The notes under the pieces are model-generated. The model ran no database searches. It saw nothing but the letters and a program-made list of their open reading frames with translations, and was not told the origin of the DNA. The translations under genes were made by a program, and so were the position numbers. A DNA stretch of 64,000 bases from Oscillospiraceae bacterium (lineage in GTDB: Bacteria; Bacillota; Clostridia; Oscillospirales; Acutalibacteraceae): assembly GCA_910574935.1 (NCBI GenBank), contig CAJTCU010000013.1, positions 1 through 64,000 of the forward strand. The letters run 5' to 3'. This document shows, one piece after another, positions 1-64,000 of this stretch. How positions within the stretch are numbered: position 1 is the stretch's first letter; the number at the start of each line of letters is the position of its first letter.

Positions 1-121
1 CCTGGCTCGACAAATGTCGGAGACTCTGGAAAAACTGCGAACGTAAATTACAGAACTCTTTTCAAATGTTTTCTCTTGCCTTTATTCGTCTGCTCTTAAA
101 TAGATGCTAAACAGATTCTAA
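1..121. mobile_element. Edge fragment of an element with an R3-type end
   Basis: This AT-rich stretch is unlike the GC-rich gene beside it. Read on the minus strand it begins with TAGAATCTGTTTAGCATC, which matches the two ends of the R3 element near 39.8-40.1 kb (TAGAAGCCTGTTTAGCATC) over about 18 bases. The boundary coincides with the premature end of the DUF4038 gene. I infer that an inserted element starts here and continues beyond the left edge. No transposase is visible. Confidence 0.4.
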
Positions 122-738
122 GAGCTGGACTGCCCCCCGCCTGGGTGCAGGGTGATCAGGTGGCGCTTTTGCTCCGTCTCCTGGATGCCCAGGGCCAGGG
201 CCTCGTTCACCTTAAAGTGGTCGTAGTATTTAAGGTTTCTGTCGCCGCCCATGACCCAGAGAATGTTATCCCGGCCGCCGTAGCGCCGGCCCAGCATACG
301 CCCATATTCCCGGGCGTTTTCAGGGGTAAAGATCTCGGGCCCCACCCCATGGGCCTGGTAATACTTATCCCCCCAGGTGGCCACAAAGGCTACATAGACG
401 CCATACTTTTCGGCCAGGTCCAGCACCGCGTCCACATGGTCCCAGTAGGAGTTGGGCCCTGCGTTGTCCCACAGGCAGGGGTCGTATTGGCCGGCCCGGT
501 TTTTTAGTAAGGGGAGCCGGCCGTAATAGTTGGGCTGGGTGAGGCCGTCGAACTCTGCCAGGGCCACCATTTGCGACACGGTAAATCCCTGCCGGGCCCG
601 GGTCTGAAAATACCGCTCCGCCTCTTCCCGGCTCAGACGGTGGAAAAGCTCCCAGGCGGTGTCGCCCAGCCAGAAAAAGGGGCTGCCGTCCTCCAGGCAC
701 AAAAAACGCTTGTTTTCGCTGACACGCAGCAGCTGCAT
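118..738 (-). pseudogene. DUF4038 (apiosidase/GH140-like) protein, C-terminally truncated
   Basis: The N-terminus carries family features of DUF4038 glycosidase-like proteins: FFWLGDTAWELFHRLSREEA, then NSYWDHVDAVLDLAEKYG, VAFVATWGD and ILWVMGGD, typical of the TIM-barrel of GH140-type enzymes that attack apiose or other plant side chains. The reading frame stops after 206 residues, at LITLHPGGGQSSS, which in the family lies only about halfway along (members are usually above 400 residues). The sequence past the stop is AT-rich and ends in an element-like repeat, so the C-terminal half of the barrel is missing. The ATG at 738 follows AAAGGAAG with good spacing; the upstream in-frame ATG at 756 overlaps that site. 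It is the last gene of the importer operon and would have acted on the imported sugar. Probably inactive. Confidence 0.75.
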
Positions 739-784
739 AAAAAAACTTCCTTTCATTATAAATAGAATGTACGATGGGACATGC

Positions 785-1666
785 CTATCCTTTTACACTG
801 CCCAGCACAATGCCGGATACAAAATGCTTTTGCAAAAAGGGATACAGGCACAAAATGGGGACCATGGCAATCACCATCTGGGCGGCAATCAGCGACCGCT
901 GGTTTAGGGCCGAAAGCCGCTTGAGCTCTTCCACCGTCATATTTTGGAAGTCCAGCCGGGTGACAATGGTCTGCAAATAGCTTTGCAGGGGGTACAGGTC
1001 GGTTTTGCTCATATAGATGATGCCGTCGAACCAGGCGTTCCACTGGCCCACAATGGTGAACAGGGCTATGGTGGCAATGGAGGGCACCGAACAGGGCAGG
1101 TACACGTGCAGCCAGGTCTTAAAGTGCCCCGCTCCGTCGATAAACGCCGCCTCTTCCAGCTCGCCGGGCAGCTGCCGGTAAAAGTTCAACATCAGCAAAA
1201 TATTGTAGGCGCTCACCGCCCCGGGCAGCACCAGGGCCCAGATGGTGTTTTTCAGCCCCAGGTTGGTGACCACCACGTAGCCGGGAATCAGCCCGCCGCT
1301 GAACAGCATGGTGATGAAGAAATACCATACATACACGGTGCGGAACCGGAACACCTGGTTGGATTTGGAAAGGGGATAGGCGCACAGCACGGTAAGGAAA
1401 ATGCCCAGGCCGCCCCCCAGGGCCACCCGCTCCAGGGAGATGAGGAAGGCCCGCCAGAAGGGCTTTTGGTCCAAGACGTAGTGGTACGAGTCCAGGCTAA
1501 AGTTCACGGGCCAAAAGATTACCTCCCCTTTCGCCACTGCTATCTTGTCGCTAAAGGACAGGGCCATCACGTTTAAAAAGGGCAGCAGGCACAGCAGCGA
1601 AATCACAGTCAGGATGATCACATTAAACACCCGAAAGACCTTTACGCCTCTTGTTTCTAGTTTCAT
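785..1666 (-). CDS. Carbohydrate ABC transporter permease (LplC/YtcP type)
   Basis: Inner-membrane permease of a CUT1 sugar importer, 293 residues with about six hydrophobic segments. The permease-to-ATPase coupling loop is recognisable as EAAFIDGAGHFKTWLHVYLP, the usual EAA motif, and the protein ends in YPFLQKHFVSGIVLGSVKG, typical of the LplC branch. The ATG at 1666 is preceded by GGAGGGGGG, so an upstream in-frame start at 1705 is unlikely. It lies 19 bases after the partner permease and 46 bases before the DUF4038 gene, in one operon with the solute-binding protein. No ATPase gene is present; such systems usually share an MsmX-type ATPase encoded elsewhere. The substrate is probably a plant or host oligosaccharide, judging only from the neighbouring glycosidase remnant. 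Confidence 0.93.
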   Translation of the reverse strand: MKLETRGVKVFRVFNVIILTVISLLCLLPFLNVMALSFSDKIAVAKGEVIFWPVNFSLDSYHYVLDQKPFWRAFLISLERVALGGGLGIFLTVLCAYPLSKSNQVFRFRTVYVWYFFITMLFSGGLIPGYVVVTNLGLKNTIWALVLPGAVSAYNILLMLNFYRQLPGELEEAAFIDGAGHFKTWLHVYLPCSVPSIATIALFTIVGQWNAWFDGIIYMSKTDLYPLQSYLQTIVTRLDFQNMTVEELKRLSALNQRSLIAAQMVIAMVPILCLYPFLQKHFVSGIVLGSVKG

Positions 1667-1685
1667 AGGTATTCGCTCCCCCCTC

Positions 1686-2603
1686 CTAAAACATCTGGTA
1701 GTCAAAGGCCTTGTAGGAAATGAAATAGGATACCGAAATCAGCGCGCAAGATACCACCGATTTCAACAGCCCCACCGCCGTGGAGGGCCCATATTGGGTC
1801 TGTTGTAGCCCCAGACGGTACACAAGGGTATCCAAAATATCGCCGGTCTCCATCACAAGACTGTTATACAGGTTGAAGATTTGGTCAAAGCCAGCGTTCA
1901 GCACATTGCCCAGGCTGAGAATTATCATCAGGACAATGATCATCCGCATGCCGGGCAGGGTGATGTGCCAGGTCTGCCGCCAGCGGGAGGCCCCGTCAAT
2001 CTGGGCGGCCTCATACAGGGTGGGGTCTATGCCCGTGATGGCCGCTAAGTACACAATGGTGCCAAAGCCGAAGCCCTTCCACACATCCGTAATAATCATG
2101 GTGATGGGAAACCACTGCTTGTCCCCTAAAAAGTAGATAGGCTCTATGCCAAACATACCCAAAAGCTGGTTTACCACGCCGTCGGTGGGGGAAAGAATGT
2201 CGGTGAACACCCCGGCCAGAATAATCCAAGAAAGAAAATAGGGAAAATAGATGACGGTCTGCACGGTGCGTTTAAAGGCCCGAGAGCGCAGCTCGTTAAG
2301 CAGCAAAGCCACCACAATGGGCACGATCATGCCCCAAATAATCTTAGAGACCGCCATAAAGACGGTGTTCCAAAACACCTGGCCAATATTCGGCATGGAA
2401 AAGATATAGGAAAAGTTATCCAGGCCGTTGAACTTCTGGCTAAAGATAAAGCCCTTCGCAGGGTTGTACTTTTGAAACGCGATGACAATTCCGGCCATTG
2501 ACACATATGAGAAAATAAACAGCAGGACCACCCCGGGCAGCAGCATCAGGTGCAGGGGCCACTGCTTCATGCGCTTACTGCGCTTTTTTATGGTCGCTTT
2601 CAT
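1686..2603 (-). CDS. Carbohydrate ABC transporter permease (LplB/YteP type)
   Basis: First of two permeases of a CUT1 importer, 305 residues and about six transmembrane segments. The N-terminus has FIFSYVSMAGIVIAFQKYNP, characteristic of LplB-type permeases that pair with large lipoprotein binding proteins. The coupling motif is EAAQIDGASRWRQTWHITLP, and the protein ends in FDYQMF, a frequent end in this branch. ATG 2603 is preferred over the in-frame ATG at 2615 because AAAGGATG sits 9 bases upstream of it and overlaps the earlier ATG. It should form the heterodimeric channel with the next gene. A stem-loop lies between it and the upstream binding-protein gene, which may set a higher level of binding protein than of permeases. 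Confidence 0.93.
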   Translation of the reverse strand: MKATIKKRSKRMKQWPLHLMLLPGVVLLFIFSYVSMAGIVIAFQKYNPAKGFIFSQKFNGLDNFSYIFSMPNIGQVFWNTVFMAVSKIIWGMIVPIVVALLLNELRSRAFKRTVQTVIYFPYFLSWIILAGVFTDILSPTDGVVNQLLGMFGIEPIYFLGDKQWFPITMIITDVWKGFGFGTIVYLAAITGIDPTLYEAAQIDGASRWRQTWHITLPGMRMIIVLMIILSLGNVLNAGFDQIFNLYNSLVMETGDILDTLVYRLGLQQTQYGPSTAVGLLKSVVSCALISVSYFISYKAFDYQMF

Positions 2604-2680
2604 AGGTAAGCTCATCCTTTCGTTGGGATATTCCGGCGGCGCGGCCTATGGGGCCCAAGCGCTTTTGAACTACTAAAGAG

Positions 2681-2722
2681 GGAAGGGGGCGGCGTACTGC
2701 GCTTTTTCGCCGTCCCCTCTCC
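2681..2722 (-). terminator. Stem-loop between binding-protein and permease genes
   Basis: Arms GGGGGCGGCG and CGCCGTCCCC surround a 14-base loop in the 150-base gap. The tract after it on the minus strand is only weakly T-rich. In importer operons such hairpins usually give partial termination or protect the upstream mRNA, so a leaky terminator is an inference. Confidence 0.5.
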
Positions 2723-2755
2723 TTTAAGAGCCCCGCCCTGGGGCGGCCGCTTCCT

Positions 2756-4438
2756 TTATCTGTTTTCGTAGGCGTCCAGAATCTCCTGGATTTCTTGAAT
2801 GACCTGGTCGCCGCCCATGCCGCGCCAGCCGGAAACCATCTGGTCAAAGCCGGAGTCCAGGTCCAGCTGGCCGGTCATCAGGGCCGCCAGGGTGGTGTCG
2901 ATGAGCTCGTTCATGGAGCTGCCCCGCTCTACCTGGGTGGGGGTGGCCGCGCCAAAGTAGGCGTTTTCCATTACCTGGTCCGGGTAGGTCTGGTCCACAA
3001 AGGCGAAGGCGCTTTCACCGGGGCCGAACATCAGGCCGTACTCAATCAAGCCCGCCTCGTTGTATTCGTAGAACCCCTTGCCGGAGCCGGTCATGTTCTC
3101 ATAGTCGCCGGTTTCACAAGCGGCTTTCCACTGGCGGTAGGCGTCCACGTCGATTTCGGGGTCCAGCAAATTCACTGGGCCATAGTTCCATATGGGGGAT
3201 ACGCCCTCTACGGCAAAGTACTTATTGAAGTCTCCATTCTCACCAAACAAGGCTTCTACATACACATTCAGCATCTTGATCACAGCCTCGGGATGCTCTG
3301 CGTTCACCGTGGCGCAATAAGCGCCCTCTGGACAACCTAGTGATAAGGGGATACGTACAGGACTTCCGTCCTCTGTAGGTAGGGGAATGACCACCCAATT
3401 GGCATTAGAGTCAGCTAACACGTTATCTTTGGGGGTCTCCCAGTGACAGCCGTAGTACATGCCAATGGTCCCGTTGGTAACGTCCTCCATAGAGGTGTTC
3501 CGCTCGGTGGTGGCAAACTCGGGGTCTACCAGGCCCTCTTCCAGCATGGTCTTGATGAATTGAATGCCCTTTTTCATCTCGGGCTGCACGCTGCCAAAGT
3601 CCACCTTGCCATTCTCATCCGTGATCCAGACGTCCGGGTAAGCCCCAAAGCCCCAGAAAAAGCCCTTTGAGGCCCACTTGTAGGCGTTGTCCAGGCGCAT
3701 GCCCAGGGTGTCGTTTTCGCCGTTGCCATCGGGGTCGTTGTTTTTAAAGGCCCGGGCGATGTTCAGTACGTCGTCCATGGTCTTGGGACGGTCCAGCTTT
3801 AGGTTGTCCAGCCAGTCTTGGCGAATCCACAGATGGTTGTAGCCGTTGGTAGAGGGCATAATCCGAGGAACGCCATATATACGGCCTTCATAGAACACTG
3901 GCAAAAAAGCTTTATCGCTTTCGTCCTCAATAATGGAGCGGAGCAAAGGGGAAGCGTATTTCTCATACAAATCGGTCATATCTGCCAATAGACCGCCCTC
4001 TGCCATCTGCTGAAAATCGGACCAGTTGTTGATAGCAAAAAAGTCAGGTAGCTCTCCCGAGGACATTTGCAGCTTAATTTGCTGATTGTACTGGTCGCCA
4101 GTAGCAATCAATTCATAGTTGGTCTTAATATTCAGCTTCTCCTCAAACAGGCGTGTCCAGCGATTATCCGTATAAGGTTCGCCAAAATCCGCAAGCTTTG
4201 CCGACTCGCTATTGTTGATGTCCATATCTCGCCCAAAGTTTGCTGTGTACGTCTCCGCATATGGGGTCATGGGGCCGTCCTCGGGGGTCTCTTCGCCCCC
4301 GCCGGTCTGGCTGCTTTGGGCGGAAGAGGTTTTGCCCCCGCCGCTTGCCGTACTGCTTTCGTCTCCTCCGCCGCAGGCCGCGGTGGAAACTGCCAGGGCC
4401 GCCGCCATTAGAATGGCGATCCACTTTTTCGCTTTCAT
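2756..4438 (-). CDS. Extracellular solute-binding lipoprotein (LplA type)
   Basis: Substrate-capturing lipoprotein of the importer, 560 residues, as long as LplA-type binding proteins. The N-terminus has basic residues, a hydrophobic core and a lipobox-like STAAC with Cys22 as the likely lipidation site, followed by a low-complexity Gly/Ser/Thr linker. The mature part has binding-protein hallmarks such as GELPDFFAIN, RIYGVPRIMPSTNGYNHLWI and DPDGNGENDTLGM. It is the first gene of the operon with the two LplB/LplC permeases. It faces the SAF-domain dehydrogenase across a 328-base gap with a perfect 15-bp-arm palindrome, so both directions may share one regulator. The ligand cannot be read from sequence. 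The ribosome binding site is weak. Confidence 0.92.
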   Translation of the reverse strand: MKAKKWIAILMAAALAVSTAACGGGDESSTASGGGKTSSAQSSQTGGGEETPEDGPMTPYAETYTANFGRDMDINNSESAKLADFGEPYTDNRWTRLFEEKLNIKTNYELIATGDQYNQQIKLQMSSGELPDFFAINNWSDFQQMAEGGLLADMTDLYEKYASPLLRSIIEDESDKAFLPVFYEGRIYGVPRIMPSTNGYNHLWIRQDWLDNLKLDRPKTMDDVLNIARAFKNNDPDGNGENDTLGMRLDNAYKWASKGFFWGFGAYPDVWITDENGKVDFGSVQPEMKKGIQFIKTMLEEGLVDPEFATTERNTSMEDVTNGTIGMYYGCHWETPKDNVLADSNANWVVIPLPTEDGSPVRIPLSLGCPEGAYCATVNAEHPEAVIKMLNVYVEALFGENGDFNKYFAVEGVSPIWNYGPVNLLDPEIDVDAYRQWKAACETGDYENMTGSGKGFYEYNEAGLIEYGLMFGPGESAFAFVDQTYPDQVMENAYFGAATPTQVERGSSMNELIDTTLAALMTGQLDLDSGFDQMVSGWRGMGGDQVIQEIQEILDAYENR

Positions 4439-4609
4439 ATTAATCCATCACTTTTTGAAATTTAGCCGCCCGCTTTTACATCAGCCGCCTGAAAATCCCT
4501 CTCTCAAAAAGCTCAGAGGTGTTTTCAGAATCTTTATTTGCTTTTTGTATAAAACGAGCTAAACTTTTCTTTTACGCCTGTATATTACCACATAATCTAA
4601 CAAAGCGCG

Positions 4610-4650
4610 AGTACTTTTTCAAAATTATTTTCTCTTTTTGAAAAAGTACT
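4610..4650. promoter_or_regulatory. Long palindrome in divergent intergenic region, probable operator
   Basis: AGTACTTTTTCAAAA at 4610-4624 and its exact reverse complement TTTTGAAAAAGTACT at 4636-4650 form a perfect 15-bp inverted repeat with an 11-base centre. The right arm touches the -35 box of the plus-strand promoter (4650-4655). It lies between a sugar-importer operon and a dehydrogenase gene read in opposite directions. A regulator binding site is more likely than a terminator, because no gene ends here and no T-tract follows. The cognate regulator is not in the window. Confidence 0.6.
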
Positions 4651-4678
4651 TGAAATTTTCTTGCGCATGAGACATAAT
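4650..4678 (+). promoter_or_regulatory. Sigma-A-type promoter of the SAF-domain dehydrogenase gene
   Basis: TTGAAA (4650-4655), a 17-base spacer and CATAAT (4673-4678). The -35 box overlaps the end of the palindrome, which would allow repression by a bound regulator. Confidence 0.55.
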
Positions 4679-4766
4679 ATATACCAGAGCCTTTCTTCTG
4701 TTTTTCAAAAGCACGCCATGCTATACTTTCTTTTTACTATATAAAATTTTGAAAGAAGGAATTTCC

Positions 4767-6059
4767 ATGTATGAGATTGACCAGAAGTTGACTGAGTTGC
4801 AGCGCCAGAGCAGGCCAGTTCGGGTGGCCCTTATCGGCGCGGGACAAATGGGTAAGGACATCATCGCCCAAATTGCCGGGATGCAGGGTATGGAGCTGGA
4901 TATTGTAGTAGACCTGACCCTGGAGACCTGCCTGGACGGCTACCGGCAGGCCAGCACCCAAGAGGAAGTGGTAGGCTGCGCTACCCTGGAAGAGGCCGAG
5001 GCCGCCGTGGCCGCGGGCAAAAAGGTGGCCGCCACCGACTACCACCTGGCCGTGGCCCTTTCTACCGTGCGGGTGGTCATAGATGCCACCGGCTCCCCCG
5101 AGATGGGAGCCCGGGTCACTATGGAGTGCATCCTGCACAAAAAACACATTGTCATGATGAATGTGGAGTGCGACGTGACAGTGGGCCCCCTGCTGCGCCG
5201 TCTTTGCCAGCAGGCAGGCATTGTCTATTCTCTAACCGCTGGGGACGAGCCTGGGTCCATTATTGAGGTCTATCGTTTTGCCAAGGCCCTGGGCTTTACC
5301 GTGGTGGCGGCGGGCAAGGGCAAGAACAACCCCCTGGACATCTACGCCCACCCAGGCATGGCCCAGTGGAAGGAAAAAGCCGCCCGCCGGCAGATGGCCG
5401 CCCGGATGCTGGTGGAGTTTGTGGACGGCTCTAAGACCATGATTGAGATGTGCGCGGTCTCCAACGCCACCGGCCTAATGCCAGACTGCCGGGGGATGCA
5501 CGGGCCTAAATGCAACCGGGCGGACCTGGCAAAGGTGTTCAGCCTAAAGAGCCAGGGGGGCCTTTTAGACCAGACCGGCGTGGTGGACTACGGCATTGGC
5601 GACATCAACCCCGGGGTGTTTGTAATTGTCACCACCGAAAACCAGCGGATCATCGACGGCCTGGTGCAAAGGGACATGGGCGACGGCCCCAACTACCTGC
5701 TGCTTAGGCCCTATCACCTTTGCTCCATCGAGACCCCCATCACGGCAGCCCAGGCGGTGCTGTACGGCGAGTCTACCGGCCACCCCATGGATCATATGAC
5801 CAGCGAGTGCATCACCATCGCCAAAAAGGACATTGCCGCCGGCGAGACCCTGGACGGCATTGGCGAGTACTGCTACCGGGCCAGCATTGACCGATACGAG
5901 ACCGCCCGAGAGCAGCGGCTGCTGCCCGTAGGCCTTGCCAAGGGCGCGGTGGCCAAGGAATACATCCCCCGGGATACCCCCATTACTTACGACATGGTAG
6001 ACTTGCCGGAATCTATGTTGTTACAGCTGCGCCGGATGCAGGACCAGCTGCTCTCGTAG
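4767..6059 (+). CDS. NAD(P)-dependent oxidoreductase with C-terminal SAF domain
   Basis: Predicted cytoplasmic dehydrogenase of the homoserine-dehydrogenase-like, SAF-containing family (COG4091), 430 residues. The Rossmann nucleotide-binding motif is VALIGAGQMGKDI near residues 20-32, and MNVECDVTVGPLL is a typical family segment. The last 70 residues form the SAF domain (KDIAAGETLDGIGEYCYRAS to PITYDMVDLP). Family members are often found in operons for uncommon sugars or sugar acids, consistent with the divergent importer, but no substrate can be assigned. ATG 4767 is chosen because GAAAGAAGG lies 7 bases upstream; the in-frame TTG at 4749 precedes that site. It is monocistronic: the next gene is on the other strand and a terminator follows. 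Confidence 0.82.
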   Translation: MYEIDQKLTELQRQSRPVRVALIGAGQMGKDIIAQIAGMQGMELDIVVDLTLETCLDGYRQASTQEEVVGCATLEEAEAAVAAGKKVAATDYHLAVALSTVRVVIDATGSPEMGARVTMECILHKKHIVMMNVECDVTVGPLLRRLCQQAGIVYSLTAGDEPGSIIEVYRFAKALGFTVVAAGKGKNNPLDIYAHPGMAQWKEKAARRQMAARMLVEFVDGSKTMIEMCAVSNATGLMPDCRGMHGPKCNRADLAKVFSLKSQGGLLDQTGVVDYGIGDINPGVFVIVTTENQRIIDGLVQRDMGDGPNYLLLRPYHLCSIETPITAAQAVLYGESTGHPMDHMTSECITIAKKDIAAGETLDGIGEYCYRASIDRYETAREQRLLPVGLAKGAVAKEYIPRDTPITYDMVDLPESMLLQLRRMQDQLLS

Positions 6060-6146
6060 TCCTCTCGTGGAATCTCGCGTTAACTACAAGCCCGCATTCC
6101 CCATACGAGGCTATAAGTGTGATCACCCTTAATCCTCAAAATCGGA

Positions 6147-6188
6147 CAGCAAAAACCCCCTGGGGAATTCCTATTCCTCAGGGGGGTT
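6147..6188 (-). terminator. Rho-independent terminator after the glycosyltransferase gene
   Basis: On the minus strand a stem AACCCCCCTG / CAGGGGGTT is followed by TTTTTGCTG. The plus-strand side lacks a clear T-run, so it mainly serves the minus-strand gene. Confidence 0.75.
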
Positions 6189-6218
6189 AACTATAAGATT
6201 CTATTTCTTCCTCTCCGC

Positions 6219-7469
6219 TTACCTGCGTCCATCCAGTTCGCCAATCGTCACGGCCACTGTGTGCCGGATGGGCTTCCACTCCACCGAGCCGGACATGGCG
6301 ATCATTAAGGAAACCAAAAAGCTGGCCATAAAGAAGGGATAGGTAAAGCTGAACAACACTTTCCGCCGGGAAGAGCAGGGAATGCGCTTCCACTCTGTGA
6401 CCAGCACAATCAGTCCGGTAAAGTACAGCATCACATAGGCTCCGGCCAGGCCGCCCAGGGCCGCCAAAATCACCGGGCCGGTCTCCAGCGTTGGGCTGAG
6501 AACGCCCACCGCGAACATGATCATGTTCATTATAAAGCTGATGCCCATCAGCAGGCCGCTCATGGAGTTCATTACCACGTCGTAGCACCCAAACCCGCCG
6601 GAAAACATGGTACGCATCATACTGCCGCCCCGCCGGGCCAGAATCTGCAAAAAGCCCCGCATCCACCTGGCCCGCTGCTCTACCGACTGCCGGAAGCCTG
6701 TAGGCTGCTCGTCATACAGCACCGCAGCGTGGCAATAGGCAATTTTCTCCCCCCGGCAGATCAAGTCCAGGGTAAACTCCAGATCCTCGGTAAGGGCGAA
6801 GTAATTCCAGCCGCCCATCTTTTCCAGCACTTCAGCGGAGAACAGAAACCCCGTTCCAGAGACCGCGCAGCTGGTGCCCAAAAAGTCTCGGGGACGATTC
6901 AGGAATTCGGACTCCCGCAAAAAGTAGGTGCCATACCCAGCGGTAATCCAGTTGTCTCCAAAGTTTTTGGCATTCCGGTAACCAGTGACCACCGGGCAGC
7001 CGGCAGAGAACACTTTATTCATTTCCGCAATGTAATCTGGGTCCAGCAGATTGTCTGCGTCAAACACAAAGAAGCCCTCATAGTGCTCCTCTGAATGATT
7101 GTTTTCAATCTTCTCCAGCAAAAAGTCCAGAGCATAGCCTTTGCCCACCTGCGCTTTATTCTGGCGCTGGTAGACAATGGCCCCACGGCTTTCCGCCACC
7201 TGGGCGGTGTTGTCCGTACAGTTGTCCGCCACCACGAAAATGTCCACCAGGGCGGCGGGGTAGTTCTGGGCCTTGATACTGTCAATGAGCTGGCCGATCA
7301 CGGCAGACTCGTTTCTGGCGGCAATGAGCACCGCGTACCGGCACAGCCGCCGGGTCTGGAACTTCCGCCCCCGGCCCCAAAGCCGCACCAGCACGTAAAA
7401 CAACTGGTAACAGCAGCAAAGGCCCATCACAGCCGCCAGAGCCAAGTTGATATATGTAAGGGTTTTCAT
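6219..7469 (-). CDS. Membrane glycosyltransferase, family 2
   Basis: Integral-membrane GT2 enzyme, 416 residues. An N-terminal transmembrane helix is followed by a GT-A catalytic domain with DIFVVADNCTDNT, the metal-binding FVFDADNLLDPDY, the acceptor-site segment ALTEDLEFTLD and the signature VEQRARWMRG (a QxxRW motif). Three or more hydrophobic segments follow, at about residues 290-400. This layout matches processive or single-addition transferases making surface polysaccharides or glycolipids (hyaluronan/NodC/IcaA-like fold). ATG 7469 is taken because AAAGGATG precedes it; an in-frame GTG two codons earlier is possible. It stands alone between a terminator and a repeat element, so the product cannot be inferred from neighbours. 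Confidence 0.88.
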   Translation of the reverse strand: MKTLTYINLALAAVMGLCCCYQLFYVLVRLWGRGRKFQTRRLCRYAVLIAARNESAVIGQLIDSIKAQNYPAALVDIFVVADNCTDNTAQVAESRGAIVYQRQNKAQVGKGYALDFLLEKIENNHSEEHYEGFFVFDADNLLDPDYIAEMNKVFSAGCPVVTGYRNAKNFGDNWITAGYGTYFLRESEFLNRPRDFLGTSCAVSGTGFLFSAEVLEKMGGWNYFALTEDLEFTLDLICRGEKIAYCHAAVLYDEQPTGFRQSVEQRARWMRGFLQILARRGGSMMRTMFSGGFGCYDVVMNSMSGLLMGISFIMNMIMFAVGVLSPTLETGPVILAALGGLAGAYVMLYFTGLIVLVTEWKRIPCSSRRKVLFSFTYPFFMASFLVSLMIAMSGSVEWKPIRHTVAVTIGELDGRR

Positions 7470-7671
7470 GAACACACAACATCCTTTCCACCACTGCCCC
7501 CAGCCACTGACAGGGCTATCTAAAGAAACATCTTTGGTGGTGTTTCTTATGGCTTATGTTCTATAGGATAATATGAACAGATTAAGTACAACGCGACGAT
7601 TTTCTTACAAATTTATTAAGAACGCAAAGGTCGAGCCAGGGGAATTTTTTTGAAAAAACTCCCCCAAGTCC

Positions 7672-7836
7672 TAGGGCTTGTTTGAAAAATCGGAAACGCC
7701 GTCTTTTTACCCAGAAGGGGCCCCTTTCTGCGTCAAAAATCCTCGCCAATCGGAAGATTGCTTTGCGGTTTTTTCCTTGAAATGAACCCCTTCTGGGTAA
7801 AAATTCGTCATTTCCTCTATTTTCAAACAAGCCCTA
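7672..7836. mobile_element. R1 repeat (MITE-like), full copy
   Basis: 165-bp element with terminal inverted repeats TAGGGCTTGTTTGAAAA and its complement, flanked by TA. The interior is itself an imperfect palindrome: a segment near each end reads ACCCAGAAGGGG or its complement CCCCTTCTGGGT. It fills most of the 473-base gap between two minus-strand genes; nothing else was recognised there. TA-flanked, non-coding, self-complementary elements suggest a MITE moved by an IS630/Tc1-type transposase (inference). Confidence 0.7.
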
Positions 7837-7942
7837 AAAGCCCTTTCTCCAAATTTTTACATTCATTTATTCCAGCAATAAGCCTGCTAGAACTCTCTGC
7901 TACAAGACCGTATCAGCCAAACAAAATTTCCAGGAGCTGGGT

Positions 7943-8899
7943 TTAGTCCAGTCCGCTGTCAGGGGGCGCGGGGCTCTCCCCTGCCAGCTTGCTCTCCAGC
8001 CACTCCAGCACGTCTGCATAGACTTCCTCCTTACCCAGCTCGTTGAGTACTTCATGGCGCATGCCTGGATACAGCTTTAGCCGCACATCAGCGCAGCCCG
8101 CTCCCCGCAGGGCCGCGGCTACCTGCTGAGGCCCCTGGCCGTAGCTGCCCACTGGGTCCTGGTCTCCCGCGATCAGGAACAAGGGCAGCTCCTTGGGTAC
8201 CCGCCCCGCCCACTGGGGCGCGGTAACCTCTTCCAGCCCCGCAAACAGGTCCCGGTAGCCCCCTGCTGTAAAAGGGAAAAAACACATGGGGTCCGCCTGA
8301 AAGGCCTTGCACACCTTATCGTCCCGAGAAAGCCAGGCCGAGGCGTTTACTGGATTCGGGATACGTTTGTTATAGCTGGCTGTGGCCAGGGTGTCTATCT
8401 TGCTTCCCCTGGACCGGGGACCCAGCAGCCGGCATTGAAGCGCGGCCACGGCTTTGCCCAGTTTTAGCCCCGGGTTTGTGCCCATAGTGCCACAGACAAC
8501 GCATCCGGCCAGCCCCTGCCCATAGCGGATGATAAACGACCGGGCAATAAAAGAGCCCATGCTGTGGCCCATTAGGAACACCGGCAGGCCGGGGTGCTCT
8601 GTCACAGCCTGGTCCATCAGGGCTTTCATGTCCGCCACCACGCAAAGCCAACCATCCTGGTCGGCAAAATGTCCTTTCACCTGGGCCGAGCGCCCGTGGC
8701 CCGCGTGGTCGTTCATATAGACCGCAAAGCCCCGCTCCGCCAAGTACCTGGCAAAGTGGTCATAGCGCCCGCTGTGCTCCGCCATACCATGGGCAATGAG
8801 CAAAACCGCCCGGGGGTCATCCCCTGTCCAACTCCGTGAAAAGATCCGCCCCCAGCCGCTGCTGGCGGGCCGCGTCCATTGGTTTACAATGATTTCCAT
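7943..8899 (-). CDS. Alpha/beta hydrolase, lysophospholipase / monoacylglycerol lipase type
   Basis: Predicted soluble serine hydrolase, 318 residues, of the PldB / monoglyceride-lipase type. Seen in sequence: the oxyanion region VLLIAHGMAEHSGRY, the lid-proximal FAVYMNDHAGHGRS, the nucleophile elbow FLMGHSMGSF (GxSxG), the acid residue in LIAGDQDPVGSYG and the catalytic His in YPGMRHEVLNE. All triad members are present, so it should be active, probably on lysophospholipids or short acylglycerols. ATG 8899 is used because GAAAGG lies upstream; a longer frame to 8950 lacks a site. It is monocistronic, preceded by 470 bases containing an R2 repeat and followed by an R1 repeat. Confidence 0.88.
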   Translation of the reverse strand: MEIIVNQWTRPASSGWGRIFSRSWTGDDPRAVLLIAHGMAEHSGRYDHFARYLAERGFAVYMNDHAGHGRSAQVKGHFADQDGWLCVVADMKALMDQAVTEHPGLPVFLMGHSMGSFIARSFIIRYGQGLAGCVVCGTMGTNPGLKLGKAVAALQCRLLGPRSRGSKIDTLATASYNKRIPNPVNASAWLSRDDKVCKAFQADPMCFFPFTAGGYRDLFAGLEEVTAPQWAGRVPKELPLFLIAGDQDPVGSYGQGPQQVAAALRGAGCADVRLKLYPGMRHEVLNELGKEEVYADVLEWLESKLAGESPAPPDSGLD

Positions 8900-9194
8900 G
8901 CTGACCGTCCTTTCTCTAAGGTCACAGGACAAGGGTCCCGTAGCCCGCAAACTGTTTAAAAGAGGTTGACCAAAAATTTTCCACTCTGGATTTCTGAACG
9001 ATCACAGCCACCGCCACGAAAGGAAAGGGTTGGGTGGGGCTAGAAGGCTATAAAAAGCTAGACTTTTGCGAAATATCAGCGGGAAGGGGCAAAAGAGTAA
9101 AGATCTCCCCCAGTGGACAGCGCCCCAAACTGGCCGAGCTGGTAGGCAAGACGCAAGAGGCCCGCGTCCACAATTAATAAAAATCCAGCTTTCT

Positions 9195-9374
9195 TTAAGG
9201 CAATACCGCACAATTCTAAGTACCGTATTGCGCAGTCAGATTTTTCTTCCGAGTGTACAGATTGAGCGCCGTCAATCTTACGATTGAGAAGCGAAAGCTG
9301 TGCGCTATCACGGAAAATCTGCAAGCAAGACGGTGCTTAAGGCGCCAGCCGCGAATGGTGCGGGGTTGCCTTAA
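9195..9374. mobile_element. R2 repeat (MITE-like), full copy
   Basis: 180-bp element starting TTAAGGCAATACCGC and ending with the near-complement GCGGGGTTGCCTTAA. Inner segments also pair (TAAGTACCGTATTG with AAGACGGTGCTTA, and AGATTTTTCTTCCG with CGGAAAATCT), so the whole unit can fold into one long hairpin. Its right end overlaps the stop codon of the adjacent acetyltransferase gene. The rest of the 8900-9194 gap shows nothing recognisable. Confidence 0.75.
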
Positions 9375-10576
9375 AACAAATCCAAAACATGGCAGGGCTT
9401 TCGGTAAAACACCTGTTCCAGGGCAGCCGTCTTGCCGGCCACTGTGATTCCTGGCGTCATAGCCAAGCTTTCCGCAATTCGGGCTCCTCCCAGCAGCACC
9501 GCCAAGCTTCCTGGGTCCAGGGTAACCTCCGGGGCAGCGTCCACCCGCTCCACCTGGTTCTCCTGGCCCGGGGCAAAACTAAGCCGGAATACCCCATTGT
9601 TTTCCCCTATTATAGTATCTTCTACTTGGATGGTAATATTCCCCTGCCCTTTACACCGGCAAAGTTTTAGCAGCAGCTCCGCGTTCACCACCCGAGCCAT
9701 GCCGTTGAGCGCGGACTTACAGTCCATCTCCGCCAGCTCCGGCAGCAGAACGGTTAGGTCTATATGGTCCGGCACAGCCAGCTCCACGGCTTCAAAATTG
9801 GCAATAAAGGAGTGGCGGATGAAATTCAGGATGCCAATTAGAGCCTCTGGGCTGGCAAAAAGCAGGCCGTTATTCATGGGGAAAGTGGGCAGGCAGTGCA
9901 GGGTTTGGCCCACCCGCCCGCACACCAGCAGGCCTCCGGGCACGCCTGCGTCATCTGTCCACAAAAAGATATAGCGCTTCTGGCTTAGGGCCTTATCCCC
10001 CTCCAGGTCCTTGTCAAAAACATCCCGCAGGCAGGAAAAATTAATATCTCCATACATCTTATTGTAGACTTCCAGCAGCGGGGCCAGGCTCTCCCCAGGA
10101 AACAACTGCCGCACTGCGCCCCCGCCCCGGGGCAGACGTTCCAGGTCCCGTAGCTTTACCCGCCAGCGCAGGGTGCGCCCCGCCGCAGCAAAGCCAAACT
10201 GCCGGTAATAGGCCGTACTGAAGGGGTATAAGTGCGAAAGGGCATAGCCATTGTCATACATATCCCGCAGAGCCGCGTCCATCATGGTTCGAATAGCCCC
10301 ACCCCGGCGGTGGGCCGGCAGGGTGGCCACGCCCCCCACGCCGCCCATCTTCACTACATGCCCGTCAAAACGGGACTGCTTGTGGTTGATAATCAGCGAG
10401 GCCACTGGGGGCTGGTCCTCTTGCAAAAAAGCGCCATAATAGTCCTCGTTGGCGCTGGGCTGGGCGCTTTGAGATTTCTCTCGCTCCTTCTCGAATTCGA
10501 AAGGGGATTCAAAGGCCACGGCCATGTTTAGGCCGCCGCGCCAAAATTCTTGGGGCTGAAGCTTTCTCGCAATCAC
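9371..10576 (-). CDS. Eis-like GNAT N-acetyltransferase with C-terminal SCP2-like domain
   Basis: Predicted cytoplasmic acetyltransferase of COG4552 (Eis family), 401 residues, the usual size for a double GNAT fold plus sterol-carrier-like domain. The acetyl-CoA loop is visible as GGVGGVATLPAHRRGGAI, followed by YPFSTAYYRQFGFAAAG, a family hallmark. Eis proteins acetylate amino groups of aminoglycosides, peptides or proteins; the substrate here is unknown. The start is the GTG at 10576: AAGGAGG lies exactly 8 bases upstream, while the earlier in-frame GTG at 10585 overlaps that site. The TAA stop lies in the terminal TTAA of an R2 repeat, so the last codons abut a mobile element. It has its own promoter and no operon partner. 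Confidence 0.87.
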   Translation of the reverse strand: MIARKLQPQEFWRGGLNMAVAFESPFEFEKEREKSQSAQPSANEDYYGAFLQEDQPPVASLIINHKQSRFDGHVVKMGGVGGVATLPAHRRGGAIRTMMDAALRDMYDNGYALSHLYPFSTAYYRQFGFAAAGRTLRWRVKLRDLERLPRGGGAVRQLFPGESLAPLLEVYNKMYGDINFSCLRDVFDKDLEGDKALSQKRYIFLWTDDAGVPGGLLVCGRVGQTLHCLPTFPMNNGLLFASPEALIGILNFIRHSFIANFEAVELAVPDHIDLTVLLPELAEMDCKSALNGMARVVNAELLLKLCRCKGQGNITIQVEDTIIGENNGVFRLSFAPGQENQVERVDAAPEVTLDPGSLAVLLGGARIAESLAMTPGITVAGKTAALEQVFYRKPCHVLDLF

Positions 10577-10602
10577 AGGAAGCACCTCCTTGGTTTTCTA
10601 TG

Positions 10603-10631
10603 TTTATATCATATTTTTGACTATTCGTCAA
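10603..10631 (-). promoter_or_regulatory. Promoter of the Eis-like acetyltransferase gene
   Basis: On the minus strand TTGACG (10631-10626), a 17-base spacer and TATAAA (10608-10603), about 25 bases before the start codon. Confidence 0.65.
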
Positions 10632-10667
10632 GGCCAGGACTTTGGCCATACACTCTCCCTTTTCCCA

Positions 10668-10696
10668 TTGAAATCTTCAACTGAATATGATACAAT
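10668..10696 (+). promoter_or_regulatory. Promoter of the secreted PepSY protein gene
   Basis: TTGAAA (10668-10673), a 17-base spacer and TACAAT (10691-10696), about 40 bases before the start codon and its AAAGGAGG site. Confidence 0.65.
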
Positions 10697-10735
10697 AGAT
10701 CCATACCCCATTTATTTCCAAAGGAGGCTTATTTT

Positions 10736-11905
10736 ATGAAGAAATCATCCACGCTTTTTCCCCTTTTAGCCGCCTTACTCTGCGCGGTCTTTCTCCTGGG
10801 CCCCTGTTCCGCCGCCTTCGCCGTTACTTCTGGCCAGGCTGCCCTACGGCCCAATATGACCATTATCATTGACGGAACAAAGCGCAGCTTCTTCAACGTT
10901 AGCGGCCAGCAGGTCCACCCCATCCTCTACCAGAACACCACCTATCTGCCTGTCCGGGCCATTGGCGAGCTGATGGGCAAAAATGTAGACTGGAACCAGT
11001 CTACCAAAACGGTCACTCTGGCCGGGGAGCGTCTTTCCTCTCCTGTGACAGGTACGCTGGACGCCAACCCCGCGGTTCAGTCTGTTCCGGTTACGGTGCG
11101 GGACGACTTCACTGTGGTGGTAGAGGGCAGCGTTCGTACTTTCCAAGATGCCAAGGGCAAAACCGTGTATCCCCTACTGTACAAGGGCTCTACCTATCTG
11201 CCCCTGCGGGCCATTGGCCAGCTGATGGGTAAGACCGTTCAGTGGGACAGCGCCACCCAGACGGCCACCCTAAGCCAGGACGACGAGGTGACGGACGCGG
11301 ACAGTTTTGGCGGTGTGCCCGGCCAGCCCACCCCTGTGCCCCAGCCCACAGCCACCCCGAAGCCCCAAATTAGCGCCGAGGAGGCAAAGAAAGCCGCCCT
11401 GGCCCATGCGGGACTGACCGCCGACCAGGTTTCCTTCACCAAGACCAAGCTGGACTGGGACGACGGACGCTGGGTGTACGAAGTGGAGTTTGAAAGCTCG
11501 TCCTATCTGGAATACGAGTACGAAATCAACGCGGCCACCGGAGCTGTGCTGAGCTACCAGTGTGAACCCTGCGACCACTGGAATCATCAGTTTGGCGGCC
11601 AGCAGCCCACTCCCCAACCCACCGCCAAGCCCAGCCAAATCAGCGCCGAGGAGGCAAAGAAAGCCGCCCTGGCCCATGCAGGACTGACCGCCAGCCAGGT
11701 GACCTTTACCAAGACGGAGCTGGACCGGGACGACGGACTTTGGGTGTACGAGGTGGAGTTTGAAAGCTCGTCTTATTTGGAGTACGAGTACGAAATCAAC
11801 GCGGCCACCGGAGCGGTATTAAGCCACCACTATGAACACTGCGACCATTGGGAACACTGTGACCAGTGGAACAACGGCGGACACCACGGAGGCTGGCACC
11901 ACTAG
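10736..11905 (+). CDS. Secreted protein: two copper-amine-oxidase-N-like domains and two PepSY domains
   Basis: Exported protein of 389 residues with a signal peptide (MKKSSTLFPLLAALLCAVFL to about residue 30). Two tandem CuAO N-terminal-like (stalk) repeats follow, each with TTYLPVRAIGELMGK or STYLPLRAIGQLMGK, and each ending in a TVTLAG- or TATLSQ-like strand. A proline-rich linker leads to two PepSY domains, each starting ISAEEAKKAALAHAGLTA and containing WVYEVEFESSSYLEYEYEIN. The C-terminus is rich in His, Asp and Trp (HHGGWHH). CuAO-like modules in Firmicutes are usually wall- or glycan-associated rather than oxidases, and PepSY often inhibits proteases or binds peptides. A metal-binding or protease-modulating surface role is inference. 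It is a single gene with its own promoter and terminator. Confidence 0.85.
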   Translation: MKKSSTLFPLLAALLCAVFLLGPCSAAFAVTSGQAALRPNMTIIIDGTKRSFFNVSGQQVHPILYQNTTYLPVRAIGELMGKNVDWNQSTKTVTLAGERLSSPVTGTLDANPAVQSVPVTVRDDFTVVVEGSVRTFQDAKGKTVYPLLYKGSTYLPLRAIGQLMGKTVQWDSATQTATLSQDDEVTDADSFGGVPGQPTPVPQPTATPKPQISAEEAKKAALAHAGLTADQVSFTKTKLDWDDGRWVYEVEFESSSYLEYEYEINAATGAVLSYQCEPCDHWNHQFGGQQPTPQPTAKPSQISAEEAKKAALAHAGLTASQVTFTKTELDRDDGLWVYEVEFESSSYLEYEYEINAATGAVLSHHYEHCDHWEHCDQWNNGGHHGGWHH

Positions 11906-11928
11906 AGCCCAAACCCCATAGCTTCTTC

Positions 11929-11970
11929 GCCGCTTCCCTGCCCTTTGTGGGGGGAAGCGGCTTTATTTTT
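11929..11970 (+). terminator. Rho-independent terminator of the PepSY protein gene
   Basis: Stem GCCGCTTCC / GGAAGCGGC with a 15-base loop, followed by TTTATTTTT. Confidence 0.85.
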
Positions 11971-11971
11971 G

Positions 11972-12010
11972 GCAAAAATAAATTGAGCCAGCATCACTGC
12001 CGGCTCAATT
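11972..12010 (-). terminator. Rho-independent terminator of the small membrane protein gene
   Basis: Stem AATTGAGCC / GGCTCAATT with a 12-base loop; on the minus strand TTATTTTTG follows. It is back to back with the preceding terminator. Confidence 0.8.
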
Positions 12011-12045
12011 CGAGGTAAAATATGAAAGGACGAAAACCCTTATAC

Positions 12046-12387
12046 TCAAGATTTAATTAATTTACCCATGGCCATGTCCTCTTTGGGAACATAGCTTTGG
12101 CTTTTGCGCTTCATTTTCTGGCCAAAACGCCTAGTATGCTTGGCAAAAGCCAGAAATGCCGCCAAAGGAATGGCAATAATCGCCAAAAAACCGCTCATAC
12201 CAGCAGTGAACGAGATCCCCTGCCGGCCCTCTGCCGGGGCAGAGAGCTCTTGCACAGCCTCTTCTTGGGGCCGCACCCCCTGGCCGCTTACCTGGCTGCT
12301 CAGGGCGCTAAGAAATGCCACCACACCTATTGTAACGGCCAGCGCCACTAAAATGCTGACTAGCCTGCCAAATCCTTTATGGCCCAT
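12046..12387 (-). CDS. Small membrane protein, unknown function
   Basis: Not recognised. 113 residues with two hydrophobic helices (about residues 9-31, LVSILVALAVTIGVVAFLSA, and about 61-81, GMSGFLAIIAIPLAAFLAFA), a Gln/Glu/Pro-rich loop between them, and a basic C-terminal tail (HTRRFGQKMKRKSQS). This predicts both termini in the cytoplasm. ATG 12387 is preceded by AAGGAG; the in-frame TTG two codons earlier is closer to that site and less likely. It lies alone between its own terminator and the rplL terminator, with AT-rich sequence upstream. It could be a holin-like or regulatory membrane peptide, but nothing in the sequence decides this. Confidence 0.65.
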   Translation of the reverse strand: MGHKGFGRLVSILVALAVTIGVVAFLSALSSQVSGQGVRPQEEAVQELSAPAEGRQGISFTAGMSGFLAIIAIPLAAFLAFAKHTRRFGQKMKRKSQSYVPKEDMAMGKLIKS

Positions 12388-12535
12388 AAGCAACTCCTTC
12401 TCAAGATATTTCTTGTGGCAAAGTTATGTCTTTCGGAAATTACAAATTCATCACAAGTGTTACAAATTGGTTACATTCTATCACGTCCTGACACAGAATG
12501 CAAGCCTTATTTGAAATATTAACAATTTGTTCACA

Positions 12536-12571
12536 AAATAAAAATGGGACAGGCAAAACCCGTCCCATTTC
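12536..12571 (-). terminator. Rho-independent terminator after rplL
   Basis: Stem AAATGGGAC / GTCCCATTT with an 11-base loop; the minus strand continues TTTATTTTG. It ends the rplJ-rplL transcript, so rpoB is not co-transcribed here. Confidence 0.85.
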
Positions 12572-12592
12572 TCTGTGATTGTAACGCTGAAA

Positions 12593-12970
12593 TTACTTCA
12601 GCTCAACTTCAGCGCCAGCCTCGGTCAGCTTGGTCTTTAGGGCCTCGGCATCGTCCTTAGAGATGCCTTCCTTCACAGCCTTGGGAGCGCTGTCTACCAG
12701 CTCCTTAGCTTCCTTCAGGCCCAGGCCAGTGGCCTCTTTAACAACCTTAATTACGTTAATCTTGTTGGCGCCGGGGCTCTTCAGCACCACGTCAAACTCG
12801 GTCTTCTCCTCGGCGGCGGGAGCGGCGGCGGCAGGGGCAGCCACAGCCACAGCAGCGGGAGCGGCGGCGGATACGCCGAACTCCTCTTCCAGGGCCTTAA
12901 CCAGTTCGGAGAGCTCCAGGACCGTAAGAGCCTTTACTTCTTCAATCAGGTTGGTTACTTTCTCAGACAT
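12593..12970 (-). CDS. rplL: 50S ribosomal protein L7/L12
   Basis: Stalk protein of the large ribosomal subunit that recruits and stimulates translation factors; 125 residues, standard length. The N-terminal dimerisation domain ([20 protein letters not shown]) is followed by an Ala/Pro-rich hinge (about residues 37-55) and the conserved C-terminal domain with [28 protein letters not shown] and [18 protein letters not shown] 12970 with GGAGG 8 bases upstream is chosen over an in-frame start five codons earlier. It lies 57 bases after rplJ and should be controlled with it by the L10 leader. A strong terminator follows directly, whereas in most Firmicutes rpoB comes next. Confidence 0.98.
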
Positions 12971-13027
12971 TGCAAAATCCTCCAATTTTAAAGTGTTGTT
13001 TTGGTAAGTTTTGCCGGTGCAGAGCCC

Positions 13028-13564
13028 TTAGGCACCCTGCTTCTCGGCAATAGCGTTTAGTGCAATGACAAGGCCACGCATTACGCCGCTGCACACATTG
13101 GCAAAGCCCTGGATGGGGCCGTTCAAGCCGCCAAGCACCTGGGCCACAAGCACCTCTTTGGGGGGGAGCTTGGCCAGCTCATCAATGCTCGCCGCATCCA
13201 CCGCGCCGCCATCAATAAAGCCCGCCTTCACCGCAAAAGTGGTGTTCGGGTTTGCTTTTACATAGTCGGCAAAGATCTTCGGGGCCTCGGTATAGCCCTG
13301 GTCGCTATAGGCCAAGGCCGTGGCGCCGTTCAGGTACTCATCCAGGCCCTCAATGCCTGCCTCGTGGAGAGCGCGGGACAGCAGGGTGTTCTTGACCACC
13401 TTGTACTCGCAGCCAGCCTCACGCAGCTCCTTGCGCAGCTTGGTGTCCTTGTCCACGGTAATGCCGGTGTAGTTGACCAGCACGCCTACGTTGGCAGCCT
13501 TAATAGCCCCGCTTAGCTCATTGACCTGCTGCTTTTTCTGCTCCAGAATTTTCTCGCTGGGCAA
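13028..13564 (-). CDS. rplJ: 50S ribosomal protein L10
   Basis: Base of the L7/L12 stalk, binding 23S rRNA through its N-terminal half and L12 dimers through its C-terminal helix; 178 residues. Family features are AANVGVLVNYTGITV, LRKELREAGCEYKVVKNTLL and the Ala-rich end. The start is an unusual TTG at 13564: GGAGGTG lies 7 bases upstream and no ATG fits. Upstream is an L10 leader RNA with an internal terminator, so free L10 (with L12) should repress its own operon by attenuation. It is co-transcribed with rplL only. Confidence 0.97.
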   Translation of the reverse strand: MPSEKILEQKKQQVNELSGAIKAANVGVLVNYTGITVDKDTKLRKELREAGCEYKVVKNTLLSRALHEAGIEGLDEYLNGATALAYSDQGYTEAPKIFADYVKANPNTTFAVKAGFIDGGAVDAASIDELAKLPPKEVLVAQVLGGLNGPIQGFANVCSGVMRGLVIALNAIAEKQGA

Positions 13565-13571
13565 TTCGTTT

Positions 13572-13755
13572 CACCTCCGTCGAATGGGGTCCGTCCAAAA
13601 TCGAAAGCGCCTCTCCCAACAGAAAGGCGGGAAAGGCGCAGGAATGCAAAATTAGCACAGGAAAAACTCCCATAGTTCCATACGCTTATCTTCCCTCGGC
13701 AGGCGGGCAAAGCCCTTTCAGCTAAAATAGCGCCTGCTGTCTTTGGTTGGACAGC
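13572..13755 (-). ncRNA. Ribosomal protein L10 leader RNA
   Basis: The 5' leader of rplJ contains, in order on the minus strand, CCAAAGACAGCAGGCGC, GCTGAAAGGGCTTTGC and CGCCTGCCGAGGGAAGA. These match the conserved core of the Firmicutes L10 leader (AAAGACAGCAGG pairing with CCTGCCGAGG). It is followed by a terminator hairpin and then the rplJ ribosome binding site. Binding of the L10-L12 complex normally favours termination. Confidence 0.8.
13598..13639 (-). terminator. Attenuator hairpin in the rplJ leader
   Basis: Arms GCGCCTTTCCC and GGGAGAGGCGC enclose an 11-base loop; on the minus strand TTTCGATTTT follows. It sits between the L10-binding fold and the rplJ start, so it is a regulated rather than an operon-final terminator. 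Confidence 0.7.
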
Positions 13756-13761
13756 TTGTTT

Positions 13762-13790
13762 ATTATAGCAGAGACGGGCGGGTTTGTCAA
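13762..13790 (-). promoter_or_regulatory. Consensus promoter of the rplJ-rplL operon
   Basis: On the minus strand TTGACA (13790-13785), exactly 17 bases, and TATAAT (13767-13762): both boxes are perfect consensus. Transcription would start about 13755, at the head of the L10 leader. Confidence 0.9.
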
Positions 13791-14021
13791 TGGGGATTTT
13801 GCGAAAGGGGGAAAGAGTGTGAGGAGAAAAGCGGAGAGGCTCCGGGGGGCAAATGGAAAAAGTTTCGCCAGCCTTTTCAAAGGCCGTGGGGTTCTTAGGG
13901 CAGAGTTTGTAAGGCAAAGCCTAACAAACTCTAAGCCGCCGGAAGCCTTCTCGTGCTTCAGCACATTATGGGCATTTTCTACGAAAATGCCCATCTGGGG
14001 GCTTGCAGCACAGTGGGAGGC

Positions 14022-14175
14022 TAAGTGGTTAGGCGGAGGGTGCTTTTTCTTGCAATCACCCCTCCCCCGCAAGCGGGGCCCCCTCCCTGCAATGCGCTTT
14101 CACGGTGTAAGTGCAAGGTCGTGGGGCTCTGCCCCACACCCTGCCAGGGGCCTAACGCCCCTGGACTGCGTTTGC
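14022..14175 (+). repeat. GC-rich multi-hairpin intergenic repeat, copy 1
   Basis: A chain of hairpins: GGTGCTTTTTCTTGCAATCACC, then AAGGTCGTGGGGCTCTGCCC with its partner CACACC, then CCAGGGGCCTAACGCCCCTGG. The same order recurs at 20.0-20.2 kb (opposite strand) and 49.4-49.5 kb. The rest of the 13791-14303 gap has no recognisable gene. Confidence 0.6.
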
Positions 14176-14303
14176 TCTGGCGACCTTCCCCAGCCAGCGC
14201 AATTTTTACTTTGTTCCCTCTTACTAAGCTCTTACGGCTGCCCACTTCCCCTTGCCTTTCCCGCTCCTTTGTGCTATCCTAAAAGTAAAAGCGGGTGTTT
14301 TCT

Positions 14304-14636
14304 ATGCTGAACTTCCTAATCCTCCCATTTATAAAATTCCTGTTCACCGACCCGTTCGGCTTCTGCTATTTTGTGCTGCCTGTCGTGCTGGCCTTTGCAG
14401 GCCAACTACTGCTGTGTTCTCGAGCGAAACATATCCTGCCCAAACTGCTGCTCCCGGGTTTGGGCCTGCTTATTTTTGCGGCGGTGTATGGCGCGTTCCT
14501 GATCTTTGGGGACTGCCTGCTGTATCTGTTCCCTATGGGCATCGCGGGACTCATCCTCCTGGGCAGCGCCGCCGGTTGGCTGGCGTACGCCCTGGCCCGC
14601 CTGGCCGCCCGGCTCAAAAAAGCCTTCTGCCCGTAG
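14304..14636 (+). CDS. Small multi-pass membrane protein, unknown function
   Basis: Not recognised. 110 residues, mostly hydrophobic, with about three or four membrane segments (FCYFVLPVVLAFAGQLLL, LLLPGLGLLIFAAVYGAFLI and YLFPMGIAGLILLGSAAGWL) and a basic C-terminus (ARLAARLKKAF). The start is uncertain: ATG 14304 has only a poor ribosome binding site, and a GTG three codons earlier is possible. It is encoded on the opposite strand to the ribosomal genes and sits between rplA and rplJ, splitting a cluster that is contiguous in most bacteria. It shares a bidirectional terminator with rplA. A recent insertion into the gap is plausible. Confidence 0.55.
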   Translation: MLNFLILPFIKFLFTDPFGFCYFVLPVVLAFAGQLLLCSRAKHILPKLLLPGLGLLIFAAVYGAFLIFGDCLLYLFPMGIAGLILLGSAAGWLAYALARLAARLKKAFCP

Positions 14637-14642
14637 GGGCAC

Positions 14643-14672
14643 AAAAAAGCGCCCCCAGCCGGAGGCGCTTTC
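14643..14672. terminator. Bidirectional terminator between rplA and the small membrane gene
   Basis: Stem AAAGCGCC / GGCGCTTT: the minus strand reads out into TTTTTTGTG and the plus strand into TTTCTCT. The minus-strand side (rplA) is the stronger. Confidence 0.8.
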
Positions 14673-14687
14673 TCTATTGGACAAAAA

Positions 14688-15380
14688 TCATACAAACTTC
14701 GCAGGGTTGATCTTAATGCCAGGGCCCATGGTGGCACTGAGCACGCAGGAACGCACATACTGGCCCTTGGCCGCGGCAGGCTTGGCCTTGACAATGGCGT
14801 CCATCAGGGTGTCGAAGTTTTCCTGAAGCTTCTGGGAGCCAAAGGAGATCTTCCCAATGGGGCAGTGAATGATATTGGTCTTGTCCAGGCGGTACTCAAT
14901 CTTACCGGCCTTGGCCTCCTGCACCGCCTTGCCAATGTCCGGGGTCACGGTGCCTGCCTTGGGGTTGGGCATCAGGCCCCGGGGGCCCAGAATTTTACCC
15001 AGGCGGCCCACCAGGCCCATCATATCAGGCGAGGTAACCACTACGTCGAAGTCCATCCAGCCCTCGGACTGAATCTTCTGCACCATCTCCTCCGCGCCTA
15101 CAAAGTCGGCGCCAGCGGCCTGGGCAGCCTCAATATTGTCGCCCTTGCAGATGGCCAGCACCCGCACGTTTTTGCCCGTGCCGTTCGGCAGCACAATGGC
15201 GCCGCGCACCTGCTGGTCGGCGTGACGGCCGTCCACGCCCAGCTTTACATGGAGCTCCACGGTCTCGTCAAACTTGGTAGTGCCGGTCTTTACGCACAGG
15301 TCCATAGCCTCGTTGGTATCGTACAGCTTCTGCCGGTCAATAAGCTTTGCGCTCTCTCTATACTTCTTGCCGTGTTTCAT
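14688..15380 (-). CDS. rplA: 50S ribosomal protein L1
   Basis: Forms the L1 stalk at the ribosomal E site, binding 23S rRNA; in many bacteria it also represses its own operon by binding the mRNA leader. 230 residues, standard length. Conserved features include [15 protein letters not shown], the signature segment [20 protein letters not shown] and [23 protein letters not shown] 15380 has AAGGGGGAA upstream. It lies 20 bases after rplK in a two-gene unit, with a probable L1-binding hairpin in the leader and a terminator downstream. Confidence 0.98.
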
Positions 15381-15400
15381 GTTCAGTTTCCCCCTTCCCC

Positions 15401-15826
15401 TTAGTCTGCCACAGTAACGCCCATGCTGCGGGCGGTACCAGCGATCATGCTCATAGCGGCCTCAAGAGACCCGGCGTTCAGATCGGGCATCTTGGTCTCC
15501 GCGATCTTCTGGATCTGCTCCTTGGTAATGGTGGCCACTTTCTTCTTGTTGGGCTCGCCAGAAGCAGTTTCGAGATTGCAGGCTTTCTTAATCAGCACAG
15601 CCGCAGGAGGGGTCTTGGTAATAAAGGTAAAGGAGCGGTCCGCATACACAGTGATAACCACGGGGATTACAAGCCCCACGTCGTTCTTGGTGCGCTCGTT
15701 AAACTCCTTGGTAAAAGCCATGATATTAACGCCGTGCTGGCCCAAAGCAGGACCAACCGGGGGGGCCGGGGTTGCCTTGCCGGCGGGAATCTGGAGCTTA
15801 ATAAAGCCCGTTACTTTTTGTGCCAT
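15401..15826 (-). CDS. rplK: 50S ribosomal protein L11
   Basis: Binds the GTPase-associated centre of 23S rRNA, the thiostrepton site, and is needed for RelA activation. 141 residues, exactly the family norm. It shows [37 protein letters not shown] and the C-terminal [15 protein letters not shown] 15826 is preceded by GGAGG; longer in-frame starts would run into the regulatory leader and lack a site. It is first gene of the rplK-rplA unit, separated from nusG by 395 bases that contain a promoter and structured leader, instead of the usual short gap. Confidence 0.98.
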
Positions 15827-15848
15827 TTTTAACATTACCTCCAAAAAT

Positions 15849-15893
15849 GTGGTATTAGCGGTGCGGGCAGGAAATTTTACCCACACCTCCCAC
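15849..15893 (-). promoter_or_regulatory. Probable L1-binding leader hairpin upstream of rplK
   Basis: On the minus strand the outer arms GTGGGAGG and ATACCAC enclose an inner stem GGTGTGGG / CCCGCACC. This GUGG...CCAC outer helix with an asymmetric internal loop before the inner helix resembles the L1 binding site of 23S rRNA and the known L1 leaders. It ends about 22 bases before the rplK start codon. The assignment is by architecture only. Confidence 0.45.
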
Positions 15894-16107
15894 CCAGCGC
15901 CCAGCGCACATGCTGGGCCGTTTAACGCGGGGAGGCGCAAATCTGTGCGCTACCCTGCGGTGGGTTGATGATAGGTCTTGTGTCGCTTATTTTAGGCGTT
16001 CCCGTCAATGGATGGGAATCACCGCCGCGCTCCTGGATATAAGCGGTTCTTTTCATTCTCCAACAGTGTATGATTTGTCCCGTTTCTTTTCCAAAAGGCG
16101 CAGGCAA

Positions 16108-16137
16108 ATCATAGACCATTTGCTTTTTGCACGTCAA
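16108..16137 (-). promoter_or_regulatory. Promoter of rplK-rplA
   Basis: On the minus strand TTGACG (16137-16132), an 18-base spacer and TATGAT (16113-16108). This implies a leader of about 275 bases before rplK, in which GC-rich hairpins and the L1-like site lie. Confidence 0.5.
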
Positions 16138-16221
16138 GCCGTTCTGTTTTTGCAAGAGATAGGGATTCTATAACCCCTTCCTTTGCTGGCCTTTTGTGCT
16201 AAAGTCTCGCATTTTGTCTGA

Positions 16222-16743
16222 TTAGACCGGCTCTGCCTGGTCCAGCTCCAGCTCCACGGGTGTATCCCGGCCGAACATGGAGACCGTCACGCGCACCCGG
16301 TTCTTTTCCACATCCAGTTCTTCCACCACGCCCACAAAGCCATCCAGGGGGCCGTCCACAATATTCACTGAATCGCCCACTTGATAGCTGACATGGATCT
16401 CCCGTTTCTCAATTCCTAACCGCGCCACTTCCTCATCAGTCAGGGGCACAGGCTTAGAAGAGGGCCCCACAAAACCCGTGCAGCCGCGAATGTTCCGCAC
16501 CGCGTACCAGCTTTCGTCCGTCATCACCATTTTCACAATAACGTAGCCAGGGAACACCTTGCGCTCCACTTCTTTGCGTTTTCCCTCCTCGGTGATCTCG
16601 GTCACCATCTCAGTGGGCACCTTGATCTCCTGGATCAGTTCCTGCATCTGCCGGTTTTCCACGGTTTTTTCCAGGTTAGAGGCCACTTTGTTCTCATATC
16701 CAGAGTAGGTATGCACCACATACCATCTTGCTTCATCCGCCAT
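16222..16743 (-). CDS. nusG: Transcription termination/antitermination factor NusG
   Basis: Binds RNA polymerase, modulating pausing and Rho or ribosome coupling. 173 residues. The N-terminal NGN domain has ARWYVVHTYSGYENKVASNL, VFPGYVIVKM and NIRGCTGFVG; the KOW domain has VGDSVNIVDGPLDGFVGVVE. ATG 16743 is chosen (GAAAGGAAAG upstream); a GTG four codons earlier is also in frame. It follows secE after 86 bases in the conserved rpmG-secE-nusG order. Confidence 0.97.
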   Translation of the reverse strand: MADEARWYVVHTYSGYENKVASNLEKTVENRQMQELIQEIKVPTEMVTEITEEGKRKEVERKVFPGYVIVKMVMTDESWYAVRNIRGCTGFVGPSSKPVPLTDEEVARLGIEKREIHVSYQVGDSVNIVDGPLDGFVGVVEELDVEKNRVRVTVSMFGRDTPVELELDQAEPV

Positions 16744-16829
16744 TACTGTGACCACTTTCCTTTCTCATAAAAACCGCAGGGTTTGTTTTTTTCATAACAA
16801 AGAGCTTTTTCTTGCCAAAAAGAGCAGCC

Positions 16830-17084
16830 CTAGGCCGCCACGTTCATCACCAAGCCCAAAAGGTTCATAAAAACTGTGTCCAGGGCAAACACAAAGAGCC
16901 CAAGCACCAGAATGGTGACCAGCACCACACCGGTGTTTTTAAAAACAGCCTTTGGCGTGGGCCACACAATTTTTTTTACTTCGCCTTTGCAGTCCTTCAC
17001 AAACTTCGCTGTACGCTTCCCAAAGCTCACAAAAGGGTTGGGCTTTTTGGTTTTTGTTTCGGGCTTCTTCGCGTCATCCGCCAT
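16830..17084 (-). CDS. secE: Preprotein translocase subunit SecE
   Basis: Essential clamp of the SecYEG channel in the cytoplasmic membrane. 84 residues: a short, Lys-rich cytoplasmic N-terminus, the amphipathic segment VKDCKGEVKKIVWPTPKAVF containing the conserved WP, and one transmembrane helix (NTGVVLVTILVLGLFVFALD). It lies 15 bases after rpmG and upstream of nusG, the standard order. Confidence 0.96.
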   Translation of the reverse strand: MADDAKKPETKTKKPNPFVSFGKRTAKFVKDCKGEVKKIVWPTPKAVFKNTGVVLVTILVLGLFVFALDTVFMNLLGLVMNVAA

Positions 17085-17099
17085 AATCCAACCCGCTCC

Positions 17100-17249
17100 T
17101 TACTTAGTTTCCCTATGCAGGGTGTGTTTCCGGCAGAACCGGCAGTATTTGTTCATTTCCAGCCTGTCCGGGTCGTTTTTCTTGTTTTTCTTGCTAAGAT
17201 AGTTCCGCTGCTTGCACTCAGTGCAGGCCAGCACAATCTTCACTCGCAT
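17100..17249 (-). CDS. rpmG: 50S ribosomal protein L33
   Basis: 49-residue zinc-ribbon form of L33, read directly from the sequence: [19 protein letters not shown] at the start, [20 protein letters not shown] at the end. The two CxxC pairs (CTEC and CRFC) are intact, so this is the zinc-binding C+ form. ATG 17249 has GGAGG 10 bases upstream. It is first gene of the rpmG-secE-nusG transcript. Confidence 0.96.
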
Positions 17250-17331
17250 GTTTTCGGCGCCTCCATTTCTTCAATTTGCCTCCCTCGAAAAAGTGGGTAC
17301 AAAAAAAGAGCCCTCTCTACGAGGTACTCTT

Positions 17332-17361
17332 AGTATAACACGGTTTTGGGGACTTTGTCAA
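17332..17361 (-). promoter_or_regulatory. Promoter of rpmG-secE-nusG
   Basis: On the minus strand TTGACA (17361-17356), an 18-base spacer and TATACT (17337-17332), about 85 bases before rpmG. The 33-bp tandem array begins within 10 bases upstream of the -35 box. Confidence 0.75.
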
Positions 17362-17369
17362 GCCCAGGA

Positions 17370-17803
17370 GGAGAACTTTCCATCGCGGAAAGTTCTCCTC
17401 CACGGGAACCTTCCATCGCGGAAAGTTCTCCTCCACGGGAACCTTCCATCGCAGAAAGTTCTCCTCCACGGGAACCTTCCATCGCGGAAAGTTCTCCTCC
17501 ACGGGAACCTTCCATTGCGGAAAGTTCTCCTCCACGAGAACCTTCCATCGCGGAAAGTTCTCCTCCACGGGAACCTTCCATCGCGGAAAGTTCTCCTCCA
17601 CGGGAACCTTCCATCGCGGAAAGTTCTCCTCCACGGGAACTTTCCATCGCGGAAAGTTCTCCTCCACGGGAACCTTCCATCGCGGAAAGTTCTCCTCCAC
17701 GGGAACCTTCCATCGCAGAAGGTTCTCCTCCACGGGAACTTTCCATCGCGGAAAATTCTCCGCCACGGGAACTTTCCATCGCGGAAAATTCTCCGCCACG
17801 GGA
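17370..17803. repeat. Tandem array of thirteen 33-bp units, each a hairpin
   Basis: The core CCATCGCGG (with variants CCATCGCAG and CCATTGCGG) recurs at 17380, 17413, 17446, 17479, 17512, 17545, 17578, 17611, 17644, 17677, 17710, 17743 and 17776: thirteen times at exactly 33 bases. Each unit contains an inverted repeat, perfect in the first unit (GGAGAACTTTCC and GGAAAGTTCTCC around ATCGC) and slightly mismatched in most others. It lies between the 3' end of a minus-strand gene and the rpmG promoter. Because 33 is divisible by three, several frames stay open as 11-residue repeats, but none has a credible start site. Confidence 0.9.
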
Positions 17804-17851
17804 TTTTTCTGTCCCCGCCTAAGTTCCCCGCCCGCTCCTGTCTAGATGGAG

Positions 17852-18634
17852 TCACCGCTTATCCAGCCGGGCTTCCACCTTTTTGCCGCTCTTCTTTTTC
17901 TTCTTTTCAGGCTTGATGTTCTTGCCAATGAGCTTGCGGGAAAAACCGCTGATCTTTTGCAGCTCCTCCCCCAGACCAGAGGCCAGCTTGCCGTAGGCTT
18001 GGGCGGAAAGACCGTTGAGCAACACATAGGTAACAATAGACCGCAGGTCCATGTCTCCGTTCTTATACATATCATCTAACAGTCCGCAAAGCTTCTGCAC
18101 CGGTTCGCTATCCGGATACTGGTTGACCAGGTCCTCACACAGGGGAACCACCTTGTGTTTGATAAAGGTGACAAAGCGCACCTGGCCATAGACAATCTTC
18201 TCCTGGTTCAGCTGGTCCTTTAGCTCCGGAAAAATATTCACCAACCGGTTGATGAAAAACATGGGGTCAATGTTCCGCTCGTCCTGGCCCCTTTTTTTGC
18301 GCTGCTGTACAATGGCCACCCGCTTGGGGCCCCGCACCACGTCCAAAAAGTCATTAAGAATGCTCTCCGCGTCGGCCCGCTCTCCGCTCATTTTGTCAAA
18401 CAGCCACCGGGAGAGCTCCCGCCAGTCCCCGGGCTTGCCATCTGTCAGCGAGGTAGAGCGCAGAATAAAGCTTTTGCGCTTGTCGTCATACAGCAGGCTG
18501 TAGGCCACATCCGCAGCCACAAACATCACTGCCTGGCCCGCGGGGTCCTCCAGGTCCTGGGCCTCGCCAAAGCCCTGCTGGCAGAGCTCCTGGGACAGGG
18601 CGTTTTGTATTAATTGGAAGGGATTAAAGTCCAT
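17852..18634 (-). CDS. Conserved hypothetical protein next to lysC
   Basis: Not recognised. 260 residues, soluble, no signal or membrane segment. The first half is mixed alpha/beta (AVMFVAADVAYSLLYDDKRK, FILRSTSLTDGKPGDWRELS), with GDWRELSRWLFDK and AESILNDFLDVVRGPKRVA in the middle. The second half is helical and ends in a very basic tail (KLIGKNIKPEKKKKKSGKKV), suggesting nucleic-acid or membrane-surface contact. ATG 18634 is favoured by AGGAG 7 bases upstream. It starts 52 bases after lysC on the same strand, so it is probably co-transcribed. The 33-bp repeat array begins about 50 bases past its stop. Confidence 0.7.
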   Translation of the reverse strand: MDFNPFQLIQNALSQELCQQGFGEAQDLEDPAGQAVMFVAADVAYSLLYDDKRKSFILRSTSLTDGKPGDWRELSRWLFDKMSGERADAESILNDFLDVVRGPKRVAIVQQRKKRGQDERNIDPMFFINRLVNIFPELKDQLNQEKIVYGQVRFVTFIKHKVVPLCEDLVNQYPDSEPVQKLCGLLDDMYKNGDMDLRSIVTYVLLNGLSAQAYGKLASGLGEELQKISGFSRKLIGKNIKPEKKKKKSGKKVEARLDKR

Positions 18635-18686
18635 GATGTCACTCCTAAGCCCCGGCATAGGCGCGGGGAAATATTCGGGCTTCCAC

Positions 18687-19895
18687 TTACGACTCGAAGA
18701 ACTTCTGGTGGATGGCCTCTACCGCCCGGTCGCTATCCGACTTATGCACCAGTACGGAAATCTTGATCTCACTGGTAGAAATCATCTGTATATTCACATT
18801 GCGGCTGAACAGCGCCTCAAACATCTCCGCCGCCACACCCGGGTGGCTCTCCATACCCGCGCCCACAATCGACACCTTGGAAACATTGTCGTCCGCCACT
18901 AAACTGCTGGCCCCCAGCTTTTCGGTGTACTCCTTCAAAAGGTCTATGGTGTCCTCCATCCGGTCCTTCTCCACCGTAAAGCTAATGTCCTTGGTACCAT
19001 TGCGGCCAATAGACTGCAAAATGATATCCACGTTGGTGCCCTTGCTGGAAAGCTTGGAGAAAATCTTAAAGGCCAGGCCGGGCTTGTCGGGTACGCCGAT
19101 AATTGAAATGCGGGCTATGTTGTCGTCCTTCGCCACACCGCTGATGAGCATTTGTTCCACGCCGTTCTCCTCCTTGACAATGGTCCCCCTAGCCCCAGTT
19201 AAGCTGGAGAGGACCTCCAATTCAATATTATATTTTTTCGCCATTTCCACGGACCGGTTATGCAGCACCTGGGCCCCCAAAGAGGCCAGCTCCAGCATCT
19301 CGTCGTAGGTGATGCAGGAGAGCTTCTTGGCCCCGGGAATCTTCCGGGGGTCGGCGGTATACACGCCGTCCACGTCGGTGTAAATCTGGCATAGGTTGGC
19401 ATGCATGGCTGCAGCCATGGCCACGGCACTGGTGTCGCTGCCGCCCCGGCCCAGGGTGGTCATGTCGCCGTAGCGGTTCAGGCCCTGAAAGCCGGTGATT
19501 ACCACAATGCGGCGCTTATCCAGCTCCTTCTTCACCCGGGAGGTGTCGATTTTCTTAATGCGGGCGCTGCCGTAGTCGCTGGTGGTGTCGTAGCCCGCCT
19601 GCCAGCCCAAAAGCGACACCACGGGAAAGCCCATGCGTTCAATGGCCATGGCCAGCAAAGAGGCGGAGATCTGCTCTCCGGCGGACATAAGCATATCCAT
19701 CTCTCGCTTGCTGGGGCGGTGGTTCAGCTCGGCGGCCTTGGCGATCAAATCGTCAGTGGTGTCGCCCTGGGCGGAGACCACCACGATCATGTCGTTGCCG
19801 TCCTTGTAGGCGGAGGTGACGATCCTCGCCACATTATCAATGCGCTCGGCGTCCCGGACGGAGGTGCCGCCGAATTTCTGAACGATTAAAGCCAT
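18687..19895 (-). CDS. lysC: Aspartate kinase
   Basis: Phosphorylates aspartate, the first step toward lysine, methionine and threonine; cytoplasmic, 402 residues, the monofunctional class. The catalytic domain begins MALIVQKFGGTSVRDAERI and has GGSDTSAVAMAAAMHA and IYTDVDGVYTADPRKIPGAK. Two ACT regulatory domains occupy the last 150 residues (ISIIGVPDKPGLAFKIFSKL and SIVGAGMESHPGVAAEMF), implying feedback control by lysine and/or threonine. ATG 19895 has GAGGGG 6 bases upstream. It lies downstream of hom and thrB on the same strand but is separated from them by GC-rich repeats, so it may have its own transcript. Confidence 0.97.
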   Translation of the reverse strand: MALIVQKFGGTSVRDAERIDNVARIVTSAYKDGNDMIVVVSAQGDTTDDLIAKAAELNHRPSKREMDMLMSAGEQISASLLAMAIERMGFPVVSLLGWQAGYDTTSDYGSARIKKIDTSRVKKELDKRRIVVITGFQGLNRYGDMTTLGRGGSDTSAVAMAAAMHANLCQIYTDVDGVYTADPRKIPGAKKLSCITYDEMLELASLGAQVLHNRSVEMAKKYNIELEVLSSLTGARGTIVKEENGVEQMLISGVAKDDNIARISIIGVPDKPGLAFKIFSKLSSKGTNVDIILQSIGRNGTKDISFTVEKDRMEDTIDLLKEYTEKLGASSLVADDNVSKVSIVGAGMESHPGVAAEMFEALFSRNVNIQMISTSEIKISVLVHKSDSDRAVEAIHQKFFES

Positions 19896-19984
19896 ATACA
19901 ACCCCTCTGGATTTAGTATAGTCAAGTAGTGATATTATAGCGTGGATGGAAGAAGCTGTCAAGAGTGAGGGGTACATTGGCGGG

Positions 19985-20205
19985 TCCAGCGCCGCCACAG
20001 CGCTGGCGAGGTCCAGGGCGAGGAGCCCTGGTAGGGTGTGGGACAAAGTCCCACGACCTTGCCCTTAAACCCTCAGAAGCGCATTGCGGGGAGAGTTGGC
20101 AAAGGCAACTCTTGGGCCCACGCTTCGCGGGGGGAGGGGTGCTTGCAAGAAAAAGCACCCCTCCGGCCTAGCGCTCACGCTCCCCCCGCGCAGCGGGCCC
20201 ACAGG
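19985..20205 (-). repeat. GC-rich multi-hairpin intergenic repeat, copy 2
   Basis: Same order of hairpins as copy 1 but on the opposite strand: CCAGCGC / GCGCTGG, CCAGGGCGAGGAGCCCTGG, GTGGGACAAAGTCCCAC, then GGGGTGCTTGCAAGAAAAAG with its partner CACCCC. It fills most of the 372-base gap upstream of lysC. No T-box or riboswitch fold was recognised there. Confidence 0.6.
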
Positions 20206-20267
20206 CCCTTATCAACCGAAAAAGCTGAACCTGCATACACCACCCAGCCTGCTCTCCCTAAATGCCC

Positions 20268-20516
20268 TTAATAATCAACATGTAACTTCTCCACCACCTG
20301 TCGGGCCCGCTGCCCCTCTTCGCTGTACTGAAAGTCATCCACCGCCTCAAAGCGCTCCTCCAGCGGGCTTAGGTCTTGGAGCAACGCCTCCTCCCTGCTC
20401 TTGGCCTTGTGCCACTGCCAGGCCGCTGGGGCTAGGGCCAGCACTAGGGTCAACAGAATGAGAATTACCGCCACCAGCCATTTGATTATCTTTCGCTCTT
20501 TCCCTGCCGCTGTCAC
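20268..20516 (-). CDS. Small single-pass membrane protein, unknown
   Basis: Not recognised. 82 residues: a short basic N-terminus (TAAGKERKIIKW), one transmembrane helix (LVAVILILLTLVLALAPAAW) and a charged helical tail (SREEALLQDLSPLEERFEAV), presumably outside the cell. The start is taken as the GTG at 20516 because AAAGGAG lies 8 bases upstream; the longer frame has no site. It sits between thrB and lysC on the same strand, flanked on both sides by GC-rich repeats. No link to amino-acid synthesis can be read from it. Confidence 0.6.
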   Translation of the reverse strand: MTAAGKERKIIKWLVAVILILLTLVLALAPAAWQWHKAKSREEALLQDLSPLEERFEAVDDFQYSEEGQRARQVVEKLHVDY

Positions 20517-20664
20517 TTTGAACGCTCCTTTCAGGCCTTGGGCCGCGCTCGCAGCGCCCGGCTGCCCTGCCACAGCAGCGCGCTAACCGGCAGGAGCGCA
20601 GCCGCCAGACCCTTAAACCATTCTTTGGCAATACAGGCCCCTTACAGCCGTTAGCGACTTCTAC

Positions 20665-20875
20665 CGGGCCGCTGTTTCGCCGCTGCTATGCAGCGCCAAA
20701 AAGCGCTACGGTCTGGTGCGCCCTCTTTACTGAGAGGGCCGTCTTTTTTGGGGGACCCTATCTTTGCTTTGCCGCGCCGCTTTAAAGGTCAAGGTCGCCT
20801 CCGGCGGCCAGGGCTTCTCGCCCTGGACCTCGCCAGGGAAGCAAGCTCCCCTGGACCCCCTTTGTTTTGTCGCCG
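20665..20875 (+). repeat. GC-rich multi-hairpin intergenic repeat, variant copy 3
   Basis: Begins GGGCCGCTGTTTCGCCGCTG, contains CGCCTCCGGCG, CCAGGGCTTCTCGCCCTGG and CCAGGGAAGCAAGCTCCCCTGG. The same opening and the same CGCCTCCGGCGG block recur in the 38.5-38.7 kb gap. It occupies most of the 369 bases downstream of thrB; no gene was seen in it. Confidence 0.55.
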
Positions 20876-20885
20876 CCGCTCTTCA

Positions 20886-21782
20886 TCATTCGATGACCAC
20901 CTTGGCCCCCTCTTGGTCCGCCTGGAGAATCTCCACCCGCCAGCCTTCGATGCCCTTGTCCGCCAGGTGGGTGACGCAGGCCTTGCCAAAGGCCTGGGCG
21001 TTCTGGGCGTCGATCATGGCGATGATGGTGGGCCCCGCCCCGCTGACGTAGGTGCCCAAGGAGCCCAGCTCATAGCTCATGCGGAACACGTTGTCGTAGT
21101 TCTCGATGAGCCCGGAGCGGTAGGGCTGGTGGATGCGGTCCTGCACCGCCACCCGCAGGTTGTGCAACTCGCCTGAGAACAACGAGGCGGTCATCAGCCC
21201 CGACCGGGACAAGTTATACACCGCGTCCTCCCGGCTGTACTCCTTGGGCAGGGCGGCCCGGGCTTTCTCGGTTTTCAGCTCGAAGGGGGGAATCATCAGG
21301 GCAAAGCGGATTTTGTCGCTCACCGGCACGCTGACGCTGTAGACCCGCTCCCCCTCCATGGCAGAGGCCACCAGACCCCCAGAGAGGGCTGGGCTGGTGT
21401 TGTCCGGGTGGCCCTCAATCTTCGCCGCCAGGTTGATCAGGTCCGTCCTGCTTAAGGGATTGCCCATAAAGCGGTTGGCGGCCAAAATGCCCGCCACAAT
21501 ACACGCCGAGCTGCTGCCCAGCCCCCGGGCCATGGGGATATTATTCTCTTGGATGATCTTCAGCCCCGGCAGCTTTTTGCCGCAGACCTCGTAGAGGTGC
21601 TTGGCTGCCCAAAAGATCAGGTTGCTCTCGTCCTTGGGCACCTGGGTGGAATCGGTACAGCTGATCTCCAGTCCGTCGTACTCCTCCATCCACACCCGGT
21701 TCTTCATGGTCAGCGCCAGGCCCAGGGAGTCAAAGCCAGAGCCCAGGTTGGCGCTGGTGGCGGGCACGTCGATGCGGATCAT
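20886..21782 (-). CDS. thrB: Homoserine kinase
   Basis: Phosphorylates L-homoserine with ATP for threonine synthesis; a GHMP-family enzyme of 298 residues, standard size. The N-terminus MIRIDVPATSANLGSGFDSL, the ATP loop IPMARGLGSSSACIVAGILA (PxxxGLGSS) and the C-terminal YVSGAGPTIIAMID are diagnostic. ATG 21782 has AAGGAGG 7 bases upstream. It lies 90 bases after hom in a hom-thrB unit. No thrC (threonine synthase) is seen in the window. Confidence 0.97.
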   Translation of the reverse strand: MIRIDVPATSANLGSGFDSLGLALTMKNRVWMEEYDGLEISCTDSTQVPKDESNLIFWAAKHLYEVCGKKLPGLKIIQENNIPMARGLGSSSACIVAGILAANRFMGNPLSRTDLINLAAKIEGHPDNTSPALSGGLVASAMEGERVYSVSVPVSDKIRFALMIPPFELKTEKARAALPKEYSREDAVYNLSRSGLMTASLFSGELHNLRVAVQDRIHQPYRSGLIENYDNVFRMSYELGSLGTYVSGAGPTIIAMIDAQNAQAFGKACVTHLADKGIEGWRVEILQADQEGAKVVIE

Positions 21783-21872
21783 TGGGATTCCTCCTTGTAT
21801 GTTATGATGGTTGGTAAAGCCCCAACAGGGCGGGGCGGGCTTTTGCTTTTCAGATATGGTTCAGCCCCCGGC

Positions 21873-23120
21873 TTAATAGTCCGAAATCTTAATCCGGCCC
21901 AGAACCACTACGCCCTGTCCGGCCAAGGCTTTTAGCTTCTCCCGCAAGCCGTTCTCCGTAATGCCGGCCACCGTGAAGCCCGCTTCGCCGGGCTCCTCCT
22001 CCTTGCGGATAATCCGCGCCGCCCCGGGGAATAGCCTTTCCGCCTGGGCAAAGGCTCCGGCAGAATCCTCGCCAAAGCGCACCCGTACAAAGAAATCCCC
22101 CTTCATCTCTCCAAAGGGCTCTACATAGCCCGGCTTGGCGTCCTCCCAGAACAGGTACTTCCGGGCCTTAAAGTGCTTGACGCAGTCAATCACGTCTGCC
22201 ACCACGGCGCTGGCGGTGGGCAGCTTGCCCGCGCCTTTGCCGTAGAACACCACGTCGCCAGTGGCGTCCCCCCGGACCAAAATGCCGTTAAACACGTCGT
22301 CCACATTGGCCAGCTGGCTCTCCCGGTGGATGAACATAGGCGCCACCTGAATGGAGATTTTCCCGTTTTCCCCCATCTTCACCTGCCCGATAAGCTTAAT
22401 CACCCCGCCCCAGGCCCCGGCATAGGCCACATCCTCCAGGGTAATGTTCGTAATGCCCTCGGTATGCACCTGTTCGGGGTACACGTGGCTGCCAAAGGCC
22501 AGGCTGGCCAGGATGCAGATTTTCCGGCAGGCGTCCGCGCCCTCCACGTCGGCAGAGGGGTCCCGCTCGGCATAGCCCAGCTCCTGGGCCAGCTTTAGGG
22601 CCTCGGGAAAGCCCATGTGCTCCCGGATCATCTTGGTGAGAATAAAGTTGGTGGTGCCGTTTAGGATGCCGGCAATCTCCCCCACCTCATTGGCGGCCAG
22701 GCACTGGCTGATGGGCCGGATAATGGGGATGCCCCCGCCCACGCTGGCCTCAAACAGAAAATTCAGGTTATTCCGCTGGGCAATGGCCAGCAGCTCCGCG
22801 CCCTTGGCCGCCACCAGTTCTTTGTTGGAGGTAGCCACGCTTTTTCCGTTTTCCAAACAGGCCCGCACAAACCGGTAAGCTGGGTCCAGGCCCCCCATAC
22901 ACTCCACCACAATGCGCACCTCTGGGTCGTTTAAAATCACGTTGAAATCCTTGGTAAAGCTGTCCCCATAGGGCAGCTGGGGAAACTCCCTCAGGTCCAG
23001 GATATGCTTCACGTGGATCTCCTCTTTCGCTCTGCGGGCAATGCTCTCCTGGTGGGTCCGCAGTACCTCCAGCACGCCGGAGCCCACTACGCCGTGGCCC
23101 AGTACCGCTATCTCTGCCAT
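21873..23120 (-). CDS. hom: Homoserine dehydrogenase
   Basis: NAD(P)-dependent reduction of aspartate semialdehyde to homoserine; 415 residues. The Rossmann fold starts MAEIAVLGHGVVGSGVLEVL (GxGxxG). Catalytic-domain signatures are ATSNKELVAAKG, FLFEASVGGGIPIIRPISQC, GILNGTTNFILTKM and AELLGYAERDPSADVEG-like GYAERDPSADVEGADA. The last 80 residues form an ACT domain (DFFVRVRFGEDSAGAFAQAE), consistent with threonine feedback. It is first gene of the hom-thrB unit. The 259-base gap upstream separates it from the class A PBP and holds only GC-rich sequence and a GCAAGCTTTT / AAAAGCTTGC hairpin. Confidence 0.97.
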   Translation of the reverse strand: MAEIAVLGHGVVGSGVLEVLRTHQESIARRAKEEIHVKHILDLREFPQLPYGDSFTKDFNVILNDPEVRIVVECMGGLDPAYRFVRACLENGKSVATSNKELVAAKGAELLAIAQRNNLNFLFEASVGGGIPIIRPISQCLAANEVGEIAGILNGTTNFILTKMIREHMGFPEALKLAQELGYAERDPSADVEGADACRKICILASLAFGSHVYPEQVHTEGITNITLEDVAYAGAWGGVIKLIGQVKMGENGKISIQVAPMFIHRESQLANVDDVFNGILVRGDATGDVVFYGKGAGKLPTASAVVADVIDCVKHFKARKYLFWEDAKPGYVEPFGEMKGDFFVRVRFGEDSAGAFAQAERLFPGAARIIRKEEEPGEAGFTVAGITENGLREKLKALAGQGVVVLGRIKISDY

Positions 23121-23379
23121 TTACACCACTTCCTCATTCTATTTTCGATGAATCCTTCTTGGTTGCTTCTATTGTCATGGAACCCTTGGGGGTCTCGCTG
23201 GTTTTTTTGCGGCGCGGGGCGGCGTTCTTTTTGGCCCCGCATTTTTTGGGGGAAATTTCTGGTCTGTTTTCGCTTTTCCGCGCCGATCTTTAAGAGATCA
23301 GGCCGCAAGACGCTGTCTCGCGCTCTGCAAGCTTTTGAAAAAGCTTGCGCAAAACTTTTACTGCCCGCTTAACCGGGTC

Positions 23380-25923
23380 TTACCCTTGCGGCACGTCCGG
23401 CTCGAACACGTCCGGCGGATCGCTCTGGGGCGGCTCGGTGGGTTCGGGCGTGTCCGTCACCGTGGGGTCGCTGGGGAACGACGGCTCAAAGGGCGTCGGC
23501 GTGGGCTCGTCCGTTGGGCCCGGAGGCGGCACCGGGGTCACGTCTCCGCCGCTGCTCTCCGATGGGGTAGGCGTGGGCTCGTCGCTGGGACTGGCCGAGG
23601 GCTCTGACGAAGGAGAGGGCGAGACCGACGGCGAGGGGGATGGCGACGGCGAGGGAGACGGAGAAGGCGACGTGGACGGAGAAGGCGAGGGCCCGGATTT
23701 GTGATCGCTGCCGCCGTTGCAGGTATTGGGGGCGTTGCCCTCAGCGTACCAGCCGGTGGCCGTGTTAAAGCAATTGGGCCCTGCGATCATGCCGCTGCTC
23801 CGGCAGAAAGCCGCCTGGTACACATTGTCACTAAGCACCCACTGCTTGCCGCTCCAGTCATAGTTGTCCATCAGATACTGCATCACGATCTTCCAGGTGC
23901 GCAGGTGGGCCCCTTCGTCGGGAAGTTCCCGGCCCTGGTACTCATAGCCGTTCCAGATGCCCGCCACGCAAAAGGGGGTCGCGCCCACAAAGTACAGGTC
24001 ATAGGCGTCGTCGGTGGTGCCGGTCTTGCCGTATATCTCCATGCCGTACTCGCTGCCCAGCCCCGCCAGGGTGCCGCCGGTGGCCTGTGCGCCGTAGATA
24101 GGCTTGTGCAAAAGCTTATTCATAATGGTGGCGGCTTCTTCGCTCATCACCCGCTCACCCTGGGCCATGCTCTCCCGGTTGTCCAAAATCACGTTGCCGT
24201 CATGGTCCTTCACGTAGTAGTAGGAGGCCGGCTTGTGGTAGATGCCGCCGTTGGCGAATATTTGGTACCCGGCGGTCATCTCTTCCACAGTAACGCCGTA
24301 CTGCTGGGTGCCCAGCGCCATGGCGGACCGGCTGTGGGCGTCCACGTCGGCGGTCAGGGACTTAAAGTGCAGAGACTGGGTCAGCCACTCATAGCAGGCC
24401 TCGGGGGTCAGGTCCGTGCACAGCTGGGCCGCCGGGGCGTTGATGGACATCTCTATGGCGGTATCCACGCACATATATTGGCTATACTTGCCGTTCCAGT
24501 TGGCGGGGCCGGGCTCGCCGCCCTCGCCGTTCCAGTCAGCCAAGGGCTGGTCCTTTAAAAGAGAGCCGTAGGTGATCTTACCCGTGGCAATGCCCAGGGC
24601 GTAGGGGCTAATGGTTTTCATGGAAGAGCCACAGGGGCGCTGGGCGTCGCTGGCGTTGCTATATAGCAGGCTGCCGTCCCGCTCATACCGGTTGCCTATG
24701 GTGAACAGCACCCGGCCGGTGTAGGGGTCCATGCAGAAAAAGCCCAGCTGCACATCCTCGTCTGCGGGCAGCATGTCCGTATTGGTCAAAAAGAAGCGCT
24801 CCATATCGGTTTGCAGCTTGTAGTCCATCGCGCAGTGGATCTCCAGCCCGCCGTTATACACCAAATCCACAGCGTTTTTGTAGGAGTAGCCGTAACGCTC
24901 CATCAGGTCGTCCACCAGCTGCTCGAACAGATAGTCAATATACCAGTTCCATTTGGCCACATCCTGGAACTCCTCATTGCTGGTTTCAGAGACGTCGTTG
25001 CCCTCAAAGGTCATGCTTTTCAGCTCTTCCTTGGCCTGCTGATATTCCGTCTCGCTAATCGGCGTCAAATACCGGGTGTCCAGCTCGCCGTTTTTCGTCA
25101 GCTCCCGCATACGGTCCAGCACCACCAGAGCCCGCTCTTTAGAGTCCTCTTCAAAAATCAGGGGATTGAACTGATAAGGGTTCTGGGTAATACCCGCGAT
25201 CAAAGCGCACTCGGCCAAAGAGCACTCGGTAATGCTTTTGCCAAAATAACATTTAGCGGCCGCCTCTACCCCCTGGCAGATGCCGCCGTAATTGACGATA
25301 TTCAAGTACGCCTCTAAAATCTGTTCTTTTGTGTACTTTTCAGACTCCATGTTCAGGGCTGTGAAAATCTCCTTAATCTTGCGCAGCAGACTGACCTGAT
25401 TCTCATGGGTAATGTTCTTAATCAGCTGCTGGGTCAAAGTGGAGCCGCCGCCGCCGCCGGAATGGGTAAACAGCTTGAACACCGCGCCCAGGGTGCCCTT
25501 AAAATCCACGCCCCGGTGCTGGTAAAAACGGTGGTCCTCAATGCACACCTGGGCGGTTTTCATATACTCTGGAATCTGGTCGTAGTTCATCCAAATACGG
25601 TCCTCGTTGCGGTTAAAAGTCATGTACTCGGTGGCATGGCCTTCCTCATCGTCCAGGTACACCGGGCTGGAGTAGCTCAAACTCATGGCGCCAATGTCCG
25701 GGGGGGCCACATGGCGGAAGCTGAGAACAAAGGACGCCACGGAGAACATGACCAGAATACCCGTGATGGCCCCCACCCAAAACAGGGTCTTAATTCCCTT
25801 CCAGACCATGCCGCCAATGGTTTTCGCGGTAGCCCCGGCAGACTGGGAGAACTCTCCCTCAGTACGCTGACTAACCGTGTGCACAGCTGTGGTATTGTAC
25901 TTATTAATGTCTTCTTTTCTCAC
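23380..25923 (-). CDS. Class A penicillin-binding protein (PBP1a-like)
   Basis: Bifunctional murein synthase: glycan polymerisation and peptide crosslinking on the outer face of the membrane. 847 residues from the GTG at 25923, which has GGAGG 8 bases upstream; the in-frame TTG five codons earlier is part of that site. One transmembrane helix (about 45-68). The GT51 domain has EDHRFYQHRG (Glu129) and GGGSTLTQQLIKN. The transpeptidase has SSMK (Ser433 nucleophile), SIN (493-495) and KTGTTDDAYD (633). The last 120 residues are a low-complexity Ser-Pro-Thr-Glu tail, common in wall-spanning extensions. All catalytic motifs are present. It is a single gene. Confidence 0.95.
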   Translation of the reverse strand: MRKEDINKYNTTAVHTVSQRTEGEFSQSAGATAKTIGGMVWKGIKTLFWVGAITGILVMFSVASFVLSFRHVAPPDIGAMSLSYSSPVYLDDEEGHATEYMTFNRNEDRIWMNYDQIPEYMKTAQVCIEDHRFYQHRGVDFKGTLGAVFKLFTHSGGGGGSTLTQQLIKNITHENQVSLLRKIKEIFTALNMESEKYTKEQILEAYLNIVNYGGICQGVEAAAKCYFGKSITECSLAECALIAGITQNPYQFNPLIFEEDSKERALVVLDRMRELTKNGELDTRYLTPISETEYQQAKEELKSMTFEGNDVSETSNEEFQDVAKWNWYIDYLFEQLVDDLMERYGYSYKNAVDLVYNGGLEIHCAMDYKLQTDMERFFLTNTDMLPADEDVQLGFFCMDPYTGRVLFTIGNRYERDGSLLYSNASDAQRPCGSSMKTISPYALGIATGKITYGSLLKDQPLADWNGEGGEPGPANWNGKYSQYMCVDTAIEMSINAPAAQLCTDLTPEACYEWLTQSLHFKSLTADVDAHSRSAMALGTQQYGVTVEEMTAGYQIFANGGIYHKPASYYYVKDHDGNVILDNRESMAQGERVMSEEAATIMNKLLHKPIYGAQATGGTLAGLGSEYGMEIYGKTGTTDDAYDLYFVGATPFCVAGIWNGYEYQGRELPDEGAHLRTWKIVMQYLMDNYDWSGKQWVLSDNVYQAAFCRSSGMIAGPNCFNTATGWYAEGNAPNTCNGGSDHKSGPSPSPSTSPSPSPSPSPSPSPSVSPSPSSEPSASPSDEPTPTPSESSGGDVTPVPPPGPTDEPTPTPFEPSFPSDPTVTDTPEPTEPPQSDPPDVFEPDVPQG

Positions 25924-26081
25924 AGTGTTTTCCTCCAAAACATTCCTTTAAAAAGCGGTAAGGTCCCGCAAAGCGGGGTTGACAGACCAGGGCGCTGTCC
26001 CCTCCCTATAAAAATACCCAAACAATGGAATAAAATGCAAAAACTGGGCCATCCTTAACTATAAAAAAAGAGGTGGTTGCC

Positions 26082-26486
26082 ATGACCCATAAAAAGTATC
26101 GAATCTATACGCTGATCTTGCTGATTATCACCGTAACCGCACTGGTGGTAACAGCGGCCATGCTCTCCTTTAAAAAGGACGCTGTAGCCGCCCAGGGCAA
26201 GCCGGTAAGCCCGCCCGCCGCTGGGGAGGAGCCCCCCAATGAAGCTTATTATACCCCAAACCCCGCTTCAAGTCAAGAAAACAGCAAAACCAGCTGGGCG
26301 GAAGGTTATATCGTCACTCTTCACCAGGGGCGCATCGGGGTGTTTCCCGCAGGAGAGAACCAGCCCGTGCTGACCACCGGTATAGAGGCCTACCTGCTGC
26401 CTCATGAGGACCTGGAGCTGCTGCAAAAGGGCATTTGGGCCAAGAACCTTAACGAGGCCAAACGAATTTTGGAAGACTATGATTAG
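26082..26486 (+). CDS. Small membrane-anchored protein with BofC-C-like domain
   Basis: 134 residues: an N-terminal transmembrane anchor (IYTLILLIITVTALVVTAAM), a Pro/Gly-rich linker, and an extracytoplasmic domain beginning GYIVTLHQGRIGVF and continuing LTTGIEAYLLPHEDLELLQK. This pattern (Y-hydrophobic-G-hydrophobic-VF, then a short helix repeat LPxxDxxLLxxGI) resembles the C-terminal domain of BofC and many small Clostridia proteins; the resemblance is weak and the function unknown. ATG 26082 is preceded by GAGGTG; an in-frame GTG overlaps that site. The TAG stop is supplied by the terminus of an R1 repeat. It is divergent from the PBP gene. Confidence 0.6.
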   Translation: MTHKKYRIYTLILLIITVTALVVTAAMLSFKKDAVAAQGKPVSPPAAGEEPPNEAYYTPNPASSQENSKTSWAEGYIVTLHQGRIGVFPAGENQPVLTTGIEAYLLPHEDLELLQKGIWAKNLNEAKRILEDYD

Positions 26487-26503
26487 GGCTTGTTTGAAAA
26501 TTG
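26484..26503. mobile_element. Solo R1 end
   Basis: TTAGGGCTTGTTTGAAAA without a matching right end within 400 bases. It supplies the stop codon of the preceding gene. It may be a deletion remnant. Confidence 0.6.
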
Positions 26504-26588
26504 GCTCTAATGGTTTGCTACAATTCCACAGGCTCTTTTTTCGGTTCCATAAGCATAAGATTGAATCTATGATTTATTCTTTAGCTCC

Positions 26589-26767
26589 TTAAGGCAATAC
26601 CGCAGAATTCTAAGCACCGTATTGGGCAGTCAGATTTTTCGTCAGAGGGTACAGATTGAGCGCCGTCCATCTCACCATTGACCAGCGAAAGCTGTGCGCT
26701 ATCACGGAAAATCTGCAAGCAAGACGGTGCTTAAGGCTCCAGCCGCGAATGGTGCGGGGTTGCCTTA
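26589..26767. mobile_element. R2 repeat (MITE-like), full copy
   Basis: About 179 bp, from TTAAGGCAATACCGC to GCGGGGTTGCCTTA, with the same interior as the copy at 9.2 kb (GAGCGCCGTC, CAGCGAAAGCTGTGCGCTAT). It fills the gap between the BofC-like and spore-protein genes together with the solo R1 end. Confidence 0.75.
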
Positions 26768-26834
26768 TAATTTTTTGAGCCAGCCCTCCCTGTATTCCAG
26801 CATAAAACCGGCCCGCAGGGGCTTACTATTTTAG

Positions 26835-26873
26835 GAAAAAGAAAACGCTTTGCCGGAAAAAACCGGCAAAGCG
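26835..26873 (-). terminator. Rho-independent terminator of the spore-protein gene
   Basis: Perfect 11-bp stem CGCTTTGCCGG / CCGGCAAAGCG with a 6-base loop, followed on the minus strand by TTTTCTTTTTCC. Confidence 0.9.
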
Positions 26874-26897
26874 CTCTCTTTTACGATTCAGGAAGCC

Positions 26898-27089
26898 TTA
26901 CTTCAGGCCCTTCTCGTAGCTTTCGATCATCTTCTTCACCATCTGGCCACCCACAGAACCGGCCTGACGGGCGGTAATGTCGCCGTTGTAGCCCTGCTTC
27001 AGGTTCACGCCCACCTCAGAGGCAGACTCCATCTTAAAACGCTCCATCGCTTCCTTGGCCTCGGGGACCATAACAGAATTGCTTTTCAT
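26898..27089 (-). CDS. Alpha/beta-type small acid-soluble spore protein
   Basis: DNA-coating protein of dormant spores, protecting against UV and heat and degraded on germination. 63 residues. Diagnostic segments are VPEAKEAMERFKMESASEVG and the second DNA-binding stretch ARQAGSVGGQMVKKMIESYE. At the GPR protease site (usual ExA with Ile or Phe after Glu) it reads ESASE, with Ser22 instead of the hydrophobic residue, and the central loop KQGYNGDITARQ differs from the common LGADTTARQ. ATG 27089 has GAAGGAG upstream. It is a single gene with a strong terminator. A sigma-F/G-type promoter is expected, but I could not place one with confidence. It is good evidence for sporulation. Confidence 0.93.
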   Translation of the reverse strand: MKSNSVMVPEAKEAMERFKMESASEVGVNLKQGYNGDITARQAGSVGGQMVKKMIESYEKGLK

Positions 27090-27193
27090 GATTCTCGTCT
27101 CCTTCAAAAAAGTTTTTTCGCGTTTGCATTAACTATTGTGGGTCCCGACTCCGAGAATATGTCTGTCAAAATTTGCAAAAATCTGCGGCTTTG

Positions 27194-27850
27194 TCAGGGC
27201 TTTTGCCTCAACGCTTTGGCGAAAACCATCTGGGCGTCCTCTGCAATTTCCACCCCGGCTGTGGAAGAGTAGTTTTGCTCGTCCAGGGTCAATTGATAGC
27301 TGGGCAGGAACTCCCTGGCGAAAAACTCCGCCTCGGGCAGCGCCATCTCCTCCAGGGCCTTCTGGGTGCCCCGCTCGGCCTCTCGAAAATCCTGGTTGCC
27401 GCTCTGGCGCTCCTCCATGCACTTGATCAAGGCCGAGATCCGGTCTGCTGCCTTTACCAGGGGTTTCAGCGCTTCATCTCCCGGGGCGCTCATAGTCAGC
27501 AGCTCCCGGTACTTGTCCCTTAGTTCCTCGGGCAGCAGGCCCACCAGCCGTTCCAGGGCCACCTCCTCTACCTGGGCATAGGCCCGGCGGATCTCCTCCG
27601 AGTGGTACTTCACTGGAGTGGGCAGGTCCCCTGTAATGATCTCCGTGGCATCGTGAAACAGGGCCAGGGCAGCCGCCCGCTGGGGATCGTAATTTTTTTG
27701 AAAGTGTTGGTTCCCAATCATCGCCAGGGCATGGGCAATCAAGGCGGTCTCCAGGCTGTGCTCACTGATGTTTTCATCCCGGGTGTTACGCATCAGCCCC
27801 CAGCGGTTGATGTACTTCATTCTAGACAACATGGCAAAAAAGTGGTACAT
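27194..27850 (-). CDS. HD-domain 5'-nucleotidase, YfbR type
   Basis: Metal-dependent phosphohydrolase of the YfbR (COG1896) group, which dephosphorylates deoxynucleoside 5'-monophosphates; 218 residues, cytoplasmic. Seen: RWGLMRNTRDENISEHSLET with the first metal-binding His, then ALALFHDATEIITGDLPTPV with the HD pair, and a later Asp in LVKAADRISALIKCMEE. All HD-family ligands are present. The ATG starts 9 bases after the stop of the esterase gene and its GAGG site lies across that stop, so translation is probably coupled. The pairing with an acetyl-esterase has no obvious biochemical logic. Confidence 0.9.
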   Translation of the reverse strand: MYHFFAMLSRMKYINRWGLMRNTRDENISEHSLETALIAHALAMIGNQHFQKNYDPQRAAALALFHDATEIITGDLPTPVKYHSEEIRRAYAQVEEVALERLVGLLPEELRDKYRELLTMSAPGDEALKPLVKAADRISALIKCMEERQSGNQDFREAERGTQKALEEMALPEAEFFAREFLPSYQLTLDEQNYSSTAGVEIAEDAQMVFAKALRQKP

Positions 27851-27859
27851 CGCCGCGCC

Positions 27860-28963
27860 TCAGCTCTTGGCCAAAAGGGCCTTTAGATTTTCGGCCAGCA
27901 CCCGGGCGGCGTTCTCGTGGGCCTTCTTCCCTGGGTGTTCCCGAGATCCCAGCGTCTCTTCTGTAGTATCCGGCAGCAGGATAAAGGTAACCCGCCGGTC
28001 TCCGGTTTCTTCTTGGTACTGGCAGATGGCCTCTCGGATAGACAGGGACATCAGCGGGCCGCACATGCCGTAGGCCCACACCAGCCAAGCCCCGGGGTTC
28101 TTTTCCCGCAGCAGTTTTAAAAAGTCTGTCACACCTTTTTGGAACGCCGCCCGGCCCGCCGGATCCGCGGTCTGCCGGAAGGTCTCGCCTGTGGCAGGGT
28201 CTGTCCATTCCGGCTGGCTTAGGGCCCCGCCGTCGTTGGTACCCAAGTTCACCACCACCGCGTCCGCCGGCCATCCTGCAAAATCGTAGGGTTCATACGC
28301 CCCCAGCTCCACATTGGGCCCGCCAGTAACCAGGCCGCACACAGCGCAATACTTGGGGGGCAGGGCGCTGTTGGGGTCGTTATCCCAGCCGCTAATGACC
28401 CCCCAGCCGCTTTGAGAGACCACCCGGTACTCGGCATTCACGGCCTCGCTCACCAGTTGGGGAAACCCGTATACCGCCGACGCGATCATGGGTACCCAGT
28501 CCTCCACTTCTTTAGCCCCTACCAGCCCTTCGCCAGTGGTAATACTGTCCCCCACAAACTCAATTTTATAGGGCCGCTCCGCTACGGGCTCCAAACTGCC
28601 ATCCGTCTTTATACTGTGGATAAACAGCCTGGTTTCCGGGTCATGGGGCATGGCCTGGGTCTCCCGCAGCAGGCGCAGGTTTTTCACTGTGTTGGGGTTC
28701 ATGCCCCGAAAGAGGCACACCCAGCTGCGCCCTCCGGGCAGCATTTGGCGGCTGATCAAGTCCCCGTCCAGCAGCACGGCGGCCCAGGTCTCATACAGGG
28801 CCGATCCGGTCTCTACCTCTACCCACAGCTCCGCGGCTTTCACGTTCAGCTCAATGCCGCCGCCGGTCCAGAACACCGGCAGGGGATCCAACCGGCCGGA
28901 ACCGCGGCCCCACACTTTTAGACACTTTTGATTGATTTCTGTCAGCTTGTACTCTTTCAACAT
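27860..28963 (-). CDS. SGNH/GDSL esterase, carbohydrate esterase family 2-like
   Basis: Predicted acetyl-esterase for acetylated sugars, 367 residues. An N-terminal beta-sandwich-like region (to about residue 120) precedes an SGNH hydrolase domain with the nucleophile block IEFVGDSITTGEG, the oxyanion Gly in SGWGVISGWDN and the Asn of VVNLGTNDGGAL. This two-domain order is that of CE2 enzymes. There is no signal peptide, so it is probably cytoplasmic, acting on imported acetylated oligosaccharides. ATG 28963 is used (GAGGAGAGAAAG just upstream); the frame stays open for 80 more codons only because it runs through R1 repeat sequence. It is coupled to the YfbR-like gene. Confidence 0.82.
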   Translation of the reverse strand: MLKEYKLTEINQKCLKVWGRGSGRLDPLPVFWTGGGIELNVKAAELWVEVETGSALYETWAAVLLDGDLISRQMLPGGRSWVCLFRGMNPNTVKNLRLLRETQAMPHDPETRLFIHSIKTDGSLEPVAERPYKIEFVGDSITTGEGLVGAKEVEDWVPMIASAVYGFPQLVSEAVNAEYRVVSQSGWGVISGWDNDPNSALPPKYCAVCGLVTGGPNVELGAYEPYDFAGWPADAVVVNLGTNDGGALSQPEWTDPATGETFRQTADPAGRAAFQKGVTDFLKLLREKNPGAWLVWAYGMCGPLMSLSIREAICQYQEETGDRRVTFILLPDTTEETLGSREHPGKKAHENAARVLAENLKALLAKS

Positions 28964-29048
28964 CTTTCTCTCCTCTGTTCTTAGGGCTGCAAGCAGCCCT
29001 AGAATGATTTTTCCTTTCGCGCGGATTTGCCCGGGCGGTTCAGTTGGG

Positions 29049-29399
29049 CTGGGGCTTGCTTGAAACATCGAAAACGCCGGCTTTTTGCCCAGAAGAGGCC
29101 CCTTTTTGCGTGGAAAATCCTCGTCCACCGCTAGGGCTTGTTTAAAAAATCGAAAACGTCGTCTTTTTTGCCATAAGAGGCCACTTTCTACGTCGAAAAT
29201 CCTCGTCAATCGCGCGATTGCCGTAGTTAGCGCAGCTAACTACAGCGGTTCTTCTCCTTGAAATTGTCCCCTTCCGGCCAAAAATTCGTCATTTCCTCTA
29301 TTTTCAAACAAGCCCTAAGGTTGACCTGCGGGATTCTCCTTGCCATGGACCTCCCCTGGTCAAGCATTCATTTTTCTCTCTATGTTCAAACAGGCCCTA
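29049..29399. mobile_element. R1 repeat interrupted by a second R1 repeat (outer copy)
   Basis: Left end TGGGGCTTGCTTGAAACATC (29049) and right end GTTCAAACAGGCCCTA (to 29399) belong to one diverged copy. Removing the inner copy at 29132-29317 leaves about 165 bases, the standard R1 length. The more diverged outer copy must be the older insertion. Confidence 0.65.
29132..29317. mobile_element. R1 repeat (MITE-like), inner copy
   Basis: 186 bp with ends TAGGGCTTGTTTAAAAAA and TTTTCAAACAAGCCCTA. The centre carries GTAGTTAGCGCAGCTAACTA, a perfect small palindrome that this copy shares with the one at 39.8-40.0 kb but not with the 165-bp copies. It has jumped into an older R1 copy. Confidence 0.75.
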
Positions 29400-29425
29400 G
29401 TTTTTATCTCACGACAGGAATCCCT

Positions 29426-29538
29426 TAGAGTCTGTTTTAAAATCGAAGAAATGCTGGCGCCTTTCCAGGATTTTTGAGGCCGAAGCCACCATTTCTGGGC
29501 AAAACAGACCCTGTTTCGGAGTTTTCAAGCAGACTCTA
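29426..29538. mobile_element. R4 repeat, 113 bp, R1-related
   Basis: Ends TTAGAGTCTGTTTTAAAA and TTTTCAAGCAGACTCTA are inverted repeats flanked by TA. The interior (GGATTTTTGAGGCCGAA, TTTCTGGGCAAAA) echoes R1, so R4 looks like a sister family. With the nested R1 pair it makes the whole 591-base gap before mutY repeat-derived. Confidence 0.6.
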
Positions 29539-29554
29539 GGGTTCCCTTATTTCA

Positions 29555-30613
29555 TTATAATATCGGGTCCCGGCCATTGCAAGGCTTTTCTTCCGCCAGC
29601 TCCGCCTCCACCACCTGGGCAAAGGCTCTAAAGGCGCTGGGCGCCGCATAGGCTCCGGCTAGCTCCTCTGGTTCAGCCCACGCCCAGCCCTCTGGCAGGG
29701 CCTCTTCCACTGCCCGCACAGCCCAGGCCTCCATGTGCCACTCCAGGTGGGTGAACACATGCCTGCCCTGTCCTGCGGGCCGCCGTTCCCCCTTCACGGG
29801 GCAAGGCCAGGGCGTGGGCTCATTGGGGTACTCCCACAGGCCAGCCAAAAGCCCCTGCTCGGGGCGCCTGCGCAAGGCCACCCTCCCCTTTCGAAAGATC
29901 AGGTACACGGTCCTCTCCTCTACTTTCCGGGGGACTTTGGGCTTTTTCACTGGTAGGTCCCGGGCGCTGCCTTCTCGATATCCAACACAGAAGCCTATGG
30001 CCGGGCATTGGCCGCATAAAGGCTCGCCCCCCGGCAGGCAAACCATGGCCCCCAGGTCCATTAGGGCCTGGTTAAAGTCTCCGGGCTGCTCTTGGGGCAT
30101 TACCGCCGCCAGGGCTCTGGCCACCTCCCGTTTTATAGGGAGTGCGTCCATCTCCCGGCAGTCGCCGGTCAGGCGGCTGACCACCCGCAGCACATTGCCG
30201 TCCACAGCGGGGACCGCCTTGCCAAAAGCAATAGAGGCAATGGCCCCGGCGGTGTACTCTCCTACTCCGGGCAGGGTCCGCAGCGCTTTGGGTTCTGCGG
30301 GAATTTCCCCTCCCAGCTCCTCCACGATCTGGCGGGCAGCCTTTTGCAGGTTTCGGGCACGGCTATAGTAGCCAAGCCCCTGCCAAAGCTTCATAAGCCG
30401 GTCCTGGGGACAGGCCGCTAGATCCTGTATGGTTGGCAGGGCTTCCATAAACCGGGCGTAGTACCCCAGCACCGCGGCCACTCGGGTCTGCTGCAACATG
30501 ATTTCCGAGACCCACACGTGGTAAGGGGTAGGGTCGCTGCGCCAGGGCAGCGACCGGGCATGGGCCCGGTACCACGCCATTAGGGGAGCGGGCAGCTGTT
30601 GGAGCTCTGTCAT
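29555..30613 (-). CDS. mutY: A/G-specific adenine DNA glycosylase MutY
   Basis: Removes adenine mispaired with 8-oxoguanine; 352 residues. N-terminal helix-hairpin-helix glycosylase core: PWRSDPTPYHVWVSEIMLQQ, catalytic and structural helices in LRTLPGVGEYTAGAIASIAF (HhH), VPAVDGNVLRVVSRL with the catalytic Asp. The iron-sulfur ligands are in CLPGGEPLCGQCPAIGFC (Cys pattern C-x6-C-x2-C-x5-C counted from its first, second, third and fourth Cys). The C-terminal Nudix-like 8-oxoG recognition domain starts near VYLIFRKGRVALRRRP. ATG 30613 has AAAGGAGG 7 bases upstream. Single gene between R4 and R1 repeats. Confidence 0.96.
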   Translation of the reverse strand: MTELQQLPAPLMAWYRAHARSLPWRSDPTPYHVWVSEIMLQQTRVAAVLGYYARFMEALPTIQDLAACPQDRLMKLWQGLGYYSRARNLQKAARQIVEELGGEIPAEPKALRTLPGVGEYTAGAIASIAFGKAVPAVDGNVLRVVSRLTGDCREMDALPIKREVARALAAVMPQEQPGDFNQALMDLGAMVCLPGGEPLCGQCPAIGFCVGYREGSARDLPVKKPKVPRKVEERTVYLIFRKGRVALRRRPEQGLLAGLWEYPNEPTPWPCPVKGERRPAGQGRHVFTHLEWHMEAWAVRAVEEALPEGWAWAEPEELAGAYAAPSAFRAFAQVVEAELAEEKPCNGRDPIL

Positions 30614-30762
30614 TGGGGGACCTCCTTTTGGAATTTTTCATTATTGGCGCTGATATAGGGCCTGCTTTCCCTGTACATACAAAATCATGGTTGGGTAGTC
30701 TCTTGGCCCCCCGGCAGACCCTCCATCCCCGCCAACTCTTCGCAATACTTCACACGAATTCT

Positions 30763-30928
30763 TAGGGCTTGTTGGAACATAGAGGAAATGACGGATTTTT
30801 GACCCGAAGTGGTCCGCTTCCAGGAGAAAACCGCAAGGAATCCTTGCGGTTTTACGAGGATTTTCGACGCGGAAAAGGGCCGCTTCTGGGTAAAAAGACG
30901 GCGTTTTCCATGTTTCAAACCAGCCCTA
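30763..30928. mobile_element. R1 repeat (MITE-like), full copy
   Basis: 166 bp, ends TTAGGGCTTGTTGGAACA and TGTTTCAAACCAGCCCTA. The centre is the palindrome ACCGCAAGGAATCCTTGCGG. Its right end overlaps the TAG stop of the RND transporter gene. It fills half of the 312-base gap; the other half shows no gene. Confidence 0.75.
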
Positions 30929-33900
30929 GTCTATGTCTACTTTGCGCAGTTCTTTTTTGGACAGCAGGTCGTACATAGCGGGTACCACGAACAGGGTCAT
31001 CAGCGTGGCGTACAGTAGGCCGCCAATGCACACCACTGCCACAGGCTGCATCATCTCGGCCCCCATGCCAGTGGCCAGGGCCATAAACAGCAGTCCCAGC
31101 ACAGTGGTGAGCACGGTCATCAAAATAGGCCGCATACGGGTGCGTCCCGCCAGCAGGATAGCGTCCCGGCGCTCCATGCCCTCCAGCCGCAGCTGGTTGA
31201 TGTAATCAATGAGCACAATACCGTTATTTACAATAATACCTGAAAGCATGATAAAGCCGATCATAGATACCACGCTCACTTCCATGCCGCACAGGTACAG
31301 GGCCAAAAATCCGCCGGTAAAGGCCAGGGGAATGGTAAACATTACGATAAAGGGCAGCAAAAGAGACTGGAACTGGATCACCATAATCAAGTAGATAATC
31401 AGGATGGCCAAAAGCCCCATCTGCACCAGCTGCCCCATGGCCTCCATAATCGTCTCGTTCTCTCCCGCCATTTCCAGCCGGACCCCTTCTGGCGGGGTGT
31501 AGCTCTTCAGAGCCCGCTCCACCGCCTGGGTGGCCAGGCTGACATTCTGCCCCTCCTCCAGGGTGGCGGTAACAGTAAGCACTCGGTTCTGGTTTTCCCG
31601 CTGAATGGCATTTAGGCTCTGGCGCTCCTCAAACTTCGCCACCCGAATCAGCGGCACCTCTTGGGTCTCGCCGGTGGTCCGGTCCGTGGCGGTAACCGTT
31701 AGGCTCTTTAAGTAGCTCTCGTTCATCTGGCCGTTTTTGGGGTGTACCACCAGCACATCCTCAGGATAGCCGCCAATATTCATGCTGGTAGCCACCGCGT
31801 CCCCAGTAATGGCCCCGCTGACCGCCTGGTAGATCTGGGCCGTGGTCAGGCCGTTTTCCATGGCCTTGTTTTTGTCCACCACCACCCGCAGCTCAGGGGT
31901 GCTATCCTCCAGGTCGCTGGCGCTTTCCTGAATGCCCTCCACTCCGGCGGCCAGCTCGCCGACCTCATTGGCCGCGTCAATCAGGGCGTCCATGTCGTCT
32001 CCGTACAGCTTCATCTCCACCCCCGAGCCGCTCATGGCAGACATATACGCGCTCATGTCCATCGCTCCCTGGGCCGTTACTTCACAGTCCAGGTCCTCGC
32101 AGGCCGCCTCAATCTCCTTGGCGGCCTCGCTGTCTTTCAGCCCGGCGCTCTGGTCCAAGATCACGTACATGGACACCGCCCCGTCTCCGCCGGCCGTCAT
32201 GCCCATCATGCCGGTCCCTCCGCCGCCAGCCATAGCCCCCACCGTCTCCACGCAGTTTAGGGGCAGGATGCGCTCCATAATCTGGTCCGCCATAGCAGTA
32301 CGCTCCTCAAAGCTGGGGGCCTCCTCTTCTTCACCGGGCATGGTAAAGCTAACCGTAATCTGGTTTCCGCTCATGGCAGGCATAAACAGAAAGCCCCGGG
32401 AAAGGGCCAGCCCCACGCTGGCAACCAGCAACACCAAAGAAAGCCCAAGAACCGCCCATTTATGCCGGAGAGAGACGGCCGCCAGCTTCCCATAGCCACT
32501 AAGGAGCTTGTTAAACACCCGGTCCTCTTTCACCCGAACCGTACGCAAGGTGGTGGAGGTGAGGGCAGGCACCAGGGTAACCGCCACAAAGAGGCTGGCC
32601 AAAAGGGAATAGCCAATGGTCAGGGCCATATCCGTAAACAGCTGGCGGGTGACCCCCTCCACAAACACGATAGGCAAAAACACGCAGACCGTGGTAAAGG
32701 TAGAAGCAATAATGGCCCCTGTGACCTGCACCGCCCCCTGCACCGAAGCCTTGGCCGCAGAGGCCCCTTCGCTGCGCAGGCGGTAGATGTTCTCAATGAC
32801 CACCACCGAGTTGTCCACCAGCATTCCCACTCCCACCGCCAGGCCGGAAAGAGAAATGACGTTGAGAGAGATGCCCGAAAAGTACATCAGCACCACAGCG
32901 GTCAACAGAGAGATGGGAATGGAAAAGGCCACGGCCGCAGTGGGACGGATGTCCTTAAGGAAGAACAACAGAATCACCACCGCCAGCCCCGCGCCCAGCA
33001 GCAGGTTTTGCAGCACGGTGTCCACCACAATGTAAATATAGTCCCCTTGGTCCGAGAGCACCGTAAAGTTCAGCCCCTCTTGGGCGGCGGAGAGCTCTTC
33101 AAAGCGGTCCAGAATATTCCGGGAGACCTGGGCTGTAGAGTAGGTAGACTGCTTGGTAAAGGACAGCAAAAGACCGTCTTGGCCATTGATGCGGGCGTAC
33201 ACCTGGCCACGGTTGTCCGCCAGGGCCACGTCCGCCACATCCCGCAGGTACACCTTGCCAATGCCCTCGCTGCCAGTGTCAAACAGGAGAAGCCCCGCCA
33301 GCTCTTCGGGGTCCGTCAGCTTGTCGCCCACCCGTACCAGGGTCTGCCCGCCTTCCTCCTCAATATACCCAGCGGGCATAGAGAAGTTCTGGGCGCTAAG
33401 GATGGTGGACACCATCTCCATGGTAATATCCAGCTTTCCCGCCTTATAGGCCGCCTCCTTCTGCTTGTCAAAGTCCTCTCGGGCAGTGTCCAGCTGGTCC
33501 CGGGCAGCCTCCAGCTGGGTCTGGGCCGAGGAAAGAGCAGACTGGCCCGCCAAAATCTGGGAGAGCCCGGCGCTGATCTGCATCATGCCATTGGCCTGCT
33601 GCCGGGAAAGCTCTTTCAGTGCCTGGTCCACGGTAAGCCCGCCGCTTTCCAGCTGGGAAAGAGCGCCTTGCAGCTGCTGTTTTCCGGCGGTAAGCTGGCT
33701 CAAATTCTTTTCCAGTTCCTCCAGCGCGGCAGAAAGGTTATCCGGGTCGGCCCCTGCGGCGCTGGCCATAGCCCGGGCTTCCTGTAGGGCCTGGTCTACC
33801 TTCGCCTTGTTAGCGGTCAGCTCCTCCAGCCGGGCCGGGGCCTCCTCTGGGGTAACCCCCAGCCCAGCCAGGCCAGCCTCCACAGCGGCCAGCTGGCCCT

Positions 33901-34981
33901 TTAGCTGCTCCAGCTGGGCTAGCAAGGCGGCATACTCCTCAGTTTCCGGGTCCAGGGCCGCCATCTGCTCTTCCAAAGCGGCAACCTGGCCCTGTAGCGC
34001 GGTGTAAGAGGTAACCAGCTCCTGCAAGCCTGCCACAGCCTGGTCCAAAGCCCCCGCTTGGGCTTGCAGCTCCTCCAGGGAGGTTTTCAGGGTGTTCAGT
34101 TGTTCCTGGGACTTTTTCAGCTGTTCCAGGTTCTGGTCCATGGTGGAAAGCTGGGCCTTCATCTGGGCCTTGGCAGACTCAATCTCCACCTTTTGGGAGA
34201 TCAGCTGCCCTTGGGCCTGGCCAGTCTGCTGGGTCAGCTGCTCTTGGCCCTGCTCCAGCTGGGCCCGCTGGCCCGCCAGTTCATCAGACTTCTCCTCGGT
34301 CTCCCGCAGGCCGTCCTCAATCTCCTGGCCGCTTTGGTCCATTTCCTCCTGGGCCTCGCCAAACTTTTGGTCCAGCTTCTGCTTCATCTTGGCGTTCAGC
34401 GCGTCGATCTTGTCCTGGCGCAGCTCCAGGGCAACCTGCTCTTCCACATTGCCGCTGACAGACACCCCGGCCACGCCCTCAATGCCCTCCAGCTTCATCA
34501 GCAGCTCATTGTCCAGCAGGTTGGTCAGGGCAATGTTGTCCATGCCCTCCATCTCCACAGCGGCCACGGTAACAGGCAGCATATTGGGGTTGATCTTCAT
34601 GATGTAAGGGGTTCCCACCGTGTCGTCCCAGCTGCCGGAGACCGAGTTCAGCTTTTCCCGGATGTCCGCGGTAAGGGTATCCATATTCGCGTCGTCGGTA
34701 AGCTGTAGCATAATTTGAGAGGAATTTTCCCTGGATACAGAAGTGATCTCCTCCACATGGTCCAGGGTTGCCATAGTCTGCTCAATGGGCCTAGTCACCT
34801 GGTCCTCCACCTCCTCGGGGGTAGCGCCGGGGTAGGCGGTGACAATCACCGCGTAGGGCAGGTTGATGTTTGGCAGCAGGTCCGGGGTCATGCGGGAAAA
34901 AGCCACCGCCCCCAGCACCAGAACCATGACCACGCCCACCAAAACGGTGAGGGGCTTTTTTACACTGAATTTTGAGAACAT
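30926..34981 (-). CDS. RND-type efflux transporter with long coiled-coil insertion
   Basis: Proton-driven RND permease of the AcrB/HAE1 type, 1351 residues, about 300 longer than Gram-negative AcrB. The N-terminus MFSKFSVKKPLTVLVGVVMV, PNINLPYAVIVTAYPGATPE and VEDQVTRPIEQTM are classic. Transmembrane signatures include ISLSGLAVGVGMLVDNSVVV (Asp of the proton relay) and MIGFIMLSGIIVNNGIVLID near the C-terminus. Inserted in the first extracytoplasmic domain, about residues 190-520, is a Gln/Glu/Leu-rich coiled coil resembling the hairpin of membrane-fusion adaptors or YhgE/Pip proteins. No separate adaptor gene lies beside it. ATG 34981. The stop codon lies in an R1 repeat end. It may export drugs, lipids or wall precursors; the substrate is unknown. 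Confidence 0.92.
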   Translation of the reverse strand: MFSKFSVKKPLTVLVGVVMVLVLGAVAFSRMTPDLLPNINLPYAVIVTAYPGATPEEVEDQVTRPIEQTMATLDHVEEITSVSRENSSQIMLQLTDDANMDTLTADIREKLNSVSGSWDDTVGTPYIMKINPNMLPVTVAAVEMEGMDNIALTNLLDNELLMKLEGIEGVAGVSVSGNVEEQVALELRQDKIDALNAKMKQKLDQKFGEAQEEMDQSGQEIEDGLRETEEKSDELAGQRAQLEQGQEQLTQQTGQAQGQLISQKVEIESAKAQMKAQLSTMDQNLEQLKKSQEQLNTLKTSLEELQAQAGALDQAVAGLQELVTSYTALQGQVAALEEQMAALDPETEEYAALLAQLEQLKGQLAAVEAGLAGLGVTPEEAPARLEELTANKAKVDQALQEARAMASAAGADPDNLSAALEELEKNLSQLTAGKQQLQGALSQLESGGLTVDQALKELSRQQANGMMQISAGLSQILAGQSALSSAQTQLEAARDQLDTAREDFDKQKEAAYKAGKLDITMEMVSTILSAQNFSMPAGYIEEEGGQTLVRVGDKLTDPEELAGLLLFDTGSEGIGKVYLRDVADVALADNRGQVYARINGQDGLLLSFTKQSTYSTAQVSRNILDRFEELSAAQEGLNFTVLSDQGDYIYIVVDTVLQNLLLGAGLAVVILLFFLKDIRPTAAVAFSIPISLLTAVVLMYFSGISLNVISLSGLAVGVGMLVDNSVVVIENIYRLRSEGASAAKASVQGAVQVTGAIIASTFTTVCVFLPIVFVEGVTRQLFTDMALTIGYSLLASLFVAVTLVPALTSTTLRTVRVKEDRVFNKLLSGYGKLAAVSLRHKWAVLGLSLVLLVASVGLALSRGFLFMPAMSGNQITVSFTMPGEEEEAPSFEERTAMADQIMERILPLNCVETVGAMAGGGGTGMMGMTAGGDGAVSMYVILDQSAGLKDSEAAKEIEAACEDLDCEVTAQGAMDMSAYMSAMSGSGVEMKLYGDDMDALIDAANEVGELAAGVEGIQESASDLEDSTPELRVVVDKNKAMENGLTTAQIYQAVSGAITGDAVATSMNIGGYPEDVLVVHPKNGQMNESYLKSLTVTATDRTTGETQEVPLIRVAKFEERQSLNAIQRENQNRVLTVTATLEEGQNVSLATQAVERALKSYTPPEGVRLEMAGENETIMEAMGQLVQMGLLAILIIYLIMVIQFQSLLLPFIVMFTIPLAFTGGFLALYLCGMEVSVVSMIGFIMLSGIIVNNGIVLIDYINQLRLEGMERRDAILLAGRTRMRPILMTVLTTVLGLLFMALATGMGAEMMQPVAVVCIGGLLYATLMTLFVVPAMYDLLSKKELRKVDID

Positions 34982-35106
34982 GGAACCATTCCTCTCTCTC
35001 TAAGAACCCCTATTCACGGGTTCAAAAATACGATTTACGCAACTGGTTTAAATTATAATCCTCCCTGCCCCAGGAATGATGAATTTTTTGTAAAAGTTTT
35101 GGCATA

Positions 35107-35146
35107 GCAAAAGAGCCGGGCGGCCCTGGGGGCAATCCGGCTCTTT
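35107..35146 (-). terminator. Terminator after the glycyl radical enzyme operon
   Basis: Stem AAGAGCCGG / CCGGCTCTT with a 17-base loop; on the minus strand TTTTGC follows. It lies directly after the activase stop codon. Confidence 0.75.
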
Positions 35147-35149
35147 CCT

Positions 35150-35164
35150 TTAAGGCAATACCGC
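35150..35164. mobile_element. Solo R2 end fused to the activase gene end
   Basis: TTAAGGCAATACCGC with no partner end nearby. It supplies the TAA stop and the last four codons (Ala-Val-Leu-Pro) of the activase gene. Confidence 0.6.
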
Positions 35165-36037
35165 CTTTTCCTGCCACTGGCGTTTTTTCTCTGGCGGCAC
35201 GGTCTTTAGCTCTGCCAGGGCATAGTCCTGGCCCAGGGCCTCCCACTTGGTTTTGCCAATGTCGTGGTAGGCCATTATCTCCACGCTCTCCACGCAGCCG
35301 TGCCGCTCTCGCAGCCCCCGGATGGCCGCGAAGTGCTCCTCCTGGTCGTTAACCTTCGGAATAATGGGGCAGCGCAGGGCCACCCGGGCGCCCATCTGGT
35401 CTAGCAGGGCCAGAGAATCCAGCACCGGCTCCAGCGGGGCCCCGGTCCAGCGCTTGTGCTCCTGGGGGTCGCTGTGCTTGAAATCCAGCAAAAACAAATC
35501 CGTCCCCTCCGCCAGGGCTTTCAGCCGCTCTGGGGCCACCAGGCCGTTGGTCTCCAGGGCGGTGTGGTAGCCCCGCTCCTTACAGGCGGACAGCAGCTCT
35601 GTCAAAAAGTTAAACTGCACCGAGGCCTCTCCCCCGGAGAAGGTCACCCCGCCCCCCGAGGACCGGTAGTACTTGGCGTCTTTGTCCACCTCTGCCATCA
35701 CCTGGGCGGCGTCCATCTCCCGGCCCGAGAGCTCCAGGGCCCCGTTGGGGCAGAGGCCCGCGCAGTGCCCGCAGGCCGCGCATTTTTCCCGATGGAAAGC
35801 ATGCCCGGCCTCCCCCACCTGGTGGGCCCCCTGGGGGCAGGCGGTACAGGCCCCGCAGCGGGCGCACTTCTCCGGCCGGTACAGCAGCTGGGGCTGAGGA
35901 GAGAAGCTCTCAGGATTATGGCACCAGGCACAGCGCATATTGCAGCCCTTTAGGAACACCGTGGTGCGGATGCCCGGGCCGTCGTACACGCAGAAGCGCT
36001 GAATATCGAACACAATGCCAGTGGTTTTAGGCTCCAT
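35150..36037 (-). CDS. Glycyl radical enzyme activating protein (radical SAM)
   Basis: Cytoplasmic radical-SAM enzyme that abstracts a hydrogen from the conserved glycine of its partner; 295 residues. The SAM-cluster motif is GCNMRCAWC (Cys32, Cys36, Cys39), preceded by DIQRFCVYDGPGIRTTVFLK. It is followed by an 8-Cys, two-cluster ferredoxin-like insertion (CARCGACTACP and CAACGHCAGLCPNG), typical of activases of eliminase-type enzymes rather than of PFL itself. SAM-binding GGG is in GGGVTFSGGEA. ATG 36037 overlaps the last codons and stop of the partner gene by 11 bases (ATGGAGCCTAA), so the two are translationally coupled. Its C-terminal residues come from an R2 repeat end. Confidence 0.95.
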   Translation of the reverse strand: MEPKTTGIVFDIQRFCVYDGPGIRTTVFLKGCNMRCAWCHNPESFSPQPQLLYRPEKCARCGACTACPQGAHQVGEAGHAFHREKCAACGHCAGLCPNGALELSGREMDAAQVMAEVDKDAKYYRSSGGGVTFSGGEASVQFNFLTELLSACKERGYHTALETNGLVAPERLKALAEGTDLFLLDFKHSDPQEHKRWTGAPLEPVLDSLALLDQMGARVALRCPIIPKVNDQEEHFAAIRGLRERHGCVESVEIMAYHDIGKTKWEALGQDYALAELKTVPPEKKRQWQEKAVLP

Positions 36038-38279
36038 AGGTAGTCCTCTCAATGATCTCCCGCTGGACGATGGGGTTCAGGGTGACGAACCGGGCGGAGA
36101 AACCGCCAATGCGCACCAGCAGGTTCTGGTAGTTTTCCGGGTGGACCATAGCGTTTTCCAGGTCCTCTTTGCCCACCACGCACAGGTTGGTCTGCACGCC
36201 GCCGTTCTGGTAAAAGGCTTTCAGCACCGCGCCCACCTTATCCATGGCCCCAGCGAACAGCTCCTTGGTAAAGCGCACGTTGTTGATGACCCCCACGTGT
36301 TTGGTATTGTCAAACTTGGACATGGAGTTCAGCAGGGCGGTGACGCCGCACTTATCCGCCCCAATAGAGGGTCCGTTGGCGTTGGCCATAGGCGCGCCTT
36401 TGTGGCGGCCGCAGGCCGAGGCGGAGCAGAAGTTGCCCCATTCGGCGCTCATGGAGTTGTTCACGCTGACAATATTATACCTGTGCAGCCCAGCTTTTTC
36501 CCCGGCCTGGCTGGTCATGCGGCCCAGGTCGCCGAACAGCCGCACGGCCATAGCGTCGGCCGTCTCCTGGTCGTTGCCGTATTTGGGGGCGTCCAGGCAG
36601 AGGCGGCGCACGTCCTCATGGCCCGCAAAGTCCTGGTCCAAAACCTCCACCATCTGGCCCAGGGTCAGGCGCTTCTCCTCATAAACCAGCTGTTTGATGG
36701 CCGTCAGGCTGTCGGCGCAGCTGATGATGCCGAACATCTCGCTAGAGGCGTTCAGGTACCGCACGCCCCCCTCAAAGGCGGCCTTGCCCCGGGCAATGCA
36801 GTCGTCCAGCAGCAGGCTCAGGTGCAGGTAGGGGGCGTCCTCCCCGGCGATTTGATAGTTCAAATACTTTTGCACCGCGTACTTCTCAATCACCGGCCGC
36901 AGCTGGCCCATCACTGCGCCATACAGCTTTTCAAAGCTGTCCAGCTCATCCAGCCCGCCGGTTTTTTCCCCGCAGAACACCCCGTGGTACGAGTCCACCC
37001 CGTTGTGCAGGGCCAGGTCCAGGGCCTTTAGGGCGTTGATGCCGTTGTTGGGGGTGCCCACGCTGTAGCCCACCAGCACATACTCGCCGCAGCCAAAGGG
37101 CACGTACTGCTCCGCCTCGGCCCGGCTGACGCCATAGACCTTCTCCACAGCGGGCACATTGGTGTCGTCGGAATAGATGATGGGGAAGGTGGTCCCCTCG
37201 GCGTTGACCTCCATGGCCTTTTGGAACACCGCCTCGCTCATGCCGGTATAGTACCGCAGGGTCAGCTGGGGCACCGTTTCCCGAAAACGCCGGGAGGCCT
37301 CCATAATCGCCATAGCCAGCCGGTCGGCCTCTTCCGGGTGGCGGCGGCCCACCCCGCCGATGATCACCCGGCAGTCGTGGATCTTGTTGATCTCCTTAAA
37401 ATGTTTATATAGGTAGAGAATGATCTCTACGCCCTCTTCCTCCGTGATGCGCCCGGCGTCCAGGTCGGCGGCGTACAGGGGACCCAGATAGTCGTCCATG
37501 CGGCTGTAGTTCATCAGGTCGCAGCTGACGGAGTAAATCCACATCAGCTGCACGCCCTCCAGGAAAGTGGCCGGCGGGTTATGCTGTATGTGGCAAAGGG
37601 CCTGGGCCATCCGCTCAAAGCGCCCCTTGGCGGCGGAGCCCCCGGCCTTTTGGGCCAGTTCCTCCGCCTGGGCCTGGTAGCGGGCGCAGGCCTGCCGCAG
37701 GCTCTGGGTCCACATTTTCAGCGCTGTATAAAAGGAGTTCTCCCCCCGGCGCTGTACCATGCCGTCAATCTCCCGGTCCAGGCCGTCAAAGCCCAGCTGA
37801 ATCAGCTTTTCAAAGTCCAGGTTGGTGCCCGCCACCCGGCAGTCGCAGTTGCCCACCCCGGGGCTGGCGTAGCCTTTGGGGGGCACGTAGCCATAGCGGC
37901 TGGCAAAGGCCAGGTCCAGCTTGCGGGCGGTGTGCTCTTCGTGCCAATAGTTTTGCAGGGCCTGGCACTGGTACACCTCCTGGGCGCTCAGCTGGTCCCC
38001 GCACTGGCCCAGAGCCTGGGCAAACTCGAACTCGTTAAAATAATAGGTATAGCAGCCCCCCACCATGGCGGAGTATCCCCCCACCTGAGAGGTAAAGCCC
38101 AGGTAGCCGTGTTCGTACCGGCCGGCAACGCCGTCGTTTTCGTCAATAGGGACCAGAATGTTTTTCAGCTGAAGGTCCATGCAGCGGGCCTCCCGCAGGT
38201 AGATGTCGCCCTCGTTTTCCCGGTAGACCCGGGAGAACTCCAGGGCGTCGCGGAGCTTTTGAATTGGGGTTTTATACAT
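36027..38279 (-). CDS. Glycyl radical enzyme of unassigned substrate (PFL-like family)
   Basis: Large cytoplasmic radical enzyme, 750 residues, somewhat shorter than glycerol or choline lyases. The glycyl radical motif RIGGFSARF is at 723-731, with Gly726 as radical carrier, followed by VTLNPIVQREIIERT as in the family. The thiyl residue is Cys397 in PFGCGEYVLVG: a GCxE motif (Glu399), as in eliminases, not the Cys-Cys of true PFL. The middle residue Gly398 is unusual; characterised enzymes normally have Val or Leu. It is coupled to its activase and divergent from an AraC regulator. No microcompartment, aldehyde dehydrogenase or transporter is adjacent, so the reaction cannot be assigned. ATG 38279 has AAAGGAGG. 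A polyol or sugar-derived substrate is only a guess. Confidence 0.9.
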   Translation of the reverse strand: MYKTPIQKLRDALEFSRVYRENEGDIYLREARCMDLQLKNILVPIDENDGVAGRYEHGYLGFTSQVGGYSAMVGGCYTYYFNEFEFAQALGQCGDQLSAQEVYQCQALQNYWHEEHTARKLDLAFASRYGYVPPKGYASPGVGNCDCRVAGTNLDFEKLIQLGFDGLDREIDGMVQRRGENSFYTALKMWTQSLRQACARYQAQAEELAQKAGGSAAKGRFERMAQALCHIQHNPPATFLEGVQLMWIYSVSCDLMNYSRMDDYLGPLYAADLDAGRITEEEGVEIILYLYKHFKEINKIHDCRVIIGGVGRRHPEEADRLAMAIMEASRRFRETVPQLTLRYYTGMSEAVFQKAMEVNAEGTTFPIIYSDDTNVPAVEKVYGVSRAEAEQYVPFGCGEYVLVGYSVGTPNNGINALKALDLALHNGVDSYHGVFCGEKTGGLDELDSFEKLYGAVMGQLRPVIEKYAVQKYLNYQIAGEDAPYLHLSLLLDDCIARGKAAFEGGVRYLNASSEMFGIISCADSLTAIKQLVYEEKRLTLGQMVEVLDQDFAGHEDVRRLCLDAPKYGNDQETADAMAVRLFGDLGRMTSQAGEKAGLHRYNIVSVNNSMSAEWGNFCSASACGRHKGAPMANANGPSIGADKCGVTALLNSMSKFDNTKHVGVINNVRFTKELFAGAMDKVGAVLKAFYQNGGVQTNLCVVGKEDLENAMVHPENYQNLLVRIGGFSARFVTLNPIVQREIIERTTYGA

Positions 38280-38464
38280 GGTCAGGTTCCTCCTTTGAGA
38301 TTTTATTTCATTTTATATTGGGATATTGGGGGGTGCATTTTAGGGTGGTGCTTTGTTTCTTCCGCTGGGCGGTTTTTTGCCGCTCTCTTTTCTGTTAAGT
38401 TTTTCTGCCGGCGCTTTTTGCCGGTAGGTTTTTGCTGATTAAGGGCCTTCGCTCTGGGACGCTG

Positions 38465-38720
38465 TGGGGTGGGGGCCGCTGTTTCGCAGCTGCCGCGACT
38501 TTGCGCGGCAGCTGCGAAAGGCGCTACTTTTTGGCGGCGCGATGGCTGTGCTTCCCCTCCGGCTGGTGGGCCGCTTGGGGTTTGGGCCTTTACTTTCGGG
38601 TTTCTTTCGCGCCGCTTTTTCTTTACATGCCGCTTCTTTAAGGCCGCCTCCGGCGGGGAGGGACTCTGTCCCTCCACCCCGCAAGGGGGGCAACCGCCCC
38701 CTTGACCCCACGGCGCTTCG
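38465..38720 (+). repeat. GC-rich multi-hairpin intergenic repeat, variant copy 4
   Basis: Begins GGGGGCCGCTGTTTCGCAGC, with a perfect 15-bp-arm hairpin TTTCGCAGCTGCCGC / GCGGCAGCTGCGAAA at 38482-38519, and later CCGCCTCCGGCGG, GGAGGGACTCTGTCCCTCC and GGGGGGCAACCGCCCCC. It matches variant copy 3 in opening and order. It fills most of the 512-base gap between the divergent GRE and AraC genes, so it is probably not a specific operator. Confidence 0.55.
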
Positions 38721-38731
38721 CGCCTTTTTAC

Positions 38732-38760
38732 TTGCTTTTTGTGGGGCGGGCGACTATAAT
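38732..38760 (+). promoter_or_regulatory. Promoter of the AraC-type regulator gene
   Basis: TTGCTT (38732-38737), a 17-base spacer and perfect TATAAT (38755-38760), about 30 bases before the start codon. The opposite, GRE-directed side has only a TATAAA-like box (38317-38312) with no -35, as expected for an activator-dependent promoter. Confidence 0.7.
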
Positions 38761-38791
38761 AAAGCAAACTCTTTGCATGGGAGGCCCCTCT

Positions 38792-39643
38792 ATGGACGAG
38801 CCTGTTCTGCTCCATCTGACCGAATCCGGCTTCCGCCAAGGCGAGGCCGGCGTCCTCCACCAGCGGGGCGTACACTCCACCTACCGTCTCCACACCCACG
38901 ACTTCTACGAGCTCTTCCTGGTGCCAAACGGCAGCGCCATCCACGTGGTCAACGGCCAGACCCAAATCCTCACCGGCGGCTCCCTAGTGCTCATCCGCCC
39001 CAGCGACGTGCATAAGTACGAGCCCCTGGACGGCAGCGACTTCGAGCTGCTCAGCGCCGGAATACCCGCCGCCGCCTTTCGCCGCCTTTGCACCTACCTG
39101 GCGGTAGAGGAGCGGGTATTCCTGGCTCCCGCGCTGCCGCCCCACCGGGTCCTTTCCGGCTGGGTCTTGGCAGACACCGCCCGCCGCCTGTTAGAGGCGC
39201 CCACTGCGGCCCCGGACCTGGCCCTCTATGTGCTGGGGCTGTTCCCCGGGCTGGTGGGGGCGTTTTTAAGCGGCCCGCCCAAAGAGCCGCCCTTTCCCCC
39301 CTGGTTCTCCCAGCTGATTGAGGAGATGAACCGGCCGGAAAATTTTGTCCCCGGCCTGCCCCGGCTGCTGCGGCTGGCCAACTTCTCACAGGAGCACTTG
39401 ACCCGGCTGTTCCGCCGGTACCTGGGGGCTACCCCCACCGAGTTCATCAACACCAAGCGCTTGGAGCTGGCCTGCGACCTGCTGCTGGCCGGAGAGGTCC
39501 CCGCCGCCCAGGTGGGCGGGCTGTGCGGTTTTAACAGCCAGAGCCATTTTTATCGTCTCTTTACCGCCCGCTACGGCTATCCGCCTAAAAAGTACCGGGA
39601 CGCCTTTTTACACCAAAGCGCTGGAAGTTCATCCTCATTATAA
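38792..39643 (+). CDS. AraC-family transcriptional regulator
   Basis: DNA-binding regulator, 283 residues. The N-terminal cupin-like sensing domain has YRLHTHDFYELFLVPNGSAI and GGSLVLIRPSDVHKYEPL. The C-terminal double helix-turn-helix has LANFSQEHLTRLFRRYLGAT, PTEFINTKRLELACDLLLAG and the second-helix signature CGFNSQSHFYRLFTARYGYP. ATG 38792 is chosen because GGGAGG lies 7 bases upstream. It is divergent from the glycyl radical enzyme operon, the arrangement typical of AraC activators and their targets, so it probably senses that enzyme's substrate. Confidence 0.93.
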   Translation: MDEPVLLHLTESGFRQGEAGVLHQRGVHSTYRLHTHDFYELFLVPNGSAIHVVNGQTQILTGGSLVLIRPSDVHKYEPLDGSDFELLSAGIPAAAFRRLCTYLAVEERVFLAPALPPHRVLSGWVLADTARRLLEAPTAAPDLALYVLGLFPGLVGAFLSGPPKEPPFPPWFSQLIEEMNRPENFVPGLPRLLRLANFSQEHLTRLFRRYLGATPTEFINTKRLELACDLLLAGEVPAAQVGGLCGFNSQSHFYRLFTARYGYPPKKYRDAFLHQSAGSSSSL

Positions 39644-39753
39644 GCTTTTTTAGGATAAAATCCACTGCTACATTGACGGGTTTTTCCACTATATTGATTT
39701 TTTATAGAAGATCAAATCCAAAACGGGATTCACCGCTAAGCCGCCTCTTAGTC

Positions 39754-40120
39754 TAAAAGCCTGTTTAGTATCTAGGCCCGCATAGATTGCAAGGTCAGAT
39801 GTTTCGCCAGAGTGTTTAAATTGAATGCCGCCAATTAGGGCTTGTTTGAAAATAGAGGAAATGACGAATTTTTGGCCAGAAGGGGACAATTTCAAGGAGA
39901 AGAACCGCTGTAGTTAGCTGCGCTAACTACGTCACTCTGGCGATTGACGAGGATTTTCGACGTAGAAAGTGGCCTCTTCTGGCCAAAAAAGACGACGTTT
40001 TCGATTTTTCAAACAAGCCCTAGACCATTCTGTGGTCTTGGGCTTCAAGCAAGCGAAAGTTTGGGTGCTATGGTGAAAAATATGCCAGCTATGTGCGCCC
40101 CGATGCTAAACAGGCTTCTA
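39754..40120. mobile_element. R3 repeat interrupted by an R1 repeat
   Basis: Ends TAAAAGCCTGTTTAGTATC and, inverted, TAGAAGCCTGTTTAGCATC. After removal of the R1 copy inside, about 180 bases remain, the R2 length. The interior resembles R2 in place and order (GGTCAGATGTTTCGCCAGAG for GTCAGATTTTTCTTCAGAG; GCGAAAGTTTGGGTGCTATG for GCGAAAGCTGTGCGCTAT), although the ends differ. R3 therefore seems a sister of R2. The remaining bases of the 39644-40296 gap hold no convincing gene. Confidence 0.5.
39836..40022. mobile_element. R1 repeat (MITE-like), full copy inside R3
   Basis: 187 bp, ends TTAGGGCTTGTTTGAAAA and TTTTTCAAACAAGCCCTA. The central palindrome GTAGTTAGCTGCGCTAACTA is shared with the inner copy at 29.1-29.3 kb. 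The near-perfect ends suggest recent movement. Confidence 0.75.
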
Positions 40121-40296
40121 AAGCCCAGAAAGAGGCACGCCAATGGGTTTCCCACCTTAAAAACAAATAAGGCGAAGCCCTGTTGCTCCGCCGTTCCTCT
40201 ATATTCTATGAATAAGTTTTATAAGCCACGGCCCTTCTCCCCAATGAATGCCTTAGCTTCTTTCCTGTGGATGTAGAAGCCCATCGTCTTGCATCC

Positions 40297-41223
40297 TTAT
40301 GAAGTCTCAAAACAATTTTGCTTCAGCTGTTTTCCCATATTTCTATCCTCTGTTCTGGGCCATCCTATAAGCATGGGAGCTTCTGGGCAGTGGTTGGCGC
40401 GGTTTTTGGCCAGAACCCCCGCGCTGTGGCAGGCGTAGCAGTACAGGCAGCCGTGGGCGCAGGTGTCGTAGCAGCCAATGTCCACGCTTTGGGCACAGCC
40501 GCACTCTGGCCGCTGGTTCTTATCCTTCTTCTCCGGCCGGGCCGCGCCCAGGGGCCCGGCAAAGCGGGCCGGGTCCACGCAGCGGGCCCTTTCTATCCCC
40601 AGGGCACTTAGGTCCATGGGCTCGGCGCAGGCATCTATGGCCAGGCCACAGCTGTGGGCAATCCGGGCCAGCTCACCGGCCAGCCGGCGCTGTTCCTCTT
40701 GGGAAAAATCCACCAGGCCCAGGGGCTCCATAGCCCGGGCGGTGTTCCGGTAAAAGTCTAAAAAGCTGATGGTACACCGGCGGGTATAAGGGGCAAGGCG
40801 GCGGGTCAGCTCTCCAAAATAATGGACATGATAGGCAAAGCTGTAGTTCCGGCTAAGGAAAATGGGGTCGTACCGCCAGATCACCCGGTCGGGGCCCAGC
40901 TTTTCCGCCAACTGAATGAAAGCTGGGATCAGCTTTTGGCCTTTATTGGGCACCCCGGGCTCTACGTCCTGACCATAAGAGGTAATGGTAAACTGAAAAT
41001 AATAGGCGTAGTCCTCCAGCTCCTTCAGCCGGGGCAGCAAGGGAGCGGGGTTTTTGGTCCAGAACACAATTCCCTCCACCGCCTGAGGAGAAAGATCCAC
41101 CCGGCGGATCTGCTGGGGATTCATGGGATTGGGCACCAGGACCTCTCCGGCCTGAAAACAGTGGAGCAGCCAGGAAGTATAATAGGCGGGGATGTCCGTG
41201 CGGCGGCTGGCGCTGAGAATCAT
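40297..41223 (-). CDS. DUF1848 protein, radical-SAM-like
   Basis: Uncharacterised DUF1848 family, 308 residues. Hallmarks seen: MILSASRRTDIPAYYTSWLL, VLVPNPMNPQQIRRVDLSPQ, IVFWTKNPAPLLPRL and DRVIWRYDPIFLS. The C-terminus has Cys-rich motifs CGCAQSVDIGCYDTCAHGCL followed by YCYAC, so a C-x3-C-x2-C iron-sulfur site of radical-SAM type lies at the end rather than the beginning. Function is unknown; a role in repair or nucleotide chemistry has been speculated for related proteins but nothing here shows it. ATG 41223 has AAGGAGG 6 bases upstream. It lies 39 bases downstream of the lacI-type gene on the same strand and may share its transcript. Confidence 0.82.
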   Translation of the reverse strand: MILSASRRTDIPAYYTSWLLHCFQAGEVLVPNPMNPQQIRRVDLSPQAVEGIVFWTKNPAPLLPRLKELEDYAYYFQFTITSYGQDVEPGVPNKGQKLIPAFIQLAEKLGPDRVIWRYDPIFLSRNYSFAYHVHYFGELTRRLAPYTRRCTISFLDFYRNTARAMEPLGLVDFSQEEQRRLAGELARIAHSCGLAIDACAEPMDLSALGIERARCVDPARFAGPLGAARPEKKDKNQRPECGCAQSVDIGCYDTCAHGCLYCYACHSAGVLAKNRANHCPEAPMLIGWPRTEDRNMGKQLKQNCFETS

Positions 41224-41262
41224 GGGGGCCCTCCTTACCGGCATTCATTTGTTGAAAAGGCC

Positions 41263-42324
41263 TCACGGCCTGGCTGTAGACTGCCTGGGAATATGGGCGC
41301 ATGGCAGCAAGATTCTGGGATTGTCCGCCTGCCGCCCCGCCATAAGATCCAACAGGATCTTGGCACTGGCCCGCCCCATTTGGGCAAGCGGAAGATCAAT
41401 GGTCGTTAGAGCGGGAATCACAAAGCCAGAGGCACTGTCATTGTCGAAACCATGCAGAGAAAGGTCCTCTGGTACCCGAACACCCCGCTCATGGGCTGCT
41501 TTCATGGCGCCAAAGGCCATGGGATCGTTCATGCAGAAAATGGCCGTAGGGGGCGCGGGCAGGTCCAGCAGCCTGCCGCACTGCTCGTATCCCATGCTAA
41601 ACCCCCAGCTGCCTGTGCAGACATAGGCTGGGTCAAAAACCAGGTCGTGTTCCATCAAGGACTCGGTATAGGCCTGCATCCGCCGGTGGGTGGGAATGGA
41701 ATTGATCGGCCCGGAGATCAGGGCAATCCGCTGGTGGCCTAGTCCAGCCAAGTAGTCCACAGCCAGCTTTGCCCCCTGATAATCATCATAGTTTACCGTA
41801 TAGTCGTCCCCGCTTTTGGTAAAGCAGTAGGCGTATACCACGGGAAAAGGCAGCTCTGGTAAAATCCCCTCTACGTCCCTAGGGTGCAGGCCCACATAGA
41901 TCAGGCCGCTGACCCGAGAGGCCAGCAGGCTGGTAACACTGAGCTCCACAGAATGCCGGAACTCTGGCAGACAGACCAGTTTATCATACTCCACGTACTT
42001 TTGTAAAAGGGCCAGGTGCTCCAGCCGCAGGTTATATAGACTCAGGGCAAAGTCCTGGGCCTCGCACACAGCGGAGATTCCTTCTATAATCTGCCCGGTC
42101 ATGAAGGCCCCGATGTCCTCCACAACAATTCCAATGGTGCTGGTCCGGCTGGTTTTTAGATCCTTGGCCAGCGTGTTTGGGATATAATTCAGCTGCTTAA
42201 TGGCAGCCCGCACCCGGGCCTCGGTTTTTGGTGCGGTGGTCCCCTTGCGGTTAATCACATTGGACACCGTGGCCACAGAAACACCAGCCAGGGCAGCCAC
42301 ATCGTTGATGGTACTGATGGTCAA
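41263..42324 (-). CDS. LacI-family transcriptional repressor of the adjacent sugar cluster
   Basis: DNA-binding repressor, 353 residues. The helix-turn-helix is TINDVAALAGVSVATVSNVI and the hinge helix YIPNTLAKDLKTSRT. The periplasmic-binding-protein-like sensor has VNYDDYQGAKLAVDYLAGLG and the C-terminal family block VPEDLSLHGFDNDSASGFVI. The start is a TTG at 42324 with AAGGAGG 8 bases upstream; the in-frame GTG nine bases earlier overlaps that site. Its promoter and that of the divergent importer each have the same 14-bp palindrome-like site shortly downstream, implying repression of both (autoregulation). The effector is probably the imported oligosaccharide or a product of it. The 5' leader contains an R2 repeat. 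Confidence 0.93.
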   Translation of the reverse strand: MTISTINDVAALAGVSVATVSNVINRKGTTAPKTEARVRAAIKQLNYIPNTLAKDLKTSRTSTIGIVVEDIGAFMTGQIIEGISAVCEAQDFALSLYNLRLEHLALLQKYVEYDKLVCLPEFRHSVELSVTSLLASRVSGLIYVGLHPRDVEGILPELPFPVVYAYCFTKSGDDYTVNYDDYQGAKLAVDYLAGLGHQRIALISGPINSIPTHRRMQAYTESLMEHDLVFDPAYVCTGSWGFSMGYEQCGRLLDLPAPPTAIFCMNDPMAFGAMKAAHERGVRVPEDLSLHGFDNDSASGFVIPALTTIDLPLAQMGRASAKILLDLMAGRQADNPRILLPCAHIPRQSTARP

Positions 42325-42363
42325 AAGAACCACCTCCTTGGTTTCTCAAACAAACCGTTTTTT

Positions 42364-42541
42364 TTAAGGCAATACCGCAGAATTCTAAACCGTATTGCGC
42401 AGTCAGATTTTTCTTCAGAGGGTACAGATTGAGCGCCGTCCATCTCACCATTGACCAGCGAAAGCTGTGCTCTATCACGGAAAATCTGCAAGCAAGACGG
42501 TGCTTAAGGCGCCACCCGCGAATGGTGCGGGGGTGCCTTAA
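42364..42541. mobile_element. R2 repeat (MITE-like) in the lacI leader
   Basis: 178 bp from TTAAGGCAATACCGC to GTGCGGGGGTGCCTTAA. It lies between the lacI-type promoter (42646-42674) and its start codon, so it is transcribed as part of the 5' leader and would fold into a long hairpin about 40 bases before the ribosome binding site. Confidence 0.75.
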
Positions 42542-42606
42542 GGAAAAGCCGCTCCTTAAATATCAGGAAAACACAGGTATGCCCCATGGAACGGACAAGC
42601 GGCTGA

Positions 42607-42620
42607 TAAAACGTTTCAAG
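42607..42620. promoter_or_regulatory. Putative LacI-type operator O1
   Basis: TAAAACGTTTCAAG, about 25 bases downstream of the -10 box of the minus-strand lacI promoter. It is the exact reverse complement of O2. The central AACGTT is typical of LacI-family sites. Confidence 0.65.
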
Positions 42621-42645
42621 TTTCAGAAAAATCCATAATGTTCGT

Positions 42646-42674
42646 AGTATAGCATAGGCCCAGAAAATTTGCAA
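42646..42674 (-). promoter_or_regulatory. Promoter of the lacI-type gene
   Basis: On the minus strand TTGCAA (42674-42669), a 17-base spacer and TATACT (42651-42646). The O1 site follows, placing it early in the transcript. Confidence 0.65.
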
Positions 42675-42754
42675 GCGCTATCTTATATATCCTTGTGCCA
42701 GAAGTGGTAAGTCAGGGAAAAAGTGGAATTTTTTTGGAAAAGACGGAAAAAAGG

Positions 42755-42783
42755 TTGACATCGTTTTCCCCCTGTGATATTAT
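42755..42783 (+). promoter_or_regulatory. Promoter of the sugar importer / glycosidase cluster
   Basis: TTGACA (42755-42760), a 17-base spacer and TATTAT (42778-42783). O2 begins 35 bases after the -10 box, where bound repressor would block elongation. It gives a leader of about 320 bases before the first permease. Confidence 0.75.
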
Positions 42784-42817
42784 TATAGCCAAAAAAGAGT
42801 AAAACTTTATCCTAAAA

Positions 42818-42831
42818 CTTGAAACGTTTTA
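42818..42831. promoter_or_regulatory. Putative LacI-type operator O2
   Basis: CTTGAAACGTTTTA, identical to O1 on the opposite strand, 211 bases apart. Two identical sites flanking a divergent promoter region would allow looping. Confidence 0.65.
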
Positions 42832-42988
42832 ATGAGTGTGCTACACCCCTGACCTGTTTTGGAGAAAACATGCCCAATCGCCCTAGCTGTTCTGGAAAAA
42901 AGGTAGCAAAACCGGCGAAAAACCCTTGAGGGGTCTTGGGAGGCGGTAACGAGCTTTCTCACAAATGAGCGGTTTTTTACAAAACAAA

Positions 42989-43002
42989 TTGAAACGATTC
43001 AA
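42989..43002. promoter_or_regulatory. Putative LacI-type operator O3
   Basis: TTGAAACGATTCAA, a near-perfect palindrome sharing TTGAAACG with O2, in the importer leader. It could be a third, weaker site. Confidence 0.5.
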
Positions 43003-43108
43003 GTTTTGGACCAGAAAATTCCCCCGGGCCTTTGGCCGGACTGGCAAAAAGCCCTTGCCAGAACCCCCGGGAGAGTTCTGGAAAAATCCGCAAAAGGAGG
43101 AACGGACT

Positions 43109-44041
43109 ATGGCGGAAAAATCGCCAAGCCAAAAGGGTAGGCTGTTCAAAAGGTTCGTACGAGAGCGCGAGCTCTGGTTTTGGAGCGTTCTGTGCATTAT
43201 ATGGTGGGTGGTGTTCTTCCTCATTCCCCTATACGGCATTGTGTATGCGTTTTTCGACTATGTACCGGGCCGGGACCTCTCTTGGGACCGGTTTGTGGGG
43301 CTAAAGCATTTCGCCGCTTTCTTCCAGGGCAAAGACGCGGGCACCATCATCCGAAACACCCTGATTATCGGCGGACTAAACACCACAGTCGGCTTTGTCG
43401 CCCCCATTGTGCTGGCCCTGCTCTTTGACGAACTGCGCAGCTCCAAGCTAAAGCGTGTGACCCAGACTATCTCTTACCTGCCCTATTTTGTGTCCTGGGT
43501 GGTGGTGGCCAGCATCCTGACCGCCACACTTAGCAGTGAGGGTGTGGTAAACGAGGTGCTGATGAGCTTGGGCCTTTTGGAAAAGCCCATCCTGTTTTTG
43601 CAAGAGGGCAAGTACTTCTGGGGCATGATTACCATTGTGAACATCTGGAAAAACATTGGCTACAGCACCATTTTATACATGTCCGCCATCGCGGGCATTG
43701 ACCAGGAACTATATGAGGCCGGCGCTGTGGATGGCCTGGGCCGCTGGGGCATGGTAAAGCATATCACCCTGCCCAGTATCCTGCCCACCATTGTGCTGCT
43801 ATTCATTTTGGGCATTGGCGGCATTTTGAATATTGGCTACGAGCAGCATCTGCTCATTGGCCAGCCCACCACCCGGGAATACTGGGATATTATCGACACC
43901 TACGTGTACCGCTTCGGCGTACAGATGGGGCGGCATTCTTTTGCCATTGCCGTGGGACTGATGAAGTCTGTGATTGGCCTCACCCTGGTGTTTGTCACCA
44001 ACTGGATCTCAAAAAAGACCATGAGCATGTCTATATTTTAA
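43109..44041 (+). CDS. Carbohydrate ABC transporter permease (LplB/YteP type)
   Basis: First permease of a second CUT1 importer, 310 residues, about six membrane segments. The N-terminal FLIPLYGIVYAFFDYVPGRD and coupling motif EAGAVDGLGRWGMVKHITLP identify the LplB branch; the end KTMSMSIF is typical. ATG 43109 has AAAGGAGG 8 bases upstream; a frame that stays open for 48 codons further upstream has no such site. It is first gene of the cluster downstream of the LacI-controlled promoter. As in the first importer, no ATPase gene is present, so a shared MsmX-type ATPase is presumed. Confidence 0.93.
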   Translation: MAEKSPSQKGRLFKRFVRERELWFWSVLCIIWWVVFFLIPLYGIVYAFFDYVPGRDLSWDRFVGLKHFAAFFQGKDAGTIIRNTLIIGGLNTTVGFVAPIVLALLFDELRSSKLKRVTQTISYLPYFVSWVVVASILTATLSSEGVVNEVLMSLGLLEKPILFLQEGKYFWGMITIVNIWKNIGYSTILYMSAIAGIDQELYEAGAVDGLGRWGMVKHITLPSILPTIVLLFILGIGGILNIGYEQHLLIGQPTTREYWDIIDTYVYRFGVQMGRHSFAIAVGLMKSVIGLTLVFVTNWISKKTMSMSIF

Positions 44042-44062
44042 AGGGAAAGGAGGAATAAGCTT

Positions 44063-45031
44063 ATGCGTTTCAGCAAATCCAGTAAGTCCAGCCATGCCAA
44101 TACCCACTCGGCCGCCAACGGGCGGCTGCGGCTGGCAAAAAAGACTGTTTCCAGCCAAGTTTTCGACGTGGTAAACGTGATTATTATGATCCTGCTGATT
44201 TTTGTGATGATCTACCCTTTCTGGAACCAGCTGATTGTCTCGCTAAATGACGGTATTGATACCCAGCGGGGCGGTCTGTACTTCTTCCCCCGGATGTTCA
44301 CTCTCAATAACTATGACTACATTTTGAAGTCCGAGGGCCTGGGCTCTGCGGTGATGTGGTCTCTGCTGCGGGTTTTTGTGGGCACCATTACCCACCTAAT
44401 ATGCAGCGGGTTTTTAGCCTATATTACTACCGTAAAGTTCTTCTCCTTCCACCGGCCTCTACGCACCATGTTCCTTATCACAATGTACATATCCGGGGGC
44501 ATGATTCCCATTTACCTGTGGTATACCAAGATTGGCCTTTTAGAGACTTTCACGGTCTATTGGCTGCCAGGGCTTATTGGGGCCTATGATATGATGCTGA
44601 TTGCCTCCTACATTGAGGGACTGCCCGACGCAGTGACCGAGTCGGCCCGGATTGACGGAGCCCGAGAGGTAACTATCTTCTTCCGGGTAGTGGCTCCCCT
44701 GTGCGTGCCCGTGTTTGCCGCTTTGGCAGTGATGACCGCTGTGGGCCACTGGAACTCCTGGTTTGACACCATGCTGTACAACTCTTCTGGCAAATATGAC
44801 ACCCTGCAAATGCTTTTGCGAGACATCCTCATAGAGTCTGACAAGATTAAAAAGCTGATGCAGGACGCCACAGTGGGCGCGGACGCTGTAAAGAGCCAGG
44901 TGTCCCGCATTTCCACGCAGTCCATGCGGGCGGCCACCACCATGATTGTGACCATTCCCATTGTGTGCGTGTACCCCTTCTTCCAGCGGTACTTTGTAAA
45001 GGGCATTTCCATTGGCGCGGTGAAGGGATAA
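44063..45031 (+). CDS. Carbohydrate ABC transporter permease (LplC/YtcP type)
   Basis: Second permease, 322 residues. A charged, Ser-rich cytoplasmic N-terminus is followed by about six membrane segments. The coupling motif is TESARIDGAREVTIFFRVVA, with Thr-Glu-Ser replacing the usual Glu-Ala-Ala, and the protein ends FFQRYFVKGISIGAVKG as in the LplC branch. AAAGGAGG lies 9 bases before the ATG. It starts 21 bases after the first permease. A perfect 13-bp-stem hairpin lies about 70 bases after its stop, before the binding-protein gene. Confidence 0.93.
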   Translation: MRFSKSSKSSHANTHSAANGRLRLAKKTVSSQVFDVVNVIIMILLIFVMIYPFWNQLIVSLNDGIDTQRGGLYFFPRMFTLNNYDYILKSEGLGSAVMWSLLRVFVGTITHLICSGFLAYITTVKFFSFHRPLRTMFLITMYISGGMIPIYLWYTKIGLLETFTVYWLPGLIGAYDMMLIASYIEGLPDAVTESARIDGAREVTIFFRVVAPLCVPVFAALAVMTAVGHWNSWFDTMLYNSSGKYDTLQMLLRDILIESDKIKKLMQDATVGADAVKSQVSRISTQSMRAATTMIVTIPIVCVYPFFQRYFVKGISIGAVKG

Positions 45032-45099
45032 AGTAGCGCGGGCGGTTTCATTTGGGAAAGACGCGAAACGTTAGTGAGGCAAAGGAACAGTTCCCTTGT

Positions 45100-45128
45100 G
45101 GATGATCAAGGCAGAGCCTTGATCATCC
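45100..45128 (+). other. Perfect stem-loop between permease and binding-protein genes
   Basis: GGATGATCAAGGC and GCCTTGATCATCC form a 13-bp stem with a 3-base loop. No T-run follows, so it is more likely an mRNA-stabilising or processing element that raises binding-protein yield than a terminator. The rest of the 287-base gap shows nothing else. Confidence 0.55.
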
Positions 45129-45318
45129 TGCGCCGAACCATGCTTTCTAGCTTCCAGCCAACCCAACCGGCAGGACGGCAAAACTTTTACGGTTTCTCTG
45201 GAACACTAGACGCCTCCGCGCCCTGTCCTCAAACGGCTTCTATTGCTTGGCAGTTTTGAATAGAGGCAGCCGGACTGTCCGGCTGAACATCACAAAAACA
45301 GAAAGGATGAACCAAACT

Positions 45319-47154
45319 ATGAGCAAGACAAATCGCATTCTCGCCCTGGTACTGGCCCTGGCGCTGGTTCTGGCTTTGGCGGCCTGCGGCGGAGACAGCG
45401 GCTCTTCGAGCTCCACACCGGAGTCCTCCAAGACGGATGCTTCCTCCAGCTCTGCCGAGAGCGGCGGCGGCGATTCCGCCCCCACTGGCGAGACCAACAA
45501 GTACGGCTGGGAAGTGCCCGCCGAGACCCTGAAGTTCTCTTACTTTTATGCGGACGACGGCACCATGGCCCAGGACGAAGAGGACGAGCGCCTGGCCGAG
45601 ACCGCCCAGGTGCTGAAGGATGAGTTCAATGTGGAGATTGAGCGCATCGTCTACAAGCAGGACCCCACCGAGCGCTTGAACCTGATGCTGGCTGGCAACG
45701 ACTACCCGGACGTGATCTCCGGCATGCCGGACGCTATGGCCGAAACCTTCATCGACCAGGGCCGTGCCCAGCAGCTGGACGACCTTCTGGACCAGTACGG
45801 CCAGAATATTGTGAGCGGCTATGGCAAGTACCTGAACCTAATGCGGGACGACGAGGGTAAGATCTTTAAGCTGGCCCACTCTTGGGGCCACACCACCGAC
45901 GGCATGGGCCGTGACTTTGCGGTGCGCTGGGACTGGCAGCAGGAGACCGGCCTGCCCCTGTACGACAGCTTTGACAGCTACTATGAGACCATTAAGAAGA
46001 TCGTGGAAAACCACCCCACCAATGACGCGGGCGAAAAGGTCTATGGCTTTACAGCTTTCTCTGAGAAGGGCGAGGAGTTCTATAAGACTCCTCTGGCCTA
46101 CCTGGGCTTGTTCGGCGTCAGCGGCGGTGTAAACACCAGCGGCGGTTCCATTACCCACTATTACAAGCTGAACGACGACGGGAGCATTGCCTACTGGGTG
46201 GACACCGAAGAGGGCCTGCGGGTGGCAAAATATATCAACCAGTTCTGGCGTGACGGCCTCATTGACCCCGACTTCCAGACCAAAGACTACGACGCCTCTG
46301 TGGCCTTTATGTCTAACGAGCGCGTGGCCGGCAACATTGGCACCTGGTGGCACAACCACGTGGGCGGCCACCAGATCTGGATGTCCACCGAGGACGACTG
46401 GACCATTGAGAAGCGCATGCAGTGCGTGACCTTCCAAGAAGGCGACGCCACCCCCGCCCTGATTTCCGACAACTTTATCCGCACCACCCGCTGCATCATT
46501 ACCGACAAGTGCCAGAACCCTGAAAACGTGATGAAATACTGGAACTGGGAGGTTACCCCCCTGGGCCTGGCCTTTGTTACCATGGGTCCCGAGGGCGAAG
46601 AGCGGGCCTGGAGCATTGACGAGAACGGAGACGCTAAGTTCAGCGACCTGTACTGGTACGGTAAAGAGGGCGATGATACTTTCCTGTGGGATAGCTGGGA
46701 AGAGGACATGGGCAGCTTTAACTACTGGATGATGGCCCCGGGCTATACCCCCGAGGACAAGATGGACAACCCCGGCGAGGGCTGGGCCGATCCTGTGGTG
46801 AAGATTAACGCGTGGGACCCCATTGGCGACTTCAGCCAGCTGGATCAAGACAAGCTGGCCCCTGGCAACAAGGTCATGCAGTCCCACTATGAGACCTCCA
46901 CGCCTTATCTGTGGGACCAGACCCTGTGGACCCTGAGCTTCTCTCCGGACGACCCCGAGCAGCTGATCAACCAGGACGTGGCGGACTGCATTTCCAGCGC
47001 ATGGGTGCAGGTGGTTATGGCCAACACCGAGGAAGAGTGCGTAGAGCTCTTTGAAAAGATGAAGAACGACCTGCACGCCATGGGTCTAGACGACCTGGTG
47101 GCGTTCCAGCAGGCAGCCCTGGATAAGAACAGGGCCAAGATGGAAGGCAACTAA
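45319..47154 (+). CDS. Extracellular solute-binding lipoprotein (LplA type)
   Basis: Substrate-binding lipoprotein of the second importer, 611 residues. The signal sequence ILALVLALALVLALAAC ends in a lipobox with Cys23, followed by a Ser/Gly-rich linker. The mature domain has AGNDYPDVISGMPDAMAETF and MFEKMKND-like C-terminal helices (ELFEKMKNDLHAMGLDDLVA) typical of long LplA-like proteins. ATG 45319 is chosen, with GAAAGGATG upstream; the ATG four codons earlier overlaps that site. The large size fits binding of oligosaccharides rather than monosaccharides. It is placed after, not before, the permeases, with hairpins on both sides. Confidence 0.92.
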   Translation: MSKTNRILALVLALALVLALAACGGDSGSSSSTPESSKTDASSSSAESGGGDSAPTGETNKYGWEVPAETLKFSYFYADDGTMAQDEEDERLAETAQVLKDEFNVEIERIVYKQDPTERLNLMLAGNDYPDVISGMPDAMAETFIDQGRAQQLDDLLDQYGQNIVSGYGKYLNLMRDDEGKIFKLAHSWGHTTDGMGRDFAVRWDWQQETGLPLYDSFDSYYETIKKIVENHPTNDAGEKVYGFTAFSEKGEEFYKTPLAYLGLFGVSGGVNTSGGSITHYYKLNDDGSIAYWVDTEEGLRVAKYINQFWRDGLIDPDFQTKDYDASVAFMSNERVAGNIGTWWHNHVGGHQIWMSTEDDWTIEKRMQCVTFQEGDATPALISDNFIRTTRCIITDKCQNPENVMKYWNWEVTPLGLAFVTMGPEGEERAWSIDENGDAKFSDLYWYGKEGDDTFLWDSWEEDMGSFNYWMMAPGYTPEDKMDNPGEGWADPVVKINAWDPIGDFSQLDQDKLAPGNKVMQSHYETSTPYLWDQTLWTLSFSPDDPEQLINQDVADCISSAWVQVVMANTEEECVELFEKMKNDLHAMGLDDLVAFQQAALDKNRAKMEGN

Positions 47155-47198
47155 GTCAACTAAGTCAACACAATTTTCATTTGTCTTATAGCTGGTGA

Positions 47199-47234
47199 CC
47201 AGCCCGCGTCTCCTTTTTTGGCGGCGCGGGCTGG
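47199..47234 (+). other. GC-rich stem-loop after the binding-protein gene
   Basis: CCAGCCCGCG / CGCGGGCTGG with a 16-base loop; the following bases are not T-rich. Partial termination or mRNA protection between binding-protein and glycosidase genes is possible. Confidence 0.5.
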
Positions 47235-47354
47235 CTGCTTAATAAACACCATGGCTCCTGTGGCCTGGCCGCTTTGTGAGCCCTCACTCCCCTGCCCCCA
47301 AAGCTCTTGGGCAGATTTATCATAAGAAAATTTTTACCCAGAAAGGAAATCACC

Positions 47355-49265
47355 ATGCCTTACCAAGACATCAACCTGAAAAACATCAAAGTGGACGACG
47401 GTTTCTGGAACAAACGCATCCGCAACGCAGTAGAAAACGTGGTGCCCTACCAGTGGCGGGTCCTTAACGACCAAGAGCCCGGCGCCGCCCCCAGCCACGC
47501 GGTGATGAACTTTAAAATTGCCGCTGGAATGGAAGAGGGGGAGTTCTCCGGTTATCAGTTCCAAGACAGCGACCTGGCCAAGTGGATGGAGGCCGCGTCC
47601 TTTAGCTTGATCTACCATGATTCTGCGAAAGTCCGGGCCGCCCTGGAAGAGGCGATTGACATTATTGAAAAAGCCCAGCAGTCCGATGGCTACCTGGACA
47701 CCCACTATATTCTGGCAAAACCAGACAAAAAGTGGCGGGAGATTGCCCATGGCCACGAACTGTATTGCTCGGGCCATATGCTGGAGGCCGCCGTGGCCTA
47801 CTATACCGTTACTGGCAGCGACCGGCTACTGAAGGTGATGGAGAAAAATGTACGGCTTATCCGCCAGGTGTTTGGCAAGGGAGAGGGACAGATCGACTCC
47901 TACCCGGGCCACGAGGAACTGGAGCTGGCCCTGATGAAGGCCTACCGGGCCACCGGGGAGCCGGTCTATTTTGACCTTGCCCAGTACTTTGTGGAAAATC
48001 GAGGCGAAAAGCCCGGATTTATGGAAGAGGACCGCTTTTTAGAGCTCAGCGGCAAGGACCGCTGGCTGGGCCCCGACTATCACCAGGCCCATGCCAAAAT
48101 TCGGGACCAGAAGGCCGCCGAGGGCCACGCGGTGCGGGCCATGTACTTCTTCACCGGGGCGGCGGACGTAGCCCTGGAGACCGGCGACCCCACCCTAAAG
48201 GCGGCCCTGGAGGACCTGTGGCGCAATGTGACAGGCCGACGGATGTACATTACCGGAGGCGTGGGGTCTCAAGGAGACGGAGAGCGCTTTACCATTGACT
48301 ACGACCTGCCTAATGACACCTGCTACACCGAGACCTGCGCGGCCATTGGCCTGGCCATGTGGGCCCTGCGGATGCTGCGCCTGGAGCCAGATTCCCGCTA
48401 CGCGGACGTGATGGAGCGGGCCCTGTACAATAATGTTCTTAGCGGCATCTCCGAGGATGGGGAGCATTACTTCTACGTGAATCCCCTACAGCTGAAGCCG
48501 GACGTGGCCAAGTACCGCCGGGACCACGAGTCTGTGGAGCCGGAACGGGTAAAATGGTTTGGCTGCGCCTGCTGCCCGCCCAACGTAATCCGTACTCTGT
48601 GCGGCCTGGGGGGCTATGTATATACCCAGCAGGGGAATGCCATCTACCAGCACCTGTATGTAGGCCACAGTGCGGAGATGGAGACAGATAAGGGCACGGT
48701 CCGGCTTTGCTGCCAGTCCTCCATGCCCTGGCAGGGCGCGGCCTCCATTACCTACTACGGGCCAGAGGGGGTCACCCTATATCTGCGGGTGCCGGAGTAT
48801 GCCAAAAACTTTACCGTATCCCAGAGCGGCACGGTCCTGAACCTTAACATTGAAAAGGGCTACGCAAGACTAGAGCCAAAGGACGGATGCACCTACCAGG
48901 TGAGCTTTGCCATGGAGGCCCAGTTTGTCCAGGCCAACCCCCGGGTTACCGAGGATTGCGGCAAGGCCGCGGTGCTGCGGGGGCCCCTGGTATATTGTGC
49001 GGAAGAGGCGGACAACGGCCCCCTGCTGAACAGCTTTACAGTGGATATGGGCATAGCTCCCACAGCGGAAGAGAGCCCGCTCTTTGGGGGCATTACCCTG
49101 CTGAAGGTAAAGGGCACCCGCCCCGACCCAAACCAGTGGCCGGAGGACCAACTATATAGTCCGGCTCCCAGCGCCCGGGTAAATGCAGAGCTGAAGCTAA
49201 TTCCCTACTTCCTATGGAACAATCGGGGCCTGGGGGAAATGTTGGTGTGGATGAACGCCCGATAG
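47355..49265 (+). CDS. Glycoside hydrolase family 127 (beta-L-arabinofuranosidase type)
   Basis: Predicted exo-enzyme releasing terminal beta-L-arabinofuranose (as in HypBA1 acting on hydroxyproline-linked arabinans or arabinan side chains); 636 residues, close to the family size. The N-terminus NIKVDDGFWNKRIRNAVENV, the active-site region DLPNDTCYTETCAAIGLAMW and the Cys-rich WFGCACCPPNVIRTLCGLGG contain the Glu and Cys residues that in HypBA1 coordinate zinc and act as nucleophile (a Cys). No signal peptide, so it works in the cytoplasm on imported oligosaccharides. It is in the LacI-controlled cluster, directly before GH31. Confidence 0.93.
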   Translation: MPYQDINLKNIKVDDGFWNKRIRNAVENVVPYQWRVLNDQEPGAAPSHAVMNFKIAAGMEEGEFSGYQFQDSDLAKWMEAASFSLIYHDSAKVRAALEEAIDIIEKAQQSDGYLDTHYILAKPDKKWREIAHGHELYCSGHMLEAAVAYYTVTGSDRLLKVMEKNVRLIRQVFGKGEGQIDSYPGHEELELALMKAYRATGEPVYFDLAQYFVENRGEKPGFMEEDRFLELSGKDRWLGPDYHQAHAKIRDQKAAEGHAVRAMYFFTGAADVALETGDPTLKAALEDLWRNVTGRRMYITGGVGSQGDGERFTIDYDLPNDTCYTETCAAIGLAMWALRMLRLEPDSRYADVMERALYNNVLSGISEDGEHYFYVNPLQLKPDVAKYRRDHESVEPERVKWFGCACCPPNVIRTLCGLGGYVYTQQGNAIYQHLYVGHSAEMETDKGTVRLCCQSSMPWQGAASITYYGPEGVTLYLRVPEYAKNFTVSQSGTVLNLNIEKGYARLEPKDGCTYQVSFAMEAQFVQANPRVTEDCGKAAVLRGPLVYCAEEADNGPLLNSFTVDMGIAPTAEESPLFGGITLLKVKGTRPDPNQWPEDQLYSPAPSARVNAELKLIPYFLWNNRGLGEMLVWMNAR

Positions 49266-49409
49266 AGAAAGCGGCAAAAAAAGATAATATAGCCGCCAGA
49301 TAAAACATCCACACCCGTGCCGGGCCGCCCCAAGGGGGGCCTTATCTGCCCAAAAATCATGTTAACGTATTTGGGCCGGTCAAGGCTCTTGCTTGGGGAG
49401 TTCTAATGG

Positions 49410-49530
49410 TGGCGGGTACTGAAGGGCGCTTTTTCTGGCAAGTGTCCTTCCCTGTAATGCGTTTTTAAGGGACAGAGCAAGGCCGCGGGGCTCTGTCTCC
49501 CACCCGGAAGGGGCCTAACGCCCTTTCACG
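49410..49530 (+). repeat. GC-rich multi-hairpin intergenic repeat, copy 5
   Basis: Contains GGGCGCTTTTTCTGGCAAGT, TGTAATGCGTTTTTAAGGGA, AAGGCCGCGGGGCTCTGTCT and AAGGGGCCTAACGCCCTTT, matching copy 1 in order with some decay. It lies in the 318-base gap between the GH127 and GH31 genes. Confidence 0.55.
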
Positions 49531-49583
49531 GCGAGTGTATTCATCTTTTGTTTCTATTCTATATTTTTAAAGGAGTTCCTTCT

Positions 49584-51608
49584 ATGCAACGCTTTTTTAA
49601 GGAAAACGGCGCCCTGGTCTGGCGGGGCAATGGCGAGACTCTGGTTCTGGAGCCCTGGGGGCCGGACAGCCTTCGGCTGCGCTCCCGGATGATGGGAGAT
49701 ATTTTGGACGATGATTTTGCCCTGCTGCCCAATCCCCCCGCCCATGGCCCAGTTCAAATTGAGGTGGAGGACCAGCGGGCCAGCATCACCAACGGCAAAA
49801 TTCGTGCCGAGCTGGACTATGACCCCTGGTTCCGAAACTGCCGGGTTCATTACTATAATCAAGAGGGCAAACTTCTGCTGGAAGAGGCCTTTAACTACGG
49901 CGGCCTGAAGAAGTACGCCCGGGAGTTTACCCCCCTACCTGGGGGCGACTACCGGCTGACCCTAAACTTCGAGGCCCCGGAGGACGAGAAGCTCTTCGGC
50001 ATGGGCCAGTATCAGCAGGAATATTTGGACCTAAAGTACAGCGTGGTGGAGATGTCCCAGCGGAACACCCAGGTGAGCGTGCCCTTTCTGCTCTCCAGCC
50101 GGGGCTACGGCTTTTTGTGGCACACCCCCGCTGTGGGCAAGGCCACCTTTGCCAAAAACTTTACCCAGTGGCAGGCCGACGCCAGCCGTCAGGCGGACTA
50201 CTGGATTACCGCTGGGGACAGCCCCGCCGAAATCATTACCCGGTACGCCTCGGTAACGGGTACCGCCCCCATGATGCCCGAGTACGGCCTGGGCTTTTGG
50301 CAGTGCCGCCTGCGGTACTGGAACCAGGAACAGCTGCTGGAGGTGGCCCGGGAGTACAAGCGCCGGGGCCTGCCCCTGGACGTAATTGTGGTGGACTTCT
50401 TCCACTGGCCCAAGATGGGGGACTTCCGCTTTGACCCAGAGTTTTTCCCAAACCCCAAAGCCATGGTGGACGAGCTGAAAGAAATGGGCGTGGAGCTGAT
50501 GGTCTCTGTATGGCCGCAAATTGCCCTGACCAGCGAGAACTATGAGGAAATGCGCCAGCAGGGCCTGCTGGTGCGTGCCGAGCGGGGCAACCAGGTGACC
50601 ATGCAGTGGCCGGAGGACAGCACCTTTTACGACGCCACCAACCCCCGGGCCCGGGCCTATGTGTGGGAGAAGTGCAAGAAGAACTACTACGACTACGGCA
50701 TCCGCATTTTCTGGCTGGACGAGGCGGAGCCCGAGTACGGGGTGTGCGATTTTGACAACTACCGCTATCACCTGGGCAACGCCTCCCGGGTGAGCAATAT
50801 CTACCCCCAGCTGTATGCCCGGGGCTTTTACGAGGGCATGGAGCAGGCGGGGCAGAAGAACATTGTCAACCTGATTCGCTGCGCCTGGGCTGGCAGCCAG
50901 CGGTATGGGGCCCTGGTGTGGTCCGGGGACATTGACAGCACCTGGGTGGACTTCCGGCGGCAGATCTGCGCGGGCCTGAACATCTCCCTGGCGGGCATCC
51001 CTTGGTGGACCACGGACATTGGCGGCTTTTCCGGCGGCGACCCCACAGACCCAGCCTTTCAAGAGCTGCTGGTGCGGTGGTTTCAGTTTGGCGCCTTCTG
51101 CCCGGTAATGCGCCTGCACGGCGACCGGGTTCCCTCCAAGATGATCTACAATAAGGCCGGGGACAAGGTGATGCACGCCGGGGCCGACAATGAGATCTGG
51201 AGCTTTGGGGAAGAAAACTATCAGGTTTTGCGGAAGTACCTGCTCTTCCGGGAGACCATGCGGCCCTATGTGCGCCAGCTAATGCGGGAGGCCCACCAGA
51301 CCGGCGCGCCGGTGATGCGGGCCATGTTCTACCAGTTCCCGGAGGACGCTAAGTGCTGGGAGCTGACAGACCAGTACTGCTTTGGCCCGGATGTGCTGGT
51401 AGCCCCGGTAACCCAGCCGGGGGCCGCGGAGCGAACCGTGTACCTGCCCGCCGGGTGCGGGTGGACCAGCCTGCACGACGGGGCCCGCTATGAGGGCGGC
51501 CAAACCGTGACCGCCAGCTCCCCCCTGGAGGTGATTCCCGTGTTCCTGCGGGAAGGAACCCACCAGGAGTGGATAAAGGCCCTTGACTCCTTCCCCGTTT
51601 TCCATTAA
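49584..51608 (+). CDS. Glycoside hydrolase family 31 (alpha-xylosidase / alpha-glucosidase)
   Basis: Retaining alpha-glycosidase, 674 residues. The GH31 barrel begins after a beta-sandwich domain, with MPEYGLGFWQCRLRYWNQEQ and LDVIVVDFFHWPKMGDFRF. The nucleophile block is FWLDEAEPEYG (Asp of WLDEAEP) and the acid/base is the Asp in LVWSGDIDSTW. The WPKMGDF and WLDEAEPE segments resemble alpha-xylosidases of the XylS/YicI side of the family, which remove xylose from xyloglucan oligosaccharides; the alpha-glucosidase alternative is not excluded. ATG 49584 has AAAGGAG 8 bases upstream. No signal peptide. Fourth enzyme or transporter gene of the cluster. Confidence 0.92.
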   Translation: MQRFFKENGALVWRGNGETLVLEPWGPDSLRLRSRMMGDILDDDFALLPNPPAHGPVQIEVEDQRASITNGKIRAELDYDPWFRNCRVHYYNQEGKLLLEEAFNYGGLKKYAREFTPLPGGDYRLTLNFEAPEDEKLFGMGQYQQEYLDLKYSVVEMSQRNTQVSVPFLLSSRGYGFLWHTPAVGKATFAKNFTQWQADASRQADYWITAGDSPAEIITRYASVTGTAPMMPEYGLGFWQCRLRYWNQEQLLEVAREYKRRGLPLDVIVVDFFHWPKMGDFRFDPEFFPNPKAMVDELKEMGVELMVSVWPQIALTSENYEEMRQQGLLVRAERGNQVTMQWPEDSTFYDATNPRARAYVWEKCKKNYYDYGIRIFWLDEAEPEYGVCDFDNYRYHLGNASRVSNIYPQLYARGFYEGMEQAGQKNIVNLIRCAWAGSQRYGALVWSGDIDSTWVDFRRQICAGLNISLAGIPWWTTDIGGFSGGDPTDPAFQELLVRWFQFGAFCPVMRLHGDRVPSKMIYNKAGDKVMHAGADNEIWSFGEENYQVLRKYLLFRETMRPYVRQLMREAHQTGAPVMRAMFYQFPEDAKCWELTDQYCFGPDVLVAPVTQPGAAERTVYLPAGCGWTSLHDGARYEGGQTVTASSPLEVIPVFLREGTHQEWIKALDSFPVFH

Positions 51609-51647
51609 AATATAAAATCGAGATATCTTGACAGGAGGCACTTTCTC

Positions 51648-52907
51648 ATGAACAAAGATTTCTACGCCGGTAACCGCCGGCGTCTATACGAACAGATGAA
51701 GCCGGGCTCCCTGCTGGTCCTCTTCTCCGGCATGGAGGTCCGCAAGACCAATGATGAGTTCTACCCCTTCTACACCAACCGCAACTTCCTCTACCTGACC
51801 AACCTGGACCAAAAAGAGTCCGCCCTGATTGCCCAAAAGGACAGTGCCGGCCAGGTGACGGAAAAGGTCTATCTGCTGCCCCCGGATCTGATGGCCGAGC
51901 GCTGGACTGGGAAACGCATTCAGCCAGACCAGGCGGCAGAGCTCTCTGGCATAGAGAGCATCGGCCTGGTGGGTGAGTTTCAGGCCGAGCTGCACCGGCT
52001 GGCTGCCAGCGGACGCTTTCAGCACTTATACCTGGACCTGTACCGGGCCTCTCCCTCTGACCGGGATGAGCCCGCCCACCTGCTGCTCAAGCGAGTACAG
52101 AGCGATTACCCCTACCTAAGGGTGGAGAACGCCAACGCCCTGATCCGCCGGCTGCGCACTATTAAGCAGCCCTGCGAAATCGCGGCCCTGCGAAAGGCGG
52201 AAGAGATTACTTCAGCGGGTATCACCGCCATGATGCGGGCCTCGAAGCCCGGCATGTACGAGTACCAGTACAAGGCGGTGTTCGACTATGCCCTGGGCCA
52301 ATACGGGCCCCAGGGGCCAGGGTTCCCCTCTATTATCTCCGCGGGGAAAAACAATTTCTGCATTCACTACTACGCCTACCAGGGCCAGGCCCTGGATGGG
52401 GACATGGTCCTCAATGACGTAGGGGCCTGGTATGACCATATGATCACTGACGTTTCCAGGGGCTGGCCCTGCAACGGCAAGTTTAACGACCGCCAGCGGC
52501 AGCTCTATGAGATGGCTCTGGCGACCTCGGACCACATGTTTGGCATCATTAAGCCGGGGATGAAAATGGCTGATGTAGACGGCGAATCCCACCGGTATTG
52601 CGCCCGGCTGATGAAGGACGCGGGACTTTTGGATGACGTGAAAAACATCGGCCGGTACATGTGGCACGGCGGGGCCCACCACGTGGGCTTTGACGTTCAC
52701 GACGTGGTGGAGGTCCCAGAGGTGATTGGCCCGGGCATGGTGTTCTGCGTGGACATCGGTATCTATCATGAGGAGCTGGGCATTGGCTTTAGACTGGAGG
52801 ATAACTGCCTGGTCACCGAGACAGGCTGCGAGAACCTCTCGGCCTGCACGCCCCGGACCATAGAGGCCATTGAGGACACCATGCGCCAGAATTTCGTGGC
52901 GTTTTAA
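51648..52907 (+). CDS. M24-family Xaa-Pro aminopeptidase (aminopeptidase P)
   Basis: Dimetal peptidase removing the N-terminal residue before proline; cytoplasmic, 419 residues, AMP-P type with an N-terminal creatinase-like domain (LLVLFSGMEVRKTNDEFYPF, NRNFLYLTNLDQKESALIAQ). Metal ligands are seen in LNDVGAWYDHMITDVSRGWP (two Asp), GAHHVGFDVHDV (His), and two later Glu (YHEELGIGFRLEDNCLVTE). RBS ACAGGAGG. It is 40 bases after GH31, in the same cluster, which is unusual company for a peptidase. One reading is that the imported glycans carry hydroxyproline-rich peptide (extensin/arabinogalactan protein), which would suit GH127; this is inference. Confidence 0.93.
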   Translation: MNKDFYAGNRRRLYEQMKPGSLLVLFSGMEVRKTNDEFYPFYTNRNFLYLTNLDQKESALIAQKDSAGQVTEKVYLLPPDLMAERWTGKRIQPDQAAELSGIESIGLVGEFQAELHRLAASGRFQHLYLDLYRASPSDRDEPAHLLLKRVQSDYPYLRVENANALIRRLRTIKQPCEIAALRKAEEITSAGITAMMRASKPGMYEYQYKAVFDYALGQYGPQGPGFPSIISAGKNNFCIHYYAYQGQALDGDMVLNDVGAWYDHMITDVSRGWPCNGKFNDRQRQLYEMALATSDHMFGIIKPGMKMADVDGESHRYCARLMKDAGLLDDVKNIGRYMWHGGAHHVGFDVHDVVEVPEVIGPGMVFCVDIGIYHEELGIGFRLEDNCLVTETGCENLSACTPRTIEAIEDTMRQNFVAF

Positions 52908-52923
52908 GCATGGGGAGCGGGGA

Positions 52924-53997
52924 ATGAACGAGGTACTGATGATCGTGATGGCCGTGGGCGCGGTGCTGGGGGGCTTTGACCGGCTGCGGGGCAACAAGTG
53001 GGGCTTTGGCGACAAGTTCGAGACCGGCTTTATGCTGCTGGGCTCCATGGCCCTGTCTATGGCCGGGATGATCTGCCTGGCCCCGGTGCTGGCCAACTGG
53101 CTGGGCCGGGTTATTGTGCCCTTGTATCAGCTGATGGGCGTGGACCCAGGCATGTTCGGCAGTGTGCTGGCCATTGATATGGGCGGCTACCAGCTCTCCA
53201 AAGAACTGGCCAGAGACCCGCAGATTGGCAGTTACGCGGGCCTGGTGGTAGCGGCCATTTTCGGCTGTACCCTGGTGTTTACCGTGCCGGTGGGCATGGG
53301 GCTAATTCAGCGGGAGGACCGGCCCTTTTTTGCCCAGGGGGTGATGCTGGGTCTAGCGGCCATGCCGGTGGGCCTGGCTGTGGGCGGGCTGCTCTGCGGC
53401 CTGACCTTACTGGAATGCCTGTGGCAGAACCTGCCGGTGTTCCTTTTGGCAATCCTGCTGTTTATTGGCCTACGGCTGATCCCGAACAAGATGGTGAAGG
53501 GCTTCTGCCTCTTGTCCGAGGGCATCCGCTGGCTGGTGACCATTGGCCTGGTGCTGGCCGCCGTGGAGTCCATGACTGGCTGGAACCCCATTCCGGGCAT
53601 GACCCCTATTGCCGAGGCAATGGATACTGTGGCCTCTATCGGTGTGGTGCTGCTGGGCAGCCTGCCTATGGCGGAGTTGATCCGCCGCCTGCTGGTGCGG
53701 CCCTTTGCCTGGCTGGGGGACAGGCTGGGCATGAAACCCCAAAGCCTGACGGGCATGCTGGTGGGCCTGGTCAGCGCCCTGCCCACCCTTTCTATGTACA
53801 AGGATATGGACAGCCGGGGCAAGGTGGCGGCAGGGGCCTTTTTGGTCAGTGGTACCAGTCTTTTGGCCGCGCACATGGCCTTTGTGGTTAGCACCGAGCC
53901 CCCCATGCTTTTAGCCGTGCTGGCCGCCAAGCTGGCCGGGGCCCTGGCCGCCGTAGCACTGGCCCTGGCCTCTCGAAAAAAGGAAGCGGGGGCGTGA
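52924..53997 (+). CDS. EutH-like membrane transporter (orphan)
   Basis: Polytopic membrane protein, 357 residues, about ten hydrophobic segments, of the EutH (ethanolamine permease) family: the N-terminal GGFDRLRGNKWGFGDKFETG, AMGALALSM-like LLGSMALSMAGMICLAPVLA and VLAIDMGGYQLSKELA are hallmarks. No other ethanolamine-utilisation gene is nearby. It begins 16 bases after the peptidase stop, so it is co-transcribed with the carbohydrate and peptidase genes, and ethanolamine may not be its cargo. It is last in the cluster, with a terminator 25 bases on. Confidence 0.85.
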   Translation: MNEVLMIVMAVGAVLGGFDRLRGNKWGFGDKFETGFMLLGSMALSMAGMICLAPVLANWLGRVIVPLYQLMGVDPGMFGSVLAIDMGGYQLSKELARDPQIGSYAGLVVAAIFGCTLVFTVPVGMGLIQREDRPFFAQGVMLGLAAMPVGLAVGGLLCGLTLLECLWQNLPVFLLAILLFIGLRLIPNKMVKGFCLLSEGIRWLVTIGLVLAAVESMTGWNPIPGMTPIAEAMDTVASIGVVLLGSLPMAELIRRLLVRPFAWLGDRLGMKPQSLTGMLVGLVSALPTLSMYKDMDSRGKVAAGAFLVSGTSLLAAHMAFVVSTEPPMLLAVLAAKLAGALAAVALALASRKKEAGA

Positions 53998-54019
53998 GAC
54001 CGCTCTCCCAAAGATAGCA

Positions 54020-54059
54020 AAACGCCGGGACTCTAAAGCAGAAGTTCCGGCGTTTTTTA
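54020..54059 (+). terminator. Terminator of the sugar cluster
   Basis: AAAACGCCGG / CCGGCGTTTT stem, then TTTATC. It ends a transcript that could span about 11 kb from the LacI-controlled promoter. Confidence 0.85.
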
Positions 54060-54071
54060 TCATACCTTTGG

Positions 54072-54123
54072 TTAAGGCAACACCGCGCAATACGGTGCTT
54101 AGAATTGTGCGGTATTGCCTTAA
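54072..54123. mobile_element. Miniature 52-bp R2 hairpin
   Basis: Starts TTAAGGCAACACCGC, ends GCGGTATTGCCTTAA, with only a short middle (GCAATACGGTGCTTAGAATT). It is essentially the two ends of R2 joined, a perfect hairpin apart from one mismatch, and looks like an internal deletion derivative. The rest of the gap to rubrerythrin holds a CCAAGACTTGG / CCAAGCCCCG hairpin. Confidence 0.7.
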
Positions 54124-54273
54124 CTTAAGCAAAGATAAGTTTCCACGTAGAGACCATGTTCCCATGGGCCCTAGAGTGCCACCCTAATAATCACAAAGGG
54201 CCAAGACTTGGTTTTGCCAAGCCCCGACCCTTTGACCGCTGTCTTTTCCCTATCCTGTTGTTCGGTGGTAATA

Positions 54274-54813
54274 TTAGTAGTTCTCGGGCTTTACCTGGAA
54301 ATAGCTCTGGGGATGGGCGCAGACCGGACAGACCTCCGGGGCCTTCTTGCCCACGCAGATGTGGCCGCAGTTCCTGCACTGCCAAATGGCGTCCCCGTCC
54401 TTAGAGAACACCGCCCCTTCCTCCAGGTTCTTCAGCAGCTTACGGTAGCGTTCCTCGTGCTCCTTTTCAATCTTCGCTACGCCCTCAAACAGGTTAGCAA
54501 TCTGGTCAAAGCCCTCTTCCCGGGCGGTCTTGGCAAAGCCCGCGTACATGTCGGTCCACTCGTAATTTTCTCCTTCGGCCGCGGCCTTCAGGTTCTCCTT
54601 GGTCTCGCCAATACCGCCATTGAGCAGCTTAAACCACATTTTGGCGTGTTCCTTCTCGTTGGCGGCGGTCTCCTCGAAAATGGCGGCGATCTGCTCGTAG
54701 CCGTCCTTACGGGCCTTGCTGGCAAAGTAGGTGTACTTGTTGCGGGCCTGGCTCTCACCGGCAAAGGCGGTAAGCAGGTTAGCCTCGGTTTTACTTCCTT
54801 TTAGTTCAGGCAT
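54274..54813 (-). CDS. rbr: Rubrerythrin
   Basis: Cytoplasmic non-haem diiron peroxidase that detoxifies hydrogen peroxide in anaerobes; 179 residues. The N-terminal four-helix bundle has diiron ligands in [40 protein letters not shown] and [20 protein letters not shown]. The C-terminal rubredoxin domain has the CRNC and CPVC pairs ([20 protein letters not shown]). All ligands are present. ATG 54813 has AAGGAGG 8 bases upstream. Single gene with its own promoter; it supports an anaerobic lifestyle. Confidence 0.97.
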
Positions 54814-54895
54814 GGGACGTTCCTCCTTGTAAAAAATTTAGCCGTATTAAGATTGCAATGCGTGTACTTGTGGCCTTGATATACTGCTTTTAGAT

Positions 54896-54924
54896 ATTAT
54901 GGCATAAAATGGCAAAAATGTCAA
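54896..54924 (-). promoter_or_regulatory. Promoter of the rubrerythrin gene
   Basis: On the minus strand TTGACA (54924-54919), a 17-base spacer and CATAAT (54901-54896), giving an 80-base leader. No clear PerR box was seen. Confidence 0.7.
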
Positions 54925-54980
54925 TAATTCTTATTTTTAGAAATCTGGGAAGCGGTCATATTGGGAAATCAAAAAAACAC

Positions 54981-55160
54981 CTAGGGCAATACCGCAGAAT
55001 TCTAAGTACCGTATTGCGCAGTCAGATTTTTCTTCAGAGGGTACAGATTGAGCGCCGTCCATCTCACCATTGACCAGCGAAAGCTGTGCCCTATCACGGA
55101 AAATCTGCAAGCAAGACGGTGCTTAAGGCGCCACCCGCGAATGGTGCGGGGTTGCCCTAG
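54981..55160. mobile_element. R2 repeat (MITE-like), full copy with CTAG ends
   Basis: 180 bp, from CTAGGGCAATACCGC to GCGGGGTTGCCCTAG. The outermost bases are CTAG here instead of TTAA, so the invariant part is GGCAATACC and the shared flanking dinucleotide is TA. It lies in the gap between rubrerythrin and the zinc-ribbon gene; the remaining bases hold only their promoters. Confidence 0.75.
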
Positions 55161-55308
55161 AGAATTTCCATAACCTTTTCCCCACAGTTTTCTCTATTCA
55201 AAAGATCAAACGTGCCGAGTATCTGCCGAAAAGCTGGTTGACCAGCGTCCTTGGACTAACTTCCTATTTTGAATTTGTAAAATTATCGTGAAGCCTGGGA
55301 ACAGGCTG

Positions 55309-55337
55309 TTGAAAATTCCGGTCAGGAAGGGTATACT
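55309..55337 (+). promoter_or_regulatory. Promoter of the zinc-ribbon membrane protein gene
   Basis: TTGAAA (55309-55314), a 17-base spacer and TATACT (55332-55337). Confidence 0.7.
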
Positions 55338-55372
55338 ATGAGCAATAGAATACGTTAAAGGTGTTGATTTTT

Positions 55373-55768
55373 GTGTTTTTCCAAAGGTTCCAGCGCTTTT
55401 TGTACGGCCGCTATGGTACAGACCAGATGAGTATGGTTCTGCTGGTGCTAGGCTTAGTATTGTCCCTAGTGGGCGGAATATTCTTTTGGCCGCTCACTCT
55501 TTTGGCAGACGCTGTATTTATCTATGCGCTGTTCCGCACCTTTTCCCGGAACATTGCCGCCCGCCAGCGGGAGCTGGCAGCTTTTATGAAGCGATGGGAG
55601 CCGATTTCCCGGTGGTTCCGGGTGCAAAGGGAGCGGTTCCGCCAGCGCAAAACCTATAAGTATTTCAAATGCCCAAACTGCCGCCAGCAGCTGCGGGCGC
55701 CCCGCGGCAGGGGGAAAATTGAGGTAACCTGCCAGCGGTGCCAAAGCGTTTTTCAGACTAAGACTTAG
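55373..55768 (+). CDS. Small membrane protein with C-terminal zinc ribbon
   Basis: Function unknown. 131 residues: two hydrophobic helices (MSMVLLVLGLVLSLVGGIFF and LTLLADAVFIYALFRTF), a basic amphipathic stretch rich in Arg, then a zinc ribbon with CPNC and CQRC (FKCPNCRQQLRAPRGRGKIE then VTCQRCQSVFQTKT). The ribbon is predicted on the cytoplasmic side. The start is taken as the GTG at 55373, 9 bases after AAAGGTG; an in-frame GTG at 55361 overlaps that site. Similar small proteins are common in Clostridia. Its last codons and stop lie in the first copy of a 41-base tandem duplication. Confidence 0.75.
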   Translation: MFFQRFQRFLYGRYGTDQMSMVLLVLGLVLSLVGGIFFWPLTLLADAVFIYALFRTFSRNIAARQRELAAFMKRWEPISRWFRVQRERFRQRKTYKYFKCPNCRQQLRAPRGRGKIEVTCQRCQSVFQTKT

Positions 55769-55818
55769 TCTTTGTCCTCAAACGCTGCGTTTTTCAGACT
55801 AAGACTTAGTCTTTGTCC
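55746..55818. repeat. Tandem duplication with internal palindrome
   Basis: A 32-base unit starting GCGTTTTTCAGACTAAGACT occurs at 55746 and again at 55787 (offset 41). Each contains AGACTAAGACTTAGTCT, a palindrome with 8-base arms around one A. The first copy holds the stop codon of the zinc-ribbon gene. Confidence 0.75.
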
Positions 55819-55926
55819 CCACCCCAGCCAGCTGCTTAATGGCAGGGGATAGGTGGGGAGAATGGGAAAAAACCGAAGTAAACGTTTGTGGGGGTAAAGC
55901 CCCAGACCTTTAATGAGGAGAGCAAG

Positions 55927-57132
55927 ATGAGAGAAAAGTTTTCTAAAAGTATGCTGGGCACTGGCTGCCTACTGATTGCCTTTGCGGGGGCAGTCACCTT
56001 GGCTGTGCTGCGGTTCGACCAGGTGTGGGCCGCCCTGACTACCTTGGGCAACACGGTGGCTCCCCTGATAGGGGGCCTGGTGCTGGCCTATATTTTGAAT
56101 GTGTTCGTCCACTTTTTTGAGGATATTGCTTTTAAGCCCTTTTCCAGAATAAAATCCCCTATGTGGAAAAAGGCCCGCCGCCCCCTGGCCATTACCCTGG
56201 CCTACCTGGTGGTGCTTCTGGTGGCTGTGTTTATCTGCTGCTTTATTATCCCCAGCCTGGTGGAGTCCGTCAGCGGCCTGGCGGCCACCATACAAAAAAC
56301 CGCGCCGGTGTATGTCAACCAGTTTATGGCATGGGCCAACCAGGTTGCTCTGGAATATGACCTGACCTTTGTCCAGGACTTTTTGCGGGGCTTTAACTGG
56401 AGTTCCATGCTTACGGACGTGACAAAGGTCACCACCGAGTTTTTGGCCTCCCTGTTCAATGTTACCGTGAACCTGGCCTCCGGCGTATTTTCCGTGATAA
56501 TGGGTTTCATCTTTTCGGTATACATGCTTTTTGGAAAAGAAAAGCTGCTGCGCGGCACCAAGGACGCTCTGCGGGCATTTTTGCCCCACCGGGCCGCCGC
56601 GGTGGCCGCCCACGTGGGCCGGCTAAGCAACCGGGTGTTTTTCTCCTTTATCAAAGGGCAGCTTACCGAATGTGTGATTTTGGGGGTGCTGTGCTACCTG
56701 GGCATGAGCCTTTTGGGCCTGGACTATGCCCTGCTCATCTCCTCTGTGGTGGCGCTGGGGGCCTTAATTCCCATTTTGGGGGCCTATGTCGGCGCAGGGG
56801 TGGGGGCCTTTATCCTATTGCTTGTACACCCCATTGACGCTCTGATCTTTGTGATCTTCCTGGTAATCTTACAGCAGGTGGAGGGCAACCTGATCTATCC
56901 CCGGGTGGTGGGCTCCTCGATTGGCCTGCCGCCTCTGTGGACCATGTTCGCGGTGCTGTTCTGGGGAGGCGTCCTGGGCATTGTGGGCATCTGGATTGGC
57001 ACCCCAGTAACAGCGGTAGCCTACCGTTTGCTGCGCACAACAGTCTATAGCCGGCTGCGTAAACGGGACTCGCTGCCAGAAACGCTAGAAACAGCGGCAG
57101 AGAAAGCCTCTTCAAAAGAAGCGGGGGAATAA
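55927..57132 (+). CDS. AI-2E family (PerM/YdiK-like) transporter
   Basis: Polytopic membrane protein, 401 residues, seven to eight helices. The family layout is clear: two N-terminal helices (GTGCLLIAFAGAVTLAVLRF, VAPLIGGLVLAYILNVFVHF), a central amphipathic extracytoplasmic region, then FSFIKGQLTECVILGVLCYL and the signature YVGAGVGAFILLLVHPIDAL, LQQVEGNLIYPRVVGSSIGL, PLWTMFAVLFWGGVLGIVGI. Members include an AI-2 exporter and Na+/H+ antiporters; the cargo here is unknown. ATG 55927 has GAGGAG upstream. Single gene followed by a terminator. Confidence 0.92.
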   Translation: MREKFSKSMLGTGCLLIAFAGAVTLAVLRFDQVWAALTTLGNTVAPLIGGLVLAYILNVFVHFFEDIAFKPFSRIKSPMWKKARRPLAITLAYLVVLLVAVFICCFIIPSLVESVSGLAATIQKTAPVYVNQFMAWANQVALEYDLTFVQDFLRGFNWSSMLTDVTKVTTEFLASLFNVTVNLASGVFSVIMGFIFSVYMLFGKEKLLRGTKDALRAFLPHRAAAVAAHVGRLSNRVFFSFIKGQLTECVILGVLCYLGMSLLGLDYALLISSVVALGALIPILGAYVGAGVGAFILLLVHPIDALIFVIFLVILQQVEGNLIYPRVVGSSIGLPPLWTMFAVLFWGGVLGIVGIWIGTPVTAVAYRLLRTTVYSRLRKRDSLPETLETAAEKASSKEAGE

Positions 57133-57201
57133 CGCGCACAGGCATCGCGCCGCGCTGCCCGTATGGCACTGACACCTGTACGCTCCCTGCTAAAAACAGA
57201 A

Positions 57202-57236
57202 GAAGGAGCCTCCTCCCTACATGGAAGAGGCTCCTT
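57202..57236. terminator. Bidirectional terminator
   Basis: Stem AAGGAGCCTC / GAGGCTCCTT; the plus strand continues TTTTCG and the minus strand TTCTTCTG. It separates the convergent AI-2E and serine-hydrolase genes. Confidence 0.75.
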
Positions 57237-57289
57237 TTCGCGTACTTCATCATAAAATACTGAGGATATGGGTCATACCCTACCCGGCC

Positions 57290-58822
57290 TTAGTGGTTCA
57301 TAACCTCCCAGTACATCTTGGTCTTGGTGCTCACCTCACCCTGGGTGATCGTAAAGGCCATCTCTGGCAGGGACAGCTCCCCCAGACCACTGGGCTCGGG
57401 AATGGTGGGGGTGGCGGTTACGGTCATACCCTCTCCGGTAAAGGCGAACAGGAACCGCCGCCCGCTGGCACGACGGGTGTTGCGGATCTGCACCTCCAGC
57501 ACATCCCGGCCGCGCCAAGATCCGTTAAGGCCATAGGGCGTTCCATCCACCTCAGTCATGGCAAAATGGCCGTTCATGCCCAGGTTCAGGGTGGCTGTAC
57601 CAGTATCTTGGGTCACAATCAGCTGGGCCTTGCCGTCCTCAAACCGGAAGCCAAGAGATTCCAGCTGGCCGCCAGCAGGGGCAAAGCTCCCTACCCCGCC
57701 CACCAGGTCCGCAAACCCCGGCAAGGGGCTGTTGGGTATGTAGACCGCACCGTTTAGCGAGCCCTCGGCCCCGGGGTTGCGCATGCCGAACAGCGGGTTC
57801 AGTTCCAGGCGCTCCAGGCGCTTTTGCAGCACATGCTGGGCATGGGGGTCCTCCGGCAGGGGGCCATCAGCCATTTTGGGCAGTAGCTGATGGTAGACCG
57901 CGTCCAGGGCAGGCTGAAGGGTCTGAGAGGCCGAATGGATCACCAGCACGGCGTCCTGCTGGGTCATCACTACGCCAAACTGGCCATAGGCCCCGTCCCC
58001 CCGGAACACCCCGGGCTGGCTGCACCGCCAGAACTGGAAGCCGTAGCCAGACTGCCAGTCCGGGTCGCCGCCCCAGCCGGCTCCGGCGTTCTCGATCTGC
58101 TTGGAGGTGGCCAGGTCAAACCACTCTGGGTTCAGCAGCTGCTTGCCCTGCCAGCTGCCCTTGTTGGCCACAAACTGCACAAACCGTGCCATGTCCTCAA
58201 TGGAGATGGACATGCCCGCGCCGCCCATCTGGGTGCCGTCGGCCATGGGCTGGCAGAAGATGTCCGCCATGCCAAGAGGCTGGAACAGCCGGGGCCCAAG
58301 GAACTGGGTCAGGGACAGGCCGGTCTTTTTGGTGATTATGGCGCTAAGCAGGTTGGTGCCAGCGGTGTTATACATAAAATGGGTGCCTGGCTCGTACACA
58401 AAGGGATGATGCATAAAGTCACGGACCCAGTCCACGCTGCCGCCTTCGGCCCAATCAATCTCATCCTGGTGGCCACAGCCCATCATCAGCACGTGGCGCA
58501 GCTGGCATTTTTGCAGATTCTCGCTGGGGTTCTCGGGGACATGCTCGGGAAACAGGTCCACCAGCCGGTCGTCCAGGCTGAGGATGCCCTCCTGCACCGC
58601 GAATCCTATGGCGGTGGAGGTCAGGCTTTTACTAAAGGAGAACATAATGTGGGGCACCCCGGGCTGATATGGGGCCCAGGTTCCCTTGGCGCAGAGCTTG
58701 CCGTGGCGCAGCAGCATAAAGGCGTGCATCTCGATACCGGCGCTATAGAGCTCGTCCAGCATTGCGCCGATGGCGGCGGAGGGGATCCCTACGCTTTCGG
58801 GGGTGACGGTTTGAAAATCCAC
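57290..58822 (-). CDS. Serine hydrolase, beta-lactamase / class C-like family
   Basis: 510 residues. Penicillin-binding-like hydrolase with SxxK in IMFSFSKSLTSTAIG (Ser-Phe-Ser-Lys), the YxN-type motif in HFMYNTAGTNLL and a Gly-rich third motif region around SQTLQPALDAVY. The C-terminal 140 residues form a separate beta-rich lipocalin-like extension (LESLGFRFEDGKAQLIVTQD). No signal peptide is visible, so it is probably a cytoplasmic esterase or peptidase of the EstB/PbpX group, not an antibiotic-resistance enzyme. ATG 58822 starts a conserved MDFQTVTPESVGIPSAAI. Single gene; 130 bases downstream of the GNAT gene on the same strand. Confidence 0.88.
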   Translation of the reverse strand: MDFQTVTPESVGIPSAAIGAMLDELYSAGIEMHAFMLLRHGKLCAKGTWAPYQPGVPHIMFSFSKSLTSTAIGFAVQEGILSLDDRLVDLFPEHVPENPSENLQKCQLRHVLMMGCGHQDEIDWAEGGSVDWVRDFMHHPFVYEPGTHFMYNTAGTNLLSAIITKKTGLSLTQFLGPRLFQPLGMADIFCQPMADGTQMGGAGMSISIEDMARFVQFVANKGSWQGKQLLNPEWFDLATSKQIENAGAGWGGDPDWQSGYGFQFWRCSQPGVFRGDGAYGQFGVVMTQQDAVLVIHSASQTLQPALDAVYHQLLPKMADGPLPEDPHAQHVLQKRLERLELNPLFGMRNPGAEGSLNGAVYIPNSPLPGFADLVGGVGSFAPAGGQLESLGFRFEDGKAQLIVTQDTGTATLNLGMNGHFAMTEVDGTPYGLNGSWRGRDVLEVQIRNTRRASGRRFLFAFTGEGMTVTATPTIPEPSGLGELSLPEMAFTITQGEVSTKTKMYWEVMNH

Positions 58823-58955
58823 GGTGATTACCTCGCTTATATAAAAAATTTAGGGATAGCAAAAAAGCGGAAGCCTTGCGCGGCCAAAAAGCGTGGGTCT
58901 TTAGAGGCGGGAAAACGCCGGCGCAACGCCACAGAGAGCGGGAGGCTAGGGGGCG

Positions 58956-60847
<1,892 letters not shown>

Positions 60848-60920
60848 GAGGAAGCGGGCCGCGATGCCGCCTGGTCCAAAAGAGAAAGAACACCTCTTTG
60901 GAACTATGTTAACTATACAA

Positions 60921-60965
60921 GAAAGGCCGGAACCCAGCCAGGGCTCCGGCCTTTCTCTTATTTAT
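60921..60965 (+). terminator. Terminator of eno, convergent with the surface-protein operon
   Basis: Stem GAAAGGCCGGA / TCCGGCCTTTC with a 13-base loop, then TCTTATTTAT. Confidence 0.85.
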
Positions 60966-61047
60966 GCCGCTTTCGTACCATGGCCAAAATTCCCGCTGCC
61001 AGTACCGTGGTTCCCACATAGATCCCAATCCCCACCAAAACCCACAT
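60958..61047 (-). CDS. 29-residue membrane peptide
   Basis: Not recognised. Read from the sequence: MWVLVGIGIYVGTTVLAAGI followed by LAMVRKRHK and a TAA stop. It is one transmembrane helix with a basic cytoplasmic end. It begins 6 bases after the TAG stop of the TasA-like gene, with GGGGGAT and AGAGG just upstream, and ends next to the convergent eno terminator. The position as third gene of a tightly packed operon, and the clean hydrophobic profile, are the only support. Confidence 0.45.
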   Translation of the reverse strand: MWVLVGIGIYVGTTVLAAGILAMVRKRHK

Positions 61048-61053
61048 CTGCCT

Positions 61054-61596
61054 CTATCCCCCCACAGTGGTCCAATCTCCGTCCTCCGTCTGGGTTTGGG
61101 CAACAATAAACAGCTGCTGTTCGCCCATCAGCTGTAGCAGCTCTACTGCCTCTGGGTCCAGCTTCTTGTTAACCCGCACGGCCGTATACGCGGCCGGCGT
61201 CTGCTGTCCAGGCAGAAGCAGCCCGCCGGTCTCTTGGTTCTGGTAGTATAGATATTCGCCCTGGGCTTGCCAGTATTCCCCGGCCGGGGTGTTTTCGCAT
61301 CCTGCCGGACGGAACCCGGCGTTGGTCAGGTCGCCTGCCTCCAGCACCGCCTGTCCGTCCAGCTGGGGCGGACACAGCTTTACCCGCAGCCGGCAGGGAA
61401 CGTTCCCCTGGTTGCGAAAGGACACCCCGCCAGGGGCAGACTCTCCCGGTTCCAGCACAGGGCCAGGGCCGCTGCCGCCCAGGGGGATAACCTCCACCTT
61501 GGTTTCCGGCTGGTGGGGGGCCAGCCGGTAACACAGGCCCCACAGCACGGCTACCAGTACCAGCAGCGAGGCCGCGGCCATCTGCCGCCGCCTCAT
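61054..61596 (-). CDS. TasA/camelysin-like exported protein
   Basis: 180 residues with an N-terminal basic stretch and hydrophobic helix (MRRRQMAAASLLVLVAVLWG) acting as signal or anchor. The rest is a beta-rich domain with FRNQGNVPCRLRVKLCPPQL, YWQAQGEYLYYQNQETGGLL and LPGQQTPAAYTAVRVN. This order (N-x-G-x-V-P-x-x-V-R-V, then W...YYY..LxPG..T..L) is that of SipW-type/TasA-camelysin surface fibre proteins; similarity is by pattern only. The ATG overlaps the stop of the upstream gene (ATGA). No signal peptidase gene is in the window. Probably a surface or spore-surface component. Confidence 0.6.
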   Translation of the reverse strand: MRRRQMAAASLLVLVAVLWGLCYRLAPHQPETKVEVIPLGGSGPGPVLEPGESAPGGVSFRNQGNVPCRLRVKLCPPQLDGQAVLEAGDLTNAGFRPAGCENTPAGEYWQAQGEYLYYQNQETGGLLLPGQQTPAAYTAVRVNKKLDPEAVELLQLMGEQQLFIVAQTQTEDGDWTTVGG

Positions 61597-62378
61597 GGGG
61601 CCGCACCCAGCTGGTAGCTCTCCCAAACCGCGCCGCCAGGGTCCTGCTCAATGGTAAAAGCGGCCTCAGCCGTGCCCCGGCGGGTACTCACCGTGTCATT
61701 TTCCTTGCACACGCCCACCAGGCATTCTCTCTCCCGGGGGTACAGGCCCGGGTCCTCTGCGGTAACCTGATAGGCGCCAAAGGGCAGACCGGTAAACTCC
61801 ACTTCCAGAGTGATATTACCGGCGGGCTGCTGGATGGGCTGGGCGCAGCGGTACAGGGTGAGGCCCCGGCCCTCCAGCTTGAAAAGGGCGGAAGCCTGGG
61901 GGCTGGTTTCCCCGCTGGCGGCCACAATACGGATCGTCCCAGGCTCCACCCGTACCCGGTAGATAAAGTTCATCAGGACGTCGGGCCCGTCCTCCTGATG
62001 GAATACCGCTGTAAGGCTATAGTCTGTCTCCCGGGTAGGGCGCTCTTTGCCCAGCTTGTCCAAAGAAGCGGGTCCCTGGGGGCTCACCCACCAGCACTCC
62101 ATCTGATCCTCTTCCTCTAAATGTCCTGCCAGAATGTCCTCCAGCCGTTCCCCGCCCAGATGCAAAGGCACGGCCTCCCCCAAGAACACGGTAGTTTCCA
62201 GCAGGGTGGGTTCCGGGGTGGCCCTGGCTGGAAGGGTCGGCCAGGCCACCCCCACCGCCAGAGGGAGCAGGGCGGTTATCAGCAAAAACAAGGTCCGAAG
62301 GGGCCTTTTTCCGCCGCTATGTACCCTCGGGGCGCTTCTGGATTTTTCTTTCACTTTCCATGATTTTTTACACTTCAT
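61593..62378 (-). CDS. Exported beta-rich protein, unknown
   Basis: 261 residues. A long basic N-terminus (about 28 residues) precedes a hydrophobic signal segment (TLFLLITALLPLAVGVAWPT). The mature part is beta-rich, with a region (LFKLEGRGLTLYRCAQPIQQ, NITLEVEFTGLPFGAYQVTA) that resembles SpaA/prealbumin-like modules of Gram-positive surface proteins, including the terminal Leu-Pro-x-Gly-x-Tyr pattern. The ATG has AAAGGAG 11 bases upstream. It is translationally coupled to the TasA-like gene. Together they look like a minor fibre or appendage system; this is inference. Confidence 0.6.
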   Translation of the reverse strand: MKCKKSWKVKEKSRSAPRVHSGGKRPLRTLFLLITALLPLAVGVAWPTLPARATPEPTLLETTVFLGEAVPLHLGGERLEDILAGHLEEEDQMECWWVSPQGPASLDKLGKERPTRETDYSLTAVFHQEDGPDVLMNFIYRVRVEPGTIRIVAASGETSPQASALFKLEGRGLTLYRCAQPIQQPAGNITLEVEFTGLPFGAYQVTAEDPGLYPRERECLVGVCKENDTVSTRRGTAEAAFTIEQDPGGAVWESYQLGAAP

Positions 62379-62478
62379 GCCTCTAAAAACTCCTTTCAGT
62401 GCGCTGGTTTTCTTCAGTGTATAATAGAATGGCTAAAAAACCTGTCGCACTGCGTAGAGAGGCGCTTAGAAGCTTTAT

Positions 62479-62754
62479 TTATGTCAGGCCGGCCCCGGGC
62501 GCGGCGTTTTTCCAGGCGTTTTCCAGCCAAGCGCGCACCTGACCAATCCCCTGGTCGCTAAGGGGGGCTGAAAACTCCTGTTTTTCTGCGGCCAGCTCAA
62601 AACACTTATCCTCCTGCCAGTGCCAGGCCAGCAAAAGCTGGTTTTCCTGGTCCGGAGCCACCCGGTAGCGCAGCAAACGGCCGGCGCCGTCAGACTGGCT
62701 GCCGGTGTAGCTGTTTCCTTCGGTAAAATACGTGATATTTTGCAGTTCAAACAT
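62479..62754 (-). CDS. Small conserved hypothetical protein
   Basis: Not recognised. 91 residues, soluble, no signal. It starts MFELQNITYFTEGNSYTGSQ and has RLLRYRVAPDQENQLLLAWH, AEKQEFSAPLSDQGIGQVRA and a C-terminal helix with Trp. Compact beta-beta-alpha proteins of this size are common in Oscillospiraceae, but I cannot name the family. ATG 62754 has AAGAGG 8 bases upstream; the longer frame to 62814 has no site. A 100-base gap separates it from the surface-protein operon, downstream on the same strand. Confidence 0.6.
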   Translation of the reverse strand: MFELQNITYFTEGNSYTGSQSDGAGRLLRYRVAPDQENQLLLAWHWQEDKCFELAAEKQEFSAPLSDQGIGQVRAWLENAWKNAAPGAGLT

Positions 62755-63150
62755 AAGACAGACCTCTTTTCCTTTTTGAGTATATGAGAGAATGCGGTAC
62801 AGGCTGGGGCGCATATATTGGGGATAGCGGGATCTAAAGGAGAGGGAATATTCGGTGGTGACGGCGGCGTTTCGGCCCCTTCCGGGGCCAAGGACAAAAT
62901 GCTCTCTCTAAAGGCAAGCGCGCTCCTTTTGTCCTTAGGAGGCGTGAAAAAGATCTCCAAGGCCAGCCCACAAAGGAAGAATCCCTTGCCAAAAGCCCGC
63001 GCTGCCCAAACCCAAGGCCCAGGCAGCGTCATGCCGCCTTTCCCTGTGGGCCCGCAGTCTTATCCTTCCAGCAAAGGTCAGAAGGGACCCGCTCCTGCCG
63101 CCGGAGACTGTGTCCCGCCCACAAAACTTTCAAGAAAGAGGCGATCCCCT
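62755..63150. other. Intergenic region without recognised gene
   Basis: About 400 bases between divergent genes. Besides a short CGGCCCCTTCCGGGGCC hairpin, nothing was recognised. Promoters for both genes must lie here; no good sigma-A boxes were found for the plus-strand gene, which would fit a sporulation sigma factor. Confidence 0.5.
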
Positions 63151-64000
63151 TTGGTACTATACACCGTTCAGCCCGGCGACACCCTTTATACCATTACACG
63201 CCGCTTTGGCGTTTCCCTTCAGCGAGTGATTATGGACAACGGTCTGGCGGACCCAAACCGCCTGGCAGTGGGCCAGTGTCTTTTACTATTGTCTCCGGCC
63301 CTGACCTACACGGTTCAACCCGGGGACAGTTTGTCTTCCATTGCCGCCCACTTTGGCGTCACCCCCATGACCCTGCTTCAGAACAACCCCCGGCTGGCCC
63401 TTTCGCCCCGCCCCACTGTCGGTCAGGAATTGGTCATCCACTTTACCGCCGGAAAGCGCCGGCAGGTGGCGGTGAACGGGTACGCGTATGATTCCATTAA
63501 CCAGCAAGTGCTCAGGCGGGCGCTGCCCTTTCTCACCTACCTGACCATTTTTGACTATGGCTTCACCCTGGAAGGAGGACTGGCGGCCCCTAACGACCTG
63601 CCGCTGATCGCCCTAGCCAAGGAGTACCAGGCTCTGCCGGTGATGCTCCTCTCGTCCCTCACGGAAGAGGGCAGCTTCAGCGCCCAAAAGGCCAGCCAGC
63701 TGTTCCGGGACCAGGCCCTGCAAAGCCGGGTGCTGAACAATGTGCTTAGCACAATGATTGAGAAGGGGTATGTGGGCCTAGACATTGACATGGAGTTTAT
63801 CCAGGCCCAGGACGCGGAGGATTATCTGGCGTTTTTAGAGCGCGCCGCTCAGCTGCTGCATCAGCACGGGTACTTCCTACATGTGGATCTGCCCCCCAAG
63901 GCCTCGGCTTTACAGGGCGGACCTCTGTACGAGGCCTACGACTACCAGGCCATTGGCCAGGTGGCGGACTCCGTACTGCTGATGACCTATGAGTGGGGCT
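63151..64000 (+). CDS. LysM-GH18 spore cortex-lytic-type protein (SleL/YaaH-like), 3' end outside window
   Basis: Read from the sequence to the right edge: 283 residues without a stop. Two LysM modules come first, starting VLYTVQPGDTLYTITRRFGV and LTYTVQPGDSLSSIAAHFGV. A GH18 domain follows (NGYAYDSINQQVLRRALPFL, YLTIFDYGFTLEGG), with the catalytic motif GYVGLDIDMEFI (D-x-D-x-E) and LLMTYEWG at the edge. This is the architecture of spore germination N-acetylglucosaminidases that degrade cortex peptidoglycan. The start is inferred as the TTG at 63151 with AAAGAGG upstream, because the first LysM module begins there. The missing part is the rest of the barrel. Confidence 0.85.
   Translation, partial: MVLYTVQPGDTLYTITRRFGVSLQRVIMDNGLADPNRLAVGQCLLLLSPALTYTVQPGDSLSSIAAHFGVTPMTLLQNNPRLALSPRPTVGQELVIHFTAGKRRQVAVNGYAYDSINQQVLRRALPFLTYLTIFDYGFTLEGGLAAPNDLPLIALAKEYQALPVMLLSSLTEEGSFSAQKASQLFRDQALQSRVLNNVLSTMIEKGYVGLDIDMEFIQAQDAEDYLAFLERAAQLLHQHGYFLHVDLPPKASALQGGPLYEAYDYQAIGQVADSVLLMTYEWG

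Follow-up and report, generated by a model that had tools for sequence, protein, structure and literature searches.

The glycyl radical enzyme (GRE) encoded in the window, the 64,000-nucleotide stretch of Oscillospiraceae DNA analyzed here, belongs to a clade marked by a GCGE motif at the thiyl cysteine. The evidence tips modestly toward an eliminase-type enzyme that acts on a sugar or sugar acid. The superfamily and the CXE motif were already known; the GCGE clade is uncharacterized. As far as sequence comparison can tell, the family is clear, the catalytic residues are intact, the substrate contacts are changed, and clade membership, gene linkage, and co-occurrence can all be traced. The likeliest substrates are compounds larger than glycerol: sugars, sugar alcohols, or sugar acids. 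In the anaerobic gut, GREs perform powerful radical chemistry. Many abundant gut GREs lack known functions, according to a review (PMC11574389). The clade described here keeps the catalytic core and alters the contacts, and its gene partners yield a short list of substrates.

By analogy with the superfamily, the activase would place a radical on Gly726, from which it would be passed to Cys397. The Cys397 thiyl would then abstract a hydrogen from a carbon whose hydroxyl group is held by Glu399, and a neighboring leaving group would be lost. The likely partners, encoded on a different contig of this genome, are an LplB/YtcP/solute-binding protein (SBP) ABC importer, a GH28 glycosidase, and a Gfo/Idh-like oxidoreductase. 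With such partners, the source of the substrate may be pectic. The CXE motif alone is insufficient to prove elimination. Three of the readings below are narrower versions of this sugar eliminase, so that their probabilities overlap with it: ring opening, aldonate dehydration, and polyol dehydration.

The GRE and Its Catalytic Residues

The enzyme has both hallmarks of the GRE superfamily, a PFL-like domain (PF02901, 340.9 bits) and a C-terminal glycyl loop with its Gly (PF01228 Gly_radical, 66.9 bits), each above the Pfam cut-off, and it is a member of that superfamily. The Cys loop reads VPFGCGEYV. Gly726 is embedded in LLVRIGGFSARF, with the radical motif RIGGFSARF, and aligns with Gly763 of glycerol dehydratase. 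All parts of the GRE described in the original prediction, a 750-residue protein with Cys397-Gly398-Glu399 and Gly726, were found where it had placed them (Table 1). Its remark that the protein is short is partly explained by stretches absent relative to glycerol dehydratase, namely those holding His281, Ser282, and Phe333. No other Gly_radical-domain match was found at E ≤ 0.001 in the 4.17-Mb genome to which the window belongs.

Table 1. Positions of the GRE gene, its catalytic codons, and the adjoining features in the window
Feature	Position	Strand	Basis or remark
GRE-activating enzyme, radical SAM with two ferredoxin-type clusters	35150..36052 (from TTG)	-	TIGR02494, Pfam
GRE, GCGE clade	36027..38279	-	750 aa; ORF, Pfam, tree
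Gly726 codon, glycyl radical site	36102..36104	-	Alignment
Cys397-Gly398-Glu399 codons (thiyl cysteine and CXE glutamate)	37083..37091	-	Alignment
Intergenic region, 512 bp	38280..38791		Ribosome-binding-like AAGGAGG before GRE
AraC-family regulator, cupin-type sensor domain	38702..39643	+, divergent	AraC_binding, HTH_18

The GCGE Clade

Eliminases are described with a CXE motif in the Cys loop (PMC7077986), a definition that GCGE fits with X = Gly. The eliminase-like thiyl motif proposed for the window enzyme is indeed present, and Cys397, Glu399, and Gly726 are identical in all 28 rows of an alignment that includes it. At position 398 the rows divide into 25 with GCGE and three with GCTE (L052, L053, and L063). 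None of the 20 other GREs compared (18 from related loci, YbiW, and PflD) has GCGE; 18 read GCVE, GCIE, GCME, GCNQ, or GCVQ, and in two (L033 and L035) the motif script found no site of the form sought. GCGE is a clade signature and not a chance feature. Its original description as an oddity of one enzyme falls, since it is common to 25 clade rows.

A tree of the 28 clade rows, the 18 other GREs, YbiW, and PflD separates all clade rows from the rest by a single branch with SH-aLRT support of 100 and a stem of 1.36 changes per column. This tree comes from a quick search without bootstrap, is drawn with a midpoint root, and leaves out CutC, glycerol dehydratase, isethionate lyase, PFL, and the benzylsuccinate synthases. 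One of the 18 other GREs (L032) is HypD by its NCBIfam cut-off, and two (L025 and L026) group with YbiW.

Carriers of the clade were sought in several samples whose counts overlap. They make up 13 of 300 genomes in the family sample at E ≤ 1e-129, where one partial match (G134) is counted among the non-carriers in the co-occurrence figures below, and 8 of 29 genomes in the genus sample at 1e-100. Three further families within the order or class contain 3/13, 3/148, and 1/6 carriers at 1e-100. A class-wide sample gave matches in 9 of 391 genomes at 1e-75; two of these were rejected as clade members on their motifs, GCVQ in G420 and GCNQ in G528, and the G134 match is partial here too. The phylum-wide sample gave one match in 398 genomes at 1e-100, the window's own genome. 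A pattern-based contig scan, the sole coverage of other phyla, found six loci with 72-97% identity, titled Acutalibacter, Anaeromassilibacillus, Ruminococcaceae, Oscillospiraceae, Clostridia, and Clostridiales.

The window enzyme scores under every GRE cut-off in NCBIfam, the best being 307.3 of 678.2 bits; the CutC, HypD, HpsG, HpfG, IAD, HPAD, and PRK09983 equivalogs give 178.8-252.3 bits against cut-offs of 1000-1150. No solved clade member appeared in PDB sequence searches. No description of the clade was found in the literature covered, a scope that most subscription papers lie outside; GRE papers naming deoxyribose-phosphate aldolase, galacturonate, or altronate exist and may mention it. 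The proposal of a candidate new eliminase or lyase stands in so far as the protein carries CXE and falls outside the characterized enzymes tested, whereas elimination itself would be its presumed chemistry.

Substrate Contacts and Comparison with Characterized GREs

Among solved structures, the B12-independent glycerol dehydratase (PDB 1r8w/1r9d) is the best profile match (418.8 bits). It shares with the window enzyme the fold family, the thiyl Cys, the CXE Glu, and the glycyl loop, and its Cys433, Glu435, and Gly763 are kept in 28/28 clade rows. The differences lie in H164, H281, S282, F333, and D447, which we take to be substrate contacts and which the clade rows either replace or lack. The His164 column holds Gly in 25 rows, Asp in two, and a gap in one (Gly151 in the window enzyme). 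The Asp447 column holds Asn in 22/28 and Ser in 6/28 (Asn411 in the window enzyme), and the His281, Ser282, and Phe333 columns are gaps in all 28, the window enzyme included. Judged by this alignment, the window GRE lacks the contacts of a glycerol or propanediol dehydratase. The stretch around F333 is short in other GREs as well (L043 and L022), so the loss of F333 is neither unique to the clade nor diagnostic alone.

A second group of residues, including R304, Q338, P410, Y475, E514, N607, N635, and H661, among others, does not vary within the clade and is seldom or never found at the same columns of 21 other GREs; the R304 column, for example, is Asn in 18 of the 21. Arg148 is present in 27/28 clade rows. 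These clade-specific residues may line the substrate pocket. An AlphaFold2 model built from seven close rows has a mean pLDDT of 55.7, with residues 596-750 below 50, and was set aside as too poor to judge the pocket.

Isethionate lyase (7kq3) and benzylsuccinate synthase (4pkc) reach profile scores of 333.4 and 241.4 bits. CutC, of the same superfamily, ranks near the top in single-sequence searches (220.6 bits), but the window enzyme scores 242 bits against its NCBIfam cut-off of 1050. HypD is, like the window enzyme, a GRE with the eliminase CXE motif (PMC7077986), but here the score is 240.7 bits against a cut-off of 1100; the window enzyme has Gly151 in place of the His shared by the HypD L032 and glycerol dehydratase, and it lacks the column with the Ser of L032. 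Pyruvate formate-lyase carries a Cys-Cys pair (C418/C419) where the window enzyme reads GCGE, and TIGR01255 gives 50.9 bits against a cut-off of 994.2.

The Activase, the Regulator, and the Immediate Flanks

The activase scores 324.7 bits against TIGR02494 (cut-off 174.35) and also matches the Radical_SAM and Fer4 models. It has a radical-SAM CX3CX2C run (GCNMRCAWC) and two Fer4-type Cys runs. From an alternative ATG start at 36037 its gene overlaps the GRE gene by 11 bases, as originally described. By its family and position, this product would be the activase of the window GRE. The regulator matches AraC_binding (54.3 bits) and HTH_18 (78.5 bits), and its gene lies divergent from the GRE gene, again as anticipated; its true start is likely 38792 rather than 38702. 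It probably controls the GRE and activase genes.

The statement that no transporter flanks the locus did not hold: an RND permease gene (30926-34981) lies directly downstream of the GRE and activase genes, and a sugar ABC cluster lies at 42965-47154. Neither was retained as a partner. Of 28 loci, only the window and a 97% identical relative (L054) have the RND gene next to the GRE. The LplB and YtcP proteins of the ABC cluster are just 30-36% identical to those linked to GREs in other genomes, and for its candidate binding protein no similarity to GRE-linked SBPs was listed at E ≤ 1e-5.

Gene Neighborhoods in the Clade

Neighboring genes were surveyed with a simple ORF picker at 28 GRE loci, some of them cut by contig ends; the picker missed the GRE itself in L055. 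The activase cluster occurs in 22 of the loci and the AraC similarity cluster in 11, the window included. In genome G095, whose GRE is 58% identical to the window enzyme, genes for LplB, YtcP, an SBP, a 278-residue Gfo/Idh-like protein, the GRE, and the activase follow one another on one strand, with no GH28 gene between the importer and the GRE. In genome G683 (GRE 77% identical), the same Gfo/Idh gene lies on the opposite strand, its end about 45 bp from that of the activase gene; after it come the GH28 and importer genes.

A corresponding set lies on another contig (C2) of the window's own genome, where a Gfo/Idh gene (29093-29926) is followed by genes for GH28, SBP, YtcP, and LplB. The set also includes an AraC-type regulator with a GGDEF-like domain. 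Its importer proteins resemble those of G095 and G683 closely (LplB 75-87%, YtcP 76-82%, and SBP 68-79% identical). Pfam supports the Gfo/Idh assignment weakly, with 30.2 bits for the protein on C2, above the cut-off of 24, against 20.8 bits, below it, for the G095 copy; the GH28 protein scores 77.5 bits (cut-off 22.9). Because relatives link the GRE to the importer, the Gfo/Idh gene, and, in G683, GH28, whereas the window's own genome keeps these genes apart from it, the locus is not the self-contained module that had been proposed, and its likely partners are on another contig. By reading, the GH28 protein appears to start without a signal peptide.

Other subclades have different neighbors, though again of a carbohydrate-like kind. 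L059 has a xylulokinase gene near the GRE. L052 has a ROK-type kinase, a DeoR-like regulator (by reading), a NanE-type epimerase, and a TIM-barrel protein, and the same clusters occur in L063. L078 has a nucleoside hydrolase, a PfkB kinase, an amidohydrolase, and an arginase-family protein. In L057, UxaC, UxuA, an apparent SDR, Eda, and a PfkB kinase are encoded 3.7 kb from the GRE, with a nucleotidase-like gene between. These differences suggest that the clade may hold several substrates. The sugar-type substrate envisaged in the original prediction fits the neighborhoods of the clade.

Co-occurrence of Gfo/Idh and GRE Genes

In the family sample, a Gfo/Idh match at E ≤ 1e-40 is present in 8/13 clade carriers versus 13/287 other genomes (Fisher one-sided 1.4e-7, kinship ignored). 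A strict Gfo/Idh form (at least 59% identity) is present in 3/5 genomes with a GRE at least 58% identical versus 0/295 others (2.2e-6, kinship ignored), and in one of the three (G272) the gene has an in-frame TGA. In the genus sample at E ≤ 1e-20, Gfo/Idh accompanies the GRE in all four genomes with a GRE at least 75% identical (at 43% identity in G682), in neither of the two with a GRE of 60-62%, and in neither of the two with only a 37-38% GRE. It is found in 1 of 21 genomes without a GRE (G704), which also has the regulator gene and an orthologous LplB.

Among 13 genomes with a GRE at least 57% identical, five have the strict Gfo/Idh form (one being the source of the query), five a 42-44% relative, and three none. 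In G135 the 44% relative lies beside apparent ATP synthase genes, not beside an importer. A link general to all carriers was therefore rejected, the strict form being present in only 5/13 and one copy having the in-frame TGA.

Possible Reactions

One way in which the clade might use a sugar is ring opening, with the GRE acting as a lyase on a cyclic or anhydro sugar or its phosphate in the manner of YbiW and PflD. This is an unlikely alternative. In its favor, both of these enzymes are GRE lyases of sugar phosphates, acting on 1,5-anhydroglucitol-6-phosphate and 1,5-anhydromannitol-6-phosphate (PMC12441222). Like the clade, they are sugar-linked GREs with CXE, and several clade members adjoin sugar kinases. 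The Gfo/Idh proteins, a family that includes 1,5-anhydrofructose reductases, would also suit such a pathway. However, YbiW and PflD read GCIE and GCVE and fall with the other GREs in the tree, outside the clade. PflD adjoins PTS and fsaB genes, none of which were seen around the window GRE, and the FsaB-type aldolase gene beside the YbiW relatives L025 and L026 has no counterpart found in 1.68 Mb of the window's own genome. Inspection by eye of the ORF lists for the partner sets (G095, G683, and the window's own genome) showed no kinase or PTS gene.

A second, quite improbable proposal is that the GRE dehydrates D-altronate, L-galactonate, or a similar galacturonate-derived aldonate to a 2-keto-3-deoxy acid for KdgK and Eda, replacing UxaA. 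Its extension to the clade, decidedly doubtful, is that the clade includes oxygen-sensitive radical aldonate dehydratases, of which the one encoded here would act, in place of a missing UxaA, on altronate, L-galactonate, or a related sugar acid that the linked importer, GH28, and Gfo/Idh proteins release from pectic oligosaccharides. To our knowledge, no radical aldonate dehydratase has been described. The D-altronate dehydratase UxaA belongs to an enzyme family unrelated to GREs and, speculatively, might catalyze the same reaction. The linkage to GH28 and the importer is consistent with this proposal, as is the position of the L057 enzyme near UxaC-UxuA-SDR-Eda-kinase genes, and a carboxylate could be bound by the clade-specific R304 together with R148. 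In the window's own genome (99.97% complete), PF04295, the UxaA family, has no match; the same search matched 5 of 14 control genomes, including E. coli and B. subtilis. That genome does encode UxaC (contig C3, 82852-84261; 52% identical to that of E. coli), and, on C2, Eda (41%) and a KdgK-like kinase that is 35% identical to the L057 kinase. E. coli KdgK as a query had no match in 1.68 Mb of the genome, nor was UxaA found there at E ≤ 1e-12.

Several observations weigh against the aldonate proposal. UxaB and UxuA were not found at E ≤ 1e-12 in the same 1.68 Mb, about 40% of the genome, and, among carriers and GRE-free relatives, the PF04295 result covers this one genome. The argument from a missing UxaA is weakened by this sampling of UxaB and UxuA and by its reliance on one genome. 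In G095 no GH28 gene separates the importer from the GRE, the classical UxaC-UxaB route leaves no room for a Gfo/Idh step, and the L057 cluster already contains UxuA. If sugar acids were the substrate, radical eliminations would extend to dietary pectin breakdown, and this could explain how some of the bacteria concerned manage without altronate dehydratase.

It is also quite unlikely that the GRE catalyzes a non-carbohydrate reaction, such as C-N or C-S cleavage or decarboxylation, with the sugar genes as coincidental neighbors. GREs of one fold catalyze all of these reactions. For the aminoacyl GRE relatives, varied genomic contexts are said by the authors to hamper prediction of the reaction (PMC11528403). 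Against this stand the recurrence of sugar genes beside several subclades and the scores for HypD, CutC, HpsG, HpfG, HPAD, and IAD, which are far from their cut-offs.

Polyol or polyol-phosphate dehydration of the glycerol dehydratase type, for example of a pentitol-5-phosphate to 2-deoxypentose-5-phosphate for DeoC, is decidedly improbable: genes for a XylB-type kinase (311 bits, below the cut-off of 380) and DeoC (232 bits, above it) lie directly upstream of the 72% identical GRE in L006, but this arrangement was seen in that one locus, a 0.3-kb gap separates DeoC from the GRE, and the clade lacks H164, H281, and D447 of glycerol dehydratase. In L006 the kinase and DeoC genes come after a sugar operon with a Gfo/Idh gene and, by reading, genes for an MDR dehydrogenase, a TIM-barrel epimerase, and a fucose-isomerase-like protein; no activase gene was found within the 22 kb covered.

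Additional Observations on the Window

The sole Rfam match at gathering score in the window is an L10 leader, and no relative was found in viral contigs. The intergenic region between the GRE and regulator genes holds a perfect 16-nucleotide inverted repeat and a palindromic repeat element; the equivalent region in L003 and L007 measures about 0.1 kb.

Neighbourhood of the window locus

The sugar cluster of the window is separate from the importer set linked to the glycyl radical enzyme (GRE). Its LplB and YtcP share no more than 30-36% identity with their GRE-linked counterparts, and the binding-protein position is occupied by a 635-aa protein with no Pfam match. Downstream of the activase gene, the RND transporter is predicted to carry a long coiled-coil insert. 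In profile searches its best ACR_tran stretch starts only at residue 516, and SMC and other coiled-coil models match residues ~160-500.

Features of the window
Feature	Positions	Strand	Remarks
Ribosomal protein L10 leader	13592-13764	-	sole Rfam match in the window at gathering score
RND permease	30926-34981	-	1351 aa; profile matches
Palindromic repeat element	38657-38677		between GRE and AraC genes
DUF1848 protein	40297-41244	-	335 bits (Pfam); adjoins AraC gene
Sugar cluster	41263-51608		LacI-type regulator, LplB, YtcP, 635-aa protein, GH127, GH31
EutH-family transporter	52870-53997	+	behind aminopeptidase P-like gene

The region between the GRE gene and the divergent AraC-type regulator gene is 512 bp long in the window, compared to ~0.1 kb in the GRE loci L003 and L007. 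A palindromic repeat element, whose core (GGGACAGAGTCCC) is also present in two further loci of the window's own genome (L158 and L189), may partly account for this difference.

Related loci in other genomes

Three GREs (L052, L053 and L063) form a subclade with GCTEF at the Cys motif and RVSGFSAV as the glycyl loop. Neighbouring genes encode a ROK-type kinase and what reads as a DeoR-like regulator; in L052 and L063 a NanE-type epimerase is encoded nearby as well. The enzymes of this subclade possibly act on an amino sugar.

At another locus, L006 (GRE 72% identical), an activase gene was not found within the 22 kb of locus sequence, and the activase, if any, is therefore located elsewhere. 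Beside the GRE locus L074 lie four consecutive ORFs of 520-532 aa each, three of which fall in one similarity cluster; the single ORF of this row that was scanned is a carboxylesterase.
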